A stretch of 64,000 bases of DNA from Thermocrispum agreste DSM 44070 (GTDB lineage: Bacteria > Actinomycetota > Actinomycetes > Mycobacteriales > Pseudonocardiaceae): contig NZ_ATYX01000006.1 in the NCBI RefSeq assembly GCF_000427905.1, forward strand, positions 1 through 64,000, in the 5' to 3' direction. Below are positions 1 through 64,000 of the stretch, one piece after another. Numbering within the stretch: the first letter of the stretch is position 1; every line of letters begins with the position of its first letter. The notes under the pieces are model-generated. The model ran no database searches and was not told the DNA's origin. It saw only the letters and a program-made list of their open reading frames with translations. The position numbers and the translations under genes were made by a program.

Positions 1-250
1 CAAGCCTGGCACCACCGCCTCCGGTCAGGCAGAGAGGTTGCGGCCTTGACACGAGGCGGTCGAGACGCACCAGGCCGACGGGGAGAACCCTTCATGGAGC
101 CCCCTCAAAGTCAAGATCACCGCCACGCTTTACCCCCAGGAATCAACGACAAGAAACCCCAACGAACCACCATCAGCGCCTGTTCGAGATCGTGATTCAG
201 CGAGGTCACGACGGGTGATGGGGCTCAACGCGAGACGTTGAGAAGGATCA
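1..250. other. No recognisable gene
   Basis: I see no credible coding region here. Peptides readable on the minus strand toward the tRNA fragment contain the TCDQE/DSNLRP type of words that arise when tRNA T-arms are translated antisense, so they are artefacts. The stretch may be the decayed edge of an element that once integrated at the adjacent tRNA end. Confidence 0.4.
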
Positions 251-295
251 TGGACTAATCTCTTGGTCGCAGGTTCGAGTCCTGCCGGGGGCGCA
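251..295 (+). tRNA. 3' part of a tRNA gene (truncated; possible attachment-site remnant)
   Basis: A perfect T-arm is visible: stem GCAGG (269-273) with CCTGC (281-285) around the seven-base loop TTCGAGT. It is followed by a seven-base acceptor half CGGGGGC (286-292), G and CA. The matching 5' acceptor strand (GCCCCCG) and D-arm are absent at the required distance upstream, so only the variable loop, T-arm and acceptor end remain. A 3' tRNA end alone is the usual footprint of a tyrosine-recombinase attachment site; an integrative element or deletion may have ended here. The amino-acid identity cannot be assigned because the anticodon arm is not intact. Confidence 0.7.
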
Positions 296-428
296 GTTTG
301 ACGATCGGACGCCGCGCCGGATGTGTCCCGTGGGCCGCGAGTGTCGGTTGACATTTCTTGGGACTGCTGCACGGATAGGTGACATCCGATCTGCGTCGAT
401 GTGTGTCGGCGCTGGAAGGATGTGCATC

Positions 429-722
429 ATGCCGAAGGCGTTTTCCAAGGAGTTTCGCGAGGACGTGATCCGGGTCTACCGGGAGTCCGATGCCTCGATG
501 GCCCAGGTCGTCAAGGACTTCGGTATCTCGCCGTCGTGCTTGAAGCGCTGGCTGGCGATCGACGAGAAGGACTCGGCCCGGTCGTCTCGCTCGCCACAGT
601 CGGGTAGCGAGTCCGACGCGCTGCGGGAGGCGAACAAGCGGATCAAGCTGCTCGAGCAGGAGAACGAGGTCCTGCGCCGCGCTGCGGCCTATCTGTCGCA
701 GGCTCATCTGCCGGGAGAATGA
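429..722 (+). CDS. IS3-family transposase OrfA
   Basis: This 97-residue protein starts MPKAFSKEF and carries an N-terminal helix-turn-helix (residues about 5-45, with SPSCLKRWL in the recognition region). A leucine-zipper segment follows (about 65-90, LREANKRIKLLEQENEVL). In IS3 elements OrfA binds the terminal repeats and supplies the N-terminus of the OrfAB fusion. The ATG at 429 is preferred over the longer reading from 321 because family members begin at this point. The stop overlaps orfB as ATGATG/TGA at 719-722. Confidence 0.9.
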   Translation: MPKAFSKEFREDVIRVYRESDASMAQVVKDFGISPSCLKRWLAIDEKDSARSSRSPQSGSESDALREANKRIKLLEQENEVLRRAAAYLSQAHLPGE

Positions 723-1399
723 TGTACCCGCTCGTCCGCGAGCTGGCCGACGACGGGGTTCCCGTCACGGTGACGTGCCGGGTGCTCAAGATCGCCCGCC
801 AGCCCTACGACCGCTGGCTCTCCAAGCCGGTGACCGACGCCGAACTGGCTGCGGCCTACCGGGCCAACGCGTTGTTCGACGCTCACCGCGAGGACCCCGA
901 GTTCGGCTACCGGTTCCTGGTCGACGAAGCCAGGGAAGCCGGTGAGTCGATGGCAGAGCGGACCGCGTGGAGGATCTGCTCCGACCTGGGCTGGTGGTCA
1001 GCGTTCGGGAAGAGGCGCGGCCGCAACGGTAAGAAGCCAGGCCCGCCGGTCCACGACGACCTGGTGATGCGGAACTTCACCGCCGGCGCCCCGAACCGGC
1101 TGTGGCTGGCCGACATCACCGAGCACTGGACCCGTGAAGGCAAGCTCTACCTCTGCGCGATCAAGGACGTCTACTCCAACCGGATCGTCGGCTACTCGAT
1201 CGACTCACGGATGAAGTCGCGGATCGCGGTCGCTGCACTCGACAACGCCGTCGCTCGCCGCCGCGCTGAGGGTGTGGACGTGGCTGGTTGTGTCCTGCAC
1301 ACCGACCGCGGGTCGCAGTTCCGGTCCAGGAAGCTGGTCCACCAGCTCAATCGTCACGACATGGCCGGATCGATGGGTCGCGTCGGCGCGGCCGCCGAC
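719..1399 (+). pseudogene. IS3-family transposase OrfB, 5' part (split by IS110 insertion)
   Basis: This is the rve-type integrase domain. The first Asp lies in WLADITEH and the second in LHTDRGSQF. The catalytic Glu is missing here because the reading frame is broken after GRVGAAAD (codon ending 1399). The continuation, with the Glu in MESFF, resumes at 2713. Downstream of 1399 the frame reads into the IS110 left end and stops at 1432, giving a truncated product without the third catalytic residue. Confidence 0.9.
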
Positions 1400-1417
1400 T
1401 GTGAGACTGTCGATCGT

Positions 1418-1590
1418 CTCCTGGCGGCCTGACTCTTGCTGACGACTGACCCCGAAGTCTGGGTGTCCTGGCTGTTGATCTGTCGTCCGCCAGGAGGCGC
1501 TTCACCCACGGTGCTGGCCGGGCGGGCGTGACCTCATAGGAGCCTGATCGCAACAGTCTCATCACAGTCCCGTCCACCCGACCGGCCAGC
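1418..1590 (+). ncRNA. Candidate IS110 bridge RNA
   Basis: Two large stem-loops occupy the non-coding left end. Stem one pairs CTCCTGGCGG (1418-1427) with CCGCCAGGAG (1487-1496). Its loop contains CGACTG (1443-1448), identical to the left junction 1396-1401, and GTTGAT (1474-1479), the complement of the right junction 2710-2715. Stem two pairs GCTGGCCGG (1513-1521) with CCGGCCAGC (1582-1590). Its loop holds ATAGGAGC (1536-1543), identical to the right end, and ACAGTCTCA (1553-1561), complementary to the left end. This same-strand/complement arrangement matches the target-binding and donor-binding loops described for IS621-type bridge RNAs. RNA ends are not determined. Confidence 0.7.
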
Positions 1591-1619
1591 GTCACTCACC
1601 GGTTGGAAAGGCAAGCACT

Positions 1620-2696
1620 ATGAGCATGCAACAGGTTCCGTCGCACCGTCGAGTCGTTGTCGGTGTCGACACTCACAAGTACGTCCACGTCGCGGTCGCG
1701 ATCGATGACCTTGGCACCGTCTTGGATGACCGATCCTTTGTCGCCGATGCTGGCGGCTATGCCCAGTTGATCGACTGGGCGGCCTCGTTCGGCGGGAAAC
1801 TGATCTTCGGGATCGAAGGCACAGGATCGTATGGCGCAGGCCTGGCTGGCGCGGTCCGCCGCCGCGGGATCGGCGCAATGGAAGTAGTCCGCACCGACCG
1901 GCGTGACCGACGGCTGCGCGGGAAATCCGACACCATCGATGCTGAGAACGCCGCCAAAGCAGTTCTCGCCGGCTTGGCCACTGCGGTCCCGAAGTCCGCC
2001 GATGGCGTGGTCGAGATGATCCGGCAGGTCAAGGTCGCCAAGGACATCGCCGTCAAGGCTCGAACGTCAGCGATGATCAGCCTCAAACAGGTCATTGTGA
2101 ATGCGCCCGACGCCCTGCGCCAAGAGCTGCAACCGTTGTCGAAGATGGCGTTGATCAACCGCTGCGCCGGACTGCGTCCGGGGCGAGTCACGACCGTTGC
2201 TGCTGCCACGAAGCATACGCTGCGCGCGATTGCCCGACGTTGGCAGCAACTCAACGCCGAGATCGTCGAGCACGAGAAGATCCTGACCGACCTCACCTCC
2301 TCGGCTGCCCCCGAGTTGGCGAAGGCATTCGCCGTCGGTCCTGACACCGCCGCGGAAATGCTCATCGTGGCCGGTGACAACCCCGAACGAGTCCGGTCCG
2401 AAGCCGCGTTCGCCAGACTCTGTGGCGTCGCACCAATCCCGGCATCGTCGGGAATGACGACACGGCACCGGCTCAACCGTGGCGGTCACCGCCAGGCCAA
2501 CGCAGCGCTCTACCGGGTCGTGATCGTGCGGATGCAGCACCACGAACCGACCAAGGCTTACGTCGCCAGACGGACCGCAGAAGGCAAGACCAAAGCCGAG
2601 ATCATCCGCTGCCTCAAACGGCTCCTCGCCCGCGAGCTCTGGGCGGCGATGCGCCCCATCCGCGACGCCCGTCAGAGCCTCCCGAACGCTGCTTGA
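1620..2696 (+). CDS. IS110-family transposase (DEDD recombinase)
   Basis: The 358-residue protein has the RuvC-like N-terminal domain with acidic residues in VGVDTHKY (about residue 17), GIEGTGSYG (about 63) and the SDTIDAENAAKA segment (about 103-108). The C-terminal transposase-20 domain carries LCGVAPIPASSG, which includes the serine thought to attack DNA in this family. GGAAAGG lies about 10 bases before ATG 1620. The gene looks intact, so the element may still be mobile together with its left-end RNA. Confidence 0.95.
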   Translation: MSMQQVPSHRRVVVGVDTHKYVHVAVAIDDLGTVLDDRSFVADAGGYAQLIDWAASFGGKLIFGIEGTGSYGAGLAGAVRRRGIGAMEVVRTDRRDRRLRGKSDTIDAENAAKAVLAGLATAVPKSADGVVEMIRQVKVAKDIAVKARTSAMISLKQVIVNAPDALRQELQPLSKMALINRCAGLRPGRVTTVAAATKHTLRAIARRWQQLNAEIVEHEKILTDLTSSAAPELAKAFAVGPDTAAEMLIVAGDNPERVRSEAAFARLCGVAPIPASSGMTTRHRLNRGGHRQANAALYRVVIVRMQHHEPTKAYVARRTAEGKTKAEIIRCLKRLLARELWAAMRPIRDARQSLPNAA

Positions 2697-2712
2697 CGGA
2701 TATAGGAGCATC

Positions 2713-2919
2713 AACGCCGCGATGGAGTCGTTCTTCTCGCTGCTGCAGAAGAACGTCCTCGACCGCCGCGTCTGGAACACCCGCGAGGAGCTACGAATCG
2801 CAATCGTCGCCTGGATCGAACGGACCTATCACCGACGCCGTCGCCAAGCCGCTCTCGGGCGGTTGACCCCGGTCGAATACGAGCTGATCATGAAGCCCGC
2901 TGCCATCCAGGCGGCCTAA
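2713..2919 (+). pseudogene. IS3-family transposase OrfB, 3' part
   Basis: The reading resumes at AAC 2713 with NAAMESFFSLLQKNVLD, containing the third catalytic residue (Glu of MESF). It runs to TAA 2917-2919 through the conserved RTYHRRRRQAALG segment. It has no start of its own and is the tail displaced from 719-1399 by the IS110 insertion. Confidence 0.9.
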
Positions 2920-3136
2920 CCGAAACTGTCACCAGTTCGTGCATCAGACCCTCTCGTCGGCAAGTCCAAGTCAACCTTTAGGGCGATGGTGATCATGGCC
3001 AGATCGAAGTAAAGCCTCACGATGGTCTTGTGGCGGGACCCAAAAGAATACTCTAAATTTGTAGGTTTTCCAGTTCCGGACACAGGGGCGCAGCACCTAT
3101 AGTCGGGATCACATCGACCGACCCGAGGAGCCCTAG

Positions 3137-4183
3137 TTGTCGAAGACCCGAGTGTCGCTAGTAGGTCTGGGTGCGACAGGCGTTGCCATAGGGAACGTGC
3201 TCGCGCGGCGGACGGACGTCAGTCTCCAGGGTGGCGCGGACCCCCGGCCTGGTCTGGTGGGGAAAGACCTTGGCTCCGTGCTTGGCGGCCAGGAGCTCGG
3301 TGTGACCGTGGTAGACAGCTCCGCCTGCTTGCCGGATGCCGATGTTGCGGTAGTTGCGACAAGCTCGATGCTCGACGTCGTCGCCGAGACGGTCGCGCCG
3401 CTATTGGAGCGGGGCATCAACGTGGTGAGTATCTGCGAGGAGCTGGCCTACCCGCATGTCAGTCATCCTCGGCTGGCTCGCCAGCTCGACGAACTGGCGC
3501 GGCAAAATGGCGTCACGTTGCTCGGCACCGGGGCCAACCCCGGGATCATCATGGATACATTGCCGTTATTGCTGAGCTCGATGACCCAACAGGCTCACCG
3601 AGTCGTGATCCGTCGCAGCGCAGACATGTCCAGGTACGGGGCTATCCTCGAAAAGTTTGGGCTAGGGCTGACCCCCGAGCAGTTTGGACTCGCGCAGCGT
3701 CGCGGCGCGGTCATCGGACACGTCGGCTTCGAGCAGTCCGTGGCAGCGCTGGGATCTGGGCTGGGATGGCGTCTCGATGAGATCGAGGTCGACGATGTTC
3801 GACCTGTGCGCATCACCGACCGAGCCCGGCACGGTCGGCATCGATCGCTCGAGGCGGGCACGGTCTCCGCGGTCCGGCACGCCGCCCGCGGGCTCATAGC
3901 CGACCGCGTGGTCATCGACCTTGAGATCAACTTCGGCTTCTTCGAGCCCGGCGACGATATCGCTCCGGGCGATCGCTGCCGCATTGAAGGCGTCGACCAG
4001 AACATCGAGGTCGTCGCGACCGCCGGCTACGAAAGCCACCTCAGCACGGTTGCGGTCACTGCCAATGTTGTCACTGCCGTTGCCGAAGCCCCACCGGGGC
4101 TCCGCAGCATGGCGGAGCTCCCGGTGGTCAGCTTCGCCTCCAGAGGCGCGTGGACCAACGTAGATCAACGAGGCCAGCCATGA
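3137..4183 (+). CDS. 2,4-diaminopentanoate dehydrogenase-like NAD(P)-dependent oxidoreductase
   Basis: This 348-residue protein has an N-terminal Rossmann motif GLGATG (10-15), as in dihydrodipicolinate-reductase-fold enzymes. A TGANPGIIMD segment near 130-140 resembles the TGxNPG motif of the Ord/2,4-diaminopentanoate dehydrogenase family, which oxidatively deaminates a 2,4-diamino acid. TTG 3137 is chosen as start because GAGGAG (3125-3130) stands six bases upstream and the Rossmann fold begins directly after it. It overlaps the next gene by ATGA and opens the cluster. A second, divergent paralog lies at 12259. The true substrate is not shown by sequence; an amino-acid or diamine substrate is inferred. 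Confidence 0.75.
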   Translation: MSKTRVSLVGLGATGVAIGNVLARRTDVSLQGGADPRPGLVGKDLGSVLGGQELGVTVVDSSACLPDADVAVVATSSMLDVVAETVAPLLERGINVVSICEELAYPHVSHPRLARQLDELARQNGVTLLGTGANPGIIMDTLPLLLSSMTQQAHRVVIRRSADMSRYGAILEKFGLGLTPEQFGLAQRRGAVIGHVGFEQSVAALGSGLGWRLDEIEVDDVRPVRITDRARHGRHRSLEAGTVSAVRHAARGLIADRVVIDLEINFGFFEPGDDIAPGDRCRIEGVDQNIEVVATAGYESHLSTVAVTANVVTAVAEAPPGLRSMAELPVVSFASRGAWTNVDQRGQP

Positions 4184-5739
4184 TGCACAATTCTGAGCCG
4201 CTCACGCCAACCGCATTTCTGACCCGCTCCGCGGCCGTGTACCCGGAGCGCACCGCCATCGTGGATGATGACCGGCAGTTCAGTTACGCCGAACTGCTTG
4301 ACCGGACACAGCGGCTGGCCGGTGCGTTACAGGCGCTTGGCCTGGGCCCAGGCGATCGAGTGGCAGTGCTGGCGCCGAACCGGCATCAGATGCTCGAAGC
4401 CCACTACGGTGTCCCATTCGCAAGCGGCGTGCTCGTGACATTGAACGTCCGGCTTAGTGCCGCCGAGATCGCCTACATCCTCGACCATTCCGGGGCTCGA
4501 TTCCTGATCTTCAGCCCGGATCTGAAAACCCTTGCCGAGGCTGCCCTGAGTCAAGCCTCGGTAAAGCCTGTGACCTTGATGTGCGGCCCGGAATATGAGG
4601 AAGCGCTCCGATCAGCCAAGCCGTACCAAGCAAACGTCGCCGACGAGCATGCAGCCCTGGCGATTAACTACACCAGCGGAACGACCGGGCGCCCGAAAGG
4701 CGTCGTGTACACGCATCGCGGGGCATACTTGCAGTCCCTGGCGATGGCTTATCACAGCCGGATGACGGGTCAATCCGTCTATTTGTGGACTTTGCCTATG
4801 TTCCACTGCAACGGCTGGTGTTTCACCTGGGCGGTGACGGCCGCCGGCGCGCGGCACGTGTGCCTGCCCCGAGCCGAGGAATCAGCTATTTGGGCCGCCA
4901 TCGAACAGCAGGGCGTGACGCATTTGTGCGCGGCTCCGACCGTATTGTCGAGCATCGTCTTCTCCGAGCGCGCCCAGGCCGTCCCAGTGTGGATCGGGAC
5001 GGGCGGCGCGCCGCCCTCGCCGTCGTTGCTCGGTCGCGCGCGTGAGTTGCGTTTCGACGTGACCCACCTATACGGCATGACCGAGACGTATGGCCCCATC
5101 GTCATCAACGACTGGCATCCGGAGTGGGATTCGTTGCCCGAGCAGGTGCGGAACAAGCTCAACGCGAGGCAGGGTGTGGGCAACATCGTGGCCCAGCAGG
5201 TCCGGGTAGTTGACCAAGACGGCACAGAGATCACCCCCGATGGCACCACACTCGGAGAGATCGCCGTTCGCGGCAACAATGTCATGGCTGGCTACTTTCG
5301 CGACGAAGTAGCAACCGCGGCAGCGATACCGGACGGCTGGCTCCGTACTGGTGACCTCGCCGTTCGCTATCCCGACGGCTACATCGAGATACGCGACCGA
5401 GCCAAGGACCTCATCATCTCCGGCGGTGAGAACATCTCGTCGGTCGAAGTGGAGCAGGCCCTTGCAGAGCATCCAGCTGTTCTGGAAGCAGCGGTCGTCC
5501 CGATGCCGCACCCCCGATGGGGTGAACGTCCCGCCGCGGTCGTCACGCTGAGACCGGGCATGCGGGCTGCCGAAGACGAGTTGCGGGCACATTTGGCCGC
5601 CCGGCTGGCCGGATTCAAGATTCCGGACCTATTCCGCTTTGCGGATCTTCCCAAGACAGCCACCGGAAAAATTAAAAAATTCCTTCTGAAAGAGCAGTTC
5701 GCACGATTCCCAAATGATCTCCCTGGCGGGAACGCCTAG
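4180..5739 (+). CDS. Acyl-CoA synthetase (AMP-forming)
   Basis: A 519-residue ANL-superfamily enzyme that should activate a carboxylic acid through an acyl-adenylate to its CoA thioester. The phosphate-binding loop YTSGTTGRPKG is at about 164-174, LYGMTE at 297-302, GWLRTGD near 386, DRAKDLIISGGENI near 406 and the C-terminal adenylation lysine in ATGKIKK near 495. The closest general type is medium-chain/aryl acyl-CoA synthetase (PMFHCNGW is typical). It is translationally coupled to the upstream dehydrogenase (four-base overlap), suggesting that the acid arises from the amine-oxidation product. Confidence 0.9.
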   Translation: MMHNSEPLTPTAFLTRSAAVYPERTAIVDDDRQFSYAELLDRTQRLAGALQALGLGPGDRVAVLAPNRHQMLEAHYGVPFASGVLVTLNVRLSAAEIAYILDHSGARFLIFSPDLKTLAEAALSQASVKPVTLMCGPEYEEALRSAKPYQANVADEHAALAINYTSGTTGRPKGVVYTHRGAYLQSLAMAYHSRMTGQSVYLWTLPMFHCNGWCFTWAVTAAGARHVCLPRAEESAIWAAIEQQGVTHLCAAPTVLSSIVFSERAQAVPVWIGTGGAPPSPSLLGRARELRFDVTHLYGMTETYGPIVINDWHPEWDSLPEQVRNKLNARQGVGNIVAQQVRVVDQDGTEITPDGTTLGEIAVRGNNVMAGYFRDEVATAAAIPDGWLRTGDLAVRYPDGYIEIRDRAKDLIISGGENISSVEVEQALAEHPAVLEAAVVPMPHPRWGERPAAVVTLRPGMRAAEDELRAHLAARLAGFKIPDLFRFADLPKTATGKIKKFLLKEQFARFPNDLPGGNA

Positions 5740-5745
5740 AAATAC

Positions 5746-5781
5746 CGCGATATCGCGCTGGCGATAGGTGATCGGATCACC
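5746..5781. promoter_or_regulatory. Two inverted repeats before the aldehyde dehydrogenase gene
   Basis: CGCGATATCGCG (5746-5757) is a perfect 12-bp palindrome. GGTGATCGGATCACC (5767-5781) is a perfect inverted repeat of seven-base arms around one G. Both sit in the 101-bp gap upstream of ATG 5841. They could be operators for the PucR or GntR protein encoded at the end of the cluster; this is inference. Confidence 0.4.
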
Positions 5782-5840
5782 AACCCTCCGCGCAACCAAG
5801 TAACGGTCGAGTCATCCCGAAACTGACCGCAGGAGAAAAT

Positions 5841-7274
5841 ATGTCGAGCACGCTTGAGTTCAAAACAAAGAACCTCGTCAATGGCTTGCTAATAGACGCC
5901 GCCGATGGTAGGAAGCTCGATGTCGTCGAGCCCGCCACCGAAAAAGTTCTAGCGCAAGTTCCGGCCAGCGGCCCGGATGATGTCGAAGCTGCCGTCCAGG
6001 CCGCCCAGGAAGCATTTCGCGTATGGCGCCGAACCACTCCAGGCGAGCGTGCAGAAATGCTGCTGGCGCTTGCCGATGCGATCGATGCCCACGCGGAGCA
6101 CTTGGCCATTCTGGAATCGCGCAATGTTGGCAAGCCACTACCGGTAGCGCGTGAGGAGATTCCTTTCGTCGCGGACAATATACGTTTCTTCGCCGGCGCG
6201 GCCAGGTGCTTGGAAGGCCGCTCGGGTGGTGAGTACCTGGCCGGCTACGAGTCGTACATCCGTCGTGAGCCAATCGGCGTGGTAGCCGGAATCGCTCCGT
6301 GGAACTACCCATTGCTGATGGCCGCGTGGAAGTTCGCCCCAGCGCTCGCGGCGGGCAACTGCAGCGTGCTCAAGCCAGCCCGATCTACCCCGCTTACCGC
6401 GCTGTACTTGGCGCACCTCGCCGCGGACATCTTCCCTCCCGGAGTGTTCAATGTGCTCGCTGGCAGCGCGTCCGACATGGGCGACAGTCTGGTGTCCGAC
6501 CCGCGAATCGGAATGATCTCCATCACTGGAGACACCGCGACGGGAATGAACATCGCGCGAGTCGCGGCGCAGAACGTGACCAAGGTTCACCTTGAACTGG
6601 GCGGCAAGGCCCCTGTCGTGGTGCTCGACGATGCCGACGTCGAAGCAGTGGTCGAGGCCGTGAAGGTCGCGGGATACGTCAACTCGGGTCAGGACTGCAC
6701 CGCTGCTTGTCGCATCATCGCCACACCGGGCATCTACGACCAGCTGGTCGAGGCCCTGGTGCCGGCTGTTCAGGGGCTCACTGTGGGTGATCCTGCCGAA
6801 ACCGAAGAGCTTGACCTTGGCCCAGTCATCTCGGCCGGACACAGGGACGCCATCCTCAATTTCCTGGACGAAACCGATGGCGAGGTGGTCACCGGCGGCA
6901 GATCCCAGCGGGCCACCGGTTACTTCGTTGAACCGGCCGTAGTGGTTAATCCCAGCCAAGATGATCGCCTGGTCCAAAAAGAGGTGTTCGGCCCGGTCGT
7001 CTCCGTCCAGCGGGCGAACGATGCGGACCAGGCATTCGAGTGGGCGAACGATGTCGAGTTCGGATTGGCGTCGTCGGTCTGGACTCGGGATCTCTCGTCC
7101 GCGCACCGGGCCATTCGAGAACTTGAATTCGGCTGCGTGTGGGTCAACGACCACTTGCCGGTAGTCGCGGAGATGCCGCACGGCGGCTTCAAGAAGTCGG
7201 GCTACGGCAAGGACATGTCGATGTACGGCCTAGAGGACTACACCCGCATCAAACACGTCATGACCAAGGCCTGA
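5841..7274 (+). CDS. NAD-dependent aldehyde dehydrogenase, aminobutyraldehyde/betaine-aldehyde type
   Basis: The 477-residue protein matches ALDH length. It shows PWNYP (about 153), ELGGKAP with the general-base Glu (about 252) and the nucleophile Cys in GQDCTAACR (about 283). The GQDCTA context and the ending are typical of gamma-aminobutyraldehyde dehydrogenases (PatD/YdcW group) and betaine-aldehyde dehydrogenases, so an amino- or ammonio-aldehyde is the likely substrate, oxidised to its acid with NAD+. GGAGAAAAT precedes ATG 5841. In this cluster it would supply the acid for the CoA ligase encoded just upstream. Confidence 0.85.
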   Translation: MSSTLEFKTKNLVNGLLIDAADGRKLDVVEPATEKVLAQVPASGPDDVEAAVQAAQEAFRVWRRTTPGERAEMLLALADAIDAHAEHLAILESRNVGKPLPVAREEIPFVADNIRFFAGAARCLEGRSGGEYLAGYESYIRREPIGVVAGIAPWNYPLLMAAWKFAPALAAGNCSVLKPARSTPLTALYLAHLAADIFPPGVFNVLAGSASDMGDSLVSDPRIGMISITGDTATGMNIARVAAQNVTKVHLELGGKAPVVVLDDADVEAVVEAVKVAGYVNSGQDCTAACRIIATPGIYDQLVEALVPAVQGLTVGDPAETEELDLGPVISAGHRDAILNFLDETDGEVVTGGRSQRATGYFVEPAVVVNPSQDDRLVQKEVFGPVVSVQRANDADQAFEWANDVEFGLASSVWTRDLSSAHRAIRELEFGCVWVNDHLPVVAEMPHGGFKKSGYGKDMSMYGLEDYTRIKHVMTKA

Positions 7275-7307
7275 TCACTTACCAGCCCAGACTTCGGAGG
7301 TGCGTCA

Positions 7308-8588
7308 ATGACAACAGCGGATCACACGGAACGGAAAAACACCGTAGACCTGGCGATGCCTAAGCCGCTCGACGAAGTCGAGCAAGCATTTGTAGACAAG
7401 TGGCACGAAAACGCGTACGGATGCTTCTCGTCGGGACACAAGTTCTGTCGGGAAGTTTGCCCAGTCACCCAGGTCACGCGTAACGAGAACCACACCCCGA
7501 CGGCCTTCCACGCGAATGTTGTCGCAATGGAGAAGGGCCACCTCAATATCGAGGACGTGGCCGACGATTACGTCCACTGCACCCAGTGCGGGGCTTGTGA
7601 GCTTCGGTGCCCCAATACATTGATGGTGGGCGACTTTTATCGCGCTCGCACCGAGACCGTGAAGGTGGTGCGCGCGGCGCGGGCGATGCTGGTGGACAAG
7701 GGGTTGGACCGTGAGAAGTGGAAGCAATGGAATCGGCTCACTGATGAACTAAAGAACGAGCCGGTGCTCGGCGTCGACGACGGCAGCCAGCCGAACGGGC
7801 AAGCTTACGTCCGCAACTGGGCGGAGGGACTAGACATCCCGATCGGTGGCGAGACCATCATGTTTGTCGACTGCGAGGCAGCCTTCTATCGGACGTCGCT
7901 ACCACGCGCCATCGCGCAGATTCTGCAGAAGGCCGGTTACGAGTTCGGCTTGATGAACGAGCAGTGGTGCTGTGGCGGCCCAGCGGCGGAAATGGGCTAT
8001 GTGGAGCAGTCGATGCGATTCGCCAGGCACAATATCGACGACTGGCGTGCGTCCGGCGTAAAGCGCATCATCGCGATCGAGCCGCATGACTACGTGCACT
8101 TCACCGAGGACTATCCCGCCTACTTCGGAGACGAGTTCGACTTCGAGGTGATCCAGATCGTCGATCTCGTCGCCGAGCTGATCCGGCAGGGCAGGCTCAA
8201 GCTCACCGTTCCCATCGACCGGGTGGTTACTTACCACGACCCCTGTCGCCTGAACAAGCGCAAGGGAATTCATGAGGCGCCCCGAGAGATCCTGCGAGCG
8301 ATTCCCGGTTTGACCTTCAAGGACGTTGACCGGGTCACCCAGTGGGCGTACTGCTCCGGTGGCGGCGGCGGACTGCCGATCGAGAAGCCGGAAATCACTG
8401 CCGAGATCAGTCGCCGCAGGTTGGAGAAGGCAGCAGAACTGGAGGTGGACACGCTGGTGAGTGCGTGCGTGTGGTCCGAGCGGCCGCTGAGCGCAGCTGG
8501 TGAAGAGGCCGGGATCGAGGTCAAGGACCTGATGGAGATGGTTGCCGAGTCCGCGGGGATTGAGATTGGCGGGAGGACCAGGGCATGA
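7308..8588 (+). CDS. 4Fe-4S / CCG-domain iron-sulfur protein (heterodisulfide-reductase-B-like)
   Basis: A 426-residue protein with two ferredoxin-type cysteine groups, one at about 39-51 (CFSSGHKFCREVC) and one near 91 (CTQCGACELRC). Two CCG domains follow, with CCGGP near 221, YHDPCR near 309 and CSGGGGG near 349. Such proteins (GlcF, GlpC, LutA, HdrD relatives) pass electrons from a partner flavoprotein to the quinone pool or another carrier. Its gene overlaps the FAD oxidase gene by ATGA, so the two almost certainly form a complex. GGAGG precedes ATG 7308. Confidence 0.9.
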   Translation: MTTADHTERKNTVDLAMPKPLDEVEQAFVDKWHENAYGCFSSGHKFCREVCPVTQVTRNENHTPTAFHANVVAMEKGHLNIEDVADDYVHCTQCGACELRCPNTLMVGDFYRARTETVKVVRAARAMLVDKGLDREKWKQWNRLTDELKNEPVLGVDDGSQPNGQAYVRNWAEGLDIPIGGETIMFVDCEAAFYRTSLPRAIAQILQKAGYEFGLMNEQWCCGGPAAEMGYVEQSMRFARHNIDDWRASGVKRIIAIEPHDYVHFTEDYPAYFGDEFDFEVIQIVDLVAELIRQGRLKLTVPIDRVVTYHDPCRLNKRKGIHEAPREILRAIPGLTFKDVDRVTQWAYCSGGGGGLPIEKPEITAEISRRRLEKAAELEVDTLVSACVWSERPLSAAGEEAGIEVKDLMEMVAESAGIEIGGRTRA

Positions 8589-10093
8589 CGACCGCCACGG
8601 TGGACAGCCACGTGGTTGACCGGCTGCGGGGAATTGTCGGCGAGGATGGGGTGTTGACCGACAAGGCCAGCTTGTTCAACAGAGCCCGGGTGCCCGCGCC
8701 GTTCCCGGTGCACCGCTGGGACGAGTACCTGCCGGACGTTGTCGTGCTGCCGCGGACGGCCCAGCAGGTTTCGGCCGTCGTCAAGCTCGCCAACGAGTAC
8801 CGGATCCCGGTAGTGCCGCGCGCTGGCGGCACAGGGCTTGCCGACGGCGCAGTGCCGCTGCGTGGCGGGATCTTGGTTGACCTGAAACGCATGGACCAGA
8901 TTCATGAGATCGACCTAGTGAATAACACCGTCACCGTTGGTCCAGGCATCAATCTTGAGACGTTGAATCGGTCGCTGAAGCAGCATGGAGTGATGTATCC
9001 GGACGATCCGGCCTCGTACGCCGTCGCGCTGGTCGGCGGCCGGATCGGCACAAGTGGATTGTCATTGCTGGGAGCGCGCTACGGACATCCGCGCGACCTG
9101 GTCATTTCCTTCGAGATCGTGTTGCCCACCGGCGAGATCATTCAGGTTGGCGACGGTGGCGGCCGGAAGGTGCGCAAGTCGTCGACCGGGTATCACCTCA
9201 AGCAGCTGTTCATGGGGCACCAGGGAACGCTCGGAATCGTCACGGAGGCGACGCTCGAGCTGGTGCCAAGGGCCGAGGCCGAGTTCGCCGCGTTTTTCCT
9301 GTTCGACGATTTCGACAAGGCCTATCGCACTTTCGCCAAGATCGGAAAGAGCGGAATCGCCACGCTGGGCGGAGTGATGCTTTTCGATCCAGAGAAGGTC
9401 GATTACCTGCGGCGTGACGACGAGGCGTACATCGTCCAGCCAAAGTGGGTGAAGTCCGTCTGCGCCGCGGCGCTGTATGGCACCCGGCCGGAGGTCGAAG
9501 CGGCGTCGAAGATGTTGATGGAGCTTGGCCGAAGCTTGGGCGGCCGCTATATCGGCGACGAGATCGCCCCGTGGGACTGGGCGGCTCGGCATGACCGTTA
9601 TGCGAACCCGCTTCACGGACGTGACGCCAATGGGCAAGTGCTGCCAATGAGCTGGCACTGTGAGGATGCCGCCGTGCCGTACAGCGAGGTGCCGGCAGTG
9701 CTGCGCAAATGGCATGAAATCACCGCCCGGTACATGGAGAAATACGAGCTGTTCGATGACTGGGGGTGCTTCGCGTACAGCAATGGCGCGCACAAGCCGT
9801 GGGGTGACCTTCTGCTGGAGATCGACCTGGGCTTGTGGGAAGAGAAACTGGACGAGGAAGGCTGGCAAGCCTTCGTGTCGCTCAAGCGTGAGATCGCCCA
9901 AACGGTGCTCGACCACGGTGGTTCGATCACCGCATGCCACGGTTCTACAAGGACTGGGGACGCGGAACTGGTTCCGATTGAGATGGGCGCGTCGTGGGAG
10001 GTCATGAAATTGCTCAAGCGCACGCTCGACCCGAACAACATCATGAACCCCGGGAAGCAATGCCTGGACGAGGCGTACCAGGGCGGAGTGTGA
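8585..10093 (+). CDS. FAD-linked oxidase (VAO/PCMH family, GlcD-like)
   Basis: A 502-residue flavoprotein. The FAD-binding PP-loop region PRAGGTGLADGA lies near 77-88, a second FAD-domain segment (GTSGLSLLGARYGH) near 155-170 and the family-typical LDPNNIMNPGK at about 481. Relatives oxidise 2-hydroxy acids, D-lactate or glycolate and donate electrons to a CCG/Fe-S partner, encoded directly upstream with a four-base overlap. The substrate is unknown. In this context oxidation of a hydroxy or amino intermediate of the pathway is inferred. Confidence 0.88.
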   Translation: MTTATVDSHVVDRLRGIVGEDGVLTDKASLFNRARVPAPFPVHRWDEYLPDVVVLPRTAQQVSAVVKLANEYRIPVVPRAGGTGLADGAVPLRGGILVDLKRMDQIHEIDLVNNTVTVGPGINLETLNRSLKQHGVMYPDDPASYAVALVGGRIGTSGLSLLGARYGHPRDLVISFEIVLPTGEIIQVGDGGGRKVRKSSTGYHLKQLFMGHQGTLGIVTEATLELVPRAEAEFAAFFLFDDFDKAYRTFAKIGKSGIATLGGVMLFDPEKVDYLRRDDEAYIVQPKWVKSVCAAALYGTRPEVEAASKMLMELGRSLGGRYIGDEIAPWDWAARHDRYANPLHGRDANGQVLPMSWHCEDAAVPYSEVPAVLRKWHEITARYMEKYELFDDWGCFAYSNGAHKPWGDLLLEIDLGLWEEKLDEEGWQAFVSLKREIAQTVLDHGGSITACHGSTRTGDAELVPIEMGASWEVMKLLKRTLDPNNIMNPGKQCLDEAYQGGV

Positions 10094-10096
10094 GAA

Positions 10097-10387
10097 ATGA
10101 GCGACGAACCTTACCGCTTCGGACGCTATCGGCAGGATGAGCAACAACCGCCAGAGCCGCGACAGGTCACCGATCAGGTCGTCATGCGGTTCGACGACAT
10201 TTACGAGGTCGATCCACGGCGGATGACGCGGTTTCGCCAACAGAAAATGCCAGCTTGGGACTCGCATCGGATCGCGGCTGCCCGTATGGACCATTTGAGA
10301 TACGTGCAGCGGGCGTTCGCGGACGAGACCCTAACCGCCGATTGCGCGGCAGACCCCATTCCAGCCGACGAGCCAGACAAAAGTTAA
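10097..10387 (+). CDS. Small protein of unknown function, coupled to the FAD oxidase
   Basis: A 96-residue, charged protein (many Arg, Asp, Gln) without membrane segment, cysteine cluster or known motif. It begins four bases after the FAD oxidase stop, which points to co-translation and perhaps to a third subunit or assembly factor of the Fe-S/FAD complex. The C-terminus is acidic and proline-rich. I do not recognise a family. Confidence 0.65.
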   Translation: MSDEPYRFGRYRQDEQQPPEPRQVTDQVVMRFDDIYEVDPRRMTRFRQQKMPAWDSHRIAAARMDHLRYVQRAFADETLTADCAADPIPADEPDKS

Positions 10388-10437
10388 CCAACGTCCAAGG
10401 CGCGTTTAGGCAAATGATCTGTCAGAAGGACTTAGCT

Positions 10438-10485
10438 GGCACAGGGTGCCTGGCTCCCATTCACGAACGAGCCGCGCCCTGTGCC
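10438..10485 (+). terminator. Large hairpin after the oxidase operon
   Basis: GGCACAGGG (10438-10446) pairs perfectly with CCCTGTGCC (10477-10485), and GGCTC (10452-10456) pairs with GAGCC (10469-10473) inside it. There is no T-run, so it may be a factor-assisted terminator, an RNA-stability element or a leader structure for the permease gene 160 bp downstream. The remaining intergenic sequence to 10649 shows nothing else I can name. Confidence 0.45.
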
Positions 10486-10649
10486 CGCCGAGACGATCGT
10501 GCGCCAGCCGGGCGCAGTCAATCCCGCTGCGCGAGGCCGGCCGAATTTCCCCAGAGAAAACGGATCGGTTTGGGTCGCAATAAATGCACGGCGAGGCCGC
10601 GTAAATTTATCGCGCTGCCCGGTTAGACCCGTGCGGATCGGGAGTCGCG

Positions 10650-12176
10650 GTGAGCAACCCATCAGATGTGCGAAAGCCGGACGAAGATGCGCGACAGCTT
10701 GCGTCGCTGGGCTACGTTTCCGAATTTAAACGCGACATGTCGCTTTGGGAGAACTTCTCCCTGGGATTCACCTATCTGTCGCCTGTAGTCGGCGTGTACT
10801 CCCTGTTCGCGTTCGCTCTTGCGACGGGCGGTCCGCCAATGATTTGGGCGGTTGTCCTCGCGGCGATCGGCCAACTGTTTGTAGCACTGGTGTTCGGTGA
10901 AGTCGTTTCTCAGTTCCCGGTGTCCGGTGGGGTTTACCCATGGGCGCGTCGATTATGGGGAAGGCGGTGGGCCTGGCTCACCGGCTGGGTCTACATGCTG
11001 GCATTGGTGGTCACGATCGCCAGCGTGTCCTACGGAGCCGGGCCGTTCGTGGCGATGTTCCTGGACATCACGCCGTCCACCGATGTGACGATCGTGTGCG
11101 CGATCGTGTTGATTCTCATCGTCATGATGCTCAACCTCGCTGGCACAAGGATCCTCGCGAAGGTCGCCTTCTTCGGCTTTGCCGCCGAATTGGCGGGCGC
11201 GGTCGCCGTCGGCGGGTGGTTGCTGCTCACCGAACGGCGCCACGGCCTCGGTGTCCTATTCGACTCGGCGGGAGTCGAGGGTTCTAACTCATACCTGCCG
11301 GCATTTCTCGCTGCGGCCCTAATCGGCGTTTATCTCTACTACGGCTTTGAGGCGTGTGGCGACGTCGCGGAAGAGGTGAGGAACCCTGGAAAGCGCATTC
11401 CTAGGTCCATGCGCATGACGATCTATATCGGCGGCGCGGCCTCATTCGTCATTACTTTCGCACTGCTGTTGGCTGTGCCGGACTTCGGCGCGGTGATCAC
11501 CGGCGCCGACCCAGACCCGGTCACGACGGTGCTGCGCGGCGCGTTCGGCCCGGTGGGCTTCAAGGTAGTGCTCGGGATTGTGTTGATTTCGTTCCTGTCG
11601 TGCGCCCTGAGCTTGCAAGCTGCGGCCAGCCGGCTTATCTATTCGTACGCGCGCGACGATATGATGCCGGTCAGTCACGCATTCAAGAAGATATCCGCAA
11701 AAAGGCATGTGCCGCCGTATGCCTTGCTTTTGACGGCCATCCTCCCGATATGTATCGTGATCGCATCGAAGATTTCTGAGAACGCGCTGACGAAGATCGT
11801 GTCCTTCGCCTCCCTAGGGATTTATCTGGCCTTCATGATGGTGGTCATGGCCGCATTGCGGGCGCGGCTGAAGGGGTGGCGTCCGAGCGGGAAGTTCACG
11901 CTAGGTCGGTGGGGGTTGCCGGTCACGTTGACCGCATTGGGTTACCAGTTGCTGGCGGCGACGAATATGGCGTGGCCGCGAACGCCAGACGCGCCGTGGT
12001 ACGACAACTACAACGTTTTGCTTTCCGCTGCTTTGGTAGTGGCGGCAGGGCTTGTCTACATGCTGATCGCCAAGCCATACGCGCGGACTGACCTGCCGCA
12101 TGGTGACGCGATTGCCGAACCAGTCAAACCGGAATCGGACTTCGCCGAAGCCGCAGGCAGAAAGGGGGGCCTCTGA
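10650..12176 (+). CDS. APC-superfamily amino acid permease
   Basis: The 508-residue protein has about 12 hydrophobic segments. The first APC signature is FSLGFTYLSPVVGVYSLF (about 32-49), followed by the PVSGGVYPWARR loop and a cytoplasmic EVRNPGKRIPRSM motif near 245, all typical of amino-acid/polyamine/GABA permeases. It should import the substrate of the surrounding cluster by cation symport or exchange. GTG 10650 is preceded by a weak GGGAG. A hydrophilic tail of about 35 residues ends the protein. Confidence 0.88.
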   Translation: MSNPSDVRKPDEDARQLASLGYVSEFKRDMSLWENFSLGFTYLSPVVGVYSLFAFALATGGPPMIWAVVLAAIGQLFVALVFGEVVSQFPVSGGVYPWARRLWGRRWAWLTGWVYMLALVVTIASVSYGAGPFVAMFLDITPSTDVTIVCAIVLILIVMMLNLAGTRILAKVAFFGFAAELAGAVAVGGWLLLTERRHGLGVLFDSAGVEGSNSYLPAFLAAALIGVYLYYGFEACGDVAEEVRNPGKRIPRSMRMTIYIGGAASFVITFALLLAVPDFGAVITGADPDPVTTVLRGAFGPVGFKVVLGIVLISFLSCALSLQAAASRLIYSYARDDMMPVSHAFKKISAKRHVPPYALLLTAILPICIVIASKISENALTKIVSFASLGIYLAFMMVVMAALRARLKGWRPSGKFTLGRWGLPVTLTALGYQLLAATNMAWPRTPDAPWYDNYNVLLSAALVVAAGLVYMLIAKPYARTDLPHGDAIAEPVKPESDFAEAAGRKGGL

Positions 12177-12258
12177 CTGCTGATCACAGGGAGAAGGCTA
12201 GGTAGTCGATTTGTGTCGTATGACTTTTCGTCATAGACCCAAAGAAAGGTGGACCTCA

Positions 12259-13290
12259 ATGAGGAAGATTAAGGCCGTCGTTTATGGCGTTGGCGCTATG
12301 AACACGATCGCTACTCGGATGTTGCTAGATAAGGGTGTCGAGATCGTGGGAGCGCTCTCCCGCAGCGAGGCGAAAGTGGGCAAGGACCTCGGAGCCGTCA
12401 CGGGGCTCGGCGAGCTGGGCGTCACGATCAGCAACGACCCCGCGGAGGTGTTCAAGCGGACGACGCCCGACGTCGCGGTTATCGCCGTCAACAGCTACAT
12501 GGCTGACGCAGTGGAACAACTTCGGGCTTGCGCCGAGCACGGCGTCAACGCGGTCACGCTGAGCGAAGAGGCGCTGTACCCGTGGAAGACTTCGCCGGAG
12601 ATCACCGAAGAGCTGGACGCCATCGCCAAGCGCACCGGGGCCACGCTTACCGGTACCGGACACCAAGACGTCTACTGGGTCAACATCGTCACCATGATGA
12701 TGGGAACGGCGCACAAGATCGACTCGGTGACGGGCCGGGCCAGCTGGAATGTCGATGACTTCGGCCCTGAGGTCGCCGGGGACCAGCAGGTGGGAAGTTC
12801 GGTGACGGAGTTCGATAAGTGGTTGAAAAGCGCCAGCCGGCCGCCGACATTCGGGCGCAACGTGCTGGACGCGTTGGTCGCGCACACCGGCCTGACACCG
12901 ACGAAGATCACTACTACGACGCGGCCCGATCTGGCTCCCAGCCGGATGTACTCCAAAGCACTCCAGGCGGAGGTTGAGGAGGGCGCAGTCATCGGCTTCA
13001 CCGATGTCGACGAGATCCGCACCGAAGAGGGTCCGGTGTTCACCTTCGAGATGTCCGGCCGGGTCTACATGCCCGAGGAGGGAGACATCAACCAGTGGGA
13101 CATCGCCGGAGAGCCCGAGCTGACCCTGTCGAACGGCACTGTGCCAACCCAGATCACCACCTGCACGCAGCTGGTGAACCGCATCCCGGACGTGATCAAA
13201 GCCGAGCCAGGCTTCGTCACCGTGGAGAAGCTTCCCGCGCTGCGCTATCGTGCCTTCCCGTTGCACGAGTATGTCTGGGGTACTCGTTGA
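12259..13290 (+). CDS. 2,4-diaminopentanoate dehydrogenase-like oxidoreductase, second paralog
   Basis: This 343-residue Rossmann protein (YGVGAM at 8-13) belongs to the same family as the gene at 3137. Its LTGTGHQDVYWV segment replaces TGANPG, suggesting a different substrate. Full-length relatives deaminate 2,4-diamino acids or act on related amines with NAD(P). ATG 12259 follows an AAAGGTGG ribosome site; longer readings upstream are not supported. It is placed between the permease and the PucR regulator, so the cluster has one such enzyme at each end. Confidence 0.75.
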   Translation: MRKIKAVVYGVGAMNTIATRMLLDKGVEIVGALSRSEAKVGKDLGAVTGLGELGVTISNDPAEVFKRTTPDVAVIAVNSYMADAVEQLRACAEHGVNAVTLSEEALYPWKTSPEITEELDAIAKRTGATLTGTGHQDVYWVNIVTMMMGTAHKIDSVTGRASWNVDDFGPEVAGDQQVGSSVTEFDKWLKSASRPPTFGRNVLDALVAHTGLTPTKITTTTRPDLAPSRMYSKALQAEVEEGAVIGFTDVDEIRTEEGPVFTFEMSGRVYMPEEGDINQWDIAGEPELTLSNGTVPTQITTCTQLVNRIPDVIKAEPGFVTVEKLPALRYRAFPLHEYVWGTR

Positions 13291-13340
13291 GTGATCCGGT
13301 TCGCGACTGAGCCACGAGTTGCAGGAGGCCGAGAAAACGC

Positions 13341-14957
13341 ATGCTGACATTGGGCGACCTCCTCGACCACAAGGAGTTCAAGCTCGAACTGCTGACGGGG
13401 AACAAGCGGGCGCGCGAGCGGCCGATCCTCGGGGCGCACAACTCCGAGATGGCTCATCCGACCGAGTTCATCCCTCCGGATTGGGTGGTGCTCACGCTGG
13501 GCATCTGGCTGCGCGATCAGCCCGAGGATGCCCAGCGTGAGCTGGTCCGGGAGCTCAACGCAGACGGCATCTGTGCCCTCGGCTTCGGCGTCGACGTAGC
13601 GTTCTCGCAGCCCCCGGCGGCCTTGCTGGACGAGGCCCGACTCCTTGAGTTCCCGGTTTTCCGGGTGCCCTACGAGACGCCTTACCGCGAAATCGTCGGA
13701 TTCGTCAATAAGACGTTGATCGATACGGATTTTTCGTCCATTCAGCGCGCCTTTTCGATGCAGAACTATCTGCTGGATGCGTTCAAGGCCCACTGGCCGC
13801 TGCAAGATTTGGCGCAGCGGCTGAGCCGCCTGTTGCACGGCGAGGTGTATCTGTTCGACGCGTCCGGCCGTATGCGGCTGGGCGAGTCCGACGAGCGCGG
13901 CGCGCAAGTCTGGCTGCGAATAATACGACAGCGGGTCGGCACGTCCGCGGTGGCCGCGGACGACTTGCTCGCGATGCCGCTGATGGATGACGTCGGCCGC
14001 GAACAGGGTTGGCTGGCCGTGCTGGGCGGCAGCCGCTCGGCTTCGAATGAGCTCGTCCATGCCGTGATGCGTTTTGCCGGGAGGCTGTTGGACTTCGTGG
14101 ACCTGCAACGCGACGCCGCGCGGGTCGAGGATCAGTTGGTGCGCGAGGAAGTACTCAAGGCTGCCCTTGAGCCGTTGACCACGTACGACGAGCGGGAACT
14201 GGCCGGGCGGTTCCGGCGTTTCGGCATCGACTTCACCAAACCGGCCAGGGCCGCGATTTTCCACGTCGGCGATAGAGCGGGTGCGGTTGCGCCGGAGCGC
14301 AGGCAGATGCTGGAGGACACGCTCGCGGCGCGCGGCATCCCGTTCCTCGCTATGGCCGAGCCGCGCGATCTCACCGTGGTTATGCAGGCCGAGGTAGACG
14401 AACTGGCCGCTTGGGTTGACGAGCTCGCCGAGCGCTTCGACCTGGTCGTCGGCGCTGGCCGAGAGATCACCCGGGTGAGGGACGTCGCCCAGTCGCTGCA
14501 CGGCGCACGCACCGCCATGCGCCATTTAGACGGTCGGCTGCGCCTGGTGGACAAGCTCGGCTTGGCTCTGTGGCTGGTGCACTCCGTGGCGGAGACGGAC
14601 CTGGTGGTCAAAATAGATCAGGTGCTCGGCCCGTTGCTGGACCGACCGGAGTTCATTCACACGCTGAAGGTGTATTTCGAGAATGATCTCAACGTGACAG
14701 CGGCTGCGGCTGAACTCTCTATCCACCCGAATACACTTCGCTATCGGCTCGGGCAGATCGAGGCGATCCTGCAACGCCCGCTGAGCAGCATGGCGACGCT
14801 AGTGGATGTCTATCTTGCGTGCTTGGCGTCCGAGAAAGGTGAGGACGAGTGCGGAGCCAACAACGAGATCATTCGCTCCACCCGCTGTGGGGATCCCGAA
14901 GCTCGGCGAGCGTGTGCGCCGGCCCGCCGGAAGACCGGAAATGTCACGTGTGGCTGA
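13341..14957 (+). CDS. PucR-family transcriptional regulator
   Basis: A 538-residue regulator. The N-terminal PucR (purine catabolism regulator-like) sensing domain covers about 1-125, a GGDEF-like/CdaR central region follows, and a C-terminal HTH_30 motif lies at about 448-475 (NVTAAAAELSIHPNTLRYRL). PucR proteins usually activate nitrogen-compound catabolism when the substrate is present. It follows the dehydrogenase by about 50 bp with AGGAGG 12 bases before ATG, and is the likely pathway-specific activator. The last 40 residues are low-complexity and not conserved in the family. Confidence 0.9.
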   Translation: MLTLGDLLDHKEFKLELLTGNKRARERPILGAHNSEMAHPTEFIPPDWVVLTLGIWLRDQPEDAQRELVRELNADGICALGFGVDVAFSQPPAALLDEARLLEFPVFRVPYETPYREIVGFVNKTLIDTDFSSIQRAFSMQNYLLDAFKAHWPLQDLAQRLSRLLHGEVYLFDASGRMRLGESDERGAQVWLRIIRQRVGTSAVAADDLLAMPLMDDVGREQGWLAVLGGSRSASNELVHAVMRFAGRLLDFVDLQRDAARVEDQLVREEVLKAALEPLTTYDERELAGRFRRFGIDFTKPARAAIFHVGDRAGAVAPERRQMLEDTLAARGIPFLAMAEPRDLTVVMQAEVDELAAWVDELAERFDLVVGAGREITRVRDVAQSLHGARTAMRHLDGRLRLVDKLGLALWLVHSVAETDLVVKIDQVLGPLLDRPEFIHTLKVYFENDLNVTAAAAELSIHPNTLRYRLGQIEAILQRPLSSMATLVDVYLACLASEKGEDECGANNEIIRSTRCGDPEARRACAPARRKTGNVTCG

Positions 14958-14969
14958 AACGGTCATTCC

Positions 14970-15716
14970 GTGATGGGTGAGCGCGCTGCCTTGATCGCCC
15001 CGTTGAACTCCGGCGGGCGGGCCGACGAACTCACGGCCCGGCTGACCGAGGCGATCCAGCTGGGCCTGGTCGCTAATGGGCACCGCTTGCCGCCAGAGCG
15101 CGAGTTCGCCGAGCAACTTGGGGTCTCGCCGATGACTCTGCGCGATGCCATCGCGGTCTTGCGCGATCGCGGCTTGGTCGAAACCAAGCGAGGGCGCAAC
15201 GGCGGCACGTTCGTGACTCGATCGATCGAACCTGACGAAACCCCAGACCGCGCGCGCCTTGCCGGGCTTCCTGTGTCGGCGTTGCGAGACATCTGCGATG
15301 AGCAGCGAGCGATCACGTCTTTGGCGGCTCGTCTTGCCGCTGAGCGAGCGTCCGATTCAAGTGTGACCAAATTGCTCGCGTTGGTCGATCGGATGGACTC
15401 CGCTGCGACTCGTGGGGCCTGCATGCGGGCCGACAGCAGGTTCCACATCGAGGTGGCCATCGCTACTCGATCCGAACGATTGACTCGCCGGGAAGTGTCG
15501 CTGCAGGCCGAAACCGTCGGGTTGCTTTGGCTATCCGAACTCGACGAGGCCGAAGCTGTGGCGATCGTGGAAGAGCACCGCGAGATAGCGGGCGCGATCG
15601 CTGAGCAGAACCCCACGCGGGCGCAGGCTGTGGCCGAGAACCACGTTCTGCAGAACCTACGTCGTCTGGCAGGGTTGCACTTGAAACTGGTGGAGGGGGA
15701 GGAGGACCGATCGTGA
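14970..15716 (+). CDS. GntR-family (FCD-type) transcriptional regulator
   Basis: A 248-residue protein with a winged-helix N-terminus (about 30-85: LPPEREFAEQLGVSPMTLRD, then GLVETKRGRNGGTFV) and an all-helical FCD ligand-binding domain. FCD members bind small carboxylates or amino acids and commonly repress catabolic genes. GTG 14970 is the first possible start; ATG 14973 is equally possible. It overlaps the next gene by GTGA, so regulator and Cache protein are made together. Confidence 0.87.
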   Translation: MMGERAALIAPLNSGGRADELTARLTEAIQLGLVANGHRLPPEREFAEQLGVSPMTLRDAIAVLRDRGLVETKRGRNGGTFVTRSIEPDETPDRARLAGLPVSALRDICDEQRAITSLAARLAAERASDSSVTKLLALVDRMDSAATRGACMRADSRFHIEVAIATRSERLTRREVSLQAETVGLLWLSELDEAEAVAIVEEHREIAGAIAEQNPTRAQAVAENHVLQNLRRLAGLHLKLVEGEEDRS

Positions 15717-16474
15717 TCGAACAGGGGCATACAGATCAGGCGGCCGCGCTGCCCGAGGTAGCCGCGCGGCTGTCGGCTGTGCTCAATGCGCAACTGGAGC
15801 CGATGAATGAGTTGGCCGGACGGCTCACAGAGATGTGGGCACGGCCGTCAGCGCGGCGTAATGGGTTCAGTGGCACTGAGGTGAGTTCGCTGGCGAGCCA
15901 GGTTGAATCGGCTATCCGCCAAGTCGACCGCATGGTGGGACACGGATTCATCGCCGCGCCGGGCGTCGTTGACGGGCACGAGCGATACATGCTGTGGTTG
16001 CAGCGAAAGAACGGAAAGATTTACCGTCTCCGGCTCAACATCGACCACAGTGACCCGGATTCCTACGAGTACGTAACTATGGAGTGGTACGTCCGAGCGG
16101 TAACGTATGGTGCGCAGGTGCTCACCGGTCCGTACCTCGATTACTCGGGGTCAAACCACTTCGTGCTCACTTTTAGTGCGCCGGTGCGATCGGACGGTAA
16201 ACTGCTAGGCGTCGTTGCCACCGATGTGCTCGTTCATAAGGCCGAAACCGAGTTCGTGAAGATTTTGCAGCGCCTCGACGAGGATGCAGTGTTGGCCAAC
16301 GCCGATCGCATAGTAGTCGCGGCTAACTCGGTGCGCTGGATACCCGGGGACCGGTTGCCGGCTCACCCTGCGGATGATCCCGCGAACTTTCACTCCGTCG
16401 TGCCGCTCAGCGACTGGACTGGGTGGTGGTTGGCCCTGGCTAGCGGGCAAGGCGATGCCCGAAAGCCGCGGTGA
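15713..16474 (+). CDS. Soluble Cache-domain sensor protein
   Basis: The 253-residue protein has a PDC/Cache fold signature (EWYVRA, TGPYLDYSG, LTFSAPV, GVVATDV at about 123-175) but no signal peptide, membrane helix, kinase, GGDEF or chemotaxis module. Cache domains normally sense small ligands outside the cell, whereas this one appears cytosolic. In amino-acid-binding dCache domains an Arg two positions before the Trp-Tyr pair binds the carboxylate. Here that position is Met, which could fit an amine or another ligand (inference). It is translationally coupled to the GntR gene and may gate that regulator. Confidence 0.7.
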   Translation: MIEQGHTDQAAALPEVAARLSAVLNAQLEPMNELAGRLTEMWARPSARRNGFSGTEVSSLASQVESAIRQVDRMVGHGFIAAPGVVDGHERYMLWLQRKNGKIYRLRLNIDHSDPDSYEYVTMEWYVRAVTYGAQVLTGPYLDYSGSNHFVLTFSAPVRSDGKLLGVVATDVLVHKAETEFVKILQRLDEDAVLANADRIVVAANSVRWIPGDRLPAHPADDPANFHSVVPLSDWTGWWLALASGQGDARKPR

Positions 16475-16505
16475 GCTTCGTCAGCCGCTTCTTGCCATGC
16501 GCCTG

Positions 16506-16522
16506 ATACCCCGTGGGGGTAT
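16506..16522. promoter_or_regulatory. CsoR-like copper operator
   Basis: ATACCCCGTGGGGGTAT is a perfect seven-base inverted repeat around GTG. It closely resembles CsoR boxes, in which ATACCCC/GGGGTAT arms are bound by apo-CsoR and released by Cu(I). It lies 36 bp before ATG 16558 of the copper ATPase, so copper-inducible expression is expected. No csoR gene is in the window. Confidence 0.75.
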
Positions 16523-16557
16523 CGTTGGGTTGCCTTCGAAGCACGGGAGCGGACGTC

Positions 16558-18612
16558 ATGGACCATCATCCGCACCACCATGTCGAGCCCGCGACGTCGG
16601 GGGAGCAGCACCACGACCACGGCGCCCACGGTGGACATGACGAGCATGCGGGACACTCGCCGGAGATGTTCCGGGATCGCTTCTGGTTGTCCCTGCTGCT
16701 GACGATCCCCCTGGTGATCTACGCCGACACCGTGCAGATGTGGTTCGGCTACCAGGCGCCTCAGTTCCCGGGATCTGAGCTCATCGCGCCGGTGTTGGGC
16801 ACGTTCATCTTCGTGTATGGCGGTGGGCCGTTCCTGGTCGGAGCGGTGCACGAGCTGCGCGCTCGCCAGCCCGGCATGATGCTGCTGATCGGCATGGCGA
16901 TCACCGTGGCGTTCGTGTCCAGCTTGGCCGCCAGTTTCGGCCTGTTCGACGTCGAAGTGTGGTGGGAGCTCTCCCTTCTGATCGTGATCATGTTGCTCGG
17001 GCACTGGATGGAGATGCGCGCCATCGGCCAGGCTCGCGGCGCGCTCGCGGCGCTCGTTGAGCTGCTGCCGGACGAAGCCGAGCGCATCGGCCACGACGGT
17101 CAGATGGAAACGGTGCGGATCGCCGATCTCGCGGTTGGCGACATCGTGCTGGTTCGGCCGGGTGGGCGGGTGCCCGCGGACGGCACGATCGTCGGAGGCG
17201 CGGCCGAGCTGGACGAATCCATGATCACCGGCGAATCGCGACCGGTGGCCCGCGGCGAGGGTGAGCGTGTCATCGCGGCAAGCGTGTCCACCGACAGTTC
17301 GATCCGGATTCGGGTCGATGCCGTCGGCGAAGACACAGCGCTCGCGGGCATCCAGCGCTTGGTCGCCGAGGCACAGGCGTCGCAGTCACGCACTCAGGTG
17401 CTTGCCGACCGTGCAGCGGCATTGCTGTTCTACGTCGCGCTCGCGGTGGCGGCAGTCACCGTCGTGGTGTGGGCATTGCTTGGCGATGGGGACGCGGCGG
17501 TCGTGCGTTCGGTGACAGTGCTCATCATCGCCTGCCCGCACGCTCTTGGCCTGGCCATCCCGCTGGTCATCTCGATCTCCACGTCGAAGTCCGCGCGCAA
17601 CGGCATTCTGGTCAAGGATCGGCTCGCGCTCGAGCGCACGCGTGAAGTCGACGTGGTCCTCTTCGACAAGACCGGCACCCTCACCAAGGGTGAGCATGTA
17701 GTCACCGACGTCGCGGCGGTGAAGAGCACCGAAGATGAGTTGCTGGCGCTGGCCGCCGGCGTCGAAGCGGAAAGCGAACACCCGCTGGCCCGCGCCATCG
17801 TCACCGCCGCTCGCGACCGGGGCGTCACGTCACGAGGCGTCGTCAACGCGCGCGCGATGACTGGGCGTGGCGTGCTTGGCATGGTAGACGGTCAGGCCGT
17901 CGCCGTCGGCGGTCCAAATCTGTTGCGTGAAAAGGGTTGGGATATCCCTCGTGAGCTCCATTCCCAGGTTGACGGGTGGAAGCGACGAGGGGCCGCCGTG
18001 CTGTATGTCGTTCGGGACGACGACGTGATCGGCGCACTGGCGCTGGAGGATCAGGTCAGGTCGGAGTCGGCGGGCGCGATCGATGCCCTTCATCGACTCG
18101 GGGTGAAGGTCGCGCTCATCACCGGTGACGCCCAGGAGGTCGCTGACACCGTTGCGGATGACCTCGGCATCGACGAAGTGTTTGCCGAGGTCCTGCCCGA
18201 AGACAAAGACAAGGCGGTCAGTGAGCTGCAGCGCCGAGGGCACACGGTGGCCATGGTGGGCGACGGCGTCAACGACGCCCCGGCGTTAGCTCGCGCCGAC
18301 GTGGGCATCGCCATCGGCGCGGGCACCGACGTCGCCATTGAATCCGCGGACATAGTGCTCGCGGCCAACGACCCGCGTGCGGTCGTGGCCGTTATGCGTC
18401 TGTCGGCGGCCAGCTACCGCAAGATGCTGCAGAACCTCTGGTGGGCCGCCGGCTACAACCTCGTCGCCATCCCCCTCGCGGCTGGCGTGCTGGCGTGGGC
18501 CGGGTTCGTGCTGCCAATGGCCGTTGGGGCTGTGCTCATGAGCCTGTCCACCATCATCGTCGCCCTCAACGCTCAGCTGTTGCGCCGCGTCAACCTTCGG
18601 CCGGCGTCGTGA
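16558..18612 (+). CDS. copB: CopB-type heavy-metal P1B ATPase
   Basis: A 684-residue P-type ATPase with a His-rich cytosolic N-terminus (residues 3-36) instead of CxxC metal-binding domains. It has the CPH intramembrane motif (about 325), phosphorylation site DKTGT (about 370), TGES actuator loop and GDGVNDAP (about 567). CPH plus a His-rich N-terminus defines the CopB group that exports copper or silver. ATG 16558 follows GGGAG; an upstream in-frame reading would overlap the operator and is rejected. The CsoR-like box upstream supports copper as the metal. Confidence 0.9.
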   Translation: MDHHPHHHVEPATSGEQHHDHGAHGGHDEHAGHSPEMFRDRFWLSLLLTIPLVIYADTVQMWFGYQAPQFPGSELIAPVLGTFIFVYGGGPFLVGAVHELRARQPGMMLLIGMAITVAFVSSLAASFGLFDVEVWWELSLLIVIMLLGHWMEMRAIGQARGALAALVELLPDEAERIGHDGQMETVRIADLAVGDIVLVRPGGRVPADGTIVGGAAELDESMITGESRPVARGEGERVIAASVSTDSSIRIRVDAVGEDTALAGIQRLVAEAQASQSRTQVLADRAAALLFYVALAVAAVTVVVWALLGDGDAAVVRSVTVLIIACPHALGLAIPLVISISTSKSARNGILVKDRLALERTREVDVVLFDKTGTLTKGEHVVTDVAAVKSTEDELLALAAGVEAESEHPLARAIVTAARDRGVTSRGVVNARAMTGRGVLGMVDGQAVAVGGPNLLREKGWDIPRELHSQVDGWKRRGAAVLYVVRDDDVIGALALEDQVRSESAGAIDALHRLGVKVALITGDAQEVADTVADDLGIDEVFAEVLPEDKDKAVSELQRRGHTVAMVGDGVNDAPALARADVGIAIGAGTDVAIESADIVLAANDPRAVVAVMRLSAASYRKMLQNLWWAAGYNLVAIPLAAGVLAWAGFVLPMAVGAVLMSLSTIIVALNAQLLRRVNLRPAS

Positions 18613-18733
18613 GCAACTATCCGGCATTCACATGTAGCCGAACAAGTGCTTGACAGCCAGCAGAGAGTTGGTCGTCTTAGCACCCTGTGGAACTTTCGGA
18701 CGTTCACACGAGTGGCGAGGATGGGCAGCAAAG

Positions 18734-20281
18734 ATGTACCTGACACAGGGATTACACCGTTCGGCGCAGCAGACCCCCGACGAGCCTTCGACGGTCTTCG
18801 CGGGCCGGGTCCGAACCTTCGTCGAAACTGCCGACCGTGTGGCGCGACTTGCCGGAGCGCTGCGAGAGAATGGCGTCGGCAGCGGAGATCGGGTGGCGAT
18901 CCTGTCGCTGAACTCCGACCGCTACTCCGAGTTCCTGCTGGCTGTCCCCTGGGCGGATGCGGTGTTCGTGCCGGTCAACATCCGCTGGGCGGCAGCCGAG
19001 ATCAGCTACTCATTGATCGAATGCGAGGCCCGCGTCCTCGTGGTCGACGAGACTTTCTCCGCTTTGGTTCCCGCCCTCCGTGAGGCACACCGCGGCCTGA
19101 CGACGGTGATCTACTGCGGTGAGGGCGATCCGCCGGAGGGCATGCTGGGGTTCGAGGATCTCATCGCCCAGGCTGACCCCGTCGAAGACGCGCGCCGTGG
19201 CGGGGAAGCCTTAGCCGGCATTTACTACACGGGCGGCACGACGGGTAACCCCAAGGGCGTCATGCTCAGTCACGCCAACCTGTTGACCTCAGCCCTCGGG
19301 TCGGCGGCCACCGGCCACTTCTGTGAACCGGGCGGACGGCTGCTGCACGCCGCTCCCATGTTCCATCTCGCCGACGGTGCGGCCTGGGCTGCGCAGACCG
19401 CGCTGGGCGGTACGCACGTCATGGTGCCCGCGTTCGACCCGGTCGCCGTGCTCAGCGCGTTCAGCGAACACCAGATCACCACCACACTGCTGGTACCCAC
19501 GATGATCGGCATGCTGGTCAACCAGCCCGACGCGGGCTCGTACGACCTGTCCAGCCTGCGGCACATGATCTACGGTGCCTCGCCGATCTCCGAACCGGTG
19601 TTGGAGAAGGCGATGAAGCTGTTCCCCAACGCCGGATTCGTCCAGGCCTACGGGATGACCGAGCTGTCGCCCGTCGCCACGCTGCTGCTGCCGGAGGACC
19701 ACCACGACCCGGCGCATCGCCGCGCCGCGGGCAAGGCCGCGCCGCACGCCGAGGTGCGCATCGTGGACGAGCACGACAACGAAGTGCCCCGGGGAACCGT
19801 CGGCGAAGTCGTCTGCCGCGGCGGGCACGTCATGCTGGGCTACTGGAACCAGCCGGAGGCCACCGCCGCCGCGGTCCGGGACGGCTGGATGCACACCGGC
19901 GACGGCGGCTACATGGACGATGACGGCTACGTCTACATCGTCGACCGGATCAAAGACATGATCGTCAGCGGGGGAGAGAACGTCTACAGCGTCGAGGTCG
20001 AGAAGGTCGTCGCACAGCACCCGGCCGTCGAGTCCTGCGCGGTCATCGGCGTACCCGACGACGACCTCGGCGAACGCGTTCACGCCGTGGTCGTGCTGCG
20101 TCCCGGCGAGCAGACCACGGCGGAAGAACTGCGGGAGTTCTGCAAGCAACACATCGCCGGGTACAAGGCCCCCCGCAGTGCCGAATTCGTCGATGCGCTC
20201 CCGCTGTCCGGTGCCGGCAAGATCCTCAAAAGGGAGCTTCGTCGCAGGCACTGGGATCAGCATCACCGTGCCGTGCACTGA
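18734..20281 (+). CDS. Long-chain/aryl acyl-CoA synthetase (AMP-forming)
   Basis: A 515-residue ANL enzyme with YYTGGTTGNPKG at about 163-174, QAYGMTELS near 304 and GWMHTGD near 390. DRIKDMIVSGGENVYSVEVE follows near 408, and the C-terminal lysine lies in SGAGKILKREL near 500. It forms an acyl-CoA from an unknown acid. ATG 18734 is chosen because the ANL domain begins directly after it. It is probably expressed alone: a strong hairpin follows the stop and the next gene has its own signals. It is only distantly similar to the ligase at 4180. Confidence 0.88.
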   Translation: MYLTQGLHRSAQQTPDEPSTVFAGRVRTFVETADRVARLAGALRENGVGSGDRVAILSLNSDRYSEFLLAVPWADAVFVPVNIRWAAAEISYSLIECEARVLVVDETFSALVPALREAHRGLTTVIYCGEGDPPEGMLGFEDLIAQADPVEDARRGGEALAGIYYTGGTTGNPKGVMLSHANLLTSALGSAATGHFCEPGGRLLHAAPMFHLADGAAWAAQTALGGTHVMVPAFDPVAVLSAFSEHQITTTLLVPTMIGMLVNQPDAGSYDLSSLRHMIYGASPISEPVLEKAMKLFPNAGFVQAYGMTELSPVATLLLPEDHHDPAHRRAAGKAAPHAEVRIVDEHDNEVPRGTVGEVVCRGGHVMLGYWNQPEATAAAVRDGWMHTGDGGYMDDDGYVYIVDRIKDMIVSGGENVYSVEVEKVVAQHPAVESCAVIGVPDDDLGERVHAVVVLRPGEQTTAEELREFCKQHIAGYKAPRSAEFVDALPLSGAGKILKRELRRRHWDQHHRAVH

Positions 20282-20344
20282 CTCCAGCTAGCGGCCCGTC
20301 GGCGGAGCTGGGCTCCGCTCCCTTCGCGCTGGCCACCTGATGTG

Positions 20345-20370
20345 GCAGCCGTCCCAGCGGGGACGGCTGC
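20345..20370 (+). terminator. Perfect 11-bp hairpin after the acyl-CoA synthetase gene
   Basis: GCAGCCGTCCC (20345-20355) pairs perfectly with GGGACGGCTGC (20360-20370) around a four-base loop. An ATTTTTTG stretch follows some 20 bases later. It is a good candidate terminator for the upstream gene, and it lies right against the GTG that would have to start the next frame. Confidence 0.65.
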
Positions 20371-20373
20371 TCG

Positions 20374-21726
20374 GTGACTCCTGCGCGCATTTTTTGTCAT
20401 CCAGTTATCACGAGGAAGCAGCATGCGCAGAAAGGCAAACTGACCCTTGCCGTCGCGGTCGCGCTGGCCGCGATCGGCGTCGCGGTGCCGGCCGTCGGCG
20501 AACCGGCGGCGGCACCGGCGACGCAGTGCAAGAACGTCGAAGTTCCCGTCAAGGTCGGCACGCAGTCCGGCGCGATCTCCGGCACTCTGTGCGTCCCGGA
20601 CGGCGCCACGACGGTTCAGCTACTGGTACCGGGCTACACCTACGACCGCACCTACTGGCAAATGCCGTACAAGCCGGACACCTACTCCTACGTGCGTGCC
20701 GCCAACAAGGCCGGGTACGCCACGCTGGCCATCGACCCGATGGGGTCGGGTGCGTCCATCAAACCCGTCAGCGTCTTCTCCACGTTTCAGGCCAGCGTGA
20801 AGACGGTGCACAAGGTCGTGCGGGCGCTGCGCTCCGGACAGCTCGGGCACAAGTTCAGCAAAGTCGTCGGCGTCGGGCACAGCCTGGGTTCGCTCACCAT
20901 TTCGTCGGCAGCCGGGCAGTTCAAGGACATCGACGCTCTCGTCACCACCGGTTTCACGCACACCATCGAGGTCGCGGGCGGGCCGATCAAGGTGATCGGA
21001 CGCAACTACTCCGCGATCTTCGATCCCAAGTTCGCTGGCTCCGGACTCGACCCGCTGTACGTCACGAGCATTCCCGGTTCGCGGAAGAACTTCTACAACG
21101 CCGCGAACGTCGACCCCGAGATCATCGCGCTGGACGAGAAGCACAAGACCACCAAAACGCTGGTCGACCTGGTCACTGGCGCGTCGATGTACAACACCAA
21201 CAACGTCGACCGGACCCTCGACATCCCGGTCTTCGTGGTCACCGGCCAACGTGACGACCTCTTCTGCGGATTCGGCAGTACCGACTGCGCGTCCGACGCT
21301 CAGCTGGCCGCCTACGAGCGGGGCTGGTACGGCCCGAAGGCCACCGTCGAGGCGTACGCACCCGCGAACACCGGGCACGACATCACCCTGGAGCTGGGTG
21401 CGGCCACCACCAACGCGAAGATCATGGACTTCGTCGACCGGCACGTCGGCGGAGCCGGGACGAAGAACACCCGGCCGGGCGTGATCCCCGAGGTGCCTGC
21501 GCCGAAGCCGACGCCGCTGGACCCGATCGCGAAGGCGGCCAACGCGGCGTTCGTGCGCGCGGTGTTGCCGGCCAGTGACGCCGCCGTCGGTGTCGCCGAC
21601 CAGGTGCCGGGGATCGGGACGCAGCAGAATCCCGTCCCGATCACCGCCGAGCTGCTGCGCCGGATCGGCAATGCGAACAACGCCGTGCTCGGCACGCTGC
21701 CCAACGAAATCCTCGCCACCTTGTAG
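20374..21726 (+). CDS. Secreted alpha/beta hydrolase (start uncertain, possible N-terminal frameshift)
   Basis: A 450-residue hydrolase with an Ala-rich signal peptide (AVAVALAAIGVAVPAV), nucleophile Ser in GHSLGS (about 168), acidic residue in VTGQRDDLF (about 292) and His in NTGHD (about 334). Ester or lipid hydrolysis outside the membrane is likely. The only in-frame start is GTG 20374, which abuts a terminator-like hairpin. ATG 20423 with GAGGAA five bases upstream reads MRRKAN but hits TGA at once; deleting one base there would give a natural signal peptide. A one-base error or mutation near 20435 is suspected. Confidence 0.75.
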   Translation: MTPARIFCHPVITRKQHAQKGKLTLAVAVALAAIGVAVPAVGEPAAAPATQCKNVEVPVKVGTQSGAISGTLCVPDGATTVQLLVPGYTYDRTYWQMPYKPDTYSYVRAANKAGYATLAIDPMGSGASIKPVSVFSTFQASVKTVHKVVRALRSGQLGHKFSKVVGVGHSLGSLTISSAAGQFKDIDALVTTGFTHTIEVAGGPIKVIGRNYSAIFDPKFAGSGLDPLYVTSIPGSRKNFYNAANVDPEIIALDEKHKTTKTLVDLVTGASMYNTNNVDRTLDIPVFVVTGQRDDLFCGFGSTDCASDAQLAAYERGWYGPKATVEAYAPANTGHDITLELGAATTNAKIMDFVDRHVGGAGTKNTRPGVIPEVPAPKPTPLDPIAKAANAAFVRAVLPASDAAVGVADQVPGIGTQQNPVPITAELLRRIGNANNAVLGTLPNEILATL

Positions 21727-21732
21727 CGGCAG

Positions 21733-21766
21733 GCGGCCCGTGGCGCCACCCGGTGCCACGGGCCGC
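21733..21766. terminator. Bidirectional terminator-like hairpin between convergent genes
   Basis: GCGGCCCGTGGC (21733-21744) pairs perfectly over 12 bp with GCCACGGGCCGC (21755-21766). It lies between the hydrolase stop and the end of the convergent TetR gene. Beyond it, GGGTAAGCGGGGCCGC occurs twice (21786-21801 and 21850-21865). Confidence 0.6.
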
Positions 21767-21864
21767 TGTGTGCCCGGCGCGGGCTGGGTAAGCGGGGCCG
21801 CCACGACGCGGGCCGGGCAGGTGGGGGCGCTGTGCGTCTGGCAGGGCCCGGGTAAGCGGGGCCG

Positions 21865-23028
21865 CTATGCGCGCAGCACGGCCTGGGCAAGCCTGGTCGT
21901 GTTGCCGACGTGGCCGGGTTTCGTCCGCAGGTGGGGGATGCGGGCCAGGCTGTTGATCAACGTGATGGCGGCCCGGACCAGAACGGCCGCGTCGTCCTCG
22001 CTGACCTCGGGGCGGGCACCGCGAAGCAGCGTGACCCACTCGGTGAGGTAGTCACGCTGGGCCCGGCGGAAAACCGACATGCGGTCCTCGGGCAAGTTGA
22101 TCGTCTGGGCGATCAGGATGGTGACGATGTCGCTGTTGGCCACGGTGAACTCGGTGTAGTGCCGGGCCAGGCCGTCGAGCGCCTCGGCGGGTGTCGATGC
22201 CGCGGAGAGAACCTGGTGCAGCCCGAGCCACAGCGTCTCGTTGCCTCGGTTCAGTGCCGCGGACAGCACATCGACCTTCGTGGTGAAGTGGTTGTACACG
22301 CTGGGACCGGCGATGCCTGCCGCGGCACCGATGTCGTCCAAGCCCACCGACGGATAGCCGCGCTCCGCGAACAACTTCACCGCCACGGCCAGCAGATGCT
22401 CCCGGCGCGATGCCGGCCGGATGCCGTCGGCACGCTCCACCAGCACGCGCTCGTCCGGCGGAAGCGGGGTCGTCGAAATCGCCGAGACCGCCCGGGTGAG
22501 CACGTCCTTGACGTGCGCCAGATCCAGCGGCCCGTGGTAGTAGGACTGGCTTTCCAGAACCGACAGGATCGCCCACGACCGCACGTCGGCGGTGGACCGG
22601 TCCTCGATGTCGGCACCCGCCCGCTCCGCGAGGACGCGGATCCGGTGCCGCAATCGGTCCCGTTCGTCGTCCGGGAGGTGGCCGGACTCGCGCTCCCACA
22701 GCACGCCGAATTCCCGCTGCCGCAGGCAGACATCGATGAACTCGGCCGCGAAATCATCGGCGCGTGCCGGGTCGACCTCCTCGATGGCGCGCAGCTGCTC
22801 GTCCAGCACCGCGAGGAGGAGATCCTGCTTGCCGCGGAAATGCCGGTACAGGGCACTGGCCGTGATGTCCACGTCGGCGGCGATGTCCGCCATGGAGACC
22901 TGGTGGTAGCCGAGCGTCCAGAACCGCTGCGCCGCTGCCGCGAGGATGCGGTTCTTCCGATCGCGTGGCCGCTGCCGCGGACGGTTGGTCGCCTTCTCGC
23001 CCGTGGTGTCCGTGACGGCTTTCGTCAC
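21865..23028 (-). CDS. Double TetR-family transcriptional regulator
   Basis: This protein of about 387 residues has two TetR units in tandem. The first HTH is near residues 25-70 (ADIAADVDITASALYRHFRGKQDLL). The second is near 205-250 (DDIGAAAGIAGPSVYNHFTTKVDVL). Each is followed by a helical ligand domain. Such double-TetR proteins in actinomycetes control fatty-acid or acyl-CoA catabolic genes. GTG 23028 is preferred because it overlaps the enoyl-CoA hydratase stop by four bases. It probably represses the hydratase promoter. Confidence 0.85.
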   Translation of the reverse strand: MTKAVTDTTGEKATNRPRQRPRDRKNRILAAAAQRFWTLGYHQVSMADIAADVDITASALYRHFRGKQDLLLAVLDEQLRAIEEVDPARADDFAAEFIDVCLRQREFGVLWERESGHLPDDERDRLRHRIRVLAERAGADIEDRSTADVRSWAILSVLESQSYYHGPLDLAHVKDVLTRAVSAISTTPLPPDERVLVERADGIRPASRREHLLAVAVKLFAERGYPSVGLDDIGAAAGIAGPSVYNHFTTKVDVLSAALNRGNETLWLGLHQVLSAASTPAEALDGLARHYTEFTVANSDIVTILIAQTINLPEDRMSVFRRAQRDYLTEWVTLLRGARPEVSEDDAAVLVRAAITLINSLARIPHLRTKPGHVGNTTRLAQAVLRA

Positions 23029-23867
23029 GTCGATGTCCCCCCTTGGCCGTTCCGGTGCGCACCTACTGTAGGGCGCCCGCCGAAGCGCGGTCGGCGACGC
23101 TCGAGAAACGCGGCAACGCCCTCCAGGCAATCGGGTTCGTGAGCGAGGTCGGCGATGGTCGAGCTTTCCGCCGCCGACGCACCGGCGCGCGTGCCAGGTG
23201 CGGATCGAAGCAGGGTGCGAGTACGCGCCACCGCGGTCGCGGAAGTGCGTGCAGCGAGTTGCTCGCACCACTCGCGCGCCGCGGGAAGAAGCTCGTCAGC
23301 ACCTACGACGCGGTTGACCAGTCCGCAGGCGTGCGCTTCTGCGCTGTCGACCGGGCGACCGGACAACAGCCAGTCTGCCGCGACAGCCGGTCCGACGAGG
23401 CGAGGCAGGTAGTACGTCGACGCACCCTCCGGGCACACGCCGAGACGCGTGAAGGGAAAGACGAACCGTGCGCCCTCGGCCGCGAACCGGAGATCGGCGG
23501 CGAGCGGGATCGTGGCGCCGCCACCTGCCGCATCGCCGTTGATCGCGGCCACCACGGGAACGGGCAGCTGGTCGATCACCGCAGTGACGCGGCCGGCAGG
23601 CTCGAGGTAACCCGGGCGATCCCCGCCGTCGTCGTCGACCAACGTGCGAATCGACGCTGCCCCGTCGAGCAGATCGACGCCCGCGCAGAACATGTCGCCC
23701 GCCCCGGTGAGGATCACCGCGCGCACCTCGGGGTCGCGCCCGCACTGCCGCAACGCCGCCACGAGCTGATCGATCAACGCCAGGCTGAGCGCGTTGCGCG
23801 GCGGACGGTCGAGCGTCACCGTGGCGATTCCGCCGTCAAGCTCGAGCCGCACGAACCGCTCCGCCAT
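23025..23867 (-). CDS. Enoyl-CoA hydratase/isomerase family protein
   Basis: A 280-residue crotonase-fold protein. The first oxyanion-hole segment is GDMFCAGVDLLDG (about 56-68) and the second is INGDAAGGGATIPLAADLRF (about 108-127). The family hydrates, isomerises or otherwise processes acyl-CoAs. The position of the usual second catalytic Glu reads PEGAS (about 146-150), so hydratase chemistry is possible. It is co-transcribed with the double-TetR gene (four-base overlap). GGAGGG stands before ATG 23867. Confidence 0.85.
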   Translation of the reverse strand: MAERFVRLELDGGIATVTLDRPPRNALSLALIDQLVAALRQCGRDPEVRAVILTGAGDMFCAGVDLLDGAASIRTLVDDDGGDRPGYLEPAGRVTAVIDQLPVPVVAAINGDAAGGGATIPLAADLRFAAEGARFVFPFTRLGVCPEGASTYYLPRLVGPAVAADWLLSGRPVDSAEAHACGLVNRVVGADELLPAAREWCEQLAARTSATAVARTRTLLRSAPGTRAGASAAESSTIADLAHEPDCLEGVAAFLERRRPRFGGRPTVGAHRNGQGGTST

Positions 23868-23887
23868 CGCTAACCCTCCGGTGACTT

Positions 23888-23911
23888 ATCATAGTTCACG
23901 TCATTCGACGT
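23888..23911 (-). promoter_or_regulatory. Candidate promoter and operator of the hydratase-TetR pair
   Basis: Read on the minus strand, TATGAT (complement of 23888-23893) is a plausible -10 box about 20 bases before the hydratase start. Immediately upstream, ACGTC-ATTC-GACGT (23898-23911) is an inverted repeat lying in the -10/-35 spacer, a usual position for a TetR-family operator. The -35 match is weak. Confidence 0.45.
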
Positions 23912-23982
23912 ATGCAGTCACCAGAAGGCTACCCGAGGTGCTACTGGATTTGCTGTGACCTAACCGTCATTCACGCAGAGGT

Positions 23983-24513
23983 TCAGGCGCGCGCATTGCC
24001 GGCGAGATACCGCGCCAGATAGGGCACCAGGCCGCCGCTGTCGACGACCTCGAGCATGGCCGGAGCGAACGGCTTGACCGCGAACACCGTGCCGTTGACC
24101 GTCACCCGCCCGGCGGCCAGATCGACCTCCAGCACGTCGCCCTCGTTCGCCGCGTCCGTGATGCCCGGGCAGGTCACCACCGGTAGCCCCGCGTTCAACG
24201 AGCGGCGGATGAACGCGGTGTCGGTCGACTCCACGACGGCCGCCGCGATGCCGGCCGCCCGCAGCGCCATCGGCGCCGGGGGATGGCTGGGAATCCCGAA
24301 GCCGCGCCCGGCCACCACGATGTCGCCGGGGGTCACGCGCTCGGCGAAGTTGGGCACCAATCCGGCGAAGCAGTGCCTGGCCAGCTCCGCCGGATCGTGG
24401 TCGTCGGCGAAATTGCGCAGTTCGGAGAACCGCACGATCCCGTCGTCGCCGCTGACCCAGTCGCCGAACTTCCACACCCGGCCGCGCAGCACCGTGGAAC
24501 TAGCTGTGGACAT
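23983..24513 (-). CDS. Aconitase-superfamily small subunit (LeuD-like)
   Basis: A 176-residue swivel-domain protein of the 3-isopropylmalate/homoaconitate dehydratase small-subunit type. AGRGFGIPSHPPAPMALRAAG (about 67-87) aligns with the G-x-x-F-G-x-G-S-S-R-E-H region of LeuD but lacks the SSREHA core. ATG 24513 is chosen because it overlaps the large-subunit stop by 14 bases and fits LeuD-like length. It would pair with the large subunit to isomerise a hydroxy acid. The substituted active-site loop means it is not ordinary LeuD. Confidence 0.75.
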   Translation of the reverse strand: MSTASSTVLRGRVWKFGDWVSGDDGIVRFSELRNFADDHDPAELARHCFAGLVPNFAERVTPGDIVVAGRGFGIPSHPPAPMALRAAGIAAAVVESTDTAFIRRSLNAGLPVVTCPGITDAANEGDVLEVDLAAGRVTVNGTVFAVKPFAPAMLEVVDSGGLVPYLARYLAGNARA

Positions 24514-25795
24514 GCGGTTTCCCTTCCCGGGCCAGCAGCGGCCGCGGATCGGTGATCTCCCCGGCCACGGCCGACGCTGCGACCACGTACGGACTGGACA
24601 GGTAGATGTCGGCCTTCCTGCTCCCCGCGCGCCCCGGGTAGTGCTCCTGATTGGTCGAGATGGTGACGTCACCGTCGCCCAGCGCGCCCAGGTAGCCCCA
24701 GCACGTGGTGCAGCCGGGGGAGAGGACGGTCGCGCCGCGCTCGGTGAACAACTCGATGAGACCCTCCCGCGCCGCCTGCGAGTACACCGCGGGGCTGCCC
24801 GGCGTGATGTACATGGTCACGCCGGGGGCGACCGGATGATCACGCAGCACCTCGGCCGCCGCACGCAGGTCGTCGAGCAGATTGCTTGCGCACGACCCGA
24901 TCGTCGCCTGAGTGATACGGCGACCGCTGACGTCCGACACCGGGACGACGTCGGCGTGCTTCGGCGGCGCGGTGACGAACGGTTCGAGCGCGCTGAGGTC
25001 CCACGTCCTGACCTCGTCGTACTCGGCATCCGCGTCGGCCGTGAAGACCTCGTACGGCCGCCCGTCCGCCCGCTCCTACACGTACGCCAACGCCACGTCG
25101 TCCACGTCGGCGAGGGCGGTGTCCGCGCCTGCGTGATACATCCCGGCCAGCAGTCCCTGCCTGCTGTCGAGACTCAACGTCGACAGCGCCGGCCCGCCGA
25201 ACTCGACGCACCGCTGGATCAGCCCGTCGCCGCCGCCGTAGTCGTGGCAGATCGCCTGCACGAGGTCCCGGACCCACACGCCCGGTGGCAGCGACCCCAC
25301 CAGCTCGAAGCGGACGCTGGCGGGCACCCGCACCCAGTTGGAGTCGCGCACCATCGACACGATCACCTCGGTGCTGATCGGTACGTTCAGCGCGCCGACC
25401 GCCCCGATGCTGGAGATGTTCGGCTCGTCGGAGAACACCAGCAGCCCCGGCCGGGCGAAGCCCTGCTCGACCATGATCAGGTGGCGCAACCCGGCCCGGC
25501 CGACGTCGAAGAAGTTGTCGAACCCGGTCCGGCGGGCGAACTCCCGGCTCTCCCGGTTGCGGTCCACGTAGATGGACCCGTGCGCGGCCTGCGGGGTGTG
25601 GTCCAGCACCGCGATGACCTTGTCGGGGTAGGCGATCTCGTGGACGCCCAGCTTCTCCAAGATCTTGATGTTCTTGTAGAAGTAGATGTCCTGCATCACC
25701 GTGTAGTTGGGCGTGACCGTCACATAGTCGCCGACCTCGACCGTCTCCGTCCCCGCGGCGCGCGCGATGATCTTCTGCGCGACGGTCTGTCTCAT
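24500..25795 (-). pseudogene. Aconitase-superfamily large subunit (LeuC-like), interrupted by an in-frame TAG
   Basis: The frame reads as one 430-residue protein from ATG 25795 (ATGA overlap with the binding-protein gene) to 24500, except for TAG at 25078-25076 after residue 239. Family similarity continues straight through the stop in the same frame (YEVFTADADAEYDEV follows). The C-terminal Fe-S cysteines are present (GSCASN and SPGCTTCWGYLG). The usual GDSHT motif is replaced by SDEPNISSIG, so it is a divergent hydro-lyase. It could be a nonsense mutant, a sequencing error or, less likely, amber readthrough. Confidence 0.8.
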
Positions 25796-26895
25796 GACTT
25801 GGCCGCCTTCTTGATCTTCTCCGGGTCGAAGTCGTTGAACTTCTCGACCAGCTCGTTGGTGTAGACCTGGTCCGGCTTGATGCCCGGCCCGACGAGCTTG
25901 TGCTCGGTGGCGAAGTCGATCCACTTCTGCACCGATTCCTCCGAGTACTCGCCCCATGTCTGCTCGGCGGGCGGCTCGCCGCCGCCGTACAGCGACTGCT
26001 GCCGGATGGTGAACTGCGCCATGGCCGCCTTCATCGCGGCGTCGTCGTCCGCGCCGACCTTGCTGTTCGGGTAGCGCTGGAACATCATCTCGATGCTCGC
26101 TTCCGGGTTGGCTTCCGCGTAAACCGATGCCTTGGCCCACGCGCGGCCGAACGCCGCGGCGAGGTCGGAGTTCTCGTCGAGCCATTCCTTCTGCGCGGTC
26201 AGGCTGGAGGCGAACAGATCCTTGATGTACTCCGGCTGGAACAGGCGAAGCTCCTCGCCGGTGCCGGACGTCATCGCCGCGAACAAGGTGTCGTAGGCGA
26301 CCAGCACGTCGACCCGGTGCCGCTTCAGCGCATCCAGCGCGGGCGCGCCGGAGCCCACCGCGACGAACTTCAGGTCGCGGTTCGGGTCCAGGCCCGCCTT
26401 GACCGCGGCCGCCTTGGCCACTTGGGTCGGGCCGGAGGAGAGATCTTGCACGCCGACGGTCTTGCCCTTCAGGTCGGCGATCGACTTGACCGGGCTGTCC
26501 GGCAACACGGCGAACTGGGTGACGTTGGTGAACGTCCAGTTGTAGAACATCCGGATGTCCTGGCCCTTTTCCGTGGCCTGCAGCACCAGGTCCGGCGTTG
26601 CCGTGCCGATCTGCACCTTGTCGGACGCCAGTGCCTGCACCACCTTGCCGCCCGCGCCGAGGAAGACCGGCCGGACCGTGATGCCTTCTTCTTCGAAGTA
26701 GCCTTGTGCCTGCGCGACGGCGAGCTGCAGCATGTTGCCGCCTGGCGCGGTGGCGGAGACACCGAAGGTCACGGTCTTGCCGTCACCGCCGGGGCCGCTG
26801 TCGTCGGCGCACGCGCCGAGAGCGGCTGTTGCCACGCATGTCAGGACCGCCAGCGAGAGTCGGGCGGCGGACCTCATTGTCCGCAGAATGCTCAC
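25792..26895 (-). CDS. ABC transporter substrate-binding lipoprotein (SsuA/ThiY-like)
   Basis: A 367-residue periplasmic-binding type II protein with a signal peptide and lipobox (ALGAC, Cys near residue 28). The body is NMT1/SsuA-like (QGYFEEEGITVRPVFLG; LKGKTVGVQDLSSGPT). Members bind sulfonates, nitrate, pyrimidine precursors or small aromatic/keto acids. GTG 26895 has AGGAGAGG at good distance; an upstream ATG is less well placed. Gene order ATPase-permease-binding protein with overlaps indicates one import system with the neighbours. Confidence 0.85.
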   Translation of the reverse strand: MSILRTMRSAARLSLAVLTCVATAALGACADDSGPGGDGKTVTFGVSATAPGGNMLQLAVAQAQGYFEEEGITVRPVFLGAGGKVVQALASDKVQIGTATPDLVLQATEKGQDIRMFYNWTFTNVTQFAVLPDSPVKSIADLKGKTVGVQDLSSGPTQVAKAAAVKAGLDPNRDLKFVAVGSGAPALDALKRHRVDVLVAYDTLFAAMTSGTGEELRLFQPEYIKDLFASSLTAQKEWLDENSDLAAAFGRAWAKASVYAEANPEASIEMMFQRYPNSKVGADDDAAMKAAMAQFTIRQQSLYGGGEPPAEQTWGEYSEESVQKWIDFATEHKLVGPGIKPDQVYTNELVEKFNDFDPEKIKKAAKS

Positions 26896-26918
26896 GACGA
26901 TTCCTCTCCTTTCACCGG

Positions 26919-27777
26919 TCACCAGAAGACAAGCCGCTTGCGCAGCTGCACGGCGATTTGGTTGAGCACGACGCCGATGGCGGCCAGCACCATCAAGGTG
27001 GCGAACACGCCCGCGGTGTCGTAGTTGGTTTGTTGTTGCAGCAGCAGGACGCCGAGTCCTTCTTGCGCGGAGACGAACTCACCCAGCACCGCACCGAGCA
27101 GGGCGAGCACGGTGGCGACCTCGAACCCCGCTAGCACCGACGGCAGGGCGGACGGCAGCAGGAGTTTGGTCCAGGTCTGTCGTCGTGATGCGGACAGCGA
27201 ACGGAACAGTTGCGCCCGGGCCCGGTCGACGCTGAGCACACCGCTCATCGTGTTGACCAGCAGCGGGAAGAACGTCAGTGTCGCCGCGACCAGCACCTTC
27301 GGCGTGGTGCCGAAGCCGAACCAGATCACGAACAGCGGAGCGAGCGCGATCTTGGGCAACGACTGCAACGCGACCAGGTAGGGGTAGAACGTGGCCCTGG
27401 CGATCGCCGACTCGCCGAGCACGAGCCCGCCGACGATGCCGACCACCGAGCCGAGCAGCAGGCCGAGCAGGGTCTCCTGCAACGTCACCAAGCCGTTGGT
27501 CCACATCTGGTCGAGCAGGAACGCGGAGCCGAACTGGGCGAGCACGTCGGACAACGGCGGCAGGATGAACTTCTCCAGGCCGAGGATCCCCGGCAGGAAC
27601 TCCCAGCCTGCCGCCACCACGACGGCCAGCAGCACCGGCGGCGCCACCTTGCGCAGCGTGCGCCCGCCCTTCCCCCCCATCACGCACGCCGTCGAGCAGA
27701 GCCGCTGCCGCTTCAGTGTCCAGTCGTTCGGTGTGCTCCGGTTCCGTGTCGGGTTTGCGCTGCTCAGACACCTGCAT
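26919..27777 (-). pseudogene. ABC transporter permease (SsuC-like) with a frameshift at a G7 run
   Basis: The gene starts at ATG 27777 (GGAGG upstream, 14-base overlap with the ATPase gene) as MQVSEQRKPDTEPEHTE. It shifts frame at a run of seven G (complement of 27672-27678) and continues as the permease GKGGRTLRKVAPPVLL with about six membrane segments and an EAA-like loop (ALPSVLAGFEVATVLALLGA). Removing one G restores a single frame of about 285 residues. Restart at ATG 27680 could still give a nearly complete membrane protein, so function is not excluded. Confidence 0.8.
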
Positions 27778-28636
27778 GGCGGTCCTCCCGGATGAAGTAG
27801 GAGCGGATGTGTCCACACGTCTGCGCGAATTCCGGCGACTGGATGAGCGACACGTCCCGGTCCTTGGGCAGCGGGACGTCGATGATTTCCAGGATTCGTC
27901 CCGGCCGCGGCGAGAGCACCACGACACGTCCGGCCAGGTAAACGGCTTCGGAGATGTCGTGTGTGATCAGGACCGTGGTGACACCGCTGGCGGCCCACAT
28001 GCGCCGCAGGTCGACGTTCATCTGTTCGCGGGTCATGGCGTCCAGCGCGCCGAACGGTTCGTCGAGCAGCAACACCGACGGGTTGGCCATCAGCGCGCGG
28101 CAGATCGCCACCCGCTGCTGCATCCCGCCGGACAGCTCGTGCGGTCTGCGGTCGGTGAAGTCGCCCAGACCTGCCCAGGTGAGCAGTTCTCTGGCTCGCT
28201 TGCGGTCGTCCTCGTCGATGCGGTGCTCGAGCTCGCGGGGCAACAAGCAGTTGCCGAGCACGGTCTTCCAGGGCAGCAGGGTCGGCGCCTGGAACATCAT
28301 CGACACGTCCCGCCGCGGCGACTTGAGCTGCTGCCCGCCGACCCGGATCTCGCCCGCGGTGGGCTTGATCAGGCCGGCGAACGCGTGCAGCAACGTCGTC
28401 TTCCCGCACCCGCTCGGCCCGACGATGGCCACCAGCTCCCCGGGCTCGACGTCCAGGGAGAAGTTCTCCAGCGCCACCACGGGTTGCTTGCCGCGGCCGC
28501 CGAAGACCTGCGTGACGTTCTGTGCGGTCAGCCGCAGCGGTGACGGCATGGACAGCTGCGGGAAGCCGCCGCCTGGTTCGGATGTCTCGGTGGGTTGGTC
28601 GGCAAGGGCGGTGGTCTGACTACGTTTGCGGAACAT
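27764..28636 (-). CDS. ABC transporter ATP-binding protein (SsuB/TauB-like)
   Basis: The 290-residue ATPase has Walker A GPSGCGKTT (about 72-80), a Q-loop in MMFQAPTLLPW, the signature LSGGMQQR, Walker B VLLLDEPFGALD and the H-loop ITHDISEAVYL. This is the taurine/nitrate/sulfonate class that couples to the SsuA/SsuC-type neighbours. It overlaps the ThDP-enzyme gene by 17 bases upstream and the permease gene by 14 downstream. The N-terminal 33 residues are an unconserved extension. Confidence 0.92.
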   Translation of the reverse strand: MFRKRSQTTALADQPTETSEPGGGFPQLSMPSPLRLTAQNVTQVFGGRGKQPVVALENFSLDVEPGELVAIVGPSGCGKTTLLHAFAGLIKPTAGEIRVGGQQLKSPRRDVSMMFQAPTLLPWKTVLGNCLLPRELEHRIDEDDRKRARELLTWAGLGDFTDRRPHELSGGMQQRVAICRALMANPSVLLLDEPFGALDAMTREQMNVDLRRMWAASGVTTVLITHDISEAVYLAGRVVVLSPRPGRILEIIDVPLPKDRDVSLIQSPEFAQTCGHIRSYFIREDRHAGV

Positions 28637-30299
28637 GGCTTCCCTCCCGAACGAGTGGGCCTGGGTCAGGGAAGGCCCCGACCGGAACCTCGACGAGCGT
28701 CGGACGATCAGCGGTCGCCGCCTCTTTCAGCAGCTGGGTGAGGTGACGCGGCGACGTTGCCGTGAAGCTGTCCAGCCCGAACACCCGACCGAGGTCGGCG
28801 AAATTCGGGTTGTGCAAGGTGGTCCCGAGCGTTCGGCCGTCGAACTGCTCGAGCTGGGTGCGCAGCACGTTGCCGTACGCGCCGTCGTTGAAGACCACGA
28901 ACGTGGCCGGGATGCGGTAGGCGACCGCGGTCAGCAGTTCCGCCATGCCGTAGGCGAAGCCGCCGTCGCCGGAGATCGACACCGCGCGCACGTCGGGGCG
29001 AGCCACCTGCGCGCCGATCGCCGTCGCCAGGCCGTAGCCGAGGGCGCCCTGGTAGCCGGCGGAGAGGTAGGTGCGCGGCTGGTACACCGGGAACGCCACC
29101 CGGGACAGATAACTGACCTGGGTCAGCTCGCCGACCAGGATGTCGTCGTCGGCCATGCCGTCGCGCAGCGCGCCGACCCACTCGGAGATCTCGCCGAGTT
29201 CGGCGATCTGCGCCGCACACCGGGTGCGGATCCGGTTGACGTCCTCGGTGATCCACATCGAGCGGGTCTCGCCGAGCTCCGCCGCCAGCGCCTCCAGGCC
29301 GAGACGGGCGTCGCTGTGCAGCGCGACGGTGGGCCGGTGCGGTGCGCCCAAGTACGCCGGGTCGGCGTTGACCAGGATCGTCGGGGTGTCGGTGACCAGC
29401 GGTGAACCGTCCATCCGGACACCGCGGCTGCCCACGATCAGCACGAGGTCGGAGGCGGGGATGACTTCGCGCCCGCCGAGACTGGTGAGCGTCCACGGGT
29501 GGCGGTCGGACAGCGCGCCACGGCCGTTGGCCGTCGTCACCACGGGTGCGCGAAGCTTCGAAGCGAGTGCGCCGAGTGCGTCGCTGGCGTCCGCTGCGGC
29601 GACGCCACCGCCGACGAGGATGACCGGACGCTCCGCGGAGGCCAGCAGCTCGGCGGCGCGAGCCACGGACTTCGGGTCCGGCACGACGCGGCGGGGGCTG
29701 CCGGGGACCGCGACGGAGGAACCCGTGAGCTCCTCCTTGAACAGGTTCTCCGGGATGGAGATGGCGACCGGTTGGGGGCGCTCGCTGCGCACCGCGACCA
29801 GCCCGTCGCACACGGCCGCGGTCAGATCGCCGACCGAGCGGACCGCCCGGACCGATTTGGTCACCGAACGCAACACGGTCTCCTGCGCGCGGATCTCGTG
29901 CAGCAGGCCGCGGCCGCCGTCGATGGCCCAGGTCGGCAAGTTCACCGCGAGGGCGAGCACCGGCGACGAGCAGGAGAACGCCGTGGCCAGGCCGGTCATC
30001 GTGTTCAGCACGCCCGGGCCGGGGACGGCCGCGAGCACGCCCGGCCGGCCGCTCGCCCTGGCGTAGCCGTCGGCCATGTGGGCCGCGCCCTGCTCGTGCC
30101 GGCACGAGATGAACGTCAGCAGCTCCTGCCGCCTGGCCAGCGCGTCGACGAAGAAGTCGAGCTGGACGCCGGGCACGCCGAACAACGTCGACACTCCGCC
30201 CGCGACGAGCTGGTCGGCGACACCGTCCGCGCCGATGTTGCTGGTGACAGCGGACGCGTCGACCGCCTCGCTGCCCACCCCCGAAGCGAGATCAGACAC
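28620..30299 (-). CDS. Thiamine-diphosphate-dependent enzyme (acetolactate synthase/decarboxylase family)
   Basis: A 559-residue ThDP enzyme with the catalytic Glu in SCRHEQGAAHMADGYAR (about 67). The central transhydrogenase-like domain is followed by the ThDP/Mg motif ISGDGGFAYGMAELL...NDGAYGNV (about 443-475). It could decarboxylate or ligate a 2-oxo acid. Its gene lies between an aldehyde dehydrogenase and an importer, so decarboxylation to an aldehyde followed by oxidation is a reasonable reading. It overlaps the ALDH stop by eight bases. Exact substrate unknown. Confidence 0.85.
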   Translation of the reverse strand: MSDLASGVGSEAVDASAVTSNIGADGVADQLVAGGVSTLFGVPGVQLDFFVDALARRQELLTFISCRHEQGAAHMADGYARASGRPGVLAAVPGPGVLNTMTGLATAFSCSSPVLALAVNLPTWAIDGGRGLLHEIRAQETVLRSVTKSVRAVRSVGDLTAAVCDGLVAVRSERPQPVAISIPENLFKEELTGSSVAVPGSPRRVVPDPKSVARAAELLASAERPVILVGGGVAAADASDALGALASKLRAPVVTTANGRGALSDRHPWTLTSLGGREVIPASDLVLIVGSRGVRMDGSPLVTDTPTILVNADPAYLGAPHRPTVALHSDARLGLEALAAELGETRSMWITEDVNRIRTRCAAQIAELGEISEWVGALRDGMADDDILVGELTQVSYLSRVAFPVYQPRTYLSAGYQGALGYGLATAIGAQVARPDVRAVSISGDGGFAYGMAELLTAVAYRIPATFVVFNDGAYGNVLRTQLEQFDGRTLGTTLHNPNFADLGRVFGLDSFTATSPRHLTQLLKEAATADRPTLVEVPVGAFPDPGPLVREGSHVPQT

Positions 30300-31746
30300 G
30301 CTGGGCCACCGCCTTCGTCTCGAGGAAACCGTCGATTCCTTCCAAACCGCCCTCGCGGCCGATGCCGCTGTTCTTCATGCCGCCGAACGGCAACTGCGGT
30401 GCCAGCGGGAACGGGTCGTTGATGCCGATGACGCCGAAGTCGAGCCGCTCGGCCAGCGACCACAGGTGGCCGGTGTCGGCGCCGTAGAGGTAGGCGGCCA
30501 GCCCGTAGCTGGTGGCATTGGCCTTGGCGATCACGTCCTGCTCGTCGGCGTAGGAGTACACCGGCAGCACCGGACCGAAGATCTCTTGCTGGGCCAGCAC
30601 GGCCGAGTCGCTGACGTCGGTCAGCACGGTGGGGCTGAAGAACGCGCCGTTGCCCAGTTCGCCGTCGGTGAGCCGCGAGCCCCCGGTCAGCACCTTCGCG
30701 CCCAGTCGGACCGCGTCGGCCACCTGCTCCTCGAGTTTGCGCAGGGCGGACTCGTCGATCAGCGGCCCGAGGTCGACGCCGTCGCTGGTGCCCGGGCCGA
30801 CCCGTAGCCGGGAGACACGCTCGACCAGCGCCGCGCAGAACCTCTCGTAGAGCGATCCGTGGACGTAGAGGCGATTCGTGGCGATGCAGCTCTGACCACT
30901 GGTGCGGAACTTGGAGGCCACCACGCCGGCGACGGTCTCGTCGACGTCCGCGTCGGGCAGCACGATCGCCGGCGCGTGGCCGCCGAGTTCGAGCGCCACT
31001 CGCTTCAGCAGGCCCTCGCCGTGCCGCTGCAGCATCAACCCGACCTCGGTCGACCCGGTGAAGCTGATCTTCGCCACCCGGGGGTCGGCCAGCAGTGCCT
31101 TCACCAGCGGATCGGGCTGCGACGTGGTCAGCAGGTTGAGCACGCCGGCAGGCAGGCCGGCCTCGACGAGGTGGCCGACCAAGGCCTTGGCGATGAGGGG
31201 AGTTTGTTCGGCGGGCTTGGCGATCACCGTGCAGCCCGCGGCCAGGGCCAGCGCGATCTTGCGCAGGAACATGCTGGCCGGGAAGTTCCACGGCGAGATC
31301 GCCACGGTGATGCCGACCGGCTGCTTGAGCACCGCGCCGCGCCTGCTGCCGCCGAGGTCGATCACCCGGCCGTCGGCCCTGCGGGCTTGCTCGGCCGCCC
31401 AGGTCATCGCCCCGGTGGTACTCCCCAGCTCACCCCGCGCTTCTGCGAGCGGCTTGCCGTTTTCCCTGGTCAACAGCAGGCTGAGCCGGTCGGCGTCGGC
31501 CGTGATGGCGGCCGCGGCGTCGCGCAGTACTCGGGCGCGCTCGTCCGGTGCGGTCGCTCGCCACGCGGCCGCAGCGGCAGCCGCAGCGTCGACCGCGGCC
31601 GCCGCGTCGTCGACTCCCGCGTCGTCGGCCGAACCGATTCGCTCGCCGGTGGCCGGGTCGTGGACGTCGAACCGTGCCGGCGCGCTGCGCCACGCACCGT
31701 TGATCAACAATGTCGGCTCGCTCGCCAACGCGGTGTCGCTGGTCAT
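30292..31746 (-). CDS. NAD(P)-dependent aldehyde dehydrogenase (succinate-semialdehyde-type)
   Basis: A 484-residue ALDH with PWNFPASM (about 143), ELGGHAP (about 245) and nucleophile Cys in TSGQSCIATNR (about 278). The ending LPFGGMKNSGIGREGG is typical of succinate-semialdehyde dehydrogenases. ATG 31746 forms an ATGA overlap with the GntR stop. It probably oxidises the aldehyde released by the ThDP enzyme encoded just downstream. Confidence 0.88.
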   Translation of the reverse strand: MTSDTALASEPTLLINGAWRSAPARFDVHDPATGERIGSADDAGVDDAAAAVDAAAAAAAAWRATAPDERARVLRDAAAAITADADRLSLLLTRENGKPLAEARGELGSTTGAMTWAAEQARRADGRVIDLGGSRRGAVLKQPVGITVAISPWNFPASMFLRKIALALAAGCTVIAKPAEQTPLIAKALVGHLVEAGLPAGVLNLLTTSQPDPLVKALLADPRVAKISFTGSTEVGLMLQRHGEGLLKRVALELGGHAPAIVLPDADVDETVAGVVASKFRTSGQSCIATNRLYVHGSLYERFCAALVERVSRLRVGPGTSDGVDLGPLIDESALRKLEEQVADAVRLGAKVLTGGSRLTDGELGNGAFFSPTVLTDVSDSAVLAQQEIFGPVLPVYSYADEQDVIAKANATSYGLAAYLYGADTGHLWSLAERLDFGVIGINDPFPLAPQLPFGGMKNSGIGREGGLEGIDGFLETKAVAQRV

Positions 31747-32534
31747 GAATTGTTCTCCGCTTTCGCCGATTCCTGTGCTTTGCGTTGGCGCTGCTGCTCC
31801 TCGACGGTGCCGTCGAGCATCTTGATGCGGGCCTGTCGCGCCCGCGCCGTGTGATGCTGCGCCAGTTCTTCGGCGCGCTTCGCGTCGCCGGACTCGATCG
31901 CCTGGAGGATCTCGTCGTGCTCCTCGATCGACTTCGCGGCTTCCTCCGGCAATGAGAAGGTCGAGCCGGGGTAGCGGTGGTGCGTGTCGTGGGCCTTCCG
32001 CAACATCTCCAGCAGGAACGCGTTGCGGGAGGCGACGCAGATGGCGTCGTGGAAGTCGAAATTGAGGCTGGCCATCCGCGCGATGTCGCCGTCGTCGAAT
32101 GCCCACTTCATTTCCCGGTGCAGCCTGCGGAGCCGGATCAGGTCGGTGGTCGACGCGTTCTCCGCGGCCAGTCGTGCGGCCAGCCCGTTGAGCACTTCCC
32201 GCACGGCGTAGACGTCCAGCACTTCTTCCGGGGTCACGCTGGCCACCACCAGCCTGCGGCCGGTGGTCCGCTCGAGGAAACCCTCGGTTTCCAGGCGCAG
32301 CAGCGCTTCGCGGATCGGTGTGCGGCTGATGCCGAACAGCTCACCGAGTACCGGCTCCCGCAGGTACTCGCCGGGCTTGATGGACCCGGCCGCTATCGCG
32401 TCGCGCAGCGCGAGATAGACGGCTTCGCTCGCGTTCGCCGCGGTCCGGTGGGACCGCCAGAGCTCGGCGAGCGTGGGGGTGTCGTAGCCGTCGGAAGCGC
32501 CGGAATCGTCGCGATCGTCTGCCAAAGTATTCAA
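31743..32534 (-). CDS. GntR-family (FCD-type) regulator of the transport/catabolic operon
   Basis: A 263-residue FCD regulator with a winged helix (about 35-95: VLGELFGISRTPIREALLRLETEG) and a helical effector domain with metal-type His residues. TTG 32534 is the start: AGGAGG lies seven bases upstream and no ATG fits. It is first in the operon, so it is probably autoregulated through the inverted repeat at 32560-32571. Its C-terminus is Gln/Lys/Glu rich. Confidence 0.87.
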   Translation of the reverse strand: MNTLADDRDDSGASDGYDTPTLAELWRSHRTAANASEAVYLALRDAIAAGSIKPGEYLREPVLGELFGISRTPIREALLRLETEGFLERTTGRRLVVASVTPEEVLDVYAVREVLNGLAARLAAENASTTDLIRLRRLHREMKWAFDDGDIARMASLNFDFHDAICVASRNAFLLEMLRKAHDTHHRYPGSTFSLPEEAAKSIEEHDEILQAIESGDAKRAEELAQHHTARARQARIKMLDGTVEEQQRQRKAQESAKAENNS

Positions 32535-32559
32535 TGCTGATCCTCCTGTCGACGTGAAT

Positions 32560-32571
32560 ATACAGTTGTAT
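32560..32571. promoter_or_regulatory. Candidate GntR operator
   Basis: ATACA-GT-TGTAT is a perfect five-base inverted repeat 26 bp upstream of the TTG start of the GntR gene. It resembles the ATTGTATACAAT-type sites of FCD/VanR regulators. Its A/T content stands out from the surrounding G/C-rich sequence. Confidence 0.5.
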
Positions 32572-32580
32572 TTTCTCCGG

Positions 32581-33268
32581 TCAAGGGGCCAAAGGGACGC
32601 CGGGGGTGACCGGGAGATGTCGGGCACGTTGCGCCGCGTCCGGTTGCGGAAGCTGATGTGCCGCCGTGGTTGCCGCTCGGGGTCGGCCTCGGATTGCCCC
32701 GAGAGCGTGTCGAACCGCGAAAAGATCACTTGGTCTGGCTCGCCGTGAACAGCGCGCTTGCCGTCGTAGCAGCTCTTGCATCGATCGCCGGTGCCGTTGC
32801 GAGGTGTCAGGGGCTCGCTTCGAACGCCGCCGGCAGCGCGAACAGCGCCAGTGGGAACGGCACGACCGGACCGGCCGGTACAGCGGGTCGTTGCTGACGG
32901 CCGCGTCGTCGTTGTCCAGCAGGCTTTGCAACGCCGTCGACACCGACCAGATCGCGGAGTCCACCGGTGGGGACGGGCGGTCCGGCTCGCCGCAGCCGGG
33001 CTCCCACCAGGTGCGTGCGGTAGAGCGCGTGGAACTCCAGGCCCTCGACGACGAATCCGCCGAGCAGCCCCCCAGATGCCGGCGACCCACCTGCACTGCG
33101 CAAACGTGGCGCTGACGGGCCGCCGTGAGATCAACTTCGGGCGGTTCGTCCGGTCATCGCCCGAGTGGCGCCATGACCGCCGCTCCGTTTCGGACGACGA
33201 GTACCCCAACCAAATCCACGCCTCTCCGGTCGCTGCATGTGGACCGAGCCGAGAGAGGACGGGAAGGA
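32581..33268. other. Region without an intact gene; possible decayed coding sequence
   Basis: On the minus strand, coding-like pieces appear in alternating frames (GGFVVEGLEFHALYR at about 33020-33060, then AIWSVSTALQSLL, then VPFPLALFALPAAF near 32820-32870). This suggests a frameshifted remnant of a protein I cannot name. I see no intact gene or RNA here. Confidence 0.35.
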
Positions 33269-34015
33269 ATGACGACCATCGACATCACGCCACAACCAGA
33301 GCAGGTCGAGCTGACGCGCACCCGGGGCGCCCTCGCCGCGGTGTCCGTCGTGTTCGTGGCGATTCTGAACTTGATCTTGACGCTGACCATGCCCACCGTG
33401 TCGGACGAGGTGCTTGCCCAGCTCGACGACCTGGCGGCCGGGCGCGACCCGGACTACACCCCGGATTTCTCCGAACTGCCCGACGACGTCCCGTCGGAGG
33501 TCACGGAGGTCTCCGCGCCGGTCGACGTCGCGAACGACTACGCCGCCTGGGAGTTGTTCAACGACCTGACCACGGTGATGTGGTTCGGGGCCGTCGTGGC
33601 GTTCCTGGTGTGGCTGTGGCGGGCAAGCACGGTTGCCGGCGCCGTCGCCGACTGGCAGTTGGACCACTCACGGCCGAAGGCGATCTGGTCGTGGTTCGTG
33701 CCCGGCGTGAATCTGTTGCTGCCCTACCGCGTGGTCGCGGAGATCTGGCAGGCAAGCAAGCCGGACGACGACAACAGTGGTCGTGGTTTGCTGGTCGGCT
33801 GGTGGACGTGCTGGATCGTGTCGTTGTTCGCTTCGTTGTTCTCGGTGTACGACCTGGCGACCACGTTGACCTCGCCCCAGCCGAGCGCGACGTTCTCCAA
33901 CGGGGTGGCGGCGGCGTACGTGTCAGCGTTGGCAGTTGTCGGGGCCGCGGTGTTCCTGGTGCCGATCATCCAGCGCATCGACAGCTGGCAGATGGCTGCC
34001 GCCCAGCGTCGGTAA
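33269..34015 (+). CDS. DUF4328-type membrane protein
   Basis: A 248-residue protein with about five membrane segments and the DUF4328 signature in its middle (WSWFVPGVNLLLPYRVVAEIWQAS is the conserved stretch, about 131-154). A negatively charged loop (about 45-85) separates the first two helices. The function of the family is unknown. ATG 33269 has GGGAAGG directly upstream. It precedes two ESX-like genes and may act at the envelope with them. Confidence 0.75.
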   Translation: MTTIDITPQPEQVELTRTRGALAAVSVVFVAILNLILTLTMPTVSDEVLAQLDDLAAGRDPDYTPDFSELPDDVPSEVTEVSAPVDVANDYAAWELFNDLTTVMWFGAVVAFLVWLWRASTVAGAVADWQLDHSRPKAIWSWFVPGVNLLLPYRVVAEIWQASKPDDDNSGRGLLVGWWTCWIVSLFASLFSVYDLATTLTSPQPSATFSNGVAAAYVSALAVVGAAVFLVPIIQRIDSWQMAAAQRR

Positions 34016-34236
34016 GCACACCTGCGCACGACCGAGCTGACTCACGTTGTCAGCTCGGTCGAGCGCTGTTCGGGGAACGCTTCGGCGGAATCTCGCGTCC
34101 AACATTCGCGCAGACGCCCGACAGTGGGCGCGATTGCGGAAAGCCGCCCGCAAGCGTGCACCACGCCATAGACTTCCCAGGCAGACAGCATGCGCCTGCG
34201 ATGACTGTGGCGAGTGCGGAGAAAGAGGGGACGTTC

Positions 34237-34545
34237 ATGAGCCGCCGTTACGACCCGGAGGCGATTGCCTCGTTGGCCAAGAAGGTTGCTGGGCTGACCG
34301 ACGGCTACAGCAAGACCAGCGACGATCTGGGTGACGGTGATCCTGGCACGGCGTTCGGGCATCTGAACAACGCCGCGTCGGCGGGCTCGACGGTCAAAGG
34401 CTTCTACAGCAATGTCAACAGCGAACTGAGGGCCGCGAACGAGCTGGTCCAAGCGGCGGCGGACGCCCTGGCGAGCGCGGCCGAGCGGTTGCGTGACGAC
34501 GACGATGAAACCGCGCACAGCTTCGGTGGCTCTAAGCGGGAGTGA
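34237..34545 (+). CDS. Small helical ESX/WXG100-like protein
   Basis: A 102-residue helical protein of WXG100-like size (AAERLRDDDDETAHSF near the end), starting at ATG 34237 with GAGGGG upstream. It lacks a clear Trp-X-Gly turn, having YSNVNSE in the turn region. Many actinobacterial type VII targets of this kind are encoded next to a larger partner, as here (35-base gap to a WXG/peptidase protein). Heterodimer formation and type VII export are inferred. Confidence 0.65.
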   Translation: MSRRYDPEAIASLAKKVAGLTDGYSKTSDDLGDGDPGTAFGHLNNAASAGSTVKGFYSNVNSELRAANELVQAAADALASAAERLRDDDDETAHSFGGSKRE

Positions 34546-34579
34546 GCGCGACGACAAGGGGAACCAGGGGTAGGTGCCG

Positions 34580-35782
34580 ATGACGACCGCGGAGGAGCAA
34601 CTGAGCACGCTCGACGATCCGTCGCGTGACCGCCCGCCGGCGATGGACGCCATCGACAAGCACGCCAGCCAGACGGAGAAACTCGACCCGGCGGCGATCA
34701 ACGAGCAGGCGCGCAAGGTCAGCGGGGCAGCGACCAAGACCAACGATCTCGGGGACGACCTGAAGGCCTTCCGCGAGGACGTCCTGCGCAACTGGGACGG
34801 CAAGGACGCCGATGCCGTCGCCGAGCACCTGGACAAGCTGAGCAAGGCCAGCTACAACGTCAGCGACCGCGCCGAAGCCGCCAAGAAGGTGCTCGAGCGG
34901 GTCTCCGAGATCCTGGAGGACGTCAAGAAGAAGGTGCTCCAGCTGGCCAAGGAGGCCAACGACAACGACGCCGAGAACCGCAAGCTGATCGCCGCGGCCA
35001 GGGCACGCAAGAACAGCTCGGACGACGAGAGCGTGATCGCGGCAGCGGCGGCGGAGATCCAGCGGCTGCGCGCGCTCAACGAGAAGGACGCCAACGCCAA
35101 GAAGGAAGAGATCGAGCGGCTGCTCGACGAGGCGGAGCGGCAGATCGACCAGCTGCTCGAGCCGCTCGGCCTGGAGATCGAGGACGGCTTCGTCAAGCTG
35201 CTGCCGGAGAAGGCGTCCAGGACCAAGACCTCCAGCGCCGAATCGACCCCGGTGAACGTGGGCACCAAGACCCCGCCGGTCACCGGCGGCGGTGGCGGCG
35301 GTGGTGGCGGCGGGGGCGGTGGCCTGCCTCCCGCGGTGCCCGGCGACGGCAGGCCGGCCAAGCCGATCGAGGCGCGCGGCGAGAACCCCGCCGAGATCGC
35401 GAAGCGCTTCCTCGGCCGCAACGCCGCGGACCTGAAGGTGAGCGGTGAGCTGCCCGCGATGCAGTCGTGGGTGCCCAACAACGTCAACTGCGCGAACTTC
35501 GTCTCCGGTGTCCTGGAGGCGGCGGGCCTGATCGACAAGGAGCAGGCCAGCCCGTCGGTGGCGCAGCTGCGGGCCAACCTGAAGGCGGACGGCTGGCGGT
35601 CGATCCCGCTCTCCGAGGCCAAGCCGGGCGACGTGGTGATCTCCAACGGGGGTGGGCACGTCGTGATCTACGCCGGGGACGGCAAGTTCATCGGCTCCAA
35701 CAACGTCAACCCGGACGGGTCACAGCGGGTCAGCTGGGGTGGCGGCAACAACGTCGTCGAGGTGCTGACCCCGCCGGTGTAA
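34580..35782 (+). CDS. ESX-like protein with C-terminal NlpC/P60-CHAP-type peptidase domain
   Basis: A 400-residue protein in three parts. Residues 1-110 are helical with NWDGKDADAV (a WxG-like turn). A coiled coil follows at about 110-210, then a poly-Gly linker near 235-247. The C-terminal peptidase domain has Cys in NVNCANFVSG (about 303) and His in GGGHVVIYAG (about 358). Such T7SS-linked proteins cleave peptidoglycan peptides or act as toxins. No signal peptide is present, consistent with type VII export. ATG 34580 is preferred; GTG 34574 is possible. Confidence 0.75.
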   Translation: MTTAEEQLSTLDDPSRDRPPAMDAIDKHASQTEKLDPAAINEQARKVSGAATKTNDLGDDLKAFREDVLRNWDGKDADAVAEHLDKLSKASYNVSDRAEAAKKVLERVSEILEDVKKKVLQLAKEANDNDAENRKLIAAARARKNSSDDESVIAAAAAEIQRLRALNEKDANAKKEEIERLLDEAERQIDQLLEPLGLEIEDGFVKLLPEKASRTKTSSAESTPVNVGTKTPPVTGGGGGGGGGGGGGLPPAVPGDGRPAKPIEARGENPAEIAKRFLGRNAADLKVSGELPAMQSWVPNNVNCANFVSGVLEAAGLIDKEQASPSVAQLRANLKADGWRSIPLSEAKPGDVVISNGGGHVVIYAGDGKFIGSNNVNPDGSQRVSWGGGNNVVEVLTPPV

Positions 35783-35943
35783 CGGGAACGTCGACGCGAA
35801 GCCCCGGCTCGGACGCCCTTCCAGCGGACGTCCTGGCCGGGCTGTCACATGTCGGTAGTGAGGCCGGTGGGCACGGCCGATCCAGCACGGGAAGCCACCA
35901 GGCGGCGAGAGGATCGAGCGCGTGTGCGCTCTCGCGCGAAGTC

Positions 35944-36351
35944 TCAGACCCCGATCAGGGAACGCGGGGCTTCGTGCTCGTCCGGCCAGGTCAGCCAGGC
36001 CACGTCGGTCGGCCCGATGGCGTACTCGAGCAACCGCCACGAGCGCACGTCGGTGTCGGACACCGCATTCTCGTCCATCTTGAGCAGGGCCGCGAACACG
36101 TCGGAGAGCGCGCCGTCCTCGCTGCGAGCCTGGTAGACCGTGCCGGCGTAGTTCGCAGGCCCGCCGTCGCGTGCCCGCATCGTCCCCTGGACGAACACCC
36201 ACGGCCCGATCCGGTTGACCTGTCCGACATCCAGGCGGATCCGCACGCCGAACGCCTCGCGCAAGGGAGCGGTGGCCGCCTGCACGATCGCCTCGCGTGC
36301 CGGCTCGTCGTCGCCCAGCATGCGTGGAACGGATTCGGACGGGCTGTGCAT
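35944..36351 (-). CDS. Conserved hypothetical protein
   Basis: A 135-residue soluble protein with an alpha+beta pattern (WVFVQGTMRARDGGPANYAG; AIGPTDVAWLTWPDEHEAP) that looks like a compact beta-sheet domain. I have seen similar sequences only as unnamed proteins. It is transcribed alone, between the ESX genes and a decayed region. Codon use is normal for the window. Confidence 0.65.
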   Translation of the reverse strand: MHSPSESVPRMLGDDEPAREAIVQAATAPLREAFGVRIRLDVGQVNRIGPWVFVQGTMRARDGGPANYAGTVYQARSEDGALSDVFAALLKMDENAVSDTDVRSWRLLEYAIGPTDVAWLTWPDEHEAPRSLIGV

Positions 36352-36558
36352 CGAGCTTCCTCCCGATAGCAGGGCAGCGTGTCGGTTGGTGACGTCTCAC
36401 GGTAGCGCGACCAAGCCGTCGGCGTAGGCAAAATGCGCAGACTTCACGCGACGACGTGGCGGGATTCGCGTGGTGTTCCGGCAGCCTCGAGGCATTGGTT
36501 TTCCGCCACCCGGCACCGGGTAGCCGCGGGCTCGACAGATGTCCGGGAAGGCGCCCGC

Positions 36559-37113
36559 ATGCCCACCGACGACAACGCCGGAGCCGATAGGATCGGGCTT
36601 GCCGGGCGGACGACGACGGCGTTCGGCGTGCCGGGAGCGGCCGTGATGGCGGCCGTGGACGAGATCGTCGTCCACCAGCTTCTCCTGGCATCACTGCCAC
36701 GACCGGTCCACCACCGCCGTCGGGCTGGTGTCGGACGGGGTACTGCACACGACCGAGGTCATCGCGCTTGTCGTCGGTTTCGTGGCGGCCGCCGACCTGC
36801 GGCGGCGCATGCCCCGTCCGGGCCGCAGGCCTGGGCTGGGTTCTTCCTGGGGTTGGGCGGATTCCAGCTGTTCGACGCGACGGTGCACCACAAGCTGTTG
36901 CACGTGCACCAGGTGCGGCACGGGGTCGACCTCCTTCCGTACGACCTGGCCTTCCGTACGGCCTGGCGTGGAGCGGGGCAGACCTCGTGCTGCTGGCGAT
37001 CGGCGGGCGCTGGCGATGCGGGCGAGGCGTACGGCTCGTTCACGGAGTCACCCGTGATCGGTGTGCAGCATCACGGCGAGACACCCGGCATCGGGCCGAG
37101 ACCGGTCAAGTGA
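36559..37113 (+). pseudogene. DUF2243 membrane protein, broken by frameshifts
   Basis: Pieces of a DUF2243 protein follow each other in different frames. The first is AAVDEIVVHQLL (to about 36684), then WHHCHDRSTTAVGLVSDGVLH (to about 36815), then FFLGLGGFQLFDATVHHKLLH...LLPYDLAF (to about 36985), then DLVLLAIGGR. At least three frameshifts are needed to rebuild it. DUF2243 genes commonly precede a ctaG-like gene, as here. Confidence 0.8.
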
Positions 37114-37144
37114 ATGATGGCCGCGGTCGTCACCGGTCGAGTGA

Positions 37145-37894
37145 ATGATGGCCGCGGTCGCCGTGGCCGCCACGGTCGGATACCTGAGAGGCGCGGCACA
37201 GCTGCGCGACCGAGGCGACGAATGGCCGCGTTGGCACAGCGGGGAATTCGCCGACGGAACGTTCGTGTTGGCGGCGGCGCTGGTGGCCAGGCCTCCTGAG
37301 GGCTCGTTCGCTACATCCACGGCGCAGCACGTCGTGGTCGCCATGGTGGCCTCGCTGCTTGTGCTCGCGCGTCCGGTGACCCCTCACGTTGCGCGTGGCG
37401 TCGGCCGGAATCCGGAGGCGGATGCTCGCCGTGGCCCAGTATCGCCCAACGGGCGCCCTCCTGTTCCCGCCCGTGGCCGCTGTGTCGGACATCGGCGGCT
37501 TGTGACTGCTGTATCGGACATCGCTGAGTGGAGCCGTGCACCATGACGGCCTGCTGCACGCAGTTGTCCAAGTCCATGTCGTATTCGCGGGAGCGCTGGT
37601 CGCGTTCGCGGTGTGTCGACTGGGTTCGGTGCGGCATCGTGGAGGCTGCTCGTGCGTGGCCTGACCCTGCTCGGAGCGGGCGCGGCACATGCCGTGCTGG
37701 CGAAATCACTCTTCGCGGCATCGCCGCCGGGTGTCAGTCATGCGGCCGCTGACCTGCAGCTTGGCGCCCAGGTCATGCACTACGGCGGCGACGTGGTCGG
37801 CATGGCGCTGGCCGCGGTCCTCGCATGGCAGTGGTACACCCGCCGTGCCCGGTCGGCGCCACGCTTCGGCTTCGGACGGGCCGGTACCGCGTGA
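37145..37894 (+). pseudogene. CtaG-like cytochrome c oxidase assembly protein, broken
   Basis: The CtaG pattern is readable as GYLRGAAQLRDRGDEWPRW, then ARPVT up to about 37380. It shifts to TLRVASAGIRRRMLAV, meets TGA near 37503 where Trp is expected (GGLW), continues HHDGLLHAVVQVHVVFAG and shifts again near 37630 to GAAHAVLAKSLFAASPPG...LGAQVMHYGGDVV. Two frameshifts and one nonsense codon make it a pseudogene. An intact homologous domain is present in the gene at 58467. Confidence 0.8.
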
Positions 37895-37929
37895 GGTTCG
37901 TCGTGCCGGACTTCGGGTAGGCCGAATCC

Positions 37930-40410
37930 ATGGCAGGCGAGAACAAGGTCCGGGCCGAGCGGGACGCCATCGCCGAACCGTGGGGCTCCCGCACACCGTA
38001 CGGGGCGGGGGAGCCATGGCCGGTCAGAGTGGACATGCGACTTGACGAGGGCGTTTCGCCCGACGACGTGGATGTGTGGGTCCAGACGGCCTCGGTGCTG
38101 CACTCCAACGGCGACGCGATGGACATCGCGGTAGCCGGCGGCCGCATGGTCGGCGTGCGCGGGCGCGCAACGGACCGGATCAATCACGGCCGCCTGGACG
38201 TCAAGGACCTGTTCGGCTGGCAGGCCAACGCCTCGGCCGACCGCCTCACCAGCCCGCTCGTCCGGGAGAACGGTGAGCTCGTGGAAACCGACTGGGACAC
38301 CGCACTGGACCGGATCGCCACGGTCAGCCGTGACCTGATGGCGAGCGACGGGCCGGCTGCGCTCGCCTTCTACACCAGCGGCCAGCTCTTCCTCGAGGAG
38401 TACTACACGCTCGCCGCCATCGCCCGTGGCGGGATCGGCACGCCGCACCTCGACGGCAACACCCGGCTGTGCACGGCCACCGCGGCGCAGGCGCTGAAGG
38501 AAAGCTTCGGCTGCGACGGCCAGCCCGGCTCCTACACCGACTTCGACCACGCCGATGTCATCGCCGCGTACGGGCACAACATCGCGGAAACCCAGAGCGT
38601 GCTGTGGGAACGCATCCTCGACCGCCGACGCGGTGCGGACCCGCCGGTGCTGGTGTGCGTCGATCCTCGCCCGACCGTGGTGGCCCGCGAAGCGGACATC
38701 CACCTGGCGCCGGTGCCGGGAACCAACATGGCGCTGATGAACGGCCTGCTGCACGAGATCGTCGCCAACGGATGGGTCGACGAGGACTGGATCGAGCGCA
38801 ACACGGTCGGCTATCCGGACCTGGTGGACATGGTGTCGCACTATCCGCCCGAGCGGGTCGCCGACATCACCGGCGTCACCGCTGCGCAGCTCCGGGAAGC
38901 CGCTCGGGTGCTGGGCACCGCCGAGCGGCTGGTGTCGACCGTGCTGCAGGGCTTCTACCAGTCGCACCAAGCCACCGCGGCCGCCGTCGCCGTCGACAAC
39001 GTGCACTTGGTGCGCGGGATGATCGGCCGCCCCGGCTGCGGGGTGTTCCAGATGAACGGTCAGCCCACCGCGCAGAACACCCGCGAGTGCGGCGCGGACG
39101 GCGACATGCCCGGGTTCCGGAACTGGGCGAACGAGCGTCACATGGCCGAGCTGGCCGAGCTGTGGAACGTGGACCTGGCGGACATCCCGCATTCCGGTCC
39201 GCCGACCCCGGCCATGGACATCTTCGCCGGTGTCGAGGACGGTTCGATCCGTCAGCTGTGGGTCAGCGGGACCAACCCGGCGGTGTCCCTGCCGGAGCTG
39301 GGTCGCATCCGTGCCCTCCTCGGCAGCGACGAGCTGCATCTGGTGGTGCAGGACCTGTACTTCACCGAGACCGCCGAACTGGCTGACGTCGTCTTGCCCG
39401 CCGCGGCCTGGGGCGAAAAGATCGGCACCTTCACCAACGCGGACCGGACGGTGCACCTGTCCGACAAGGCCGTCGACCCGCCGGGCCAGGCGCGATCCGA
39501 CTTGGACATCTTCCTGGCCTACGCCCGCAAGATGCAGCTGGCCGACCGGGACGGTGCGCAGTTCCCGCAGTGGCACGACGCTCCTTCCGCATTCGCCGCG
39601 TGGCAGCGCGCAGGCGCTGGACGGCCGTGCGACTACACCGGGCTGTCCTACGAGAAGCTGCGCGGTGGCAGCGGGATTCCCTGGCCGTGCAACGCCGACC
39701 ACCCGGACGGACTGGAACGCCTGTACGCGGACGGCTTCCCGGCGCATCCCGACGAATGCGAGCAGTACGGCAAGAATCTGGTCACCGGCGAACCGTGGAG
39801 CGAGGACGAGTACCGAAGGTGGAATCCGAACGGGCTGGCGATGATCAAGACCGCGCCTTACGTGCCGCCCGTGGAGCCACCGGACGACGTCTACCCCTTC
39901 CACCTGATCACCGGGCGGACGCTGACCCAGTTCCACACCCGCACCAAGACCGGCAGGGTCTGGCAGCTGACCGACGCCGCTCCGGAAGTGTGGGTGGAGG
40001 TGAACGTCTCCGACGCGGTCGACCTGGACCTCGCTGAGGGCGACCTGGTCCGGGTGGAAACCCGCAGGGGAGAAGTGCTGGCCCGGGTGCGGCCCACCGA
40101 GATCCGGCCCGGTGTGCTGTTCCTGCCGTTCCACTACGGCTACTGGGATGCCGCCCCGGACGACCGACAGCGCGCAGCCAACGAGCTGACACCGACGTCG
40201 TGGGATCCGGTGTCGAAACAGCCCCTGTTCAAGACGGGTGCCGCATCGCTGGCCATCGTGGCCCAGGCCGAAGGGGCGACCGCACCCGCGCCGACCCACA
40301 CCGCGTCCGCCCCGGCAGGAACCGTTTCCGTGGCACGCACCGCCGGCGGTGGCCGGGCGGTCGTCGTCGAGAACCCGGCGGGACGGCGAGCAGAACCGGG
40401 CTGGAGGTGA
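37930..40410 (+). CDS. Molybdopterin (bis-MGD) oxidoreductase lacking N-terminal Fe-S cysteines
   Basis: An 826-residue protein of the nitrate reductase/formate dehydrogenase alpha class. It has the Mo-cofactor domains, a candidate Mo-ligand Cys in NTRLCTATA (about 181) and a C-terminal molydopterin-dinucleotide-binding domain (LITGRTLTQFHTRT near 657). Family members start with four Cys for a [4Fe-4S] cluster. Here the matching segment reads QTASVLHSNGDAMDI (about 51-65) and GRLDVKDLFGW (about 91), with Ser, His, Asp and Asp in those places. It therefore probably lacks the cluster. Substrate and electron partner are unknown; its stop abuts a convergent gene. Confidence 0.8.
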   Translation: MAGENKVRAERDAIAEPWGSRTPYGAGEPWPVRVDMRLDEGVSPDDVDVWVQTASVLHSNGDAMDIAVAGGRMVGVRGRATDRINHGRLDVKDLFGWQANASADRLTSPLVRENGELVETDWDTALDRIATVSRDLMASDGPAALAFYTSGQLFLEEYYTLAAIARGGIGTPHLDGNTRLCTATAAQALKESFGCDGQPGSYTDFDHADVIAAYGHNIAETQSVLWERILDRRRGADPPVLVCVDPRPTVVAREADIHLAPVPGTNMALMNGLLHEIVANGWVDEDWIERNTVGYPDLVDMVSHYPPERVADITGVTAAQLREAARVLGTAERLVSTVLQGFYQSHQATAAAVAVDNVHLVRGMIGRPGCGVFQMNGQPTAQNTRECGADGDMPGFRNWANERHMAELAELWNVDLADIPHSGPPTPAMDIFAGVEDGSIRQLWVSGTNPAVSLPELGRIRALLGSDELHLVVQDLYFTETAELADVVLPAAAWGEKIGTFTNADRTVHLSDKAVDPPGQARSDLDIFLAYARKMQLADRDGAQFPQWHDAPSAFAAWQRAGAGRPCDYTGLSYEKLRGGSGIPWPCNADHPDGLERLYADGFPAHPDECEQYGKNLVTGEPWSEDEYRRWNPNGLAMIKTAPYVPPVEPPDDVYPFHLITGRTLTQFHTRTKTGRVWQLTDAAPEVWVEVNVSDAVDLDLAEGDLVRVETRRGEVLARVRPTEIRPGVLFLPFHYGYWDAAPDDRQRAANELTPTSWDPVSKQPLFKTGAASLAIVAQAEGATAPAPTHTASAPAGTVSVARTAGGGRAVVVENPAGRRAEPGWR

Positions 40411-42198
40411 TCACTCGCCGGGGGCGAACTCCTGCGCTTTGCTGCGCACGCCCTGCATGAGCATGCGCCACGCTCCCCGGTCACCCTTCGCCAGCGCTGC
40501 TGCCGTGGCGGACAGCTGATCCAACCCGACGTGCGGCGGGACCGGCGGGACTTCGGGATCGCAGATCACGTCGAGCACGACCGGGTGATCGGCGGACAGC
40601 GCGCGGTCCCATGCCGGGCCGATCGCGTCCGGTTCCTCGACGCGGATGCCTTCCAGCCCGAACGCGGTGGCCACTTCGGCATAGGAAACGTCCGGCAGGG
40701 TCTGGGACGGCTCGAACTTCGGGTCCCCGCCGAGCGCTCGTTGTTCCCAGGTGACCTGGTTGAGGTCGTTGTTGTGCAGCACGCAGACCGCGAACCGGCG
40801 ATCCGGCCACAGGTGGTGGTAATGCCGCACGGTGAGCAGCTCCGCCATGCCGTTCATCTGCATGGCGCCGTCGCCCACCAAAGCGACGACGGGGCGATGC
40901 GGGTCGGCGAACTTCGCGCCGATCGCGTACGGCACACCGCTGCCCATGGAGGCCAACGTTCCGGACAGCGAACACCGGATCGACCCTCGGATCTGCAGCT
41001 GCCGCGCGTACCAGTTGGCCACCGAGCCGGAATCCCCGGTCACCACCGCGTCTTCCGGCAGACGGGCGGACAGCTCCCACACGATCCGCATCGGGTTCAC
41101 CGGGTCGGCGTCCAGCAACGCTTGCTGCTCGACCACGGATCGCCAGTCCGCGACGATGCCGCGCACCCACTCTCCCCAGGAAGGATCGCGCGCGGAGTCC
41201 AGCAGCGGCAGCAGCGCGCGCAAGGTGGCGGAGGCGTCGCCGACCAGCGGTACGTCCACCGGATAGCGCATGCCGATGGCCCCGCCGTCCAGGTCGATCT
41301 GCACCGCCCGTGCTTGCCCGAACTCCGGCAGGAACTGCGAGTAGGGGAAGCTCGAGCCGACGATCAGCAATGTGTCGCAGTTGGACATCAGCTGCCAGCT
41401 GGCGCGCGTGCCGAGCAGCCCGATCGAGCCGGTGACGTACGGCAGATCGTCGGCGAGCACGTCCTTGCCGAGCAGCGCCTTGGCGACACCGGCGCCGAGC
41501 AGTTCGGCGACGCGCCGGATCTCGCCCGCGGCACCGCGTGCGCCCTGCCCGATCAGGATCGCCGGCCGTGATCCGGCGTTGAGCACGTCCGCGGCCGCCT
41601 GCAGGTCGGCGCGGTCGGGCAGCGTCACCGAGCGCAGCCGCGCGGGCGGGCTGGAGGGCACATGCTTGAACTCGTGCGCCGGCGGGCGATAGGGCAGGTC
41701 CTGCACGTCGGCGGGGATGATCAGCGCGGTGACCGTGCGCTGTGCCTCGGCGGTCCGCATGGCCCGGTCCAGCGCATTCGGCAGCTGTTCGGGCGCGTTG
41801 ATCTCCACCAGGTAGGCGTGCGCGACGTCCTTGAACAGCGCTTGCAGATCGATCTCCTGCTGGTAGCTGCCGCCCATCGCGGTGCGCGCGGTCTGCCCGA
41901 CGACGGCGACCACCGGGACGTGATCGAGCAACGCGTCGTAGAGGCCGTTGAGCAGGTGTACCGCGCCAGGCCCGGAGGTCGCCAGGCAGACCGCGGGGCG
42001 TCCGCTGAACTTCGCCCGGCCGACGGCGGCGAACGCGGCGGTTTCCTCGTGTCGGGTCTGTACGAACCGGGGCCGGTTGCCCGCCCTGCCCAGTGCCGCC
42101 AGGATCCCGTTGATGCCGTCGCCGGAGTAGCCGAACAGTTGGGCGACGCCCCACTCCTGCAGCCGTGCGACGAGATGGTCGGCGACCGTGATGCTCAT
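40411..42198 (-). CDS. Pyruvate oxidase/pyruvate dehydrogenase (quinone)-like ThDP enzyme
   Basis: A 595-residue ThDP enzyme. The catalytic Glu is in QTRHEETAAFAAVGRAKF (about 50), an FAD/central domain follows, and the ThDP motif GDGAMQMNGMAELL...NNDLNQVTWEQR spans about 450-490. The pattern fits PoxB/acetolactate-synthase-like enzymes that convert pyruvate to acetate or acetyl-phosphate. GGAGG stands before ATG 42198. A small basic protein gene lies 40 bp upstream on the same strand. Confidence 0.85.
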   Translation of the reverse strand: MSITVADHLVARLQEWGVAQLFGYSGDGINGILAALGRAGNRPRFVQTRHEETAAFAAVGRAKFSGRPAVCLATSGPGAVHLLNGLYDALLDHVPVVAVVGQTARTAMGGSYQQEIDLQALFKDVAHAYLVEINAPEQLPNALDRAMRTAEAQRTVTALIIPADVQDLPYRPPAHEFKHVPSSPPARLRSVTLPDRADLQAAADVLNAGSRPAILIGQGARGAAGEIRRVAELLGAGVAKALLGKDVLADDLPYVTGSIGLLGTRASWQLMSNCDTLLIVGSSFPYSQFLPEFGQARAVQIDLDGGAIGMRYPVDVPLVGDASATLRALLPLLDSARDPSWGEWVRGIVADWRSVVEQQALLDADPVNPMRIVWELSARLPEDAVVTGDSGSVANWYARQLQIRGSIRCSLSGTLASMGSGVPYAIGAKFADPHRPVVALVGDGAMQMNGMAELLTVRHYHHLWPDRRFAVCVLHNNDLNQVTWEQRALGGDPKFEPSQTLPDVSYAEVATAFGLEGIRVEEPDAIGPAWDRALSADHPVVLDVICDPEVPPVPPHVGLDQLSATAAALAKGDRGAWRMLMQGVRSKAQEFAPGE

Positions 42199-42238
42199 TC
42201 CGCTGCCTCCGGTGGGCGCACGACAGGGGCGCGGCGCG

Positions 42239-42424
42239 TCAGATCGGCCGCCGCCGCACGGTGCCGGGGGCGAGGATCGCTTCGAGGGTGTGCGGCGTGC
42301 ACTTGTGGGCCTGGACCGGATGAAGCTTGGCGTCGGGACGTGACGCGGCCAGCGCCGCCCGCTTGGCGCGCGCTCGGATCTTCGCCGCAGAGAGCCGTCT
42401 GCTCCGACCGAACAGAGTGGGCAT
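42239..42424 (-). CDS. Small basic protein of unknown function
   Basis: A 61-residue Arg/Lys-rich protein (MPTLFGRSRRLSAAKIRARAK) with a short Cys/His patch (AHKCTPHTLE). GAGGAGG before ATG 42424 and the same-strand position 40 bp before the ThDP gene support it as a real, co-transcribed gene. I know no function. Confidence 0.5.
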   Translation of the reverse strand: MPTLFGRSRRLSAAKIRARAKRAALAASRPDAKLHPVQAHKCTPHTLEAILAPGTVRRRPI

Positions 42425-42556
42425 CGTGACCTCCTCACCCCGACCTGACAAGCGGCTACCCAGCCGCGACGCTCCGCTAACACCCGGGCGGGCCCGCCGA
42501 GGACCGGCGCCGCAACGGCGCGATTCGACGCCGGGGTCACCGGGTAGCCGCGGTGC

Positions 42557-42988
42557 ATGCCATTCATGGACGACAGCCGCGGCGCGGAATCCGTCGTGGC
42601 GCTCGGTGGGCTGGTGCGGGTGACCGGTGCGGGGCTTCCGGCCGAGCTGAGGTGTCCGCCACGTCCCGGGCCGGACGCAGCGCACCCGAGCCAGGACCAC
42701 CGAAGCGGCCCGTCCGTGCCCGGCACGGCGGTTGGCACGGTGCGGGTGCCTGGGTGGTGGTTGCCGCCCGCGGCGAACCGGGTGGCCCCCAGTACGGGCC
42801 AGTCCCTGCAGGAACTGCGGGAAGGAGCACGACCGTGGATCCTCACCGAAAAGGAGATCGAGTGTCTGGCGGACGAGCCGCCGTTGACGGAGGTCCAGCC
42901 GGTCCCCCGGCTGGACGCCGATCAGACGGCTCAGGTGCACGAGCGCTGCCGAGGCAGCCTCGGCGCGGGACGGGAGACCCATTCATGA
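42557..42988 (+). CDS. Hypothetical protein coupled to the carboxylate-amine ligase
   Basis: A 143-residue reading with strong G/C at third codon positions, ending in an ATGA overlap with the next gene. The first third is low-complexity (Pro, Gly, Arg); the last 50 residues (LTEKEIECLADEPPL...LDADQTAQVHERC) look globular. ATG 42557 or 42566 may be the start. Product and role are unknown; it could be an artefact of high GC, but the coupling argues otherwise. Confidence 0.45.
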   Translation: MPFMDDSRGAESVVALGGLVRVTGAGLPAELRCPPRPGPDAAHPSQDHRSGPSVPGTAVGTVRVPGWWLPPAANRVAPSTGQSLQELREGARPWILTEKEIECLADEPPLTEVQPVPRLDADQTAQVHERCRGSLGAGRETHS

Positions 42989-44085
42989 CGCTCAGCGTGG
43001 GGGTGGAGGAGGAATTCCTGGTCGTCGACCCGGTGATGGGGCGACCGGTGCCGCGTGCCGCGGACCTGATCGGTCAGGTGGAGGCGGGCCCGGACGGCGC
43101 GACCGTGCAGCCCGAGCTGTCGAGCGCGCAGGTGGAGGCGGCCACCGGGGTGTGCACCACGCTCGGAGACCTTCGCAAGCAGCTCTGCTCGCTGCGTGAG
43201 TTGCTGGCTGTGCGGGCCCGCGCAGCAGGGGTCGCCCTGCAGTCGGCGGGTGTTCCGGTAGTGGACGCGGCCGCTCCGGTGACCCCGGGCGACCGGTTCG
43301 AACGCATGGTCCTGACCTACGGGCAGGTGCTGGGCGACTACCGGTGCTGCGCGTGCCAGGTCCACGTCGGTGTGCCGGACCGGGACACGGCGATCACGGT
43401 CATGGACCGGGTGCGGCGATGGCTACCGACCCTGCTGGCGATCTCGGTGAACTCGCCGCTGTTTGATGCCCGGGACACTGGTTACGGCAGCTGGCGGATG
43501 GTGTTGCAGAGCAGGCTGCCCGGCGGCGGTGTGCCGCCACGGTTCGGCTCGGCCGCGAACTACGAGCGGATGCTGGCGGCGCTGGTCGACACCGGCGTGC
43601 TCGTCGACGAGCGGATGACGTTCTGGGTCGTCCGGCCGTCGCCTGCCCAGCCGACCCTCGAATTCCGGGTGGCCGACGCTTCCCTGGACGTCGAGGGTGC
43701 CCTGCTGCAAGCGGCTTTGTCCCGTGCGCTGGTGTGGCAGGAGATGGCGGACATGGACGCCGGGAAACCCGCCGTCGGCTGTTCCGACACGTTCGCTGCC
43801 GCCGCGTTGTGGGCGGCGTCCCGCTACGGTCTGGCCGGTCCGGCGATCGATCCGGTCACCGGACGGCAGACGCTCGGCATCGTGCTGCTGGCCGATCTGC
43901 TCGATCATGTGCGTCCGGCGTTGGCGGAAGCCGGCGACCTGGAGCAAGTCCGGCTGCTCGTCGACCGCCTGCTGGCCATGGGCACCGGCGCGGAGCGTCA
44001 GCGTCGCGCCGCGGAACGCGGAATGTCGGCGGTGCTGGACACCGTGGCGATTACCGCGGCCGCGCAGCGGGAAGCCCCGGCGTGA
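42985..44085 (+). CDS. Carboxylate-amine ligase (GCS2/YbdK family)
   Basis: A 366-residue protein with the GCS2 signature TLSVGVEEEFLVVDP (2-16) and the core CCACQVHVGVPD (about 126). A FRVADASLDVEGALLQAAL motif follows near 230. The family is related to glutamate-cysteine ligase (ATP-dependent gamma-glutamyl bond formation) but its natural substrates are mostly unknown; true EgtA is usually longer. It precedes an iron-containing redox enzyme gene by 17 bp, a pairing that suggests a shared peptide- or amine-modifying role. Confidence 0.85.
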   Translation: MTLSVGVEEEFLVVDPVMGRPVPRAADLIGQVEAGPDGATVQPELSSAQVEAATGVCTTLGDLRKQLCSLRELLAVRARAAGVALQSAGVPVVDAAAPVTPGDRFERMVLTYGQVLGDYRCCACQVHVGVPDRDTAITVMDRVRRWLPTLLAISVNSPLFDARDTGYGSWRMVLQSRLPGGGVPPRFGSAANYERMLAALVDTGVLVDERMTFWVVRPSPAQPTLEFRVADASLDVEGALLQAALSRALVWQEMADMDAGKPAVGCSDTFAAAALWAASRYGLAGPAIDPVTGRQTLGIVLLADLLDHVRPALAEAGDLEQVRLLVDRLLAMGTGAERQRRAAERGMSAVLDTVAITAAAQREAPA

Positions 44086-44102
44086 CATCTGCTGGAGGTG
44101 CG

Positions 44103-45067
44103 ATGCAAGCGACTGTTCCCGCTCCACGTGGAGACGTGTCCGCGGCCGTCATCGAGGCTCTGACGTCTGGTGGCCCCCTGCCCGAGGTGCCCGCGGAGAT
44201 GGACCCGTACGGCGAGGATCTGCAGCTCGCGCTGCATGTGTGCTACGAGCTGCACTCCCACTCCTCGCCGGGGTCGGCGAGGAGTGGGAGTGGCACCCCG
44301 GGCTGTTGTCCGTGCGCCGCGACCTGGAGCGTCAATTCCTGGCCGGATTGCGTGCCGACACCGCTGGCGGGACCGATGTGGCCGGGGAGTTCGACGAACT
44401 GCTCGTGCTGCCTGCCGACGGCGAGGGGCTGTCGGGTTACCTGGCGCAGGACGCCGAGCGGTGGCAGCTCGACGAGTACTTCGCGTTGCGGTCGATCTAC
44501 CACCTCAAGGAAGCGGACCCGCACGCGTGGGTCATTCCCCGATTGCACGGCAGGCCGAAGGCCGCACTGGTCGCGGTGGAGTTCGACGAGTTCGGCGGCG
44601 GACGCGCAGACGACATGCACGCCAAGCTCTACGCGGATCTGCTCGACGGGGCGGGCTTGAGTTCGGCCTACCTGCACTACCAGGACGCGGCGCCGGCTGC
44701 GATGCTCGCCGTGGTCAACCTGATGTCGATGTTCGGCCTGCACCGTTCGCTGCGGGGTGCGCTGGTGGGGCATTTCGCGGCGGCGGAGATCAGCACGCCG
44801 CCGTCGGCGAAGAACATCGTCACCGCGTTGCGGCGCTTCGGTGCCGGCGAACGGTGTGTGCGCTTCTACACCGAGCACATCGAAGCCGACGCGGTGCATG
44901 AGCAGGTCATGCGCCACGACGTGGTCGACACCCTGCTCAAGGACGAGCCGGAATTGGCCGCCGACGTCGTGCTGGGGATCCAGGCGACGGAGCTCGTCGA
45001 AGCACGTTTCGCCGACCACGTGCTGGCCGCGTGGCGGTCCGGCCGTTCGGCACTCCGTAGTGCATGA
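44103..45067 (+). pseudogene. Iron-containing redox enzyme (heme-oxygenase-like diiron fold), one-base frameshift
   Basis: The N-terminus reads MQATVPAPRGDVS...LALHVCYELHS from ATG 44103 (GGAGG upstream). The rest continues in another frame from LLAGVGEEWEWHPGLL to 45067. It includes the helical core with metal-type residues (HLKEADPHAW, EFDEFGGGRADDMHAKL, FYTEHIEADAVHE). About 320 residues result if one missing base is restored near 44260. The shift lies inside a perfect 16-bp inverted repeat (44254-44291). Relatives are HDO-type diiron oxidases. Confidence 0.8.
44254..44291 (+). repeat. Perfect 16-bp inverted repeat inside a coding sequence
   Basis: ACTCCCACTCCTCGCC (44254-44269) and its exact complement GGCGAGGAGTGGGAGT (44276-44291) flank the six-base loop GGGGTC. 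The right arm encodes the conserved GEEWE of the iron-redox enzyme. The left arm contains the frameshift. A perfect palindrome at the mutation site suggests templated correction of a quasi-palindrome. Confidence 0.85.
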
Positions 45068-45111
45068 GTCGGGCCTGACCGGTCAGCTGGCGACCCAGGC
45101 GGGTCGTGGAG

Positions 45112-45321
45112 TCAGTCGTCGTGCCTGCGGCGGCGCTTGCGACGATGGCTGGTGTCGCAGAACGGGTAGGTCTTGCTGCGTCCACATCCGCAGATCGCCA
45201 CCACGAACCGTTCGGACACCCGGGTCTCGCCGTCCGGGCCGGTGACCTCCACCGGGCCCTCGATCAGCAACGGCCCGCCGCGGCTGACCCGGACCCGGCG
45301 TGCGGGCTCATCGCTCGGCAC
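45112..45321 (-). CDS. CDGSH-type iron-sulfur protein
   Basis: A 69-residue protein with the CDGSH-like cluster site CGCGRSKTYPFCDTSH (about 44-59): three Cys and one His for a [2Fe-2S] cluster, with Thr in place of the usual Gly after CD. Small CDGSH proteins accompany iron-containing redox enzyme genes in many actinomycetes and are thought to move electrons or clusters. GTG 45321 overlaps the methyltransferase stop by 14 bases. The tail is very basic. Confidence 0.85.
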   Translation of the reverse strand: MPSDEPARRVRVSRGGPLLIEGPVEVTGPDGETRVSERFVVAICGCGRSKTYPFCDTSHRRKRRRRHDD

Positions 45322-45946
45322 GGATCATCACCAGCTCTTCGACGCGTTCGCCCGGCTCGATCAGGCCGCGGCGCTCCAGCCACGTGACCCGGCTGCGCAG
45401 CACCGGGCCGAACGGCAGGGTGCGTCGTTCCACGATGTCGGCCTGCAGGCCCGCCTCGCGCAGCATGCGCACGCTCAGGTCGGGCCCGCTCAGGGCTGAT
45501 TGCACCAGCAGGAGGAATCCCCCTGGCCGGAGCAGTCGCGCCGCCGATCGGCACAGCGGATCCAGCACCTGGCGTCCGTCGATGCCGGCGTCCCAGGCGC
45601 GAGCCGCGCCCGTGACTCGCGCCCGCATGCTGGGGACGTACGGCGGGTTGGACAGGATGACGTCGTACTGCTGGCCGTGCAAGGTCCGGATGTCGCCACG
45701 CCGAAGGCGGAGCCGGACCCGGTGCCTGCGTGCGTTCAGCCAGGCCGCGGCGATGGCCCGGGCCGAGATGTCCAGGCCGGTGCCCGAGCGGGCGCCGGAC
45801 CGCTACGCTGCGATGGCCAGGGCGCCGGTGCCGGTGCCGACGTCCAGGACGTCGGCATCCTGCACCCCGGCGGTGGCGACCGCTTCGGCCAGCATCCACG
45901 TGTCGTTCTGTGGTCGATAGACCCCCGGTGGGGCGATGAGCTCCAT
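45308..45946 (-). pseudogene. HemK-like class I methyltransferase, interrupted by an in-frame TAG
   Basis: From ATG 45946 the frame reads MELIAPPGVYRPQNDTWML and the SAM-binding motif DVLDVGTGTGALAIAA. It meets TAG at 45805-45803 and continues in the same frame as RSGARSGTGLDISARAI. The catalytic NPPY follows in VILSNPPYVPS, and the domain is complete to 45308. Intact it would be 212 residues and methylate a Gln (PrmC-like) or another small target. The nonsense codon truncates it after motif I. Confidence 0.8.
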
Positions 45947-46408
45947 GCCGCTGAATACCTCTGCGTGGCAGATCGAAAACGGCTGGTGGCAAGGGAAATC
46001 AGAGGTGGAAGGCCGGTTGCCCGATCCAGAACGCGCAGCACTGCTCCTGGTCCGGTCCGATCTGCTGCGCGTACTTGCCGACTCCGGCGTCGCGAGGGCA
46101 CCTCGGCCACCGCGACCGTGGGGCGCCGCCGCAGATCGACCTTGCCCTAGGGCGTCAGCCCGAAGTCAGCGCCGCTCTGCTCCGCGAACTGGTGGGCTCG
46201 AGGCCTGGGTTGCGCAGGATCGGCATGCTCCGTCGCAAGCATGGGCCGAAGTGTCCGACCCTCGTTGCACCGGCGTCGTCTTGGGCGCCTGAAGGCCCGT
46301 ACTCCCCGCGGCGCGCAGCCGCGTCGTGTGCGGGTTCAGCCGCGAGCATCGATCGACCCGGCCTCGTCTGCCGGGGCCGGTCTCACCGTGGTCACGTGAG
46401 CTTTCTGC
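45947..46408. other. No recognisable gene
   Basis: There are short coding-like peptides on the plus strand (LPDPERAALLLVRSDLLRVL near 46015-46075 and LGRQPEVSAALLRELV near 46145-46195), but none forms a complete gene and no RNA is seen. It may be a decayed gene. Confidence 0.35.
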
Positions 46409-47044
46409 TCAGCGCCCGGGCGCCGAGGTCCCAGCCGGGACGCGGGTCGGTTCGTCCGGTGACCGGTGCTGTTCGATCAAGTCCGCCGCCATGCGCTTGG
46501 CCCGCCGGGCGGCGTCCCCGTCGCCTTCGTAGGCGGCGATGATCGATCCCTTCATCAGGATGTGCCAGGACCGTGCGAACTCCTCCGTGCGGTACAGGCC
46601 GGCTTCGTCGGCCCGTTGCTTGACCATGTCCCGCAGTTCCTCGAGGTAGCCGATGGCGGCCTTGCCGACCGGGTGATCCGGTCCCATCTCCAGCAGCACG
46701 TTGATGAACGTGCAGCGGTCGAAGTCGTCGCTGTGAATCCACTCGTCGAGCACGTCGAACATGGCCAGCAGGCGCTCCTCGGGGGTCTGCCCCCGGCGCC
46801 CGGACTCGTCGAGCACCAGTTCGCGCGTCCACACCTGCTGCCTGCGCTCCAGGAAAGCGACGACAAGCTCGTTCTTGGTGCGGAAATGCCGGTAGAGGGT
46901 CGCTTTGGCCACGGACGAGCGCTCGATCACCTCGTCGACGCCGACTGCCCGAATTCCTCGCCGGGAGAACAGGTCGTAGGCGGTGCGCAGTATTCGTTCG
47001 CGCGCGACGTAGGGGTTGCGGTGGTCATCGGGATCAGCCGTCAT
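46409..47044 (-). CDS. TetR-family transcriptional regulator
   Basis: A 211-residue regulator with an N-terminal HTH (about 15-60: RILRTAYDLFSRRGIRAVG, VDEVIERSSVAKATLYRHF) and a C-terminal domain of the TetR_C LmrA/YxaF-like type (DDFDRCTFINVLLEMGP). It has no adjacent co-oriented partner, and its target is unknown. ATG 47044 matches family length. Confidence 0.9.
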   Translation of the reverse strand: MTADPDDHRNPYVARERILRTAYDLFSRRGIRAVGVDEVIERSSVAKATLYRHFRTKNELVVAFLERRQQVWTRELVLDESGRRGQTPEERLLAMFDVLDEWIHSDDFDRCTFINVLLEMGPDHPVGKAAIGYLEELRDMVKQRADEAGLYRTEEFARSWHILMKGSIIAAYEGDGDAARRAKRMAADLIEQHRSPDEPTRVPAGTSAPGR

Positions 47045-47075
47045 GAGGGTCTACCGTACGCCTTTCTTTGCATTG

Positions 47076-47333
47076 CTAATGATCGCCTGGGGTGGTGTCG
47101 TCGCGCCGTGCTTCGAGCCGGCTTCCGCGCCGCGTGCGGCGCGGGTCGGGGGTGCCCTCGTCGGGGAAACGGCGGAGGAACTCCTGCTCCAGCTCCAGCA
47201 TGCGCACCGTGTGGGTCCGCAGTGCCGACGCGGTGCCGCCGAGCACGGTGCCGTGGCGGGTGTCGTGCAGGTGGCGCAGTTCCCGGCGAAGGTCGTCGTC
47301 GGTCAGTCGTTCCGGTGGAATGCCCTGTGTCAC
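47076..47333 (-). CDS. DUF6158 family protein
   Basis: An 85-residue actinobacterial protein with the conserved GIPPERLTDDDLRRELRHLH and LRTHTVRMLELEQEFLRRFP stretches of DUF6158, a helical family usually found next to SigB/SigF-type stress regulators. It begins just after the sigma-factor stop (22 bp), suggesting co-transcription. A basic tail (RRTRRGSRLEARR) ends it. Function unknown. Confidence 0.8.
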   Translation of the reverse strand: MTQGIPPERLTDDDLRRELRHLHDTRHGTVLGGTASALRTHTVRMLELEQEFLRRFPDEGTPDPRRTRRGSRLEARRDDTTPGDH

Positions 47334-47355
47334 TGGTTCCCCCTTGCCTTGCCGA

Positions 47356-48216
47356 TCATGCCGCGTCGTGGCGTGACTGGGGAAGGGGAGCGGGCTGGGA
47401 CAGGATCTCGCGGAGCTGGCGGAGCGACTGGGCCAGCAGGCGCGAGACGTGCATCTGCGACAGGCCGACCACGCGGGCGATTTCCGACTGCGTCATTTCG
47501 CGATAGAAGCGGAGCACGAGGATGCGGCGTTCCCGCTCGGGGAGCTGAGCGAGCGCCGGCTCGAGGTCGGCGATGTTCAGCACGTTGTCGAAACCGCCGT
47601 CGACGTCGCCGACGAGATCTCCGACCTCACTGCCCGGGTCGTCGGGTGAACCAGCGGGGCGGTTCAGCGAGCTGGGGTGATACGCCGCGGCGGCGGTCAG
47701 TCCCTCGTGCACTTGCGTCACGGGGATGCCGAGGTGACGGGCCAGCTCGCTGGGGCGCGGTGCCCGGCCGAGCTCGTCGAGGAGTTCGTCGCCGGCGCGC
47801 TGCAGCGCGAGGTGCAGTTCCTTCAGACGGCGGGGGACGCGCAGCGCCCATGTGCTGTCCCGGAAATGCCGGCGCAGCTCGCCGCGGATGGTAGGGATGG
47901 CGTACGGCAGGAAGCCGCGTCCCACGGCCGGTTCGTAGCGGTCGACGGCTTTGATCAAGCCGATGATCGCGACCTGGATCAGGTCTGCGGTAGGTTCGCC
48001 GCGGTGCTGGTACCCGCGAGCGAGCCGGGTGGCCAATGGCAGGTGTGCGTCGATGATTCGTTCGCGCAGCCGTGCGCGGCCCGGATCGGCGGCATGCATG
48101 GTGGTGAGCTTGACGAGAAGCGGCTCCATGGCGTCGAACTCGCCATGCGAGCCGGCGGGACGCGGCGTCTCGGTGGTGCGCCCCGGGGACAGGACGGCGG
48201 TGTGCGATGAGGTCAA
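47356..48216 (-). CDS. SigB/SigF/SigG-family RNA polymerase sigma factor
   Basis: A group 3 sigma factor of about 286 residues. Region 2 has ADLIQVAIIGLIKAVDRYEP, followed by LRVPRRLKELHLAL in region 3 and region 4 QLPERERRILVLRFYREMTQSEIARVVGLS with the HTH. It should direct general stress or late-growth genes. TTG 48216 is chosen because GGGAG lies five bases before it; TTG 48228 is also possible. No anti-sigma gene is adjacent, unlike most SigF operons. Confidence 0.87.
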   Translation of the reverse strand: MTSSHTAVLSPGRTTETPRPAGSHGEFDAMEPLLVKLTTMHAADPGRARLRERIIDAHLPLATRLARGYQHRGEPTADLIQVAIIGLIKAVDRYEPAVGRGFLPYAIPTIRGELRRHFRDSTWALRVPRRLKELHLALQRAGDELLDELGRAPRPSELARHLGIPVTQVHEGLTAAAAYHPSSLNRPAGSPDDPGSEVGDLVGDVDGGFDNVLNIADLEPALAQLPERERRILVLRFYREMTQSEIARVVGLSQMHVSRLLAQSLRQLREILSQPAPLPQSRHDAA

Positions 48217-48313
48217 AACAGCTCCCAACGGTGGGCTGCACGGGCCGGTGCGCCGCGCACTTGTCTGGCGGTCCGGCTGTCAGCTCAACCGCGAATCATC
48301 ACCCTGCCACAGA

Positions 48314-48327
48314 ACAGACAAGTCTGT
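48314..48327. promoter_or_regulatory. Inverted repeat upstream of the sigma-factor gene
   Basis: ACAGAC-AA-GTCTGT is a perfect six-base inverted repeat about 100 bp before the sigma-factor start. A further AGACAAGT word occurs nearer the gene. It may be an operator; no regulator can be assigned. Confidence 0.35.
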
Positions 48328-48468
48328 CTACCCCTGGTGGTGTGGCGTTCCGTACGTGGTGCCGGGCTCGCGTCAGGTCGGGCTGCGCGGTGCGCGGATC
48401 GTGCGGCAGGACACCGGATTGGTCTTCCGCTGCCGTGCGACGCAGCAGCGTCTGTTCCGCGCGGCCGA

Positions 48469-49125
48469 TCAGTCAGCAGCCGGGGAGTCTCCTGGGCGCC
48501 GGTACAGCAGCGAGTAGCGCCAGAACAGGTGTCGTCGGATCACGGATCCGGGCAGCAGGGTTCCGGCATGATGCCGGATCTCGGCCAAGGTCATCGCGGC
48601 TGGTGCCACGGGCGGACGGACACCCTTGCCGGTTCGGCGGTCTCGGTGGTGAAACGGTATGGACGCCAGCCGGACCACCGCGAAGGTGGCGATGCCCAGC
48701 CAGTTCAGCGGCACCGCCGCCAGGCTGACGGCGTAGTCCGTCGCAGTGCGTTCGCGGTACAGCCCGAGAACCGCGAGCACGCCGCCGGGGCGCAGAGCTT
48801 CCCGTAGCCGCGGCATGATGGTCGCGAACGGCAAGTGGTGCACCACGGCCAGACAGCTGATGAAGTCGTAGCGTCGAGTGCCCAAGTCTTCGGCCAGCAC
48901 GTCCGCGACGCGGTAGTGGACGTTGGACGGCTGCGGGGTGTACGCGCGCGCAGCGGCGATCATTTCGGGTGCTCGGTCGATGCCCTCCACCACGCGAGCC
49001 TTCTCCACGAGGGCTCTGGCGAAGGTGCCCGTCCCGCATCCCACGTCCAGGGCCCTGTCGCAGTGCGGGGGTACGTGACGCAGCAGCACTCGGTGATAGA
49101 GATCGTTGTGGTTCCACCGACGCAC
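48469..49125 (-). CDS. Class I SAM-dependent methyltransferase
   Basis: A 218-residue methyltransferase with motif I ALDVGCGTGTFARAL (about 27-41), the acidic residue in VEGIDRAPEM and the motif ISCLAVVHHLPFATIM. It is followed by a C-terminal part with a hydrophobic stretch (VSLAAVPLNWLGIATFAVV). GTG 49125 is chosen for GAGGAG upstream and because longer readings run into repeats. Substrate unknown, though the hydrophobic segment may mean a membrane or lipid substrate. Confidence 0.82.
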   Translation of the reverse strand: MRRWNHNDLYHRVLLRHVPPHCDRALDVGCGTGTFARALVEKARVVEGIDRAPEMIAAARAYTPQPSNVHYRVADVLAEDLGTRRYDFISCLAVVHHLPFATIMPRLREALRPGGVLAVLGLYRERTATDYAVSLAAVPLNWLGIATFAVVRLASIPFHHRDRRTGKGVRPPVAPAAMTLAEIRHHAGTLLPGSVIRRHLFWRYSLLYRRPGDSPAAD

Positions 49126-49758
49126 AGGTCGCTCCTCACGAACGCAGGAGGTGACCCCAGTGTCACCGAACCGTTGTGCGGGAGATCCGAGCCCGCGTGG
49201 CGTGCTGAAGGTTCGATGAGTGTCGTGCTCGAAGGCGGCATGCGACCAGCATGAGCCGTCACGGTGAGCGACGTGGGCGTTGTCGTCTCGCGTTGGGAGC
49301 CTCCGAGTGCCTACCCGGTTCGCCGTCGGTGGTCGGTACCTCCTGGCTTGCGGTCTGCCAGGTCTCGTGGGTGGTTGGGCATCGCAATGCCGTGCGGTCG
49401 GTGGTGGGTGCGGGCTGGGGGCGTGGTCGATACCTCCTGCCTCGCGGTCACCCGAACCTGAGGACGGCCGGTCGCCGCCTGGCTTGCCGCCGGTGTCGGA
49501 TACCGCTGCGACACCGGTCGGCTGACCGGTACTGCCCGGCATGTCGTTGGCTGACCGGTACTGCCCGGCACCCGTCGGCTGATCCGCGCCGCCAGGCATC
49601 CTTCTCCGAAAGCGTGGTCGCACACGCCACTCAGCCCGGGCGCCGACGGTTCACGCTCGGGGCTCGCCGCCGCTGGGTTTCGCGCAGATGACGGCTCCCG
49701 GACGCCACTCGATGTGTGCGCGTTGCCGTGTCTCGTCTGTGCGAAGGCGTGCCGTGTG
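49126..49758. other. Repeat-rich intergenic region
   Basis: No gene is seen. The region is built of loose CGGTCGGTnCC-type words on the plus strand and contains a 22-bp direct repeat (49520-49570). Open frames here on both strands are low-complexity and come from high GC. The same vocabulary recurs at 50900-51080 and 51850-53000. Confidence 0.5.
49520..49570 (+). repeat. 22-bp direct repeat, 29-bp period
   Basis: GGCTGACCGGTACTGCCCGG followed by CA occurs at 49520-49541 and again at 49549-49570. A partial third copy (GTCGGCTGA) begins near 49573. It is part of the repeat-rich region upstream of the ACC-deaminase 3' end. Confidence 0.85.
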
Positions 49759-50778
49759 TCATGAGAACAGGGCGCTGTAGCCGTTGAGGGCAGGCTGGCC
49801 GCCCAGGTGCGCGTACAGCACGTTCGAGTCGCGATCGATCTCTCCGCGGGTGATCAGGTCGATCAACCCGGCCATCGACTTCCCCTCGTAAACCGGGTCG
49901 GTGATCATGCCCTCGGTGCGGGCGGCCAGTCGCATGGCCTCCAGCGTCGCGTCGTCCGGGATGCCGTAGGTGCCCGCGTGGTAGCGGTCGTCGAGCACGA
50001 TCTCGTCCTCACGAAGCTCGCGCTGCAGCCCGATGAGCTTGGCGGTGTTGCGGGCGATGCGGCCGATCTGTTCGCGGGTCTGGGTCGGTTTGGCCGACGC
50101 GTCGATCCCGATGATCCGTCGCTGCGGGCCACCTTGGTCGGCGAGCTGCGCGAAGCCGGCGATCATCCCGGCCTGCGTGCTGCCGGTGACCGAGCAGACG
50201 ATGATGGTGTCGAACACCACGCCCAGCTCGCGCTCCTGCTCGGCGACCTCATGCGCCCAGTTGGCGAAGCCGAGCCCGCCGAGCGGGTGGTCGGAAGCAC
50301 CCGCCGGGATCGGATAGGGCTTGCCACCGGATTCCTCGACCTCGCGGATGGCCTGCTGCCAGCTGTCTTTGAACTCGATGCCGAACTCGGCTTGCACCAG
50401 GCGCACGTCGGCGCCGGTGAGCCGGCTGATGAGGATGTTGCCCACCTTGTCGTAGACGGCGTCCGGCCAGTCGACCCAGCTTTCCTGGATCAGCACGCAT
50501 TTCATGCCGACGCGAGCGGCGACCGCCGCGACCTGGCGGGTGTGGTTGGACTGCACACCGCCGATGGAGACGAGCGTGTCGCAGCCCTGCGCCAGTGCGT
50601 CGGCGACCAGGTACTCGAGCTTGCGGGTCTTGTTCCCGCCGAAGGCGATGCCGGAGTTGCAGTCCTCGCGTTTGGCCCAGATGGTCGCGCCGCCCAGGTG
50701 CTCGGTCAACCGGTCGAGCCGGTGGACGGGGGAGGGGCCGAACAGCAGCGGACAACGGTCGAAGGACGTGATGGACAT
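49759..50778 (-). CDS. acdS: 1-aminocyclopropane-1-carboxylate deaminase
   Basis: A 339-residue PLP enzyme that opens ACC, the plant ethylene precursor, to 2-oxobutyrate and ammonia. The PLP Lys is in [12 protein letters not shown] (Lys50), the nucleophilic Ser in VQSNHTR (Ser77). The residues that separate true ACC deaminases from D-cysteine desulfhydrases are present: Tyr-Glu in PVYEGKS and Leu in YAHLGG. GGAGG precedes ATG 50778. A GntR gene on the same strand lies about 100 bp upstream and is the likely regulator. Confidence 0.93.
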
Positions 50779-50877
50779 GGCTGCCTCCGATGGTGGGTTG
50801 GCGGTTTGCCTGCTTGGCGTGGTGGCTTCACGCGGTCGGTGACCGCGCGGTTCCGGGCGGGTTCACAGATCGCTGGT

Positions 50878-51810
50878 TCACGGGCCAGGCGGCATCACGG
50901 GCGGCCCGTGCCGGCCGGTGTCGCGGTCGGTGCCTTGGTGGTCGTCGTGGCCTGTGTCTTGGATGCGCTCCCGGTCGGTTTCGCGGCGGTGATCTCGGTC
51001 GGTGTCTTGGTGGTGGTGGTGGTTTCGGCCCGTGCTGCGACGAACGCCTTGGCCGGTGTCTCGGTGTGTCTCGGCGATCGTCTTGGTCTGCGCAGCGGCG
51101 GAACCCTTGCTCTGTGCCTCGGTGGGAGGCGTGGTCCGTGCCTCGATGCAGGCCGCGGCCGATGAGGTGCCCTCGGCCAGGTCTTCCAGTTGGTGCCAGG
51201 TGCGCGTGGTGACCTCGACAGCCTTGGCCGGATCCCTGGCCTCGCACGCGCGGATCAGTTCCTCGTGCAGGGCCGCCGACCGCTCGGCGCTGGCCTTGCG
51301 GAACTGCAGCCGCTCCAGCCGGCGGATGAGCGGGGTGTAGCGGTCGATGGTGGCCGCGACGGCGCGGTTGCCGCACACCCGGACCAGGACGCCGTGGAAA
51401 TCGTCGTCAGCTCGCATAGCGGCGTCGATGTCACCGGACCGCGTCGCCGCCACGAATCGTTCGTTCGCGGCTCGCATTGCGGCGATGTCGGCGTCTGTCA
51501 GGTCTGGTGTAGCGGTTCGCGCTGCCAGCTCGTGCATCGCGCGCACGACAGCGGCTGCATCCTGAGCATCGCGCGGAGCCAGGGGAGTGACCCGAGTGAA
51601 GCTCTGCGGCTTGGTCTCGACCAGCCCCTCGTCGGCCAGACGAGCGAGGGCATCGCGGATCGGTGCGCGCGACAGCCCCAAACGCTCGGCCAGCTCGGCG
51701 TTGCTGAGAGTCGCGCCCGGCGGGAGTTCACCGCGCACGATCGCGTCGCGAATGGCCTGGTAGGCCGTATCGCGGAGCAGCGTTCGCCGCACGGGCCGCA
51801 GTCGTTCCAT
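50878..51810 (-). CDS. GntR-family (FCD-type) regulator with a long low-complexity tail
   Basis: Residues 1-220 form a standard FCD regulator (LPPGATLSNAELAERLGLSR in the winged helix; FHGVLVRVCGNRAV in the effector domain). About 90 further residues are a repeat-like His/Asp/Arg/Thr tail (HHHHQDTDRDHRRETDRE). The tail is encoded by the same GGTCGGTnTC vocabulary as the surrounding repeats, so the gene seems to have been extended by repeat growth into its stop codon. It probably controls acdS downstream. The tail could bind metal or be unstructured. Confidence 0.82.
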   Translation of the reverse strand: MERLRPVRRTLLRDTAYQAIRDAIVRGELPPGATLSNAELAERLGLSRAPIRDALARLADEGLVETKPQSFTRVTPLAPRDAQDAAAVVRAMHELAARTATPDLTDADIAAMRAANERFVAATRSGDIDAAMRADDDFHGVLVRVCGNRAVAATIDRYTPLIRRLERLQFRKASAERSAALHEELIRACEARDPAKAVEVTTRTWHQLEDLAEGTSSAAACIEARTTPPTEAQSKGSAAAQTKTIAETHRDTGQGVRRSTGRNHHHHQDTDRDHRRETDRERIQDTGHDDHQGTDRDTGRHGPPVMPPGP

Positions 51811-53008
51811 GAACTGACATGTTAGATATTAGTTGCAAGAAGTGACAGGGCCGAACAACCGACAGCCCGGTAACCCGGTTCGTTCGCTACGCCGCGCCCC
51901 GGGCCCGGCCCGGTGTCCTGGCCAGTCGGTCCGGTGTTGCAGGTCCCGGCCGATGCTCGTGGTCAGTGGTTCCAGTGCCCGGATGGCCTGCGGCGCCTGC
52001 CCGCGATCGGTCTGCTGCCTTGGTCAGTCGGTCCGCTGTTGTGGGTCGTGGTCGGGTCCTGGTTCGCGATGGGTCCGGTATCTGCGGGTTTGGCCGTTTG
52101 CTGTTCCGGCTCACTCTTGGCTAGTTGCGCCTGCCCGCGATCGGTGCGGTCGGGCGGGGCAACTCGGTGGCGTGGGTCTGGTCGGTGCTGGCTCGTGACC
52201 GGCGCGGTGTTGTGGTTTGTGGTCGGCTGTTTGGTTCGGCCTGTGGCGGGTCGGCTGCTCCCGGTCAGCACCCGGCCTGGTGTCCTGGTCGGGATCGGCG
52301 CGGTGATCCGGGCGGGTCGGTCCGGTGTTGTGGGTCGTGGTCGGAGCCTGGTGCGCGATGGGGCCGGTGTCGTGGGTTTCGGCTGTCTGCTGTTCCGGTT
52401 CGTGGTTGGCCAGCTGTCTTGGCCTGTGACCGGCGCGGTGTTGTGGTGTGTGGTCGGTCGCTTGGTTCGGCCTGTGGCGGGTCGGCTGCTCCCGGTCAGC
52501 ACCCGGCCTGGCGTTCTGGTCGGGATCGGCGCGGTGATCCGGGCGGGTCGGTCCGGTGTTGTGGGTCGTGGTCGGAGCCTGGTGCGCGACAGGCGCGGTT
52601 CCCGTGGGTTTCGGCCGTTTGCTCTTCCGTTCGTCGTCGGCCGGCTGCCACGGCCCGCAACCGAATCCTGGCCCGCGACCGACCCGGTGCTTCGGTCAGG
52701 TTGGTCCGGTGCTTCAACCCGGTCGACCTGGTGGCGTAGGTCCGGTCGGTGCCGGCTCGCGACAGGTTCGGCGTCGTGTTTCGTGGTTGGCCGCTCGGTC
52801 AGGCCCGTTGCCGGTCGGCTGCCTCGGCCCGTGATCGGCCCGGTGCCTCGGTCCGGAACCGGCCGGGGTCCGGCGGTCCGGCATTGCCGGTTCCGGTGCC
52901 GACGCTCGGCTCGCGGTCGGTCCGATGGTCCGGTGCCCAGCCGGCGCGGCACCCTGGCTCGCGGTGGCCTGATGTCTTCTCGCGGTCGGTGCTCGGCTCC
53001 CGGGCGGC
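51811..53008. repeat. 1.2-kb degenerate G/C-rich repeat region
   Basis: The region consists of imperfect words such as GGTCGGTCCGGTGTTGTGG and TCGTGGTCGGAGCCTGGTG. It includes a 164-bp duplication (52195-52358 and 52426-52589, six mismatches, period 231 bp). Long readings exist on both strands, but their products are low-complexity (Arg/Pro/Thr or Val/Gly/Arg) and resemble no protein, so I do not call genes here. Confidence 0.75.
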
Positions 53009-53941
53009 CTAACTTCGCCCGTGCGGGGTCAGCCACACCTTGGGGTCCGGTCCCTTCGGGACGATCTGCGTCGGGTTGATGTGCTTGTGCACGACGTAGT
53101 AGTGCTTCTTGATCTGGTCGAAGTCGACCGTCTCCCCGAACCCCGGCGTCTGATACAAGTCACGCGCATACGCCCACAACACCGGCATCTCGGTCAGTTT
53201 GTTCCGATTGCACTTGAAGTGACCGTGATACACCGCGTCGAACCGCACGAGCGTGGTGAACAGCCGCACGTCGGCCTCGGTGATGGAGTCACCCATGAGG
53301 TATCGCCGATCGGCCAACCGCTCTTCCAGCCAGTCCATGGTTTCCCAGAGCAGGTCGTACGCCTCGTCGTAGGCTTCCTGCGATCCGGCGAACCCGCATC
53401 GGTACACCCCGTTGTTCACTCCGACGAAGATCCGCTGCATCACCTCTTCCATCTCTTCCCGCTGATCCTCCGGCCACAGATTCGGCGCGTCCGGCCGGTG
53501 GTAGTCGCTCCACTCGAAGAAGAAGTCGTGCGTGATCCACGGGAAGTCGTTCGTCACCACCTGGCCCGTCGGGATGTCCACAATGGCCGGCACGGTGATG
53601 CCGCGCGGGTAGCCCGGGTAGCGGCGGAAGTACGCCTCCTGCAGCCGTTCGATGCCCAGGACCGGGTCACGGCCGTCCGGGTCGAGATCGAACGTCCAGC
53701 TGCGTTCGTCGTGAGTCGGGCCGGGCATGCCGACCGAAATGACGTCCTCGAGACCGAGCAGCTTGCGCACGATCAAGGTGCGGTTGGCCCACGGACAGGC
53801 AGCCGCCGCGATCAGCCGGTACCGGCCGGGCTCCACCGGCCAGAGCTCGCCCTTGACCGGTCCGTATTCCGGAACGCGCGCGTTCTTGGTGATGCGGTCG
53901 GGAATGTAATTCATGTCACGCTCGAACGACTTCTTGGCCAT
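53009..53941 (-). CDS. Glutathionyl-hydroquinone reductase-like protein (YqjG/ECM4 type)
   Basis: A 310-residue GST-fold protein with the catalytic Cys in AAAACPWANRT (about 46). Further family motifs are GITVPAIVDIPTGQVVTND and the C-terminal SITEADVRLFTTLVRFDAVY. The enzyme reduces glutathionyl- (in actinomycetes probably mycothiol-conjugated) hydroquinones. ATG 53941 gives the family length. It is monocistronic and divergent from the TspO-like gene. Confidence 0.9.
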   Translation of the reverse strand: MAKKSFERDMNYIPDRITKNARVPEYGPVKGELWPVEPGRYRLIAAAACPWANRTLIVRKLLGLEDVISVGMPGPTHDERSWTFDLDPDGRDPVLGIERLQEAYFRRYPGYPRGITVPAIVDIPTGQVVTNDFPWITHDFFFEWSDYHRPDAPNLWPEDQREEMEEVMQRIFVGVNNGVYRCGFAGSQEAYDEAYDLLWETMDWLEERLADRRYLMGDSITEADVRLFTTLVRFDAVYHGHFKCNRNKLTEMPVLWAYARDLYQTPGFGETVDFDQIKKHYYVVHKHINPTQIVPKGPDPKVWLTPHGRS

Positions 53942-54073
53942 GACGATCAGCCTACGCACGGGCCCGCAGCTCGGCTCATTTTTCGCAGCCGGGCGCAAAC
54001 CGTGCAGCTGCACGGCTCGGTGTGCCGTCGCCTTCGTCGCGGCAGGCAATGGCGCGAAGGCATGGGAGGAGGT

Positions 54074-54123
54074 ACTTCGCCGAAAACCGGCGAAGACATT
54101 GGATGGCGCACTTCGCCGGAAGT
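54074..54123. promoter_or_regulatory. Inverted repeats in the divergent promoter region
   Basis: CTTCGCCG (54075-54082) pairs with CGGCGAAG (54088-54095), and ACTTC-GCCG-GAAGT (54110-54123) is a second inverted repeat. Both carry the nine-base word ACTTCGCCG. They lie in the 309-bp gap between divergent genes and may be operator sites. Nothing else is recognised in that gap. Confidence 0.4.
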
Positions 54124-54250
54124 GTCGTCGAGCGCGTGTGCGTGCGCGGGTGTGATCCACCGGAAGCTCTGAGCCCTCGCTGGTCCCGATGGATAGCAGT
54201 TCGGCGTTGGTGGTATTCCCAGGCGACATTCGGCCTGCCAGGAGGTGCCA

Positions 54251-55027
54251 GTGAACGTGCCGACATCGAGCCCGACGAGAGCGGACACCGTCCGCGCGTG
54301 TGCCGTCGTTGTGGCTGGCGTGCTGCAGATCGCCGGCGGGATCGTCGGTGGAATGGGCTTGCTGGGTGAGTCGGTCAGTTCCGTGGCGAATTCCTATCCG
54401 ACGGTTCTACAACCAGGGGGCGCTGCATTCTCCATCTGGTCGTTGATCTACGCCGCGTTCCTTGTCTTGGCCGTCCGGCAGGTGCTGCCGCGGCAGCGTG
54501 CCCGGACGGTGCATCGTCGATCGGGATGGTGGCTGGTCGCGGCAGGGGTGCTCAATGCGGCCTGGATCGTCTTGTTCACGCAGCGCCAGTTCGTCCTCGC
54601 TCAGCTGGCGATCGTCGCCTTGCTGTTGTCCCTCGCCTTCGCCGCCGACAAGGTGCGGGCTCCCGGCGGTGGCTGGGCGGACCGGCTGTTGCTGCGCTTG
54701 CCGATCACCCTCTACCTGGGTTGGGTCGCCATCGCGACGGTTGCCGGGGCGGGAACGACGCTGGCGGCGGTTGCCACTGCGCCTTCGCCTACCTTGGCGG
54801 TCGCCGCGCTCGTGGTGACGGCCGTGCTCGTCATTGCGGGCGTGTTGTGGCTGCCCGCGATCGTCGGATTCGCCGTCGCCGTCTGCTGGGCCTTCGCCTG
54901 GATAGCCGTTGCCACCACGGACACCGGGGTCGCTGCCGTCAGCCTTGCCGCCATCGCAGGAGTGGTTCTCGCCGTTGTGATCAGAACGGCTCGCACCAAG
55001 AACCGGGGAACAGTTCTGTTCGGTTGA
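54251..55027 (+). CDS. TspO/MBR-family-like membrane protein
   Basis: A 258-residue protein with about seven membrane segments, including FSIWSLIYAAFLVLAVRQ and GWWLVAAGVLNAAWIVLFTQ, words typical of the TspO/MBR superfamily that binds tetrapyrroles or signals stress. GTG 54251 is chosen because GGAGG lies five bases upstream; GTG 54245 overlaps it. It is longer than classical TspO (about 160 residues). Confidence 0.75.
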   Translation: MNVPTSSPTRADTVRACAVVVAGVLQIAGGIVGGMGLLGESVSSVANSYPTVLQPGGAAFSIWSLIYAAFLVLAVRQVLPRQRARTVHRRSGWWLVAAGVLNAAWIVLFTQRQFVLAQLAIVALLLSLAFAADKVRAPGGGWADRLLLRLPITLYLGWVAIATVAGAGTTLAAVATAPSPTLAVAALVVTAVLVIAGVLWLPAIVGFAVAVCWAFAWIAVATTDTGVAAVSLAAIAGVVLAVVIRTARTKNRGTVLFG

Positions 55028-55056
55028 GATTCGAACCGTTGTCAGCGGTGCTGGGA

Positions 55057-56220
55057 TCAGCGCGTGCTGGGAGCGGGTCGACCGAGCGCGAGCAGCAGCA
55101 CGGCGGGCAACAGGAAGAGCGCGATGGTGCCCACGCCGAACCCGTTGTCATAGTTCTCGGCGACGACACCCCACAGGCCGTAAGCGGCGAGGGCGGCAAA
55201 CCCTGCCCCGAGGCCCGCGACCGAGGTGACCGTGGCTCGCGCCGGACCCTCCACCGACTCCTGCAGCCTGGCGTCGGCAAGCACGATGCCGTACTGGAGG
55301 GCACCGTATCCGAGTGTGATCGGCACGAAACCCCACACCGACCGGGCCAGCGCCCCACCCACGATCATCGCCGTCGCGATCAACAGCATCAGGGCGAGCG
55401 GCTGGTCGCTCATCCGGCGGCCACCCAAAGCAGACCCGGTGAGCTGCCCGAGCACGGTCGCGCCGATCACCAGGGGAACAAGCGCGGTCGCGACGCCGAC
55501 CTCGACGGCCAGCAACGGAAACGCCTCGTCCAGTGCTGTGCACCCGACCAGCACGGCGTAGATCAGCACGCGACGCCGCACCCACGGGGAGCGGCTTGCC
55601 TCGCCCGTGCCCGACCGCAACATGGACACCCACCGGCGCCAACCGCCGTCGACCTTTTCCACCCGCGACCGCTCGGGCATCGAAGCGATCAAGGCGACGC
55701 CCACCAGCCCGGCACCGGCGGAGACCGCGGCGATCAGCGCATAACCGCCCCACGCGAACAGGGGCGCGGCCGAAACCGTGGCGACGAGCTGCGCCGCCAG
55801 CGCCGCGGTGTGGGTGCGCGCCGCCCAGCGTTGGTAGTTGTCCTCCGCGCCGACGGCGGCAAGCTCGTCGTAGAGCAGGGCCTCCGACGTGCCGGAATTC
55901 AGCGCCTCCTCCAACGCCCACAGGACGAATCCGATGGCGAAGCCGAGCATGGTCGGCCACACGACCCACAAGGTGAAGCCGATCGCGCGGATGGTCGTTC
56001 CCGCCATCAGCAGCCGTCTCCGGGACAGCGTGTCGGCCAGCGCCCCGGAAGGCACCTCCAGCAGCAAGCCCGCCACCATCCACACGGTCAACAACACGGC
56101 GATGTCGGCTTCGGACAACCCGCTGTCGGCGAAGAGCACCGCGTAGAGCGGATAGAACGGCACCAGATCGACCGAGGCCTGGTACGCCACGTAACGCCAG
56201 CCGATGGAAGCTTCCGTCAT
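55057..56220 (-). CDS. MFS transporter
   Basis: A 387-residue major-facilitator protein with 11-12 membrane segments. The loop-2/3 signature reads GALADTLSRRRLLMAGTTIR (about 59-78). It starts at ATG 56220, divergent from the LLM oxidoreductase gene with only 57 bp between. The substrate is unknown; drug or metabolite export is the usual role of this group. Confidence 0.87.
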   Translation of the reverse strand: MTEASIGWRYVAYQASVDLVPFYPLYAVLFADSGLSEADIAVLLTVWMVAGLLLEVPSGALADTLSRRRLLMAGTTIRAIGFTLWVVWPTMLGFAIGFVLWALEEALNSGTSEALLYDELAAVGAEDNYQRWAARTHTAALAAQLVATVSAAPLFAWGGYALIAAVSAGAGLVGVALIASMPERSRVEKVDGGWRRWVSMLRSGTGEASRSPWVRRRVLIYAVLVGCTALDEAFPLLAVEVGVATALVPLVIGATVLGQLTGSALGGRRMSDQPLALMLLIATAMIVGGALARSVWGFVPITLGYGALQYGIVLADARLQESVEGPARATVTSVAGLGAGFAALAAYGLWGVVAENYDNGFGVGTIALFLLPAVLLLALGRPAPSTR

Positions 56221-56277
56221 GTCGTCGGGTGCGCTCCCTTCACCGGCTCGCACGCCACGACGGCTACCATCGCGACC

Positions 56278-57204
56278 GTGGACCTCATGATCTTCACTGA
56301 GCCGCAGCAAGGCGCCACGTACAGCGATTTGCTGCGGGTGGCTCAGGCTACCGAAGCAGCCGGCCTGGACGGGTTCTTCCGTTCCGACCATTACCTGACG
56401 ATGGGTGGTTCGGGTCTGCCCGGACCGACCGACGCGTGGACCACGCTGTCGGCGTTGGCGGTGCAGACCAAGACGATCGCCCTCGGCACGTTGGTCACGT
56501 CGGCGACGTTCCGGCTGCCGGGGCCGCTGGCCATCGCGGTCGCCCAGGCCGACGTCATGTCCGGCGGACGGATCGCGTTCGGGATCGGTGCCGGGTGGTT
56601 CGAAGCCGAGCACACCGCGTACGGCATCCCGTTCCCGTCGGTCAAGGAGCGCTTCGACCGCCTGGAAGAGCAGCTGGAGATCATCACCGGCTTGTGGGCC
56701 ACCCCGGAAGGCGAGACGTTCTCCTTCCAGGGCAAGCACTACACCGTGACTGATTCCCCGGCGCTGCCGAAACCGGGCCGCCGGATCCCGGTGATCATGG
56801 GTGGCACGGGGCCGCGCCGCACGCCGGCTCTGGCCGCCAGGTACGCCACCGAGTTCAACGTGCCGTTCGTCGACGCCGACACCGCCTCCCGTCAGTTCGA
56901 GCGAGTGGCGCAGGCATGCGACGACATCGGCCGCGACCCCTCGGAGATGGTGCGATCGCTCGCCCACACCCTGGTGATCGGACGGACCAGCGCCGACGTG
57001 GCCAGGCGGGCCGAGGCGCTGGGCCGTTCGCCGGAGGACCTGGTGGGCAACCCACTGGCCGGCACACCGGCGGAGATCGTCGACCAGCTGGGTCAGTGGC
57101 GCGACAAGACCGGAATTTCACGCGTCTACCTCCAGATGCTCGAGCTGGACGACCTGGATCAGATCGAGCTGATCGCCAGCGAGGTCGCCCCGCAGTTGCG
57201 CTGA
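56278..57204 (+). CDS. LLM-class F420-dependent oxidoreductase
   Basis: A 308-residue luciferase-like TIM-barrel protein (DLLRVAQATEAAGLDGFFRSDHY at the start, FGIGAGWFEAEHTAYGIPFP in the middle, PVIMGGTGPRRTPALAARYA later). In actinomycetes such proteins use coenzyme F420. GTG 56278 or ATG 56287 may start it. The substrate cannot be read from sequence. Confidence 0.85.
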   Translation: MDLMIFTEPQQGATYSDLLRVAQATEAAGLDGFFRSDHYLTMGGSGLPGPTDAWTTLSALAVQTKTIALGTLVTSATFRLPGPLAIAVAQADVMSGGRIAFGIGAGWFEAEHTAYGIPFPSVKERFDRLEEQLEIITGLWATPEGETFSFQGKHYTVTDSPALPKPGRRIPVIMGGTGPRRTPALAARYATEFNVPFVDADTASRQFERVAQACDDIGRDPSEMVRSLAHTLVIGRTSADVARRAEALGRSPEDLVGNPLAGTPAEIVDQLGQWRDKTGISRVYLQMLELDDLDQIELIASEVAPQLR

Positions 57205-57258
57205 TGCGGCCCGATCGCCGACGGTGACCGGGGGGCGTCCTCGCGCTGCGGAGACTGG

Positions 57259-57283
57259 GGGCGTCCTTGCACGGCGGACGCCC
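57259..57283 (+). terminator. Hairpin after the LLM oxidoreductase gene
   Basis: GGGCGTCC (57259-57266) pairs with GGACGCCC (57276-57283). The GGGGGCGTCCT word occurs twice nearby. It lies 55 bp after the stop, without a T-run, and is a weak terminator candidate. Confidence 0.4.
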
Positions 57284-57355
57284 AAGTGCCTTCGTGGACT
57301 GCCGATGCGTTGAATGTGGTAGCGGCGGTGCACACGACAGTGCTTCGATGTGCGC

Positions 57356-57829
57356 ATGGTTTCTGACGCCGTTGGTTCCGACGCCGCAGAGTCGCACATC
57401 GTGACTGCCAGCCGCGAGGTCGCCGCGAGTGCCGAGAAGCTGTTCGACCTGATTGCCGACCCCACACAGCAACCGAGATGGGACGGCAACAGCAACCTGT
57501 CCCGAGCAGGCAGCGAGCAACGCGTCGCCAGGGTCGGCGATGTCTTCTTGATGCACCTGACCAGCGGCGGCGTGCGGGAGAACCACGTCGTCGAGTTCGT
57601 CGAGAACCGCCGGATTGCGTGGCGTCCCGCCGAGCCCGGCAAGCAACCGCCGGGTCACCTCTGGCGCTGGGAGCTCGAGCCCCTGGGTGAGTCGCGCACC
57701 CGCGTCACGCACACCTACGACTGGACGCAGCTGAACGACCCCAAGCGGCTGAGCCGGGCGCGCAGAACGACCGAGGAGAACCTGCTCGCCTCGTTGAACA
57801 AACTGGCAGCTCTCGCCGAATCGACCTGA
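57356..57829 (+). CDS. SRPBCC-family (START/polyketide cyclase-like) protein
   Basis: A protein of about 157 residues with the helix-grip pattern SREVAASAEKLFDLIADPTQQPRWDG and a C-terminal amphipathic helix (TTEENLLASLNKLAALAE). Members bind hydrophobic ligands or act as cyclases/dehydratases. ATG 57356 or GTG 57350 may start it. It converges with the next gene. Confidence 0.82.
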   Translation: MVSDAVGSDAAESHIVTASREVAASAEKLFDLIADPTQQPRWDGNSNLSRAGSEQRVARVGDVFLMHLTSGGVRENHVVEFVENRRIAWRPAEPGKQPPGHLWRWELEPLGESRTRVTHTYDWTQLNDPKRLSRARRTTEENLLASLNKLAALAEST

Positions 57830-57848
57830 CGGCCGTCGCTGCCCGGCC

Positions 57849-58268
57849 TCATTCCCACACCTGGACAGCGCGCACGACAAAGCGAGTCTGCGGAACGTAC
57901 GTTCCGCCTCCGGGGTAGGTGGAGAACTCGCCTTCGGTCGAGCAATCCCTGCCCTGGTACACGGTCACGGCTTGGCGCATGCGGTTGACGAACGAGCGTG
58001 CGTCGTGGTCGTCCGGCAGCGGAACGCACTCGTCGGGGTTGGCGCTGAGCAGATCGATGCGATGGACGCCGCCCTGATAGTTCTGCTTCTCCCAGCTGCA
58101 GAATTCACCGGGGTCGCATTGCTCCTCGGCCACCGCTCTCGCTGCCAGCGCGGGCCGTTGAGCTGCGTCGGCGGACCCCGCCGATGTGAGGCCGGCACCC
58201 AGCACGGCACAGATGCCGACTGCGACGACCAATGAACGCCGTGCGTGAATGATCATGCTGCGGATCAT
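57849..58268 (-). CDS. Secreted peptidase inhibitor I36-like protein
   Basis: A 139-residue exported protein with a signal peptide (RRSLVVAVGICAVLGAGLT, cleavage near SADA-AQ). A Cys-containing beta domain follows (CDPGEFCSWEKQNYQGG), typical of the gamma-crystallin-like peptidase inhibitor I36 family of streptomycete metalloprotease inhibitors. GGAGGAAACC precedes ATG 58268. It probably acts outside the cell. Confidence 0.8.
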   Translation of the reverse strand: MIRSMIIHARRSLVVAVGICAVLGAGLTSAGSADAAQRPALAARAVAEEQCDPGEFCSWEKQNYQGGVHRIDLLSANPDECVPLPDDHDARSFVNRMRQAVTVYQGRDCSTEGEFSTYPGGGTYVPQTRFVVRAVQVWE

Positions 58269-58466
58269 GGTTTCCTCCCCCAGAGGTTTTTCCGCGATCA
58301 ACCCTCGCATGATCACTGCCGGTGCGGCGGGACGCGGACGAATCTGTGGACAACTCGCAAGATCGGTCGAGCTGTCCACAATTTGCGCGCTCGCGCGTGT
58401 GTTCCGCGGCATTGTGTGGTACGCCCGCGCGTCCACCCGTGGTGGCGTGGGCCTAGGCTTCGATCC

Positions 58467-60482
58467 GTGCCCACGGAGCAGTCGACGACCAAGCGCAAGG
58501 TTTCCGGGGTCACCTCTTTGGTGATGCTGGGAAGCCTGCTGGCTGTGCTCGTTGCGGTGGTCTTGCTCCTGCAGACGGGCGGCACCAACCTCTCCGGGAT
58601 CACTGGTCTGCGCGATCCCGGTCCCTTGACGACCTATGGGGTGACGGTCGTGCGGCTGCTGGCGGAAGTGTCCGCGGTCGTGGTCATCGGGTCGTTGCTG
58701 CTGGCTGCGTTCCTGGTCCCGCCGCAGCGATCGGGCGTCCTCGCGGCTGACGGGTACGGTGCCGTGCGGACCGCCGGCGTTGCCGCGTGGCTCTGGGTCG
58801 TCTTCGCCCTGGCCAGCTCGTTCTTCAGTGCCGCGGAGAGCGCAGGCCGTCCGGTGCAGCAGGTACTCGACCCGGAGGTGTTCGTCGTCCTGGTCGAGGC
58901 CCTCTCCGTGCCGCGCGCGTGGCTGATCACCGCCTGCGTGGCACTGATCGTGGCGGTCGGCTGCCACCTGACGTTGACCTGGGGGTGGACGGCCACTCTC
59001 TTCGGGTTCTCGTTGCTCGGCTTGGTGCCGCTCGCCCTCACCGGGCACTCTGCGACCGGCGGTGACCACGACGTGGCGACCAACAGCCTGCTCTACCACT
59101 TCGTGGCCGCCGCGCTGTGGGTGGGCGGCTTGATCGCCCTGGTCGCGCTCGGCAGGCGAGGCAGCACCAACCTCTCGCTGGCGGCCAGGCGGTTCTCCCG
59201 GCTCGCGCTGGTCTGCTGGATCGTCATGGCGGCCTCGGGTGTGGTGAACGGCCTGGTCCGGGTCACCCCCGCAGAGCTGTTCGGCACCACCTACGGCCTG
59301 TTGCTGCTGGCCAAGATCGTCGCCTTGGGGGTGCTCGGGGTGTTCGGTCAGCAGCAACGGGTTCGCGGGGTCCGGGCACTCCAGGAAACCGGCACCAGGC
59401 GGCCGCTGCTGCAGCTGGCCGGCGTCGAGATCCTCGTGATGTGCCTGACGTTCGGCATCGCCGCCGCGCTCGGCCGTACGCCGAGCCCGGACGAAGCGGC
59501 CGTCCCGGGCCGAGTCGAACTGCTTGTCGGTTACGACCTCAGCGGCCCGCCGACGGTGTGGCGGTTGCTGTTCGACTGGCGCTTCGACCTCGTCTTCGGA
59601 ACGGCAGCGATCGTTCTCGCCGTCCTCTACCTGGCCGGGGTGCGGCGGTTGCACCAGCGAGGTGACCACTGGCCGGTGGGGCGCACCGTGGCATGGCTCG
59701 CCGGGTGCGCCACGTTGCTGATCGCGACCTCGTCCGGCATCGGGCGCTATTCGCCGGCGATGTTCAGCGTGCACATGGGTGGTCACATGCTGCTGTCCAT
59801 GGTGGCGCCGGTGCTGCTTGTCCTCGGCGGTGCCACGACGCTGGCCCTGCGCGCCTTGCCTCCGGCCGGGAAGAGCGCTCCGCCCGGTCCCCGGGAATGG
59901 CTGCTCGCCGCGGTGAACTCACCGGTCGCGCGGTTCCTCACCCAGCCGATCGTGGCCATGCTGCAGTTCGTCGGGGTGTTCTACCTCCTCTACTTCTCCG
60001 GCTTGTTCGACGTCGCGCTCGAGTACCACTGGGCGCACCTGGCCATGAATGCGCACTTCCTGCTGGCCGGGTACTTGTTCTTCTGGCCGCTGATCGGGGT
60101 TGATCCGGCACCGCGCAGGCTGATGCCGCTCGGCAGGCTCGGGATCATGTTCCTGTCGATGCCGTTCCACGCCTTCTTCGGCGTCATCCTGATGAGCTCG
60201 CAAACGGTCATCGGCGAGCAGTTCTACGCCCAGCTGAGGCTCCCCTGGGTCACCGATCTGCTCACCGATCAACGCCTCGGCGGCGGCATCGCGTGGGGTT
60301 TCGGCGAGATTCCCGCGTTGATCGTGCTTGTCGCCTTGATGGTCCAGTGGGCGCAGGCCGACGAGCGCGAAGCGCAGCGAGCGGAGCGGAGGGCGCGCCG
60401 GGCGGGTGACACCGACGAGGAGCTGGCCGCGTACAACGCAATGCTGGCGCGCATGGCGGGCAAGACCAACGACGCGCAGTAG
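58467..60482 (+). CDS. CopD-CtaG fusion membrane protein (copper import / cytochrome c oxidase assembly)
   Basis: A 671-residue protein. The first half is a CopD-type domain (about eight helices; LYHFVAAALWVGGLIALVAL near 210 with the copper-type His). The second half is a caa3-CtaG domain (HMGGHMLLSMVAPVLLVLGG near 435; NAHFLLAGYLFFWPLIGVDP near 530). It should deliver copper to cytochrome c oxidase. GTG 58467 is used, since no better start exists upstream. The CtaG part is the intact counterpart of the broken gene at 37145. Confidence 0.88.
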   Translation: MPTEQSTTKRKVSGVTSLVMLGSLLAVLVAVVLLLQTGGTNLSGITGLRDPGPLTTYGVTVVRLLAEVSAVVVIGSLLLAAFLVPPQRSGVLAADGYGAVRTAGVAAWLWVVFALASSFFSAAESAGRPVQQVLDPEVFVVLVEALSVPRAWLITACVALIVAVGCHLTLTWGWTATLFGFSLLGLVPLALTGHSATGGDHDVATNSLLYHFVAAALWVGGLIALVALGRRGSTNLSLAARRFSRLALVCWIVMAASGVVNGLVRVTPAELFGTTYGLLLLAKIVALGVLGVFGQQQRVRGVRALQETGTRRPLLQLAGVEILVMCLTFGIAAALGRTPSPDEAAVPGRVELLVGYDLSGPPTVWRLLFDWRFDLVFGTAAIVLAVLYLAGVRRLHQRGDHWPVGRTVAWLAGCATLLIATSSGIGRYSPAMFSVHMGGHMLLSMVAPVLLVLGGATTLALRALPPAGKSAPPGPREWLLAAVNSPVARFLTQPIVAMLQFVGVFYLLYFSGLFDVALEYHWAHLAMNAHFLLAGYLFFWPLIGVDPAPRRLMPLGRLGIMFLSMPFHAFFGVILMSSQTVIGEQFYAQLRLPWVTDLLTDQRLGGGIAWGFGEIPALIVLVALMVQWAQADEREAQRAERRARRAGDTDEELAAYNAMLARMAGKTNDAQ

Positions 60483-60598
60483 CCGCTGGAGTTGTCCACA
60501 GGCACCGGTTGTCCACAGCTGTTCGGTCGCGAGCTGGGTCGAGTCGTCCCATTGCCGCAGTCTGAGTACGGACCAGGCCGGATCAAGGAGTGGGGGAG

Positions 60599-61003
60599 AT
60601 GGCAACGGGTGAGACGGTGGTGACCGTCAACGGTCGAGTGGCTACCGACGTCGAGCGGCGCGCCGTCGGTGAAGGCAACGAGATGGCCGGATTCCTGGTG
60701 ATCAGCACCGAGCGCAAGTTCGACAAGTCGCTGGGCGATTGGGTCGACGGACGCAAGTTCTCGGTGTGGGTCACCTGCTGGCGCCGACTGGCTCGCAACG
60801 TCGCCATGTCGCTGTCGAAAGGGGACGACGTGATCGTGTGTGGCCGGCTGCGAACGCGCGAGTACGAGGACGGCGGCAAGACGCGGTACGCGACGGAGCT
60901 GGACGCCTACGCGGTCGGACCGAATCTGACCAGGGCGGTTGCCGAGGTGCGCAGGCTTCGTCTCGGCGAAGGGCATCCGAGTGCACAAGCGCAGGCAGCG
61001 TAG
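60599..61003 (+). CDS. Single-stranded DNA-binding protein, short paralog
   Basis: A 134-residue OB-fold SSB (VTVNGRVATDVERRAV; FSVWVTCWRRLARNVAMSLSKGDDVIVCGRLRTREY). It ends in SAQAQAA rather than the acidic DDDxPF tip by which housekeeping SSB recruits partners, so it is probably an auxiliary paralog (SsbB-like). GGAG precedes ATG 60599. It lies upstream of the EttA gene, 187 bp away. Confidence 0.87.
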   Translation: MATGETVVTVNGRVATDVERRAVGEGNEMAGFLVISTERKFDKSLGDWVDGRKFSVWVTCWRRLARNVAMSLSKGDDVIVCGRLRTREYEDGGKTRYATELDAYAVGPNLTRAVAEVRRLRLGEGHPSAQAQAA

Positions 61004-61190
61004 GGGAGACGATCGGAAGGACAGCGTCGTGCATCAGGCGGACATCGAGGTCACCCGTCTGGCGGGCCCGGTCGGAGCTTCGGCAGCCGACGGCCGCCGA
61101 ACGACCGCGAGGACGCCGCCTCTACCATCAGACTTCATGACTACAGCGGTACGACGTGCTCGGACGAGCGGGGCGGGGGCAGTCTGACAG

Positions 61191-62867
61191 ATGGCCGAGT
61201 TCATCTACACCATGCGCAACGTGCGCAAGACGGTCGGCGACAAGGTGATCTTGGACGACGTCAGCACCGCGTTCTATCCAGGGGCCAAGATCGGCGTCGT
61301 GGGGCCGAACGGCGCGGGCAAGTCGACCGTGCTGAAGATCATGGCCGGCCTGGAACAGCCGAGCAACGGCGAAGCACGCCTGCAGCCGGGCGCCAGCGTG
61401 GGCATTCTGCTCCAGGAACCGCCGCTGAACGAGGAGAAGACGGTACGCGGCAATGTCGAGGAAGGCCTCGGTGAGATCAAGGTCAAACTCGACAGGTTCA
61501 ACGAGATCGCCGAGAAGCTGGCGACCGAGTACAGCGACGAGCTGATGGAGGAGATGGGCAAGCTCCAGGAGGAGCTTGACCACGCCGACGCCTGGGAGCT
61601 GGATTCACAGCTGGAGCAGGCGATGGACGCGCTGCGCTGCCCGCCGCCGGACGAACCCGTCAAGCACCTGTCGGGTGGCGAGCGCCGCCGGGTCGCGTTG
61701 TGCAAGCTGCTGCTGTCCAAGCCGGACCTGCTGCTGCTGGACGAGCCCACCAACCATCTGGATGCGGAGAGCGTGCAGTGGCTGGAGCAGCACCTGGCCA
61801 GCTATCCGGGAGCGGTCCTGGCCGTCACGCACGACAGGTACTTCCTGGACAACGTGGCCCAGTGGATCATGGAGCTGGACCGCGGCCGGGTCATCGGCTA
61901 CGAGGGCAACTACTCGACGTACCTGGAGAAGAAGCGCGAGCGGCTGGAGATCCAGGGCAAGAAGGACGCCAAGCTGGCCAAGCGGCTGCAGAAGGAACTC
62001 GAGTGGGTCCGGTCGAACGCCAAGGCGCGTCAGGCCAAGTCCCGTGCCCGCCTGCAGCGTTACGAGGAGATGGCCGCCGAGGCGGAGCGCCAGCGCAAGC
62101 TGGACTTCGAGGAGATCCAGATCCCGCCCGGCCCGCGCCTGGGCGACGTGGTCGTCGAGGTGGAGAACCTGCGCAAGGGATTCGACGACCGGGTGCTCAT
62201 CGACGGGCTGTCGTTCAGCTTGCCGCGGAACGGCATCGTCGGTGTCATCGGGCCGAACGGCGTCGGGAAGACAACGCTGTTCAAGACGATCGTCGGGCTG
62301 GAGAAGCCGGATTCGGGGACGGTCCGCATCGGTGAGACGGTCAAGCTGTCCTACGTCGACCAGACGCGTGAGGGCATCGACCCGAACAAGACGGTCTGGG
62401 AAGTCGTGTCGGACGGCCTCGATTACATCCACGTCGGCGAGACCGAGATGCCGTCGCGGGCCTACGTCGGCGCCTTCGGCTTCAAGGGACCGGACCAGCA
62501 GAAGCCCGCGGGCGTGCTGTCCGGTGGTGAGCGCAACCGGCTCAACCTCGCGCTGACGCTGAAGAAGGGCGGCAACCTCATCCTGCTCGACGAGCCGACC
62601 AACGACCTCGACGTGGAGACGCTGGGCTCGCTGGAGAACGCGCTGGAGCAGTTCCCCGGTTGCGCTGTGGTGATCTCGCACGACCGGTGGTTCCTGGACC
62701 GAGTGGCGACTCACATCCTGGCCTGGGAAGGTACCGAGGAGAACCCGGCGAAGTGGTTCTGGTTCGAGGGCAACTTCGAGGGGTACGAGAAGAACAAGAT
62801 CGAAAGGCTTGGTCCTGAGGCAGCCCGTCCGCATAGGGTGACGTACCGGAAGCTGACGCGCGACTGA
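61191..62867 (+). CDS. ettA: Energy-dependent translational throttle protein EttA (ABC-F)
   Basis: A 558-residue ABC-F ATPase with two nucleotide-binding domains and no membrane part. Walker A motifs are GPNGAGKST (about 39) and GPNGVGKTT (about 355). Signatures are LSGGERRR and LSGGERNR, with an arm and P-site tRNA interaction linker between them (YLEKKRERLEIQGKKDAKL). EttA binds the ribosomal E site and gates elongation by the ATP/ADP ratio. Length and arm are those of EttA, not resistance-type ABC-F. Confidence 0.95.
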   Translation: MAEFIYTMRNVRKTVGDKVILDDVSTAFYPGAKIGVVGPNGAGKSTVLKIMAGLEQPSNGEARLQPGASVGILLQEPPLNEEKTVRGNVEEGLGEIKVKLDRFNEIAEKLATEYSDELMEEMGKLQEELDHADAWELDSQLEQAMDALRCPPPDEPVKHLSGGERRRVALCKLLLSKPDLLLLDEPTNHLDAESVQWLEQHLASYPGAVLAVTHDRYFLDNVAQWIMELDRGRVIGYEGNYSTYLEKKRERLEIQGKKDAKLAKRLQKELEWVRSNAKARQAKSRARLQRYEEMAAEAERQRKLDFEEIQIPPGPRLGDVVVEVENLRKGFDDRVLIDGLSFSLPRNGIVGVIGPNGVGKTTLFKTIVGLEKPDSGTVRIGETVKLSYVDQTREGIDPNKTVWEVVSDGLDYIHVGETEMPSRAYVGAFGFKGPDQQKPAGVLSGGERNRLNLALTLKKGGNLILLDEPTNDLDVETLGSLENALEQFPGCAVVISHDRWFLDRVATHILAWEGTEENPAKWFWFEGNFEGYEKNKIERLGPEAARPHRVTYRKLTRD

Positions 62868-62901
62868 CCAGCGACCGTCGCCGACAACCACCGGAGGCCT
62901 T

Positions 62902-64000
62902 GTGGCTGCAGGTATGCACGATGAGCGGGGGGTTGCCGGATACCCGCGTGACGAAGCGGTAGGCCGAATCGGCGCAGGCACCTCCGCACTGTCGGCCATC
63001 AGGCCTGATGTCACCCCCGCCGAGCGGCTGCTCGACCACGGAACGCGGTTGCGGTTCCGTGCCCCGGAGCTGGCATTGGTCTTCGGCGAGCGGGCGGCGG
63101 CACTCGCCGAGGCCGCAGGCTCGGAGCACCTGTGGGTCAACGCCGAGGGCTTGTCGGTGTTCGCCCGCATGCGGATGGGGCAGCGGCCGGACGTGGTGCA
63201 CCGGGCGGTCACGGTGCTGCGCACCGCCGAAGCCGACGGGCACGCCGAGCTGGCGGCGCAGATGCGAGTGGAGCTGGCGGTGTGTGCGCGCAGCGCCGGT
63301 GTCCCGCTGACCGGGCTGGCCGCGCTCCGGCCCGTCCTCAGCCAACGCGATCTGCCTGCGGTGTGCCGGGCGCTGGCGCTGATGCAGCTCGTGGGGTGCA
63401 TGGCGCCGGTGGGCAGGCAGTCGTTCATGGACAGAGCGCTCGCCGAGGCCGACAGGCTGATCCGCTCCGACGCGCAGTTGCCGGACGTCGACCGGATCCT
63501 GCTACGGGCCATGGTGGCCAGCAGGACGGCGGCACATCAGCGGCGGCACGGTGACCTGGCCGCGTCGCTGGACACCGGACAGCGCGCCTTGGACCTGCTC
63601 GACGGGCTGGATTCCGAGGCACACGACGGCATGCAGCTGCGGGCCCGGGTCGTACTGGACATGGCGTGCGCATTGCTGGACCGTGGCGAGAACCGGCGGG
63701 CCATGGACATCGCGCAGCGTGTGCTGTCTCGACCGGCACGCGCCGCCGCGGTGGGGCCGTTGGCCTGGTTGAGGCTCGCCCTGGCGACCCGCCTGCATCT
63801 GTCCGCCGGGGAGGCCGAGGCGGCCGGGCGGCTGGTGCGAGACGCGCTGCACAGCGTGCAACGCTACGACCTCACCTGGATCGAGGCCCGGCTGTGGCTC
63901 GAGCTGTCCCACGTCGAGGAGGCCGCAGGCCGCGAGCGGTCCGCCCTTCACGCTGCCCGGGAGGCCCGCCGGTGCGAGCACGTGTACGGCCGGGCCCGCC
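62902..64000 (+). CDS. Large helical-repeat (TPR-like) protein, 3'-truncated by the window end
   Basis: From GTG 62902 (GGAGG five bases upstream) the frame stays open to 64000, about 366 residues, with strong codon bias. It shows repeated Ala/Leu/Arg helices (LALVFGERAAALAEAAGSEHL, LAEADRLIRSDAQL, LDTGQRALDLLDGL) like a TPR solenoid. No catalytic domain is seen yet. Proteins of this build next to ettA in related actinomycetes can end in signalling or regulatory modules, but that part lies outside the window. Confidence 0.75.
   Translation, partial: MAAGMHDERGVAGYPRDEAVGRIGAGTSALSAIRPDVTPAERLLDHGTRLRFRAPELALVFGERAAALAEAAGSEHLWVNAEGLSVFARMRMGQRPDVVHRAVTVLRTAEADGHAELAAQMRVELAVCARSAGVPLTGLAALRPVLSQRDLPAVCRALALMQLVGCMAPVGRQSFMDRALAEADRLIRSDAQLPDVDRILLRAMVASRTAAHQRRHGDLAASLDTGQRALDLLDGLDSEAHDGMQLRARVVLDMACALLDRGENRRAMDIAQRVLSRPARAAAVGPLAWLRLALATRLHLSAGEAEAAGRLVRDALHSVQRYDLTWIEARLWLELSHVEEAAGRERSALHAAREARRCEHVYGRAR

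What the first reader, a model, noticed from the sequence alone, without database searches (positions are those of the whole stretch)
1400..1619. Bridge-RNA-like guide structure read directly from the IS110 left end
Two stem-loops carry four short guides. ATAGGAGC (1536-1543) equals the right end at 2702-2709. ACAGTCTCA (1553-1561) is the complement of the left end at 1402-1410. CGACTG (1443-1448) equals the left target junction (1396-1401). GTTGAT (1474-1479) is the complement of the right junction (2710-2715). The donor half is strong and the target half is short, but both have the orientation known from IS621. The insertion in a known IS3 codon context gives the pre-insertion target exactly.
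Basis: partly seen in the sequence, partly recalled or inferred. Interest (0 to 1): 0.7.

Follow-up and report, generated by a model that had tools for sequence, protein, structure and literature searches.

The report
RNA-guided transposon splitting another transposon

Summary
The structure is real: an IS110-family element (corrected ends 1400-2712, 1313 bp, no target duplication) encodes a two-hairpin bridge RNA upstream of its transposase. The hairpins covary in relatives (17 of 29 pairs doubly changed, 0 of 500 shuffles). Guides track targets: left guides match their own flank at 354 of 486 positions (permuted mean 219, 0 of 10,000), right guides at 240 of 347 (mean 132, 0 of 10,000).

Corrections: the target is GAC^AACGC, not CGACTG|ATCAAC. 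TG (1400-1401) and ATC (2710-2712) belong to the element. The right donor guide is 1562-1567, not 1553-1561. The insertion lies just before the catalytic Glu of DD(35)E.

Closest known: ISEc21 (43.6% Tnp identity), which targets IS3's second catalytic D. Variant features: no shared CT core, no room for a 5' stem-loop. In passing: ISEc21-type relatives carry two competing 5' arms with different left guides; single-guide elements hit their guide's codon class 19 of 19, dual ones split 10/9.

The parts
321..722 (+). IS3-type orfA of the interrupted host element (open frame; HTH_Tnp_1)
   Evidence: PF01527 E 2e-7
719..1399 (+). 5' part of interrupted IS3-type orfB, up to the codon GAC; left target flank GCCGCCGAC 1391-1399
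   Evidence: PF00665 rve E 4.5e-19, NF033516 transpos_IS3 162.6 bits against cut-off 160; these scans used 719-1429, which runs 30 bases into the element
1400..2712 (+). IS110-family element, corrected ends, 1313 bp, no target duplication
   Evidence: reading frame and uninterrupted homologues; in relatives with GAT targets the left T is the target's and the right C the element's
1415..1499 (+). target-binding hairpin (TBL)
   Evidence: consensus structure with 14 of 17 outer-stem pairs doubly changed; single fold z -2.74
1438..1446 (+). left target guide (LTG) GCTGACGAC, 7 of 9 identical to left flank GCCGCCGAC
1471..1477 (+). right target guide GC[T]GTTG; GTTG is the complement of CAAC, and with one bulged T also of the following GC
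   Evidence: the extra T is present in the closest relatives only
1478..1479 (+). handshake AT of the target loop, complementary to element bases AT 2710-2711
   Evidence: right-end position -2 matches 57 of 58, position -3 45 of 58 nonredundant loci
1513..1590 (+). donor-binding hairpin (DBL); conserved inner helices 1522-1573
1536..1543 (+). left donor guide ATAGGAGC
   Evidence: equals 2702-2709; ATAGGGGC partners ATAGGGGC in relatives
1562..1567 (+). right donor guide TCACAG, complement of C|TGTGA 1399-1404
   Evidence: left end TGTCA with TGACA and TGCGA with TCGCA in relatives
1568..1569 (+). handshake TC of the donor loop, complementary to target GA 1397-1398
   Evidence: 105 of 114 positions, permuted mean 89, 0 of 5000
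1620..2696 (+). IS110-family transposase, 358 aa
   Evidence: PF01548 and PF02371, NF033542 147.2 bits against cut-off 140
2693..2698 (+). TTGACG, candidate -35; in the circle 17 bases before GAGACT (1403-1408)
   Evidence: sequence; inference from IS621 and ISEc21 circle promoters
2713..2919 (+). 3' part of interrupted IS3-type orfB, N-A-A-M-E-S-F-F...

Best explanation
The left end of this IS110-family insertion sequence encodes a bridge RNA with two hairpins. [quoted passage not shown] In the second loop, LDG 1536-1543 pairs with the right end and RDG 1562-1567 with the left end of the element, brought together in an excised circle. The transposase exchanges top strands right after GAC in the target and after ATC in the element. 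Two 'handshake' dinucleotides (1478-1479, 1568-1569) pair with the strand that comes in from the other DNA. The guides are set to the codons D-N-A just upstream of the catalytic Glu of IS3-family DDE transposases, so one RNA can find many different IS3 elements. SHOWN here: anatomy, covariation, guide-target tracking, junction. INFERRED from ISEc21 and IS621: transcription of the RNA, binding to the transposase, circle intermediate, order of strand exchange.
For: IS110 Tnp. Hairpin covariation in 37 sequences: 88.7% of cells paired against 76.9% shuffled, covariation score 0.411 against 0.205, 0 of 500 shuffles; slid controls at most 53.6%. A second set of 21 more distant sequences gives the same layout. 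LTG 354 of 486 and RTG 240 of 347, each 0 of 10,000 permutations. Relatives retargeted to other genes carry matching guides: 9 of 9 LTG matches in L098, L102, L039, L045, L062, L084, L091, L085, L092; IS256-type target in L030/L031 and rve-type targets in L087/L088. Handshake covariation. Junction from codon frame and uninterrupted homologues. ISEc21, whose upstream RNA was shown to bind its transposase, to direct movement and to insert without duplication (sections 12 and 13 read), has the same guide layout and junction (L155, L156: CATAGCGAC|AGTAAT and CACAGCGAT|AGTAAT, guide CACAGCGAT).
Against: No RNA or activity data. The window's own LTG matches 7 of 9 only and its RTG needs a bulged T. 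Only one copy in its genome, so mobility here is not shown. Of 81 rows many are not transposase targets (for example L098, L102, L084, L091), so 'aimed at transposases' holds for subclades, not for the whole family. Some flanks match neither guide (L038 1 of 9, L047 2 of 9, L070 3 of 9, L095 3 of 9).
Confidence: 0.93

Rival explanations
1. Bridge RNA in the reader's register: target CGACTG|ATCAAC, element 1402-2709, right donor guide 1553-1561.
For: Exact string matches; in that register the four guides abut at both junctions; the RDG segment with a 3-nt bulge has a weak family-wide signal (140 against 122, 8 of 2000).
Against: The join gives a stop codon and needs 5 more gap positions against uninterrupted IS3 homologues. 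TG after GAC is not conserved in the guides. Right-end ATC/GTC follows the element's subfamily, not the target. 1553-1561 is not complementary to the left end in relatives.
Confidence: 0.03
2. Site preference comes from protein recognition of a conserved DNA motif; the hairpins are end-binding or regulatory structures and the matches coincidental.
For: Most close relatives share one site, so their guides and flanks are not independent.
Against: Relatives at other sites carry correspondingly changed guides for both target strands and in the handshake position; permutation 0 of 10,000.
Confidence: 0.02
3. Dead relic: a once functional bridge RNA now trapped in one site.
For: Single copy, LTG 7 of 9, no intact copy of this IS3 in the genome.
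Against: Intact 358-aa frame with both Pfam domains over cut-off, perfect LDG and RDG, very close relatives (87-91% Tnp identity) at several sites.
Confidence: 0.1

Closest known systems
ISEc21 (IS110 family) and its seekRNA, Siddiquee et al. 2024, PMC11187229 (passages; sections 12-13)
   Same: Homologous Tnp (43.6% over 346 aa), same upstream two-guide RNA layout, left guide 5' of right guide, no target duplication, target inside a conserved catalytic motif of IS3 transposases.
   Different: ISEc21 targets codons around the second D (H-S-D^Q/R-G-S-Q); the window element targets D^N-A-x-x-E. The passages I read describe the target half of the RNA; the donor half and handshake for this group come.
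IS621 bridge RNA, Durrant et al. 2024 PMC11208160 (passages) and Hiraizumi et al. 2024 PMC11208158 (passages)
   Same: Target loop then donor loop; LTG/LDG copy the top strand, RTG/RDG complement it; handshake positions; top strands cut just after the core.
   Different: IS621 has a CT core shared by target and donor and included in all four guides, and a 5' stem-loop; here only one base (C, or T in GAT targets) overlaps, the base before it differs between target and donor, and only 15 bases precede the target hairpin.
ISMch6 (L144)
   Same: Tnp 47.2% identical to the window's, 71.7% to ISEc21, same RNA family.
   Different: Carries two left-guide arms.

Membership tests
IS110 family | DEDD/RuvC N-domain and Transposase_20 C-domain | tested here: met
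   PF01548 63.2 bits, PF02371 59 bits, NF033542 147.2 against cut-off 140
IS110 family | G--P----SG motif (as given in PMC11187229) | tested here: met
   GVAPIPASSG in the translation
IS110 family | long noncoding region upstream of tnp | tested here: met
   220 nt 1400-1619 against 16 nt 2697-2712
IS110 family | no target duplication | tested here: met
IS1111 family | noncoding region downstream of tnp | tested here: not met
IS621-type bridge RNA | two hairpins with internal guide loops, conserved by covariation | tested here: met
IS621-type bridge RNA | guides track target and ends, LTG/RTG and LDG/RDG order | tested here: met
IS621-type bridge RNA | core dinucleotide common to target and donor, paired by all four guides | tested here: not met
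   target AC or AT, element TC; one-base overlap at most
IS621-type bridge RNA | 5' stem-loop before the target loop | tested here: not met
   target hairpin starts 15 bases after the element's end
IS621-type bridge RNA | RNA transcribed from the circle and bound by the recombinase | not testable with these tools
   only a promoter-like TTGACG-N17-GAGACT at the RE-LE junction
ISEc21 group | target at the IS3 second-D codons | tested here: not met
   window target is D^NAAME

The most novel reading that the evidence does not exclude
This IS110 lineage runs its bridge RNAs against the protein-level constraint of rival transposons: guides are set to codons of catalytic motifs (IS3 H-S-D^R-G-S and D^N-A-x-x-E; IS256 W-S-N^N-P-Q-E; rve N-G-K-V^E-R-F) and are re-set in evolution. 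In ISEc21-type relatives one RNA carries two alternative 5' arms, each with its own left guide (for example CACAGCGAT and CACTCTGAT, both encoding His-Ser-Asp with the two serine codon families), that compete for a single 3' arm with the right guide. One element thus has two target programs that cover synonymous codons no single guide could cover. The dual arm is in relatives, not in the window.
Probability: 0.6. Interest if true: 0.82.

Novelty: new variant of a known kind. Interest (0 to 1): 0.6.

Why it matters
It gives a large natural series in which the bridge-RNA rules can be read from sequence: position by position pairing, handshake bases, and an exchange point with no shared core dinucleotide, which is useful to anyone who reprograms such recombinases. 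It shows RNA-guided elements that parasitise other transposons by aiming at codons their hosts cannot easily change, and points to two-program bridge RNAs that can be tested directly.

Tried and rejected
Rfam scan of 1-6000 gave only a chance miRNA match: no curated family matched. Folding the whole 220-nt left end gave no signal (z -0.83); the hairpins had to be folded apart. No relative in viral contigs. Own genome holds one copy of the element and no second copy of the IS3 (one search also lists one 32-base match elsewhere), so within-genome comparison was impossible; the uninterrupted copies used are 74-79% identical homologues (L103-L105), not the same IS3. L106 was fetched as a fourth; it aligned only with many gaps (43 of 411) and was not used for the junction. 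My first ORF choice across junctions took wrong frames for some loci and was redone with phase 0. The first duplex script lost 4 of 18 dual elements to a regular expression and was repeated with all 18. Covariance-model building and structure prediction were not used.

Rows dropped before counts: 66 loci had usable LTG and flank, 54 after removal of identical pairs; RTG 66 and 58. In one search I dropped identical copies (for example L140 and L141 for L131), loci with no or cut left flank (L033, L055, L064), L144 (left end unresolved), and flanks that match neither guide (L038 and L136, dual; L047 and L070, single); those four are results against, or not explained by, the dual-guide reading. 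ISEc21 copies L155 and L156 (single guide, AGC class, AGC targets) came later and are not in the 19 of 19.

Full report
OBSERVATION. The element lies in an IS3-type orfB (rve; NF033516) and encodes a 358-aa IS110-family transposase. In shuffles of the left end the donor strings are rare (0.0002 and 0.0022), the six-base target strings are not (0.14 and 0.017), all four together 0 of 5000.

CORRECTED JUNCTION. Hence TG at 1400-1401 and ATC at 2710-2712 are element. In relatives inserted after GAT codons the left flank keeps the target's T while the right end keeps the element's C (L040, L037, L049, L039, L035, L044, L060, L062, L034 and others), so the element runs 1400-2712 and there is no duplication. 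Counting residues in the translation, 35 residues stand between the second D (H-T-D) and the E of M-E-S, the DD(35)E spacing; the junction lies four codons before that E. That this E is catalytic is recalled knowledge plus this spacing.

STRUCTURE. A profile of the window's left end, iterated, finds 83 stretches in the window's first 6000 bases and the 100 fetched loci searched with it. In 37 aligned sequences the consensus has 29 pairs, 17 doubly changed, 88.7% of cells paired, covariation score 0.411 against 0.205 in shuffles, 0 of 500; sliding the partner by 1 to 3 columns drops pairing to 54% or less. RNAalifold derived this structure from the same alignment, which favours it over slid versions. 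A separate set of 21 proteobacterial and Herbidospora sequences folds to the same layout, 14 of 41 pairs doubly changed.

GUIDE TRACKING. I located left junctions by the donor-loop segment and right junctions by the left donor guide, then compared the target guides, which had not been used. LTG against the nine bases of the left flank: 354 of 486 over 54 nonredundant pairs, permuted mean 219, maximum 256, 0 of 10,000. RTG against the first six bases of the right flank: 240 of 347 over 58, permuted mean 132, maximum 166, 0 of 10,000. Nine loci have 9 of 9 LTG matches. The window has 7 of 9. Pairing stops at the junction: LTG covers the flank up to C, RTG covers C and the right flank, and the two bases before C pair with the element's right end (AT or GT; 57 of 58 at the T). 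The last two letters of the donor-loop guide follow target bases -3 and -2 (105 of 114, permuted mean 89, 0 of 5000). These are the handshake positions described for IS621 (passages). In 43 of the 57 rows the target has GA there, so the handshake signal rests on the other 14 (listing); it also shares the circularity of the junction search.

TARGETS. In 21 of 81 rows the right flank reads N-[A/S]-x-x-E of an IS3 transposase; 16 more have H/N-x-D (or S-D at a cut end) on the left with [R/Q/K/N]-G on the right. L030 and L031 sit in W-S-N^N-P-Q-E-R-L-N-K-E of an IS256-type gene (PF00872 in L030), L087 and L088 in N-G-K-[V/I]^E-R-F-H-R-T-L (rve in L088). Of 20 left flanks scanned, 18 match rve (one, L012, under its curated cut-off), one Transposase_mut, one nothing. 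The rest of the 81 rows are cut contigs, duplicates or sites I could not name; several clearly lie elsewhere.

RELATION TO KNOWN SYSTEMS. ISEc21 (L155) is a homologue (43.6%) with the same RNA layout; Siddiquee et al. report that its upstream RNA co-purifies with the transposase, is needed for circle formation and movement, and that it inserts without duplication at IS3 second-D codons. The window element shares the mechanism by homology and differs in target. Against IS621 the CT core shared by all guides is tested and not met, and there is no room for a 5' stem-loop. So: works like a bridge RNA, member of the IS110 family and of the ISEc21-like lineage, variant of the IS621 scheme. My literature searches listed no paper on targeting of the IS3 Glu codons or on two left guides; subscription journals and preprints are not in that library, and supplements could not be read.

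IN PASSING: TWO LEFT GUIDES. In ISEc21-type relatives a second copy of the 5' arm stands upstream with its own left guide. Guides of one element differ at the second codon (AGC or TCT serine; or Asn-Thr against His-Ser). Targets of 19 single-guide insertions all have the codon-2 class of their guide; of 19 dual-guide insertions 10 fit only the main guide, 9 only the upstream guide, none neither; Fisher p 0.0011. Four loci whose flanks fit no guide were dropped before this count (L038, L136 dual; L047, L070 single). Both arms pair with the one 3' arm: mean -28.7 and -29.4 kcal/mol over 18 elements, better in sum with the own 3' arm than in any of 1000 permutations each, although the two arms are only 43% identical. 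Elements with a decayed or missing upstream guide (L039, L046, L049, L132-L135, L139, L060) hit only the main guide's class. Insertions of related elements are separate events but the elements are not independent, so the p value is a guide only.

Noticed in passing
L040, L037, L051, L042, L043, L041, L035, L045, L067, L131, L127, L130, L142, L144-L150, L038: Relatives of ISEc21 carry two alternative 5' arms with different left target guides for synonymous or alternative codons and one shared 3' arm; targets split between the two guides.
   Followed up: partly
L030, L031, L087, L088, L098, L102, L084, L085, L091, L092, L094, L036: Natural retargeting: target guides and handshake bases changed together with the insertion site, including IS256-type and rve transposase genes.
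   Followed up: partly
window 1473: An extra T splits the right guide (GC-T-GTTG) in the window and its closest relatives only; their IS3 targets still read AACGC.
   Followed up: no
L004-L008 against the window: Closest elements (87-91% Tnp identity) are in Georgenia and Microbacterium, whereas loci drawn from the window's own family match Pseudonocardia and Saccharothrix elements at lower identity: likely horizontal transfer.
   Followed up: no
plasmid collection: The bridge-RNA region of the Halomonas element has matches in 1311 plasmid records, mostly Klebsiella and Escherichia, so ISEc21-type elements are common on enterobacterial plasmids.
   Followed up: no
L012, L038, L136: One flank is not the expected target, which suggests adjacent deletions or rearrangements at the element's end.
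   Followed up: no

Follow-up and report, generated by a model that had tools for sequence, protein, structure and literature searches.

What is degraded, or made, by a run of closely spaced genes near the start of a Thermocrispum agreste contig, two of which encode paralogous dehydrogenases related to 2,4-diaminopentanoate dehydrogenase (2,4-DAPDH), is the question raised by this locus. The window analysed (64,000 nt) is the first 64 kb of one contig of a 4.19-Mb genome, and the run at 3137–16474 is one conserved, catabolic-looking, apparently uncharacterised operon. All of its parts except one small protein come from known families; their combination is new.

Gene content and conservation of the operon

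The run comprises eleven plus-strand genes (ORF list and codon-bias gene call) that overlap or are closely spaced: several neighbours overlap by 4 bases, and the largest intergenic gaps are 262 and 101 bases. A first-pass annotation had described a single operon-like run encoding an aldehyde dehydrogenase (ALDH), a CoA ligase, a CCG/Fe-S protein, a VAO-type FAD oxidase and a permease; overlaps and conserved order and strand bear out the former, and Pfam and NCBIfam profiles verified the family calls. Its start for the second dehydrogenase (ATG, 12259) is preferred over the mechanical ORF start at 12211. It overlooked an ORF of 96 aa (10097–10387). The PucR-family gene (13341–14957; PucR, HTH_30) is accessory, lying outside the conserved core. 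Two of its three regulators stand, PucR and the GntR/FCD protein (14970–15716; FCD, GntR), while the third (15713–16474, overlapping the GntR gene; PF22673, 50 bits) is a soluble cache-domain sensor without a DNA-binding domain. Upstream of the operon lie IS3- and IS110-like transposase ORFs, with family names taken from inspection of their translations. Neither a FadR-type operator nor a common palindrome was found upstream of the operons.

The order DAPDH1, CoA ligase, ALDH, CCG protein, FAD protein, small protein and AmDH2, all on the same strand, is kept in five genomes, namely the window and four relatives: Mycolicibacterium frederiksbergense (L003), Prauserella endophytica (L004), Nocardioides soli (L005) and a Mycobacterium-type genome (L065; G539), the first three represented by 21-kb loci from a genome scan with AmDH2 as query. 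The outcome that would have told against the first-pass reading, genes not conserved together, was thus looked for and is not what these genomes contain. The seven core genes are 53–89% identical to the window copies in the four relatives, with the 4Fe-4S/CCG protein at 85–89%. GntR (39–66% identical in relatives) and cache genes lie near the core in all four, from which the PucR gene is absent; the window alone has one. In these relatives an ammonium transporter gene (Amt; PF00909) directly follows AmDH2. No Amt is present in the window, where the gene of an APC amine/amino-acid permease (P0006, 10650–12176; AA_permease_2, 177 bits) lies between those of the small protein and AmDH2 instead. 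An APC permease is also found at L003, L065, L084, L133, L134, L136, L138 and L139.

The cache protein is conserved beside GntR, and the Arg of the amino-acid-type cache motif (PMC10104139) is missing in all seven cache orthologues, which is compatible with an amine ligand and not proof of one. The gene set is rare, with FAD orthologues (E ≤ 1e-90) in 3/395 genomes of the class and AmDH2-type proteins in 8/396 Mycobacterium genomes. Its patchy distribution across families, together with the IS elements, suggests horizontal transfer.

Two non-equivalent amine dehydrogenases

DAPDH1 (P0001, 3137–4183; PF19328, 111.8 bits) and AmDH2 (P0007, 12259–13290; 50.7 bits against a cut-off of 23.3) are the sole PF19328 (DAP_DH_C) proteins found genome-wide. 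AmDH2, which matches 6IAQ (MsmeAmDH) with 524.7 bits across 329 residues, is by sequence comparison the orthologue of this crystallised native amine dehydrogenase of Mycobacterium smegmatis. The catalytic Glu is present (AmDH4 position 102), Trp and Thr-Phe match 6IAQ, and Ser/Arg/Ser plus Lys stand at cofactor positions that are NADP-type under published rules (PMC11164908), so that its active site is of the group G3 (MsmeAmDH) type. Amine/ketone interconversion is the predicted activity of AmDH2.

DAPDH1 belongs to the AmDH4/2,4-DAPDH branch. Its nearest solved structures by sequence are 6g1h and 6g1m (AmDH4, group G2), its structure model is closest to 6g1m, and AmDH4 converts levulinate to 4-aminopentanoate (PMC9325545). 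DAPDH1 shares the AmDH4 fold and retains its catalytic Glu102, Arg161 and His197 in all six orthologues compared, but differs at positions 163, 168 (Tyr) and 264, where His of AmDH4 is replaced by Ile in all six; with Ile at 264 and Tyr at 168 the pocket differs from that of AmDH4. DAPDH1 also carries the NAD-type Asp33. Given these differences at active and cofactor sites, DAPDH1, a predicted gamma-amino acid dehydrogenase, is expected to act on a carboxylate-bearing amine and AmDH2 on a neutral amine. The description of the pair as two paralogous 2,4-DAPDH-like enzymes therefore holds for the family and not for equivalence: DAPDH1 is NAD-like and of the carboxylate type, AmDH2 is NADP-like and of the neutral-amine type. 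In a large-scale context analysis of the native amine dehydrogenase (AmDH) family (PMC11164908), no clear metabolic function emerged; the present operon is conserved and contains members of two groups.

Partner enzymes and related loci

The ALDH (P0003, 5841–7274), assigned to the gamma-aminobutyraldehyde type, passes the NF010000 cut-off (684 vs 615 bits) and falls below that of the narrower TIGR03374 (612 vs 909 bits); its nearest solved structures are 1wnb and 6c43. Downstream are the 4Fe-4S/CCG electron-transfer protein (P0004, 7308–8588; CCG, Fer4_8) and an FAD dehydrogenase of the GlcD/VAO superfamily (P0005, 8585–10093; FAD_binding_4, FAD-oxidase_C), whose best matches are GlcD- and GlcF-like proteins among families and D-lactate dehydrogenases among structures. 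P0005 lacks HxGDGNxH, the metal motif of hydroxy-acid dehydrogenases, and none of the four orthologues checked has it in the C-terminal region. One HVGDG match, in the FAD protein of L084, falls outside this region. The 96-aa ORF (10097–10387; codon-bias ORF call) starts three bases after the FAD gene and encodes a protein conserved at other loci (31–61% identity), with no significant Pfam match and a low-confidence AlphaFold model (pLDDT 56). Identity of the small protein with LvaB was considered and rejected, as the length differs and similarity is not visible.

The Fe-S/FAD/small-protein unit also occurs without AmDHs, together with APC permease, GntR, cache and LLM flavin protein genes (L084, L133, L134, L138, L139). 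It is adjoined by a 55–57% identical ALDH in L134, L138 and L139, and a GABA transaminase gene is nearby in L133, L138 and L139. The TIGR00700 cut-off is passed by the GABA transaminase copies of L063 and L139 (those tested), and those of L133 and L138 are 60–62% identical to the L063 copy. The position of this sub-cassette beside a GABA transaminase is the strongest hint at a diamine.

Orthologues or relatives of AmDH2 have several settings: in L063 the gene is divergent from gabT, with PuuD-like and acyl-CoA dehydrogenase family (ACAD) genes, and in L068 from a trimethylamine monooxygenase cluster; in L070 it is part of a GlnA/PuuD/ALDH/CoA-ligase/kinase/ACAD/IRED cluster; and in L045 it is flanked by an APC permease and xplB/xplA, on the Rhodococcus DN22 plasmid that carries xplA and xplB (PMC10820124). 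DAPDH1 orthologues occur in a GlnA/PuuD/ALDH/ADH/kinase/ACAD/SDR/IRED cluster in L075 and in ADH/ALDH/permease clusters with (L113, L115) or without (L116) a CoA ligase.

The CoA ligase gene (P0002, 4150–5739; AMP-binding, 292.8 bits) overlaps DAPDH1 in the window, and ligase and DAPDH1 genes are overlapped or coupled at several loci. The ligases that accompany DAPDH1 fall into a single clade (support 100/99) across two different cluster architectures; DAPDH1 and this ligase travel together. P0002 was rejected as LvaE, being 49–51% identical to LvaE and 49–58% to generic controls, with LvaE in a separate clade of the tree. LvaA/LvaC-like kinase and ACAD genes lie in or beside the clusters of L003, L065, L070 and L075, and ACAD11 is among the best-matching structures for the L003 ACAD. 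Such a kinase/ACAD pair brings 4-hydroxyacyl-CoA into beta-oxidation (PMC11342911). LvaA/C/D-like genes are unlinked in the window, Prauserella and Nocardioides; in the window genome the only kinase/ACAD homologues are distant (34–35%) and lie on another contig, and LvaC-like genes are present in unrelated Rhodococcus clusters too. The linked kinase/ACAD genes and the C4 chemistry of DAPDH-type enzymes suggest a 4-oxo acid as intermediate. The likeness to LvaABCDE is in the logic of converting a 4-oxo acid to a CoA ester, with LvaA/LvaC-like neighbours in four relatives; the differences are a ligase outside the LvaE clade, the unlinked LvaA/C/D-like genes in the window and the lack of any LvaB found.

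A candidate amine-catabolic pathway and its alternatives

We give about an even chance to an oxidative amine-catabolism operon leading from a diamine through an aminoaldehyde, a gamma-amino acid and a gamma-keto acid to a CoA ester. Its observed basis is which genes are present and conserved, the families and active-site types to which they were assigned, and the linkage of the sub-cassette to GABA transaminase and, in relatives, of the clusters to kinase/ACAD genes; we infer the substrate, the order and direction of the steps, and every activity. The APC permease would import a small (di)amine. A primary amine would next be oxidised to an amino-aldehyde or ketone, by the FAD protein acting together with the Fe-S and small proteins, by AmDH2, or by both. 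The gamma-aminobutyraldehyde-type ALDH would then yield a gamma-amino acid, which DAPDH1 with NAD would convert to a gamma-keto acid and ammonia, and the translationally coupled CoA ligase would activate this keto acid for beta-oxidation. Where linked, the 4-hydroxyacyl-CoA kinase/ACAD proteins may handle the CoA ester, and GntR and the cache sensor probably control the operon. The first-pass annotation had left the choice between a diamine and an amino acid; a diamine is the better guess than an alpha-amino acid, given the ALDH score above a curated cut-off and the sub-cassette's GABA transaminase neighbour in relatives. The best-fitting substrate is, tentatively, gamma-methyl putrescine (1,4-diaminopentane type), in which case the keto acid would be levulinate. 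Also in favour of the pathway are the levulinate activity of AmDH4, whose Glu102, Arg161 and His197 DAPDH1 retains, the single ligase clade that goes with DAPDH1, the neighbouring LvaA/LvaC-like genes of four relatives and the Amt gene behind AmDH2 in four genomes; the ligase outside the LvaE clade, the unlinked LvaA/C/D-like genes in the window, Prauserella and Nocardioides, the LvaC-like genes of unrelated Rhodococcus clusters and the altered pocket of DAPDH1 speak against it.

Among known systems, putrescine degradation of the PatA-PatD-GabT type is similar in its aminobutyraldehyde-family ALDH and amine permease, and in the location of the sub-cassette by gabT in relatives. It differs in its transaminases: the window has none for GABA or putrescine, and the cluster has NAD(P) dehydrogenases, a CoA ligase and the FAD/Fe-S/small-protein set in their stead. 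An ordinary putrescine/polyamine operon, with dehydrogenases replacing transaminases, would run from AmDH2 or the FAD complex to 4-aminobutyraldehyde, by the ALDH to GABA and by DAPDH1 to succinate semialdehyde, the CoA ligase serving something else. The ALDH type, the GABA transaminase adjoining the sub-cassette and AmDH2 divergent from gabT in L063 all agree with this reading, which is nevertheless doubtful, since the cluster contains no succinate semialdehyde dehydrogenase and, in known cases, the substrate of DAPDH-type enzymes is a secondary amine. The coupling of ligase and DAPDH1 at several loci also fits a keto acid that is closed to further oxidation. In the diamine-to-keto-acid pathway, DAPDH1 and the coupled CoA ligase would take the place of the transaminase. 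If the product is a keto acid and not a semialdehyde, this would account both for the coupling of DAPDH1 to a ligase instead of a succinate semialdehyde dehydrogenase and for the lack of the GABA transaminase found with the related cassette.

It is unlikely that the FAD/Fe-S pair is a glycolate/lactate-type hydroxy-acid dehydrogenase in a cluster degrading a hydroxylated amino acid or amino alcohol: the GlcD/GlcF-like and D-lactate dehydrogenase matches, and the acceptance of hydroxyketones by MsmeAmDH (PMC11164908), would agree, but the four orthologues have no HxGDGNxH in their C-terminal region and the neighbouring genes are amine-type. Still less probable is an operon that makes an amine, with the AmDHs as reductive aminases and Amt supplying ammonium. 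Amt lies directly 3′ of AmDH2 in four genomes and the amination reaction is what these enzymes are known for in vitro (PMC11164908), but the window has no Amt, and the ALDH, CoA ligase and permease, with the kinase/ACAD and GABA transaminase genes of relatives, look catabolic. An aerobic variant of ornithine catabolism via 2,4-diaminopentanoate is the least probable: DAPDH1 is nearest AmDH4/2,4-DAPDH in sequence and fold and is homologous to the dehydrogenase of ornithine fermentation, but literal 2,4-DAPDH function, as the first-pass names implied, is not supported: the scores are 251.6 (DAPDH1) and 173.2 bits (AmDH2) against the NF040740 equivalog cut-off of 400, pocket residues 163, 168 and 264 of DAPDH1 are different, and the cluster has no ornithine-fermentation genes (ornithine aminomutase, 2-amino-4-oxopentanoate thiolase).

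No characterised pathway with the same gene set, as the first-pass annotation had supposed, was found in the literature searched, nor anything relevant on 4-aminopentanoate or diaminopentane catabolism. It is possible, on a slightly more tentative footing than the choice of substrate, that with this operon a catabolic role in nature can be recognised for the first time in a pathway based on native AmDHs. Two AmDHs unlike in their cofactors and in the type of substrate would convert a gamma-substituted diamine via 4-aminopentanoate to levulinate, aided by a new amine dehydrogenase of three parts (FAD, Fe-S and small protein) that feeds the respiratory chain.

Native AmDHs are being actively developed for chiral amine synthesis. 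A conserved operon with two AmDHs, a permease, a sensor and downstream enzymes gives them a testable metabolic context and narrows the substrates to a few candidates. The locus further indicates an undescribed FAD/Fe-S/small-protein unit, and suggests that part of the gene set on the RDX-degradation plasmid shares its origin with amine catabolism.

Flanks and regulatory pair of the window operon

Transposases of the IS3 type (in two ORFs) and of the IS110 type (321-2696) occupy the contig start, directly upstream of the operon, possibly marking a route of acquisition or else an assembly break. The overlapping genes at 14970-16474, encoding a GntR/FCD regulator and a soluble cache-domain protein, are kept together as a pair; a cache domain serving as co-sensor in the cytosol is unusual. 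After the operon (16513-20281) come a heavy-metal P-type ATPase and a second, unrelated acyl-CoA synthetase, which is 36% to the operon CoA ligase P0002.

An AmDH2 orthologue beside xplAB

On plasmid p5 of the RDX-degrading Rhodococcus DN22 (NZ_CP133331.1, 25003-31266), an orthologue (64%) of the amine dehydrogenase-like AmDH2 lies directly 5′ of xplB and xplA, with a permease of the same type as that of the window operon (58%), and an ALDH fragment is found further along, past xplB/xplA. An amine-catabolism operon may be the setting into which xplAB was recruited on this plasmid.

Amine-related and imine-reductase-like neighbours

L068 (5125-9180) has an AmDH2 orthologue from which two other genes diverge: one for a trimethylamine monooxygenase, scoring above its curated cut-off, the other for a probable TMAO demethylase, a fusion of GcvT/DUF1989-like type. 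The flavin amine-oxidase-like protein between gabT and the Fe-S/FAD sub-cassette in L138 (3534-5231) has no NCBIfam match at E<=1e-40. Reductive-aminase/imine-reductase-like proteins exceeding the PF21761 cut-off are encoded within DAPDH/AmDH clusters in L070 (7475-8383) and L075 (14666-15562), and a 27% relative in L121 (13992-14900) adjoins a levulinate catabolism (lva) operon accompanied by two aminotransferases of class III. These clusters and the lva neighbourhood are possibly a natural context for imine reductases.
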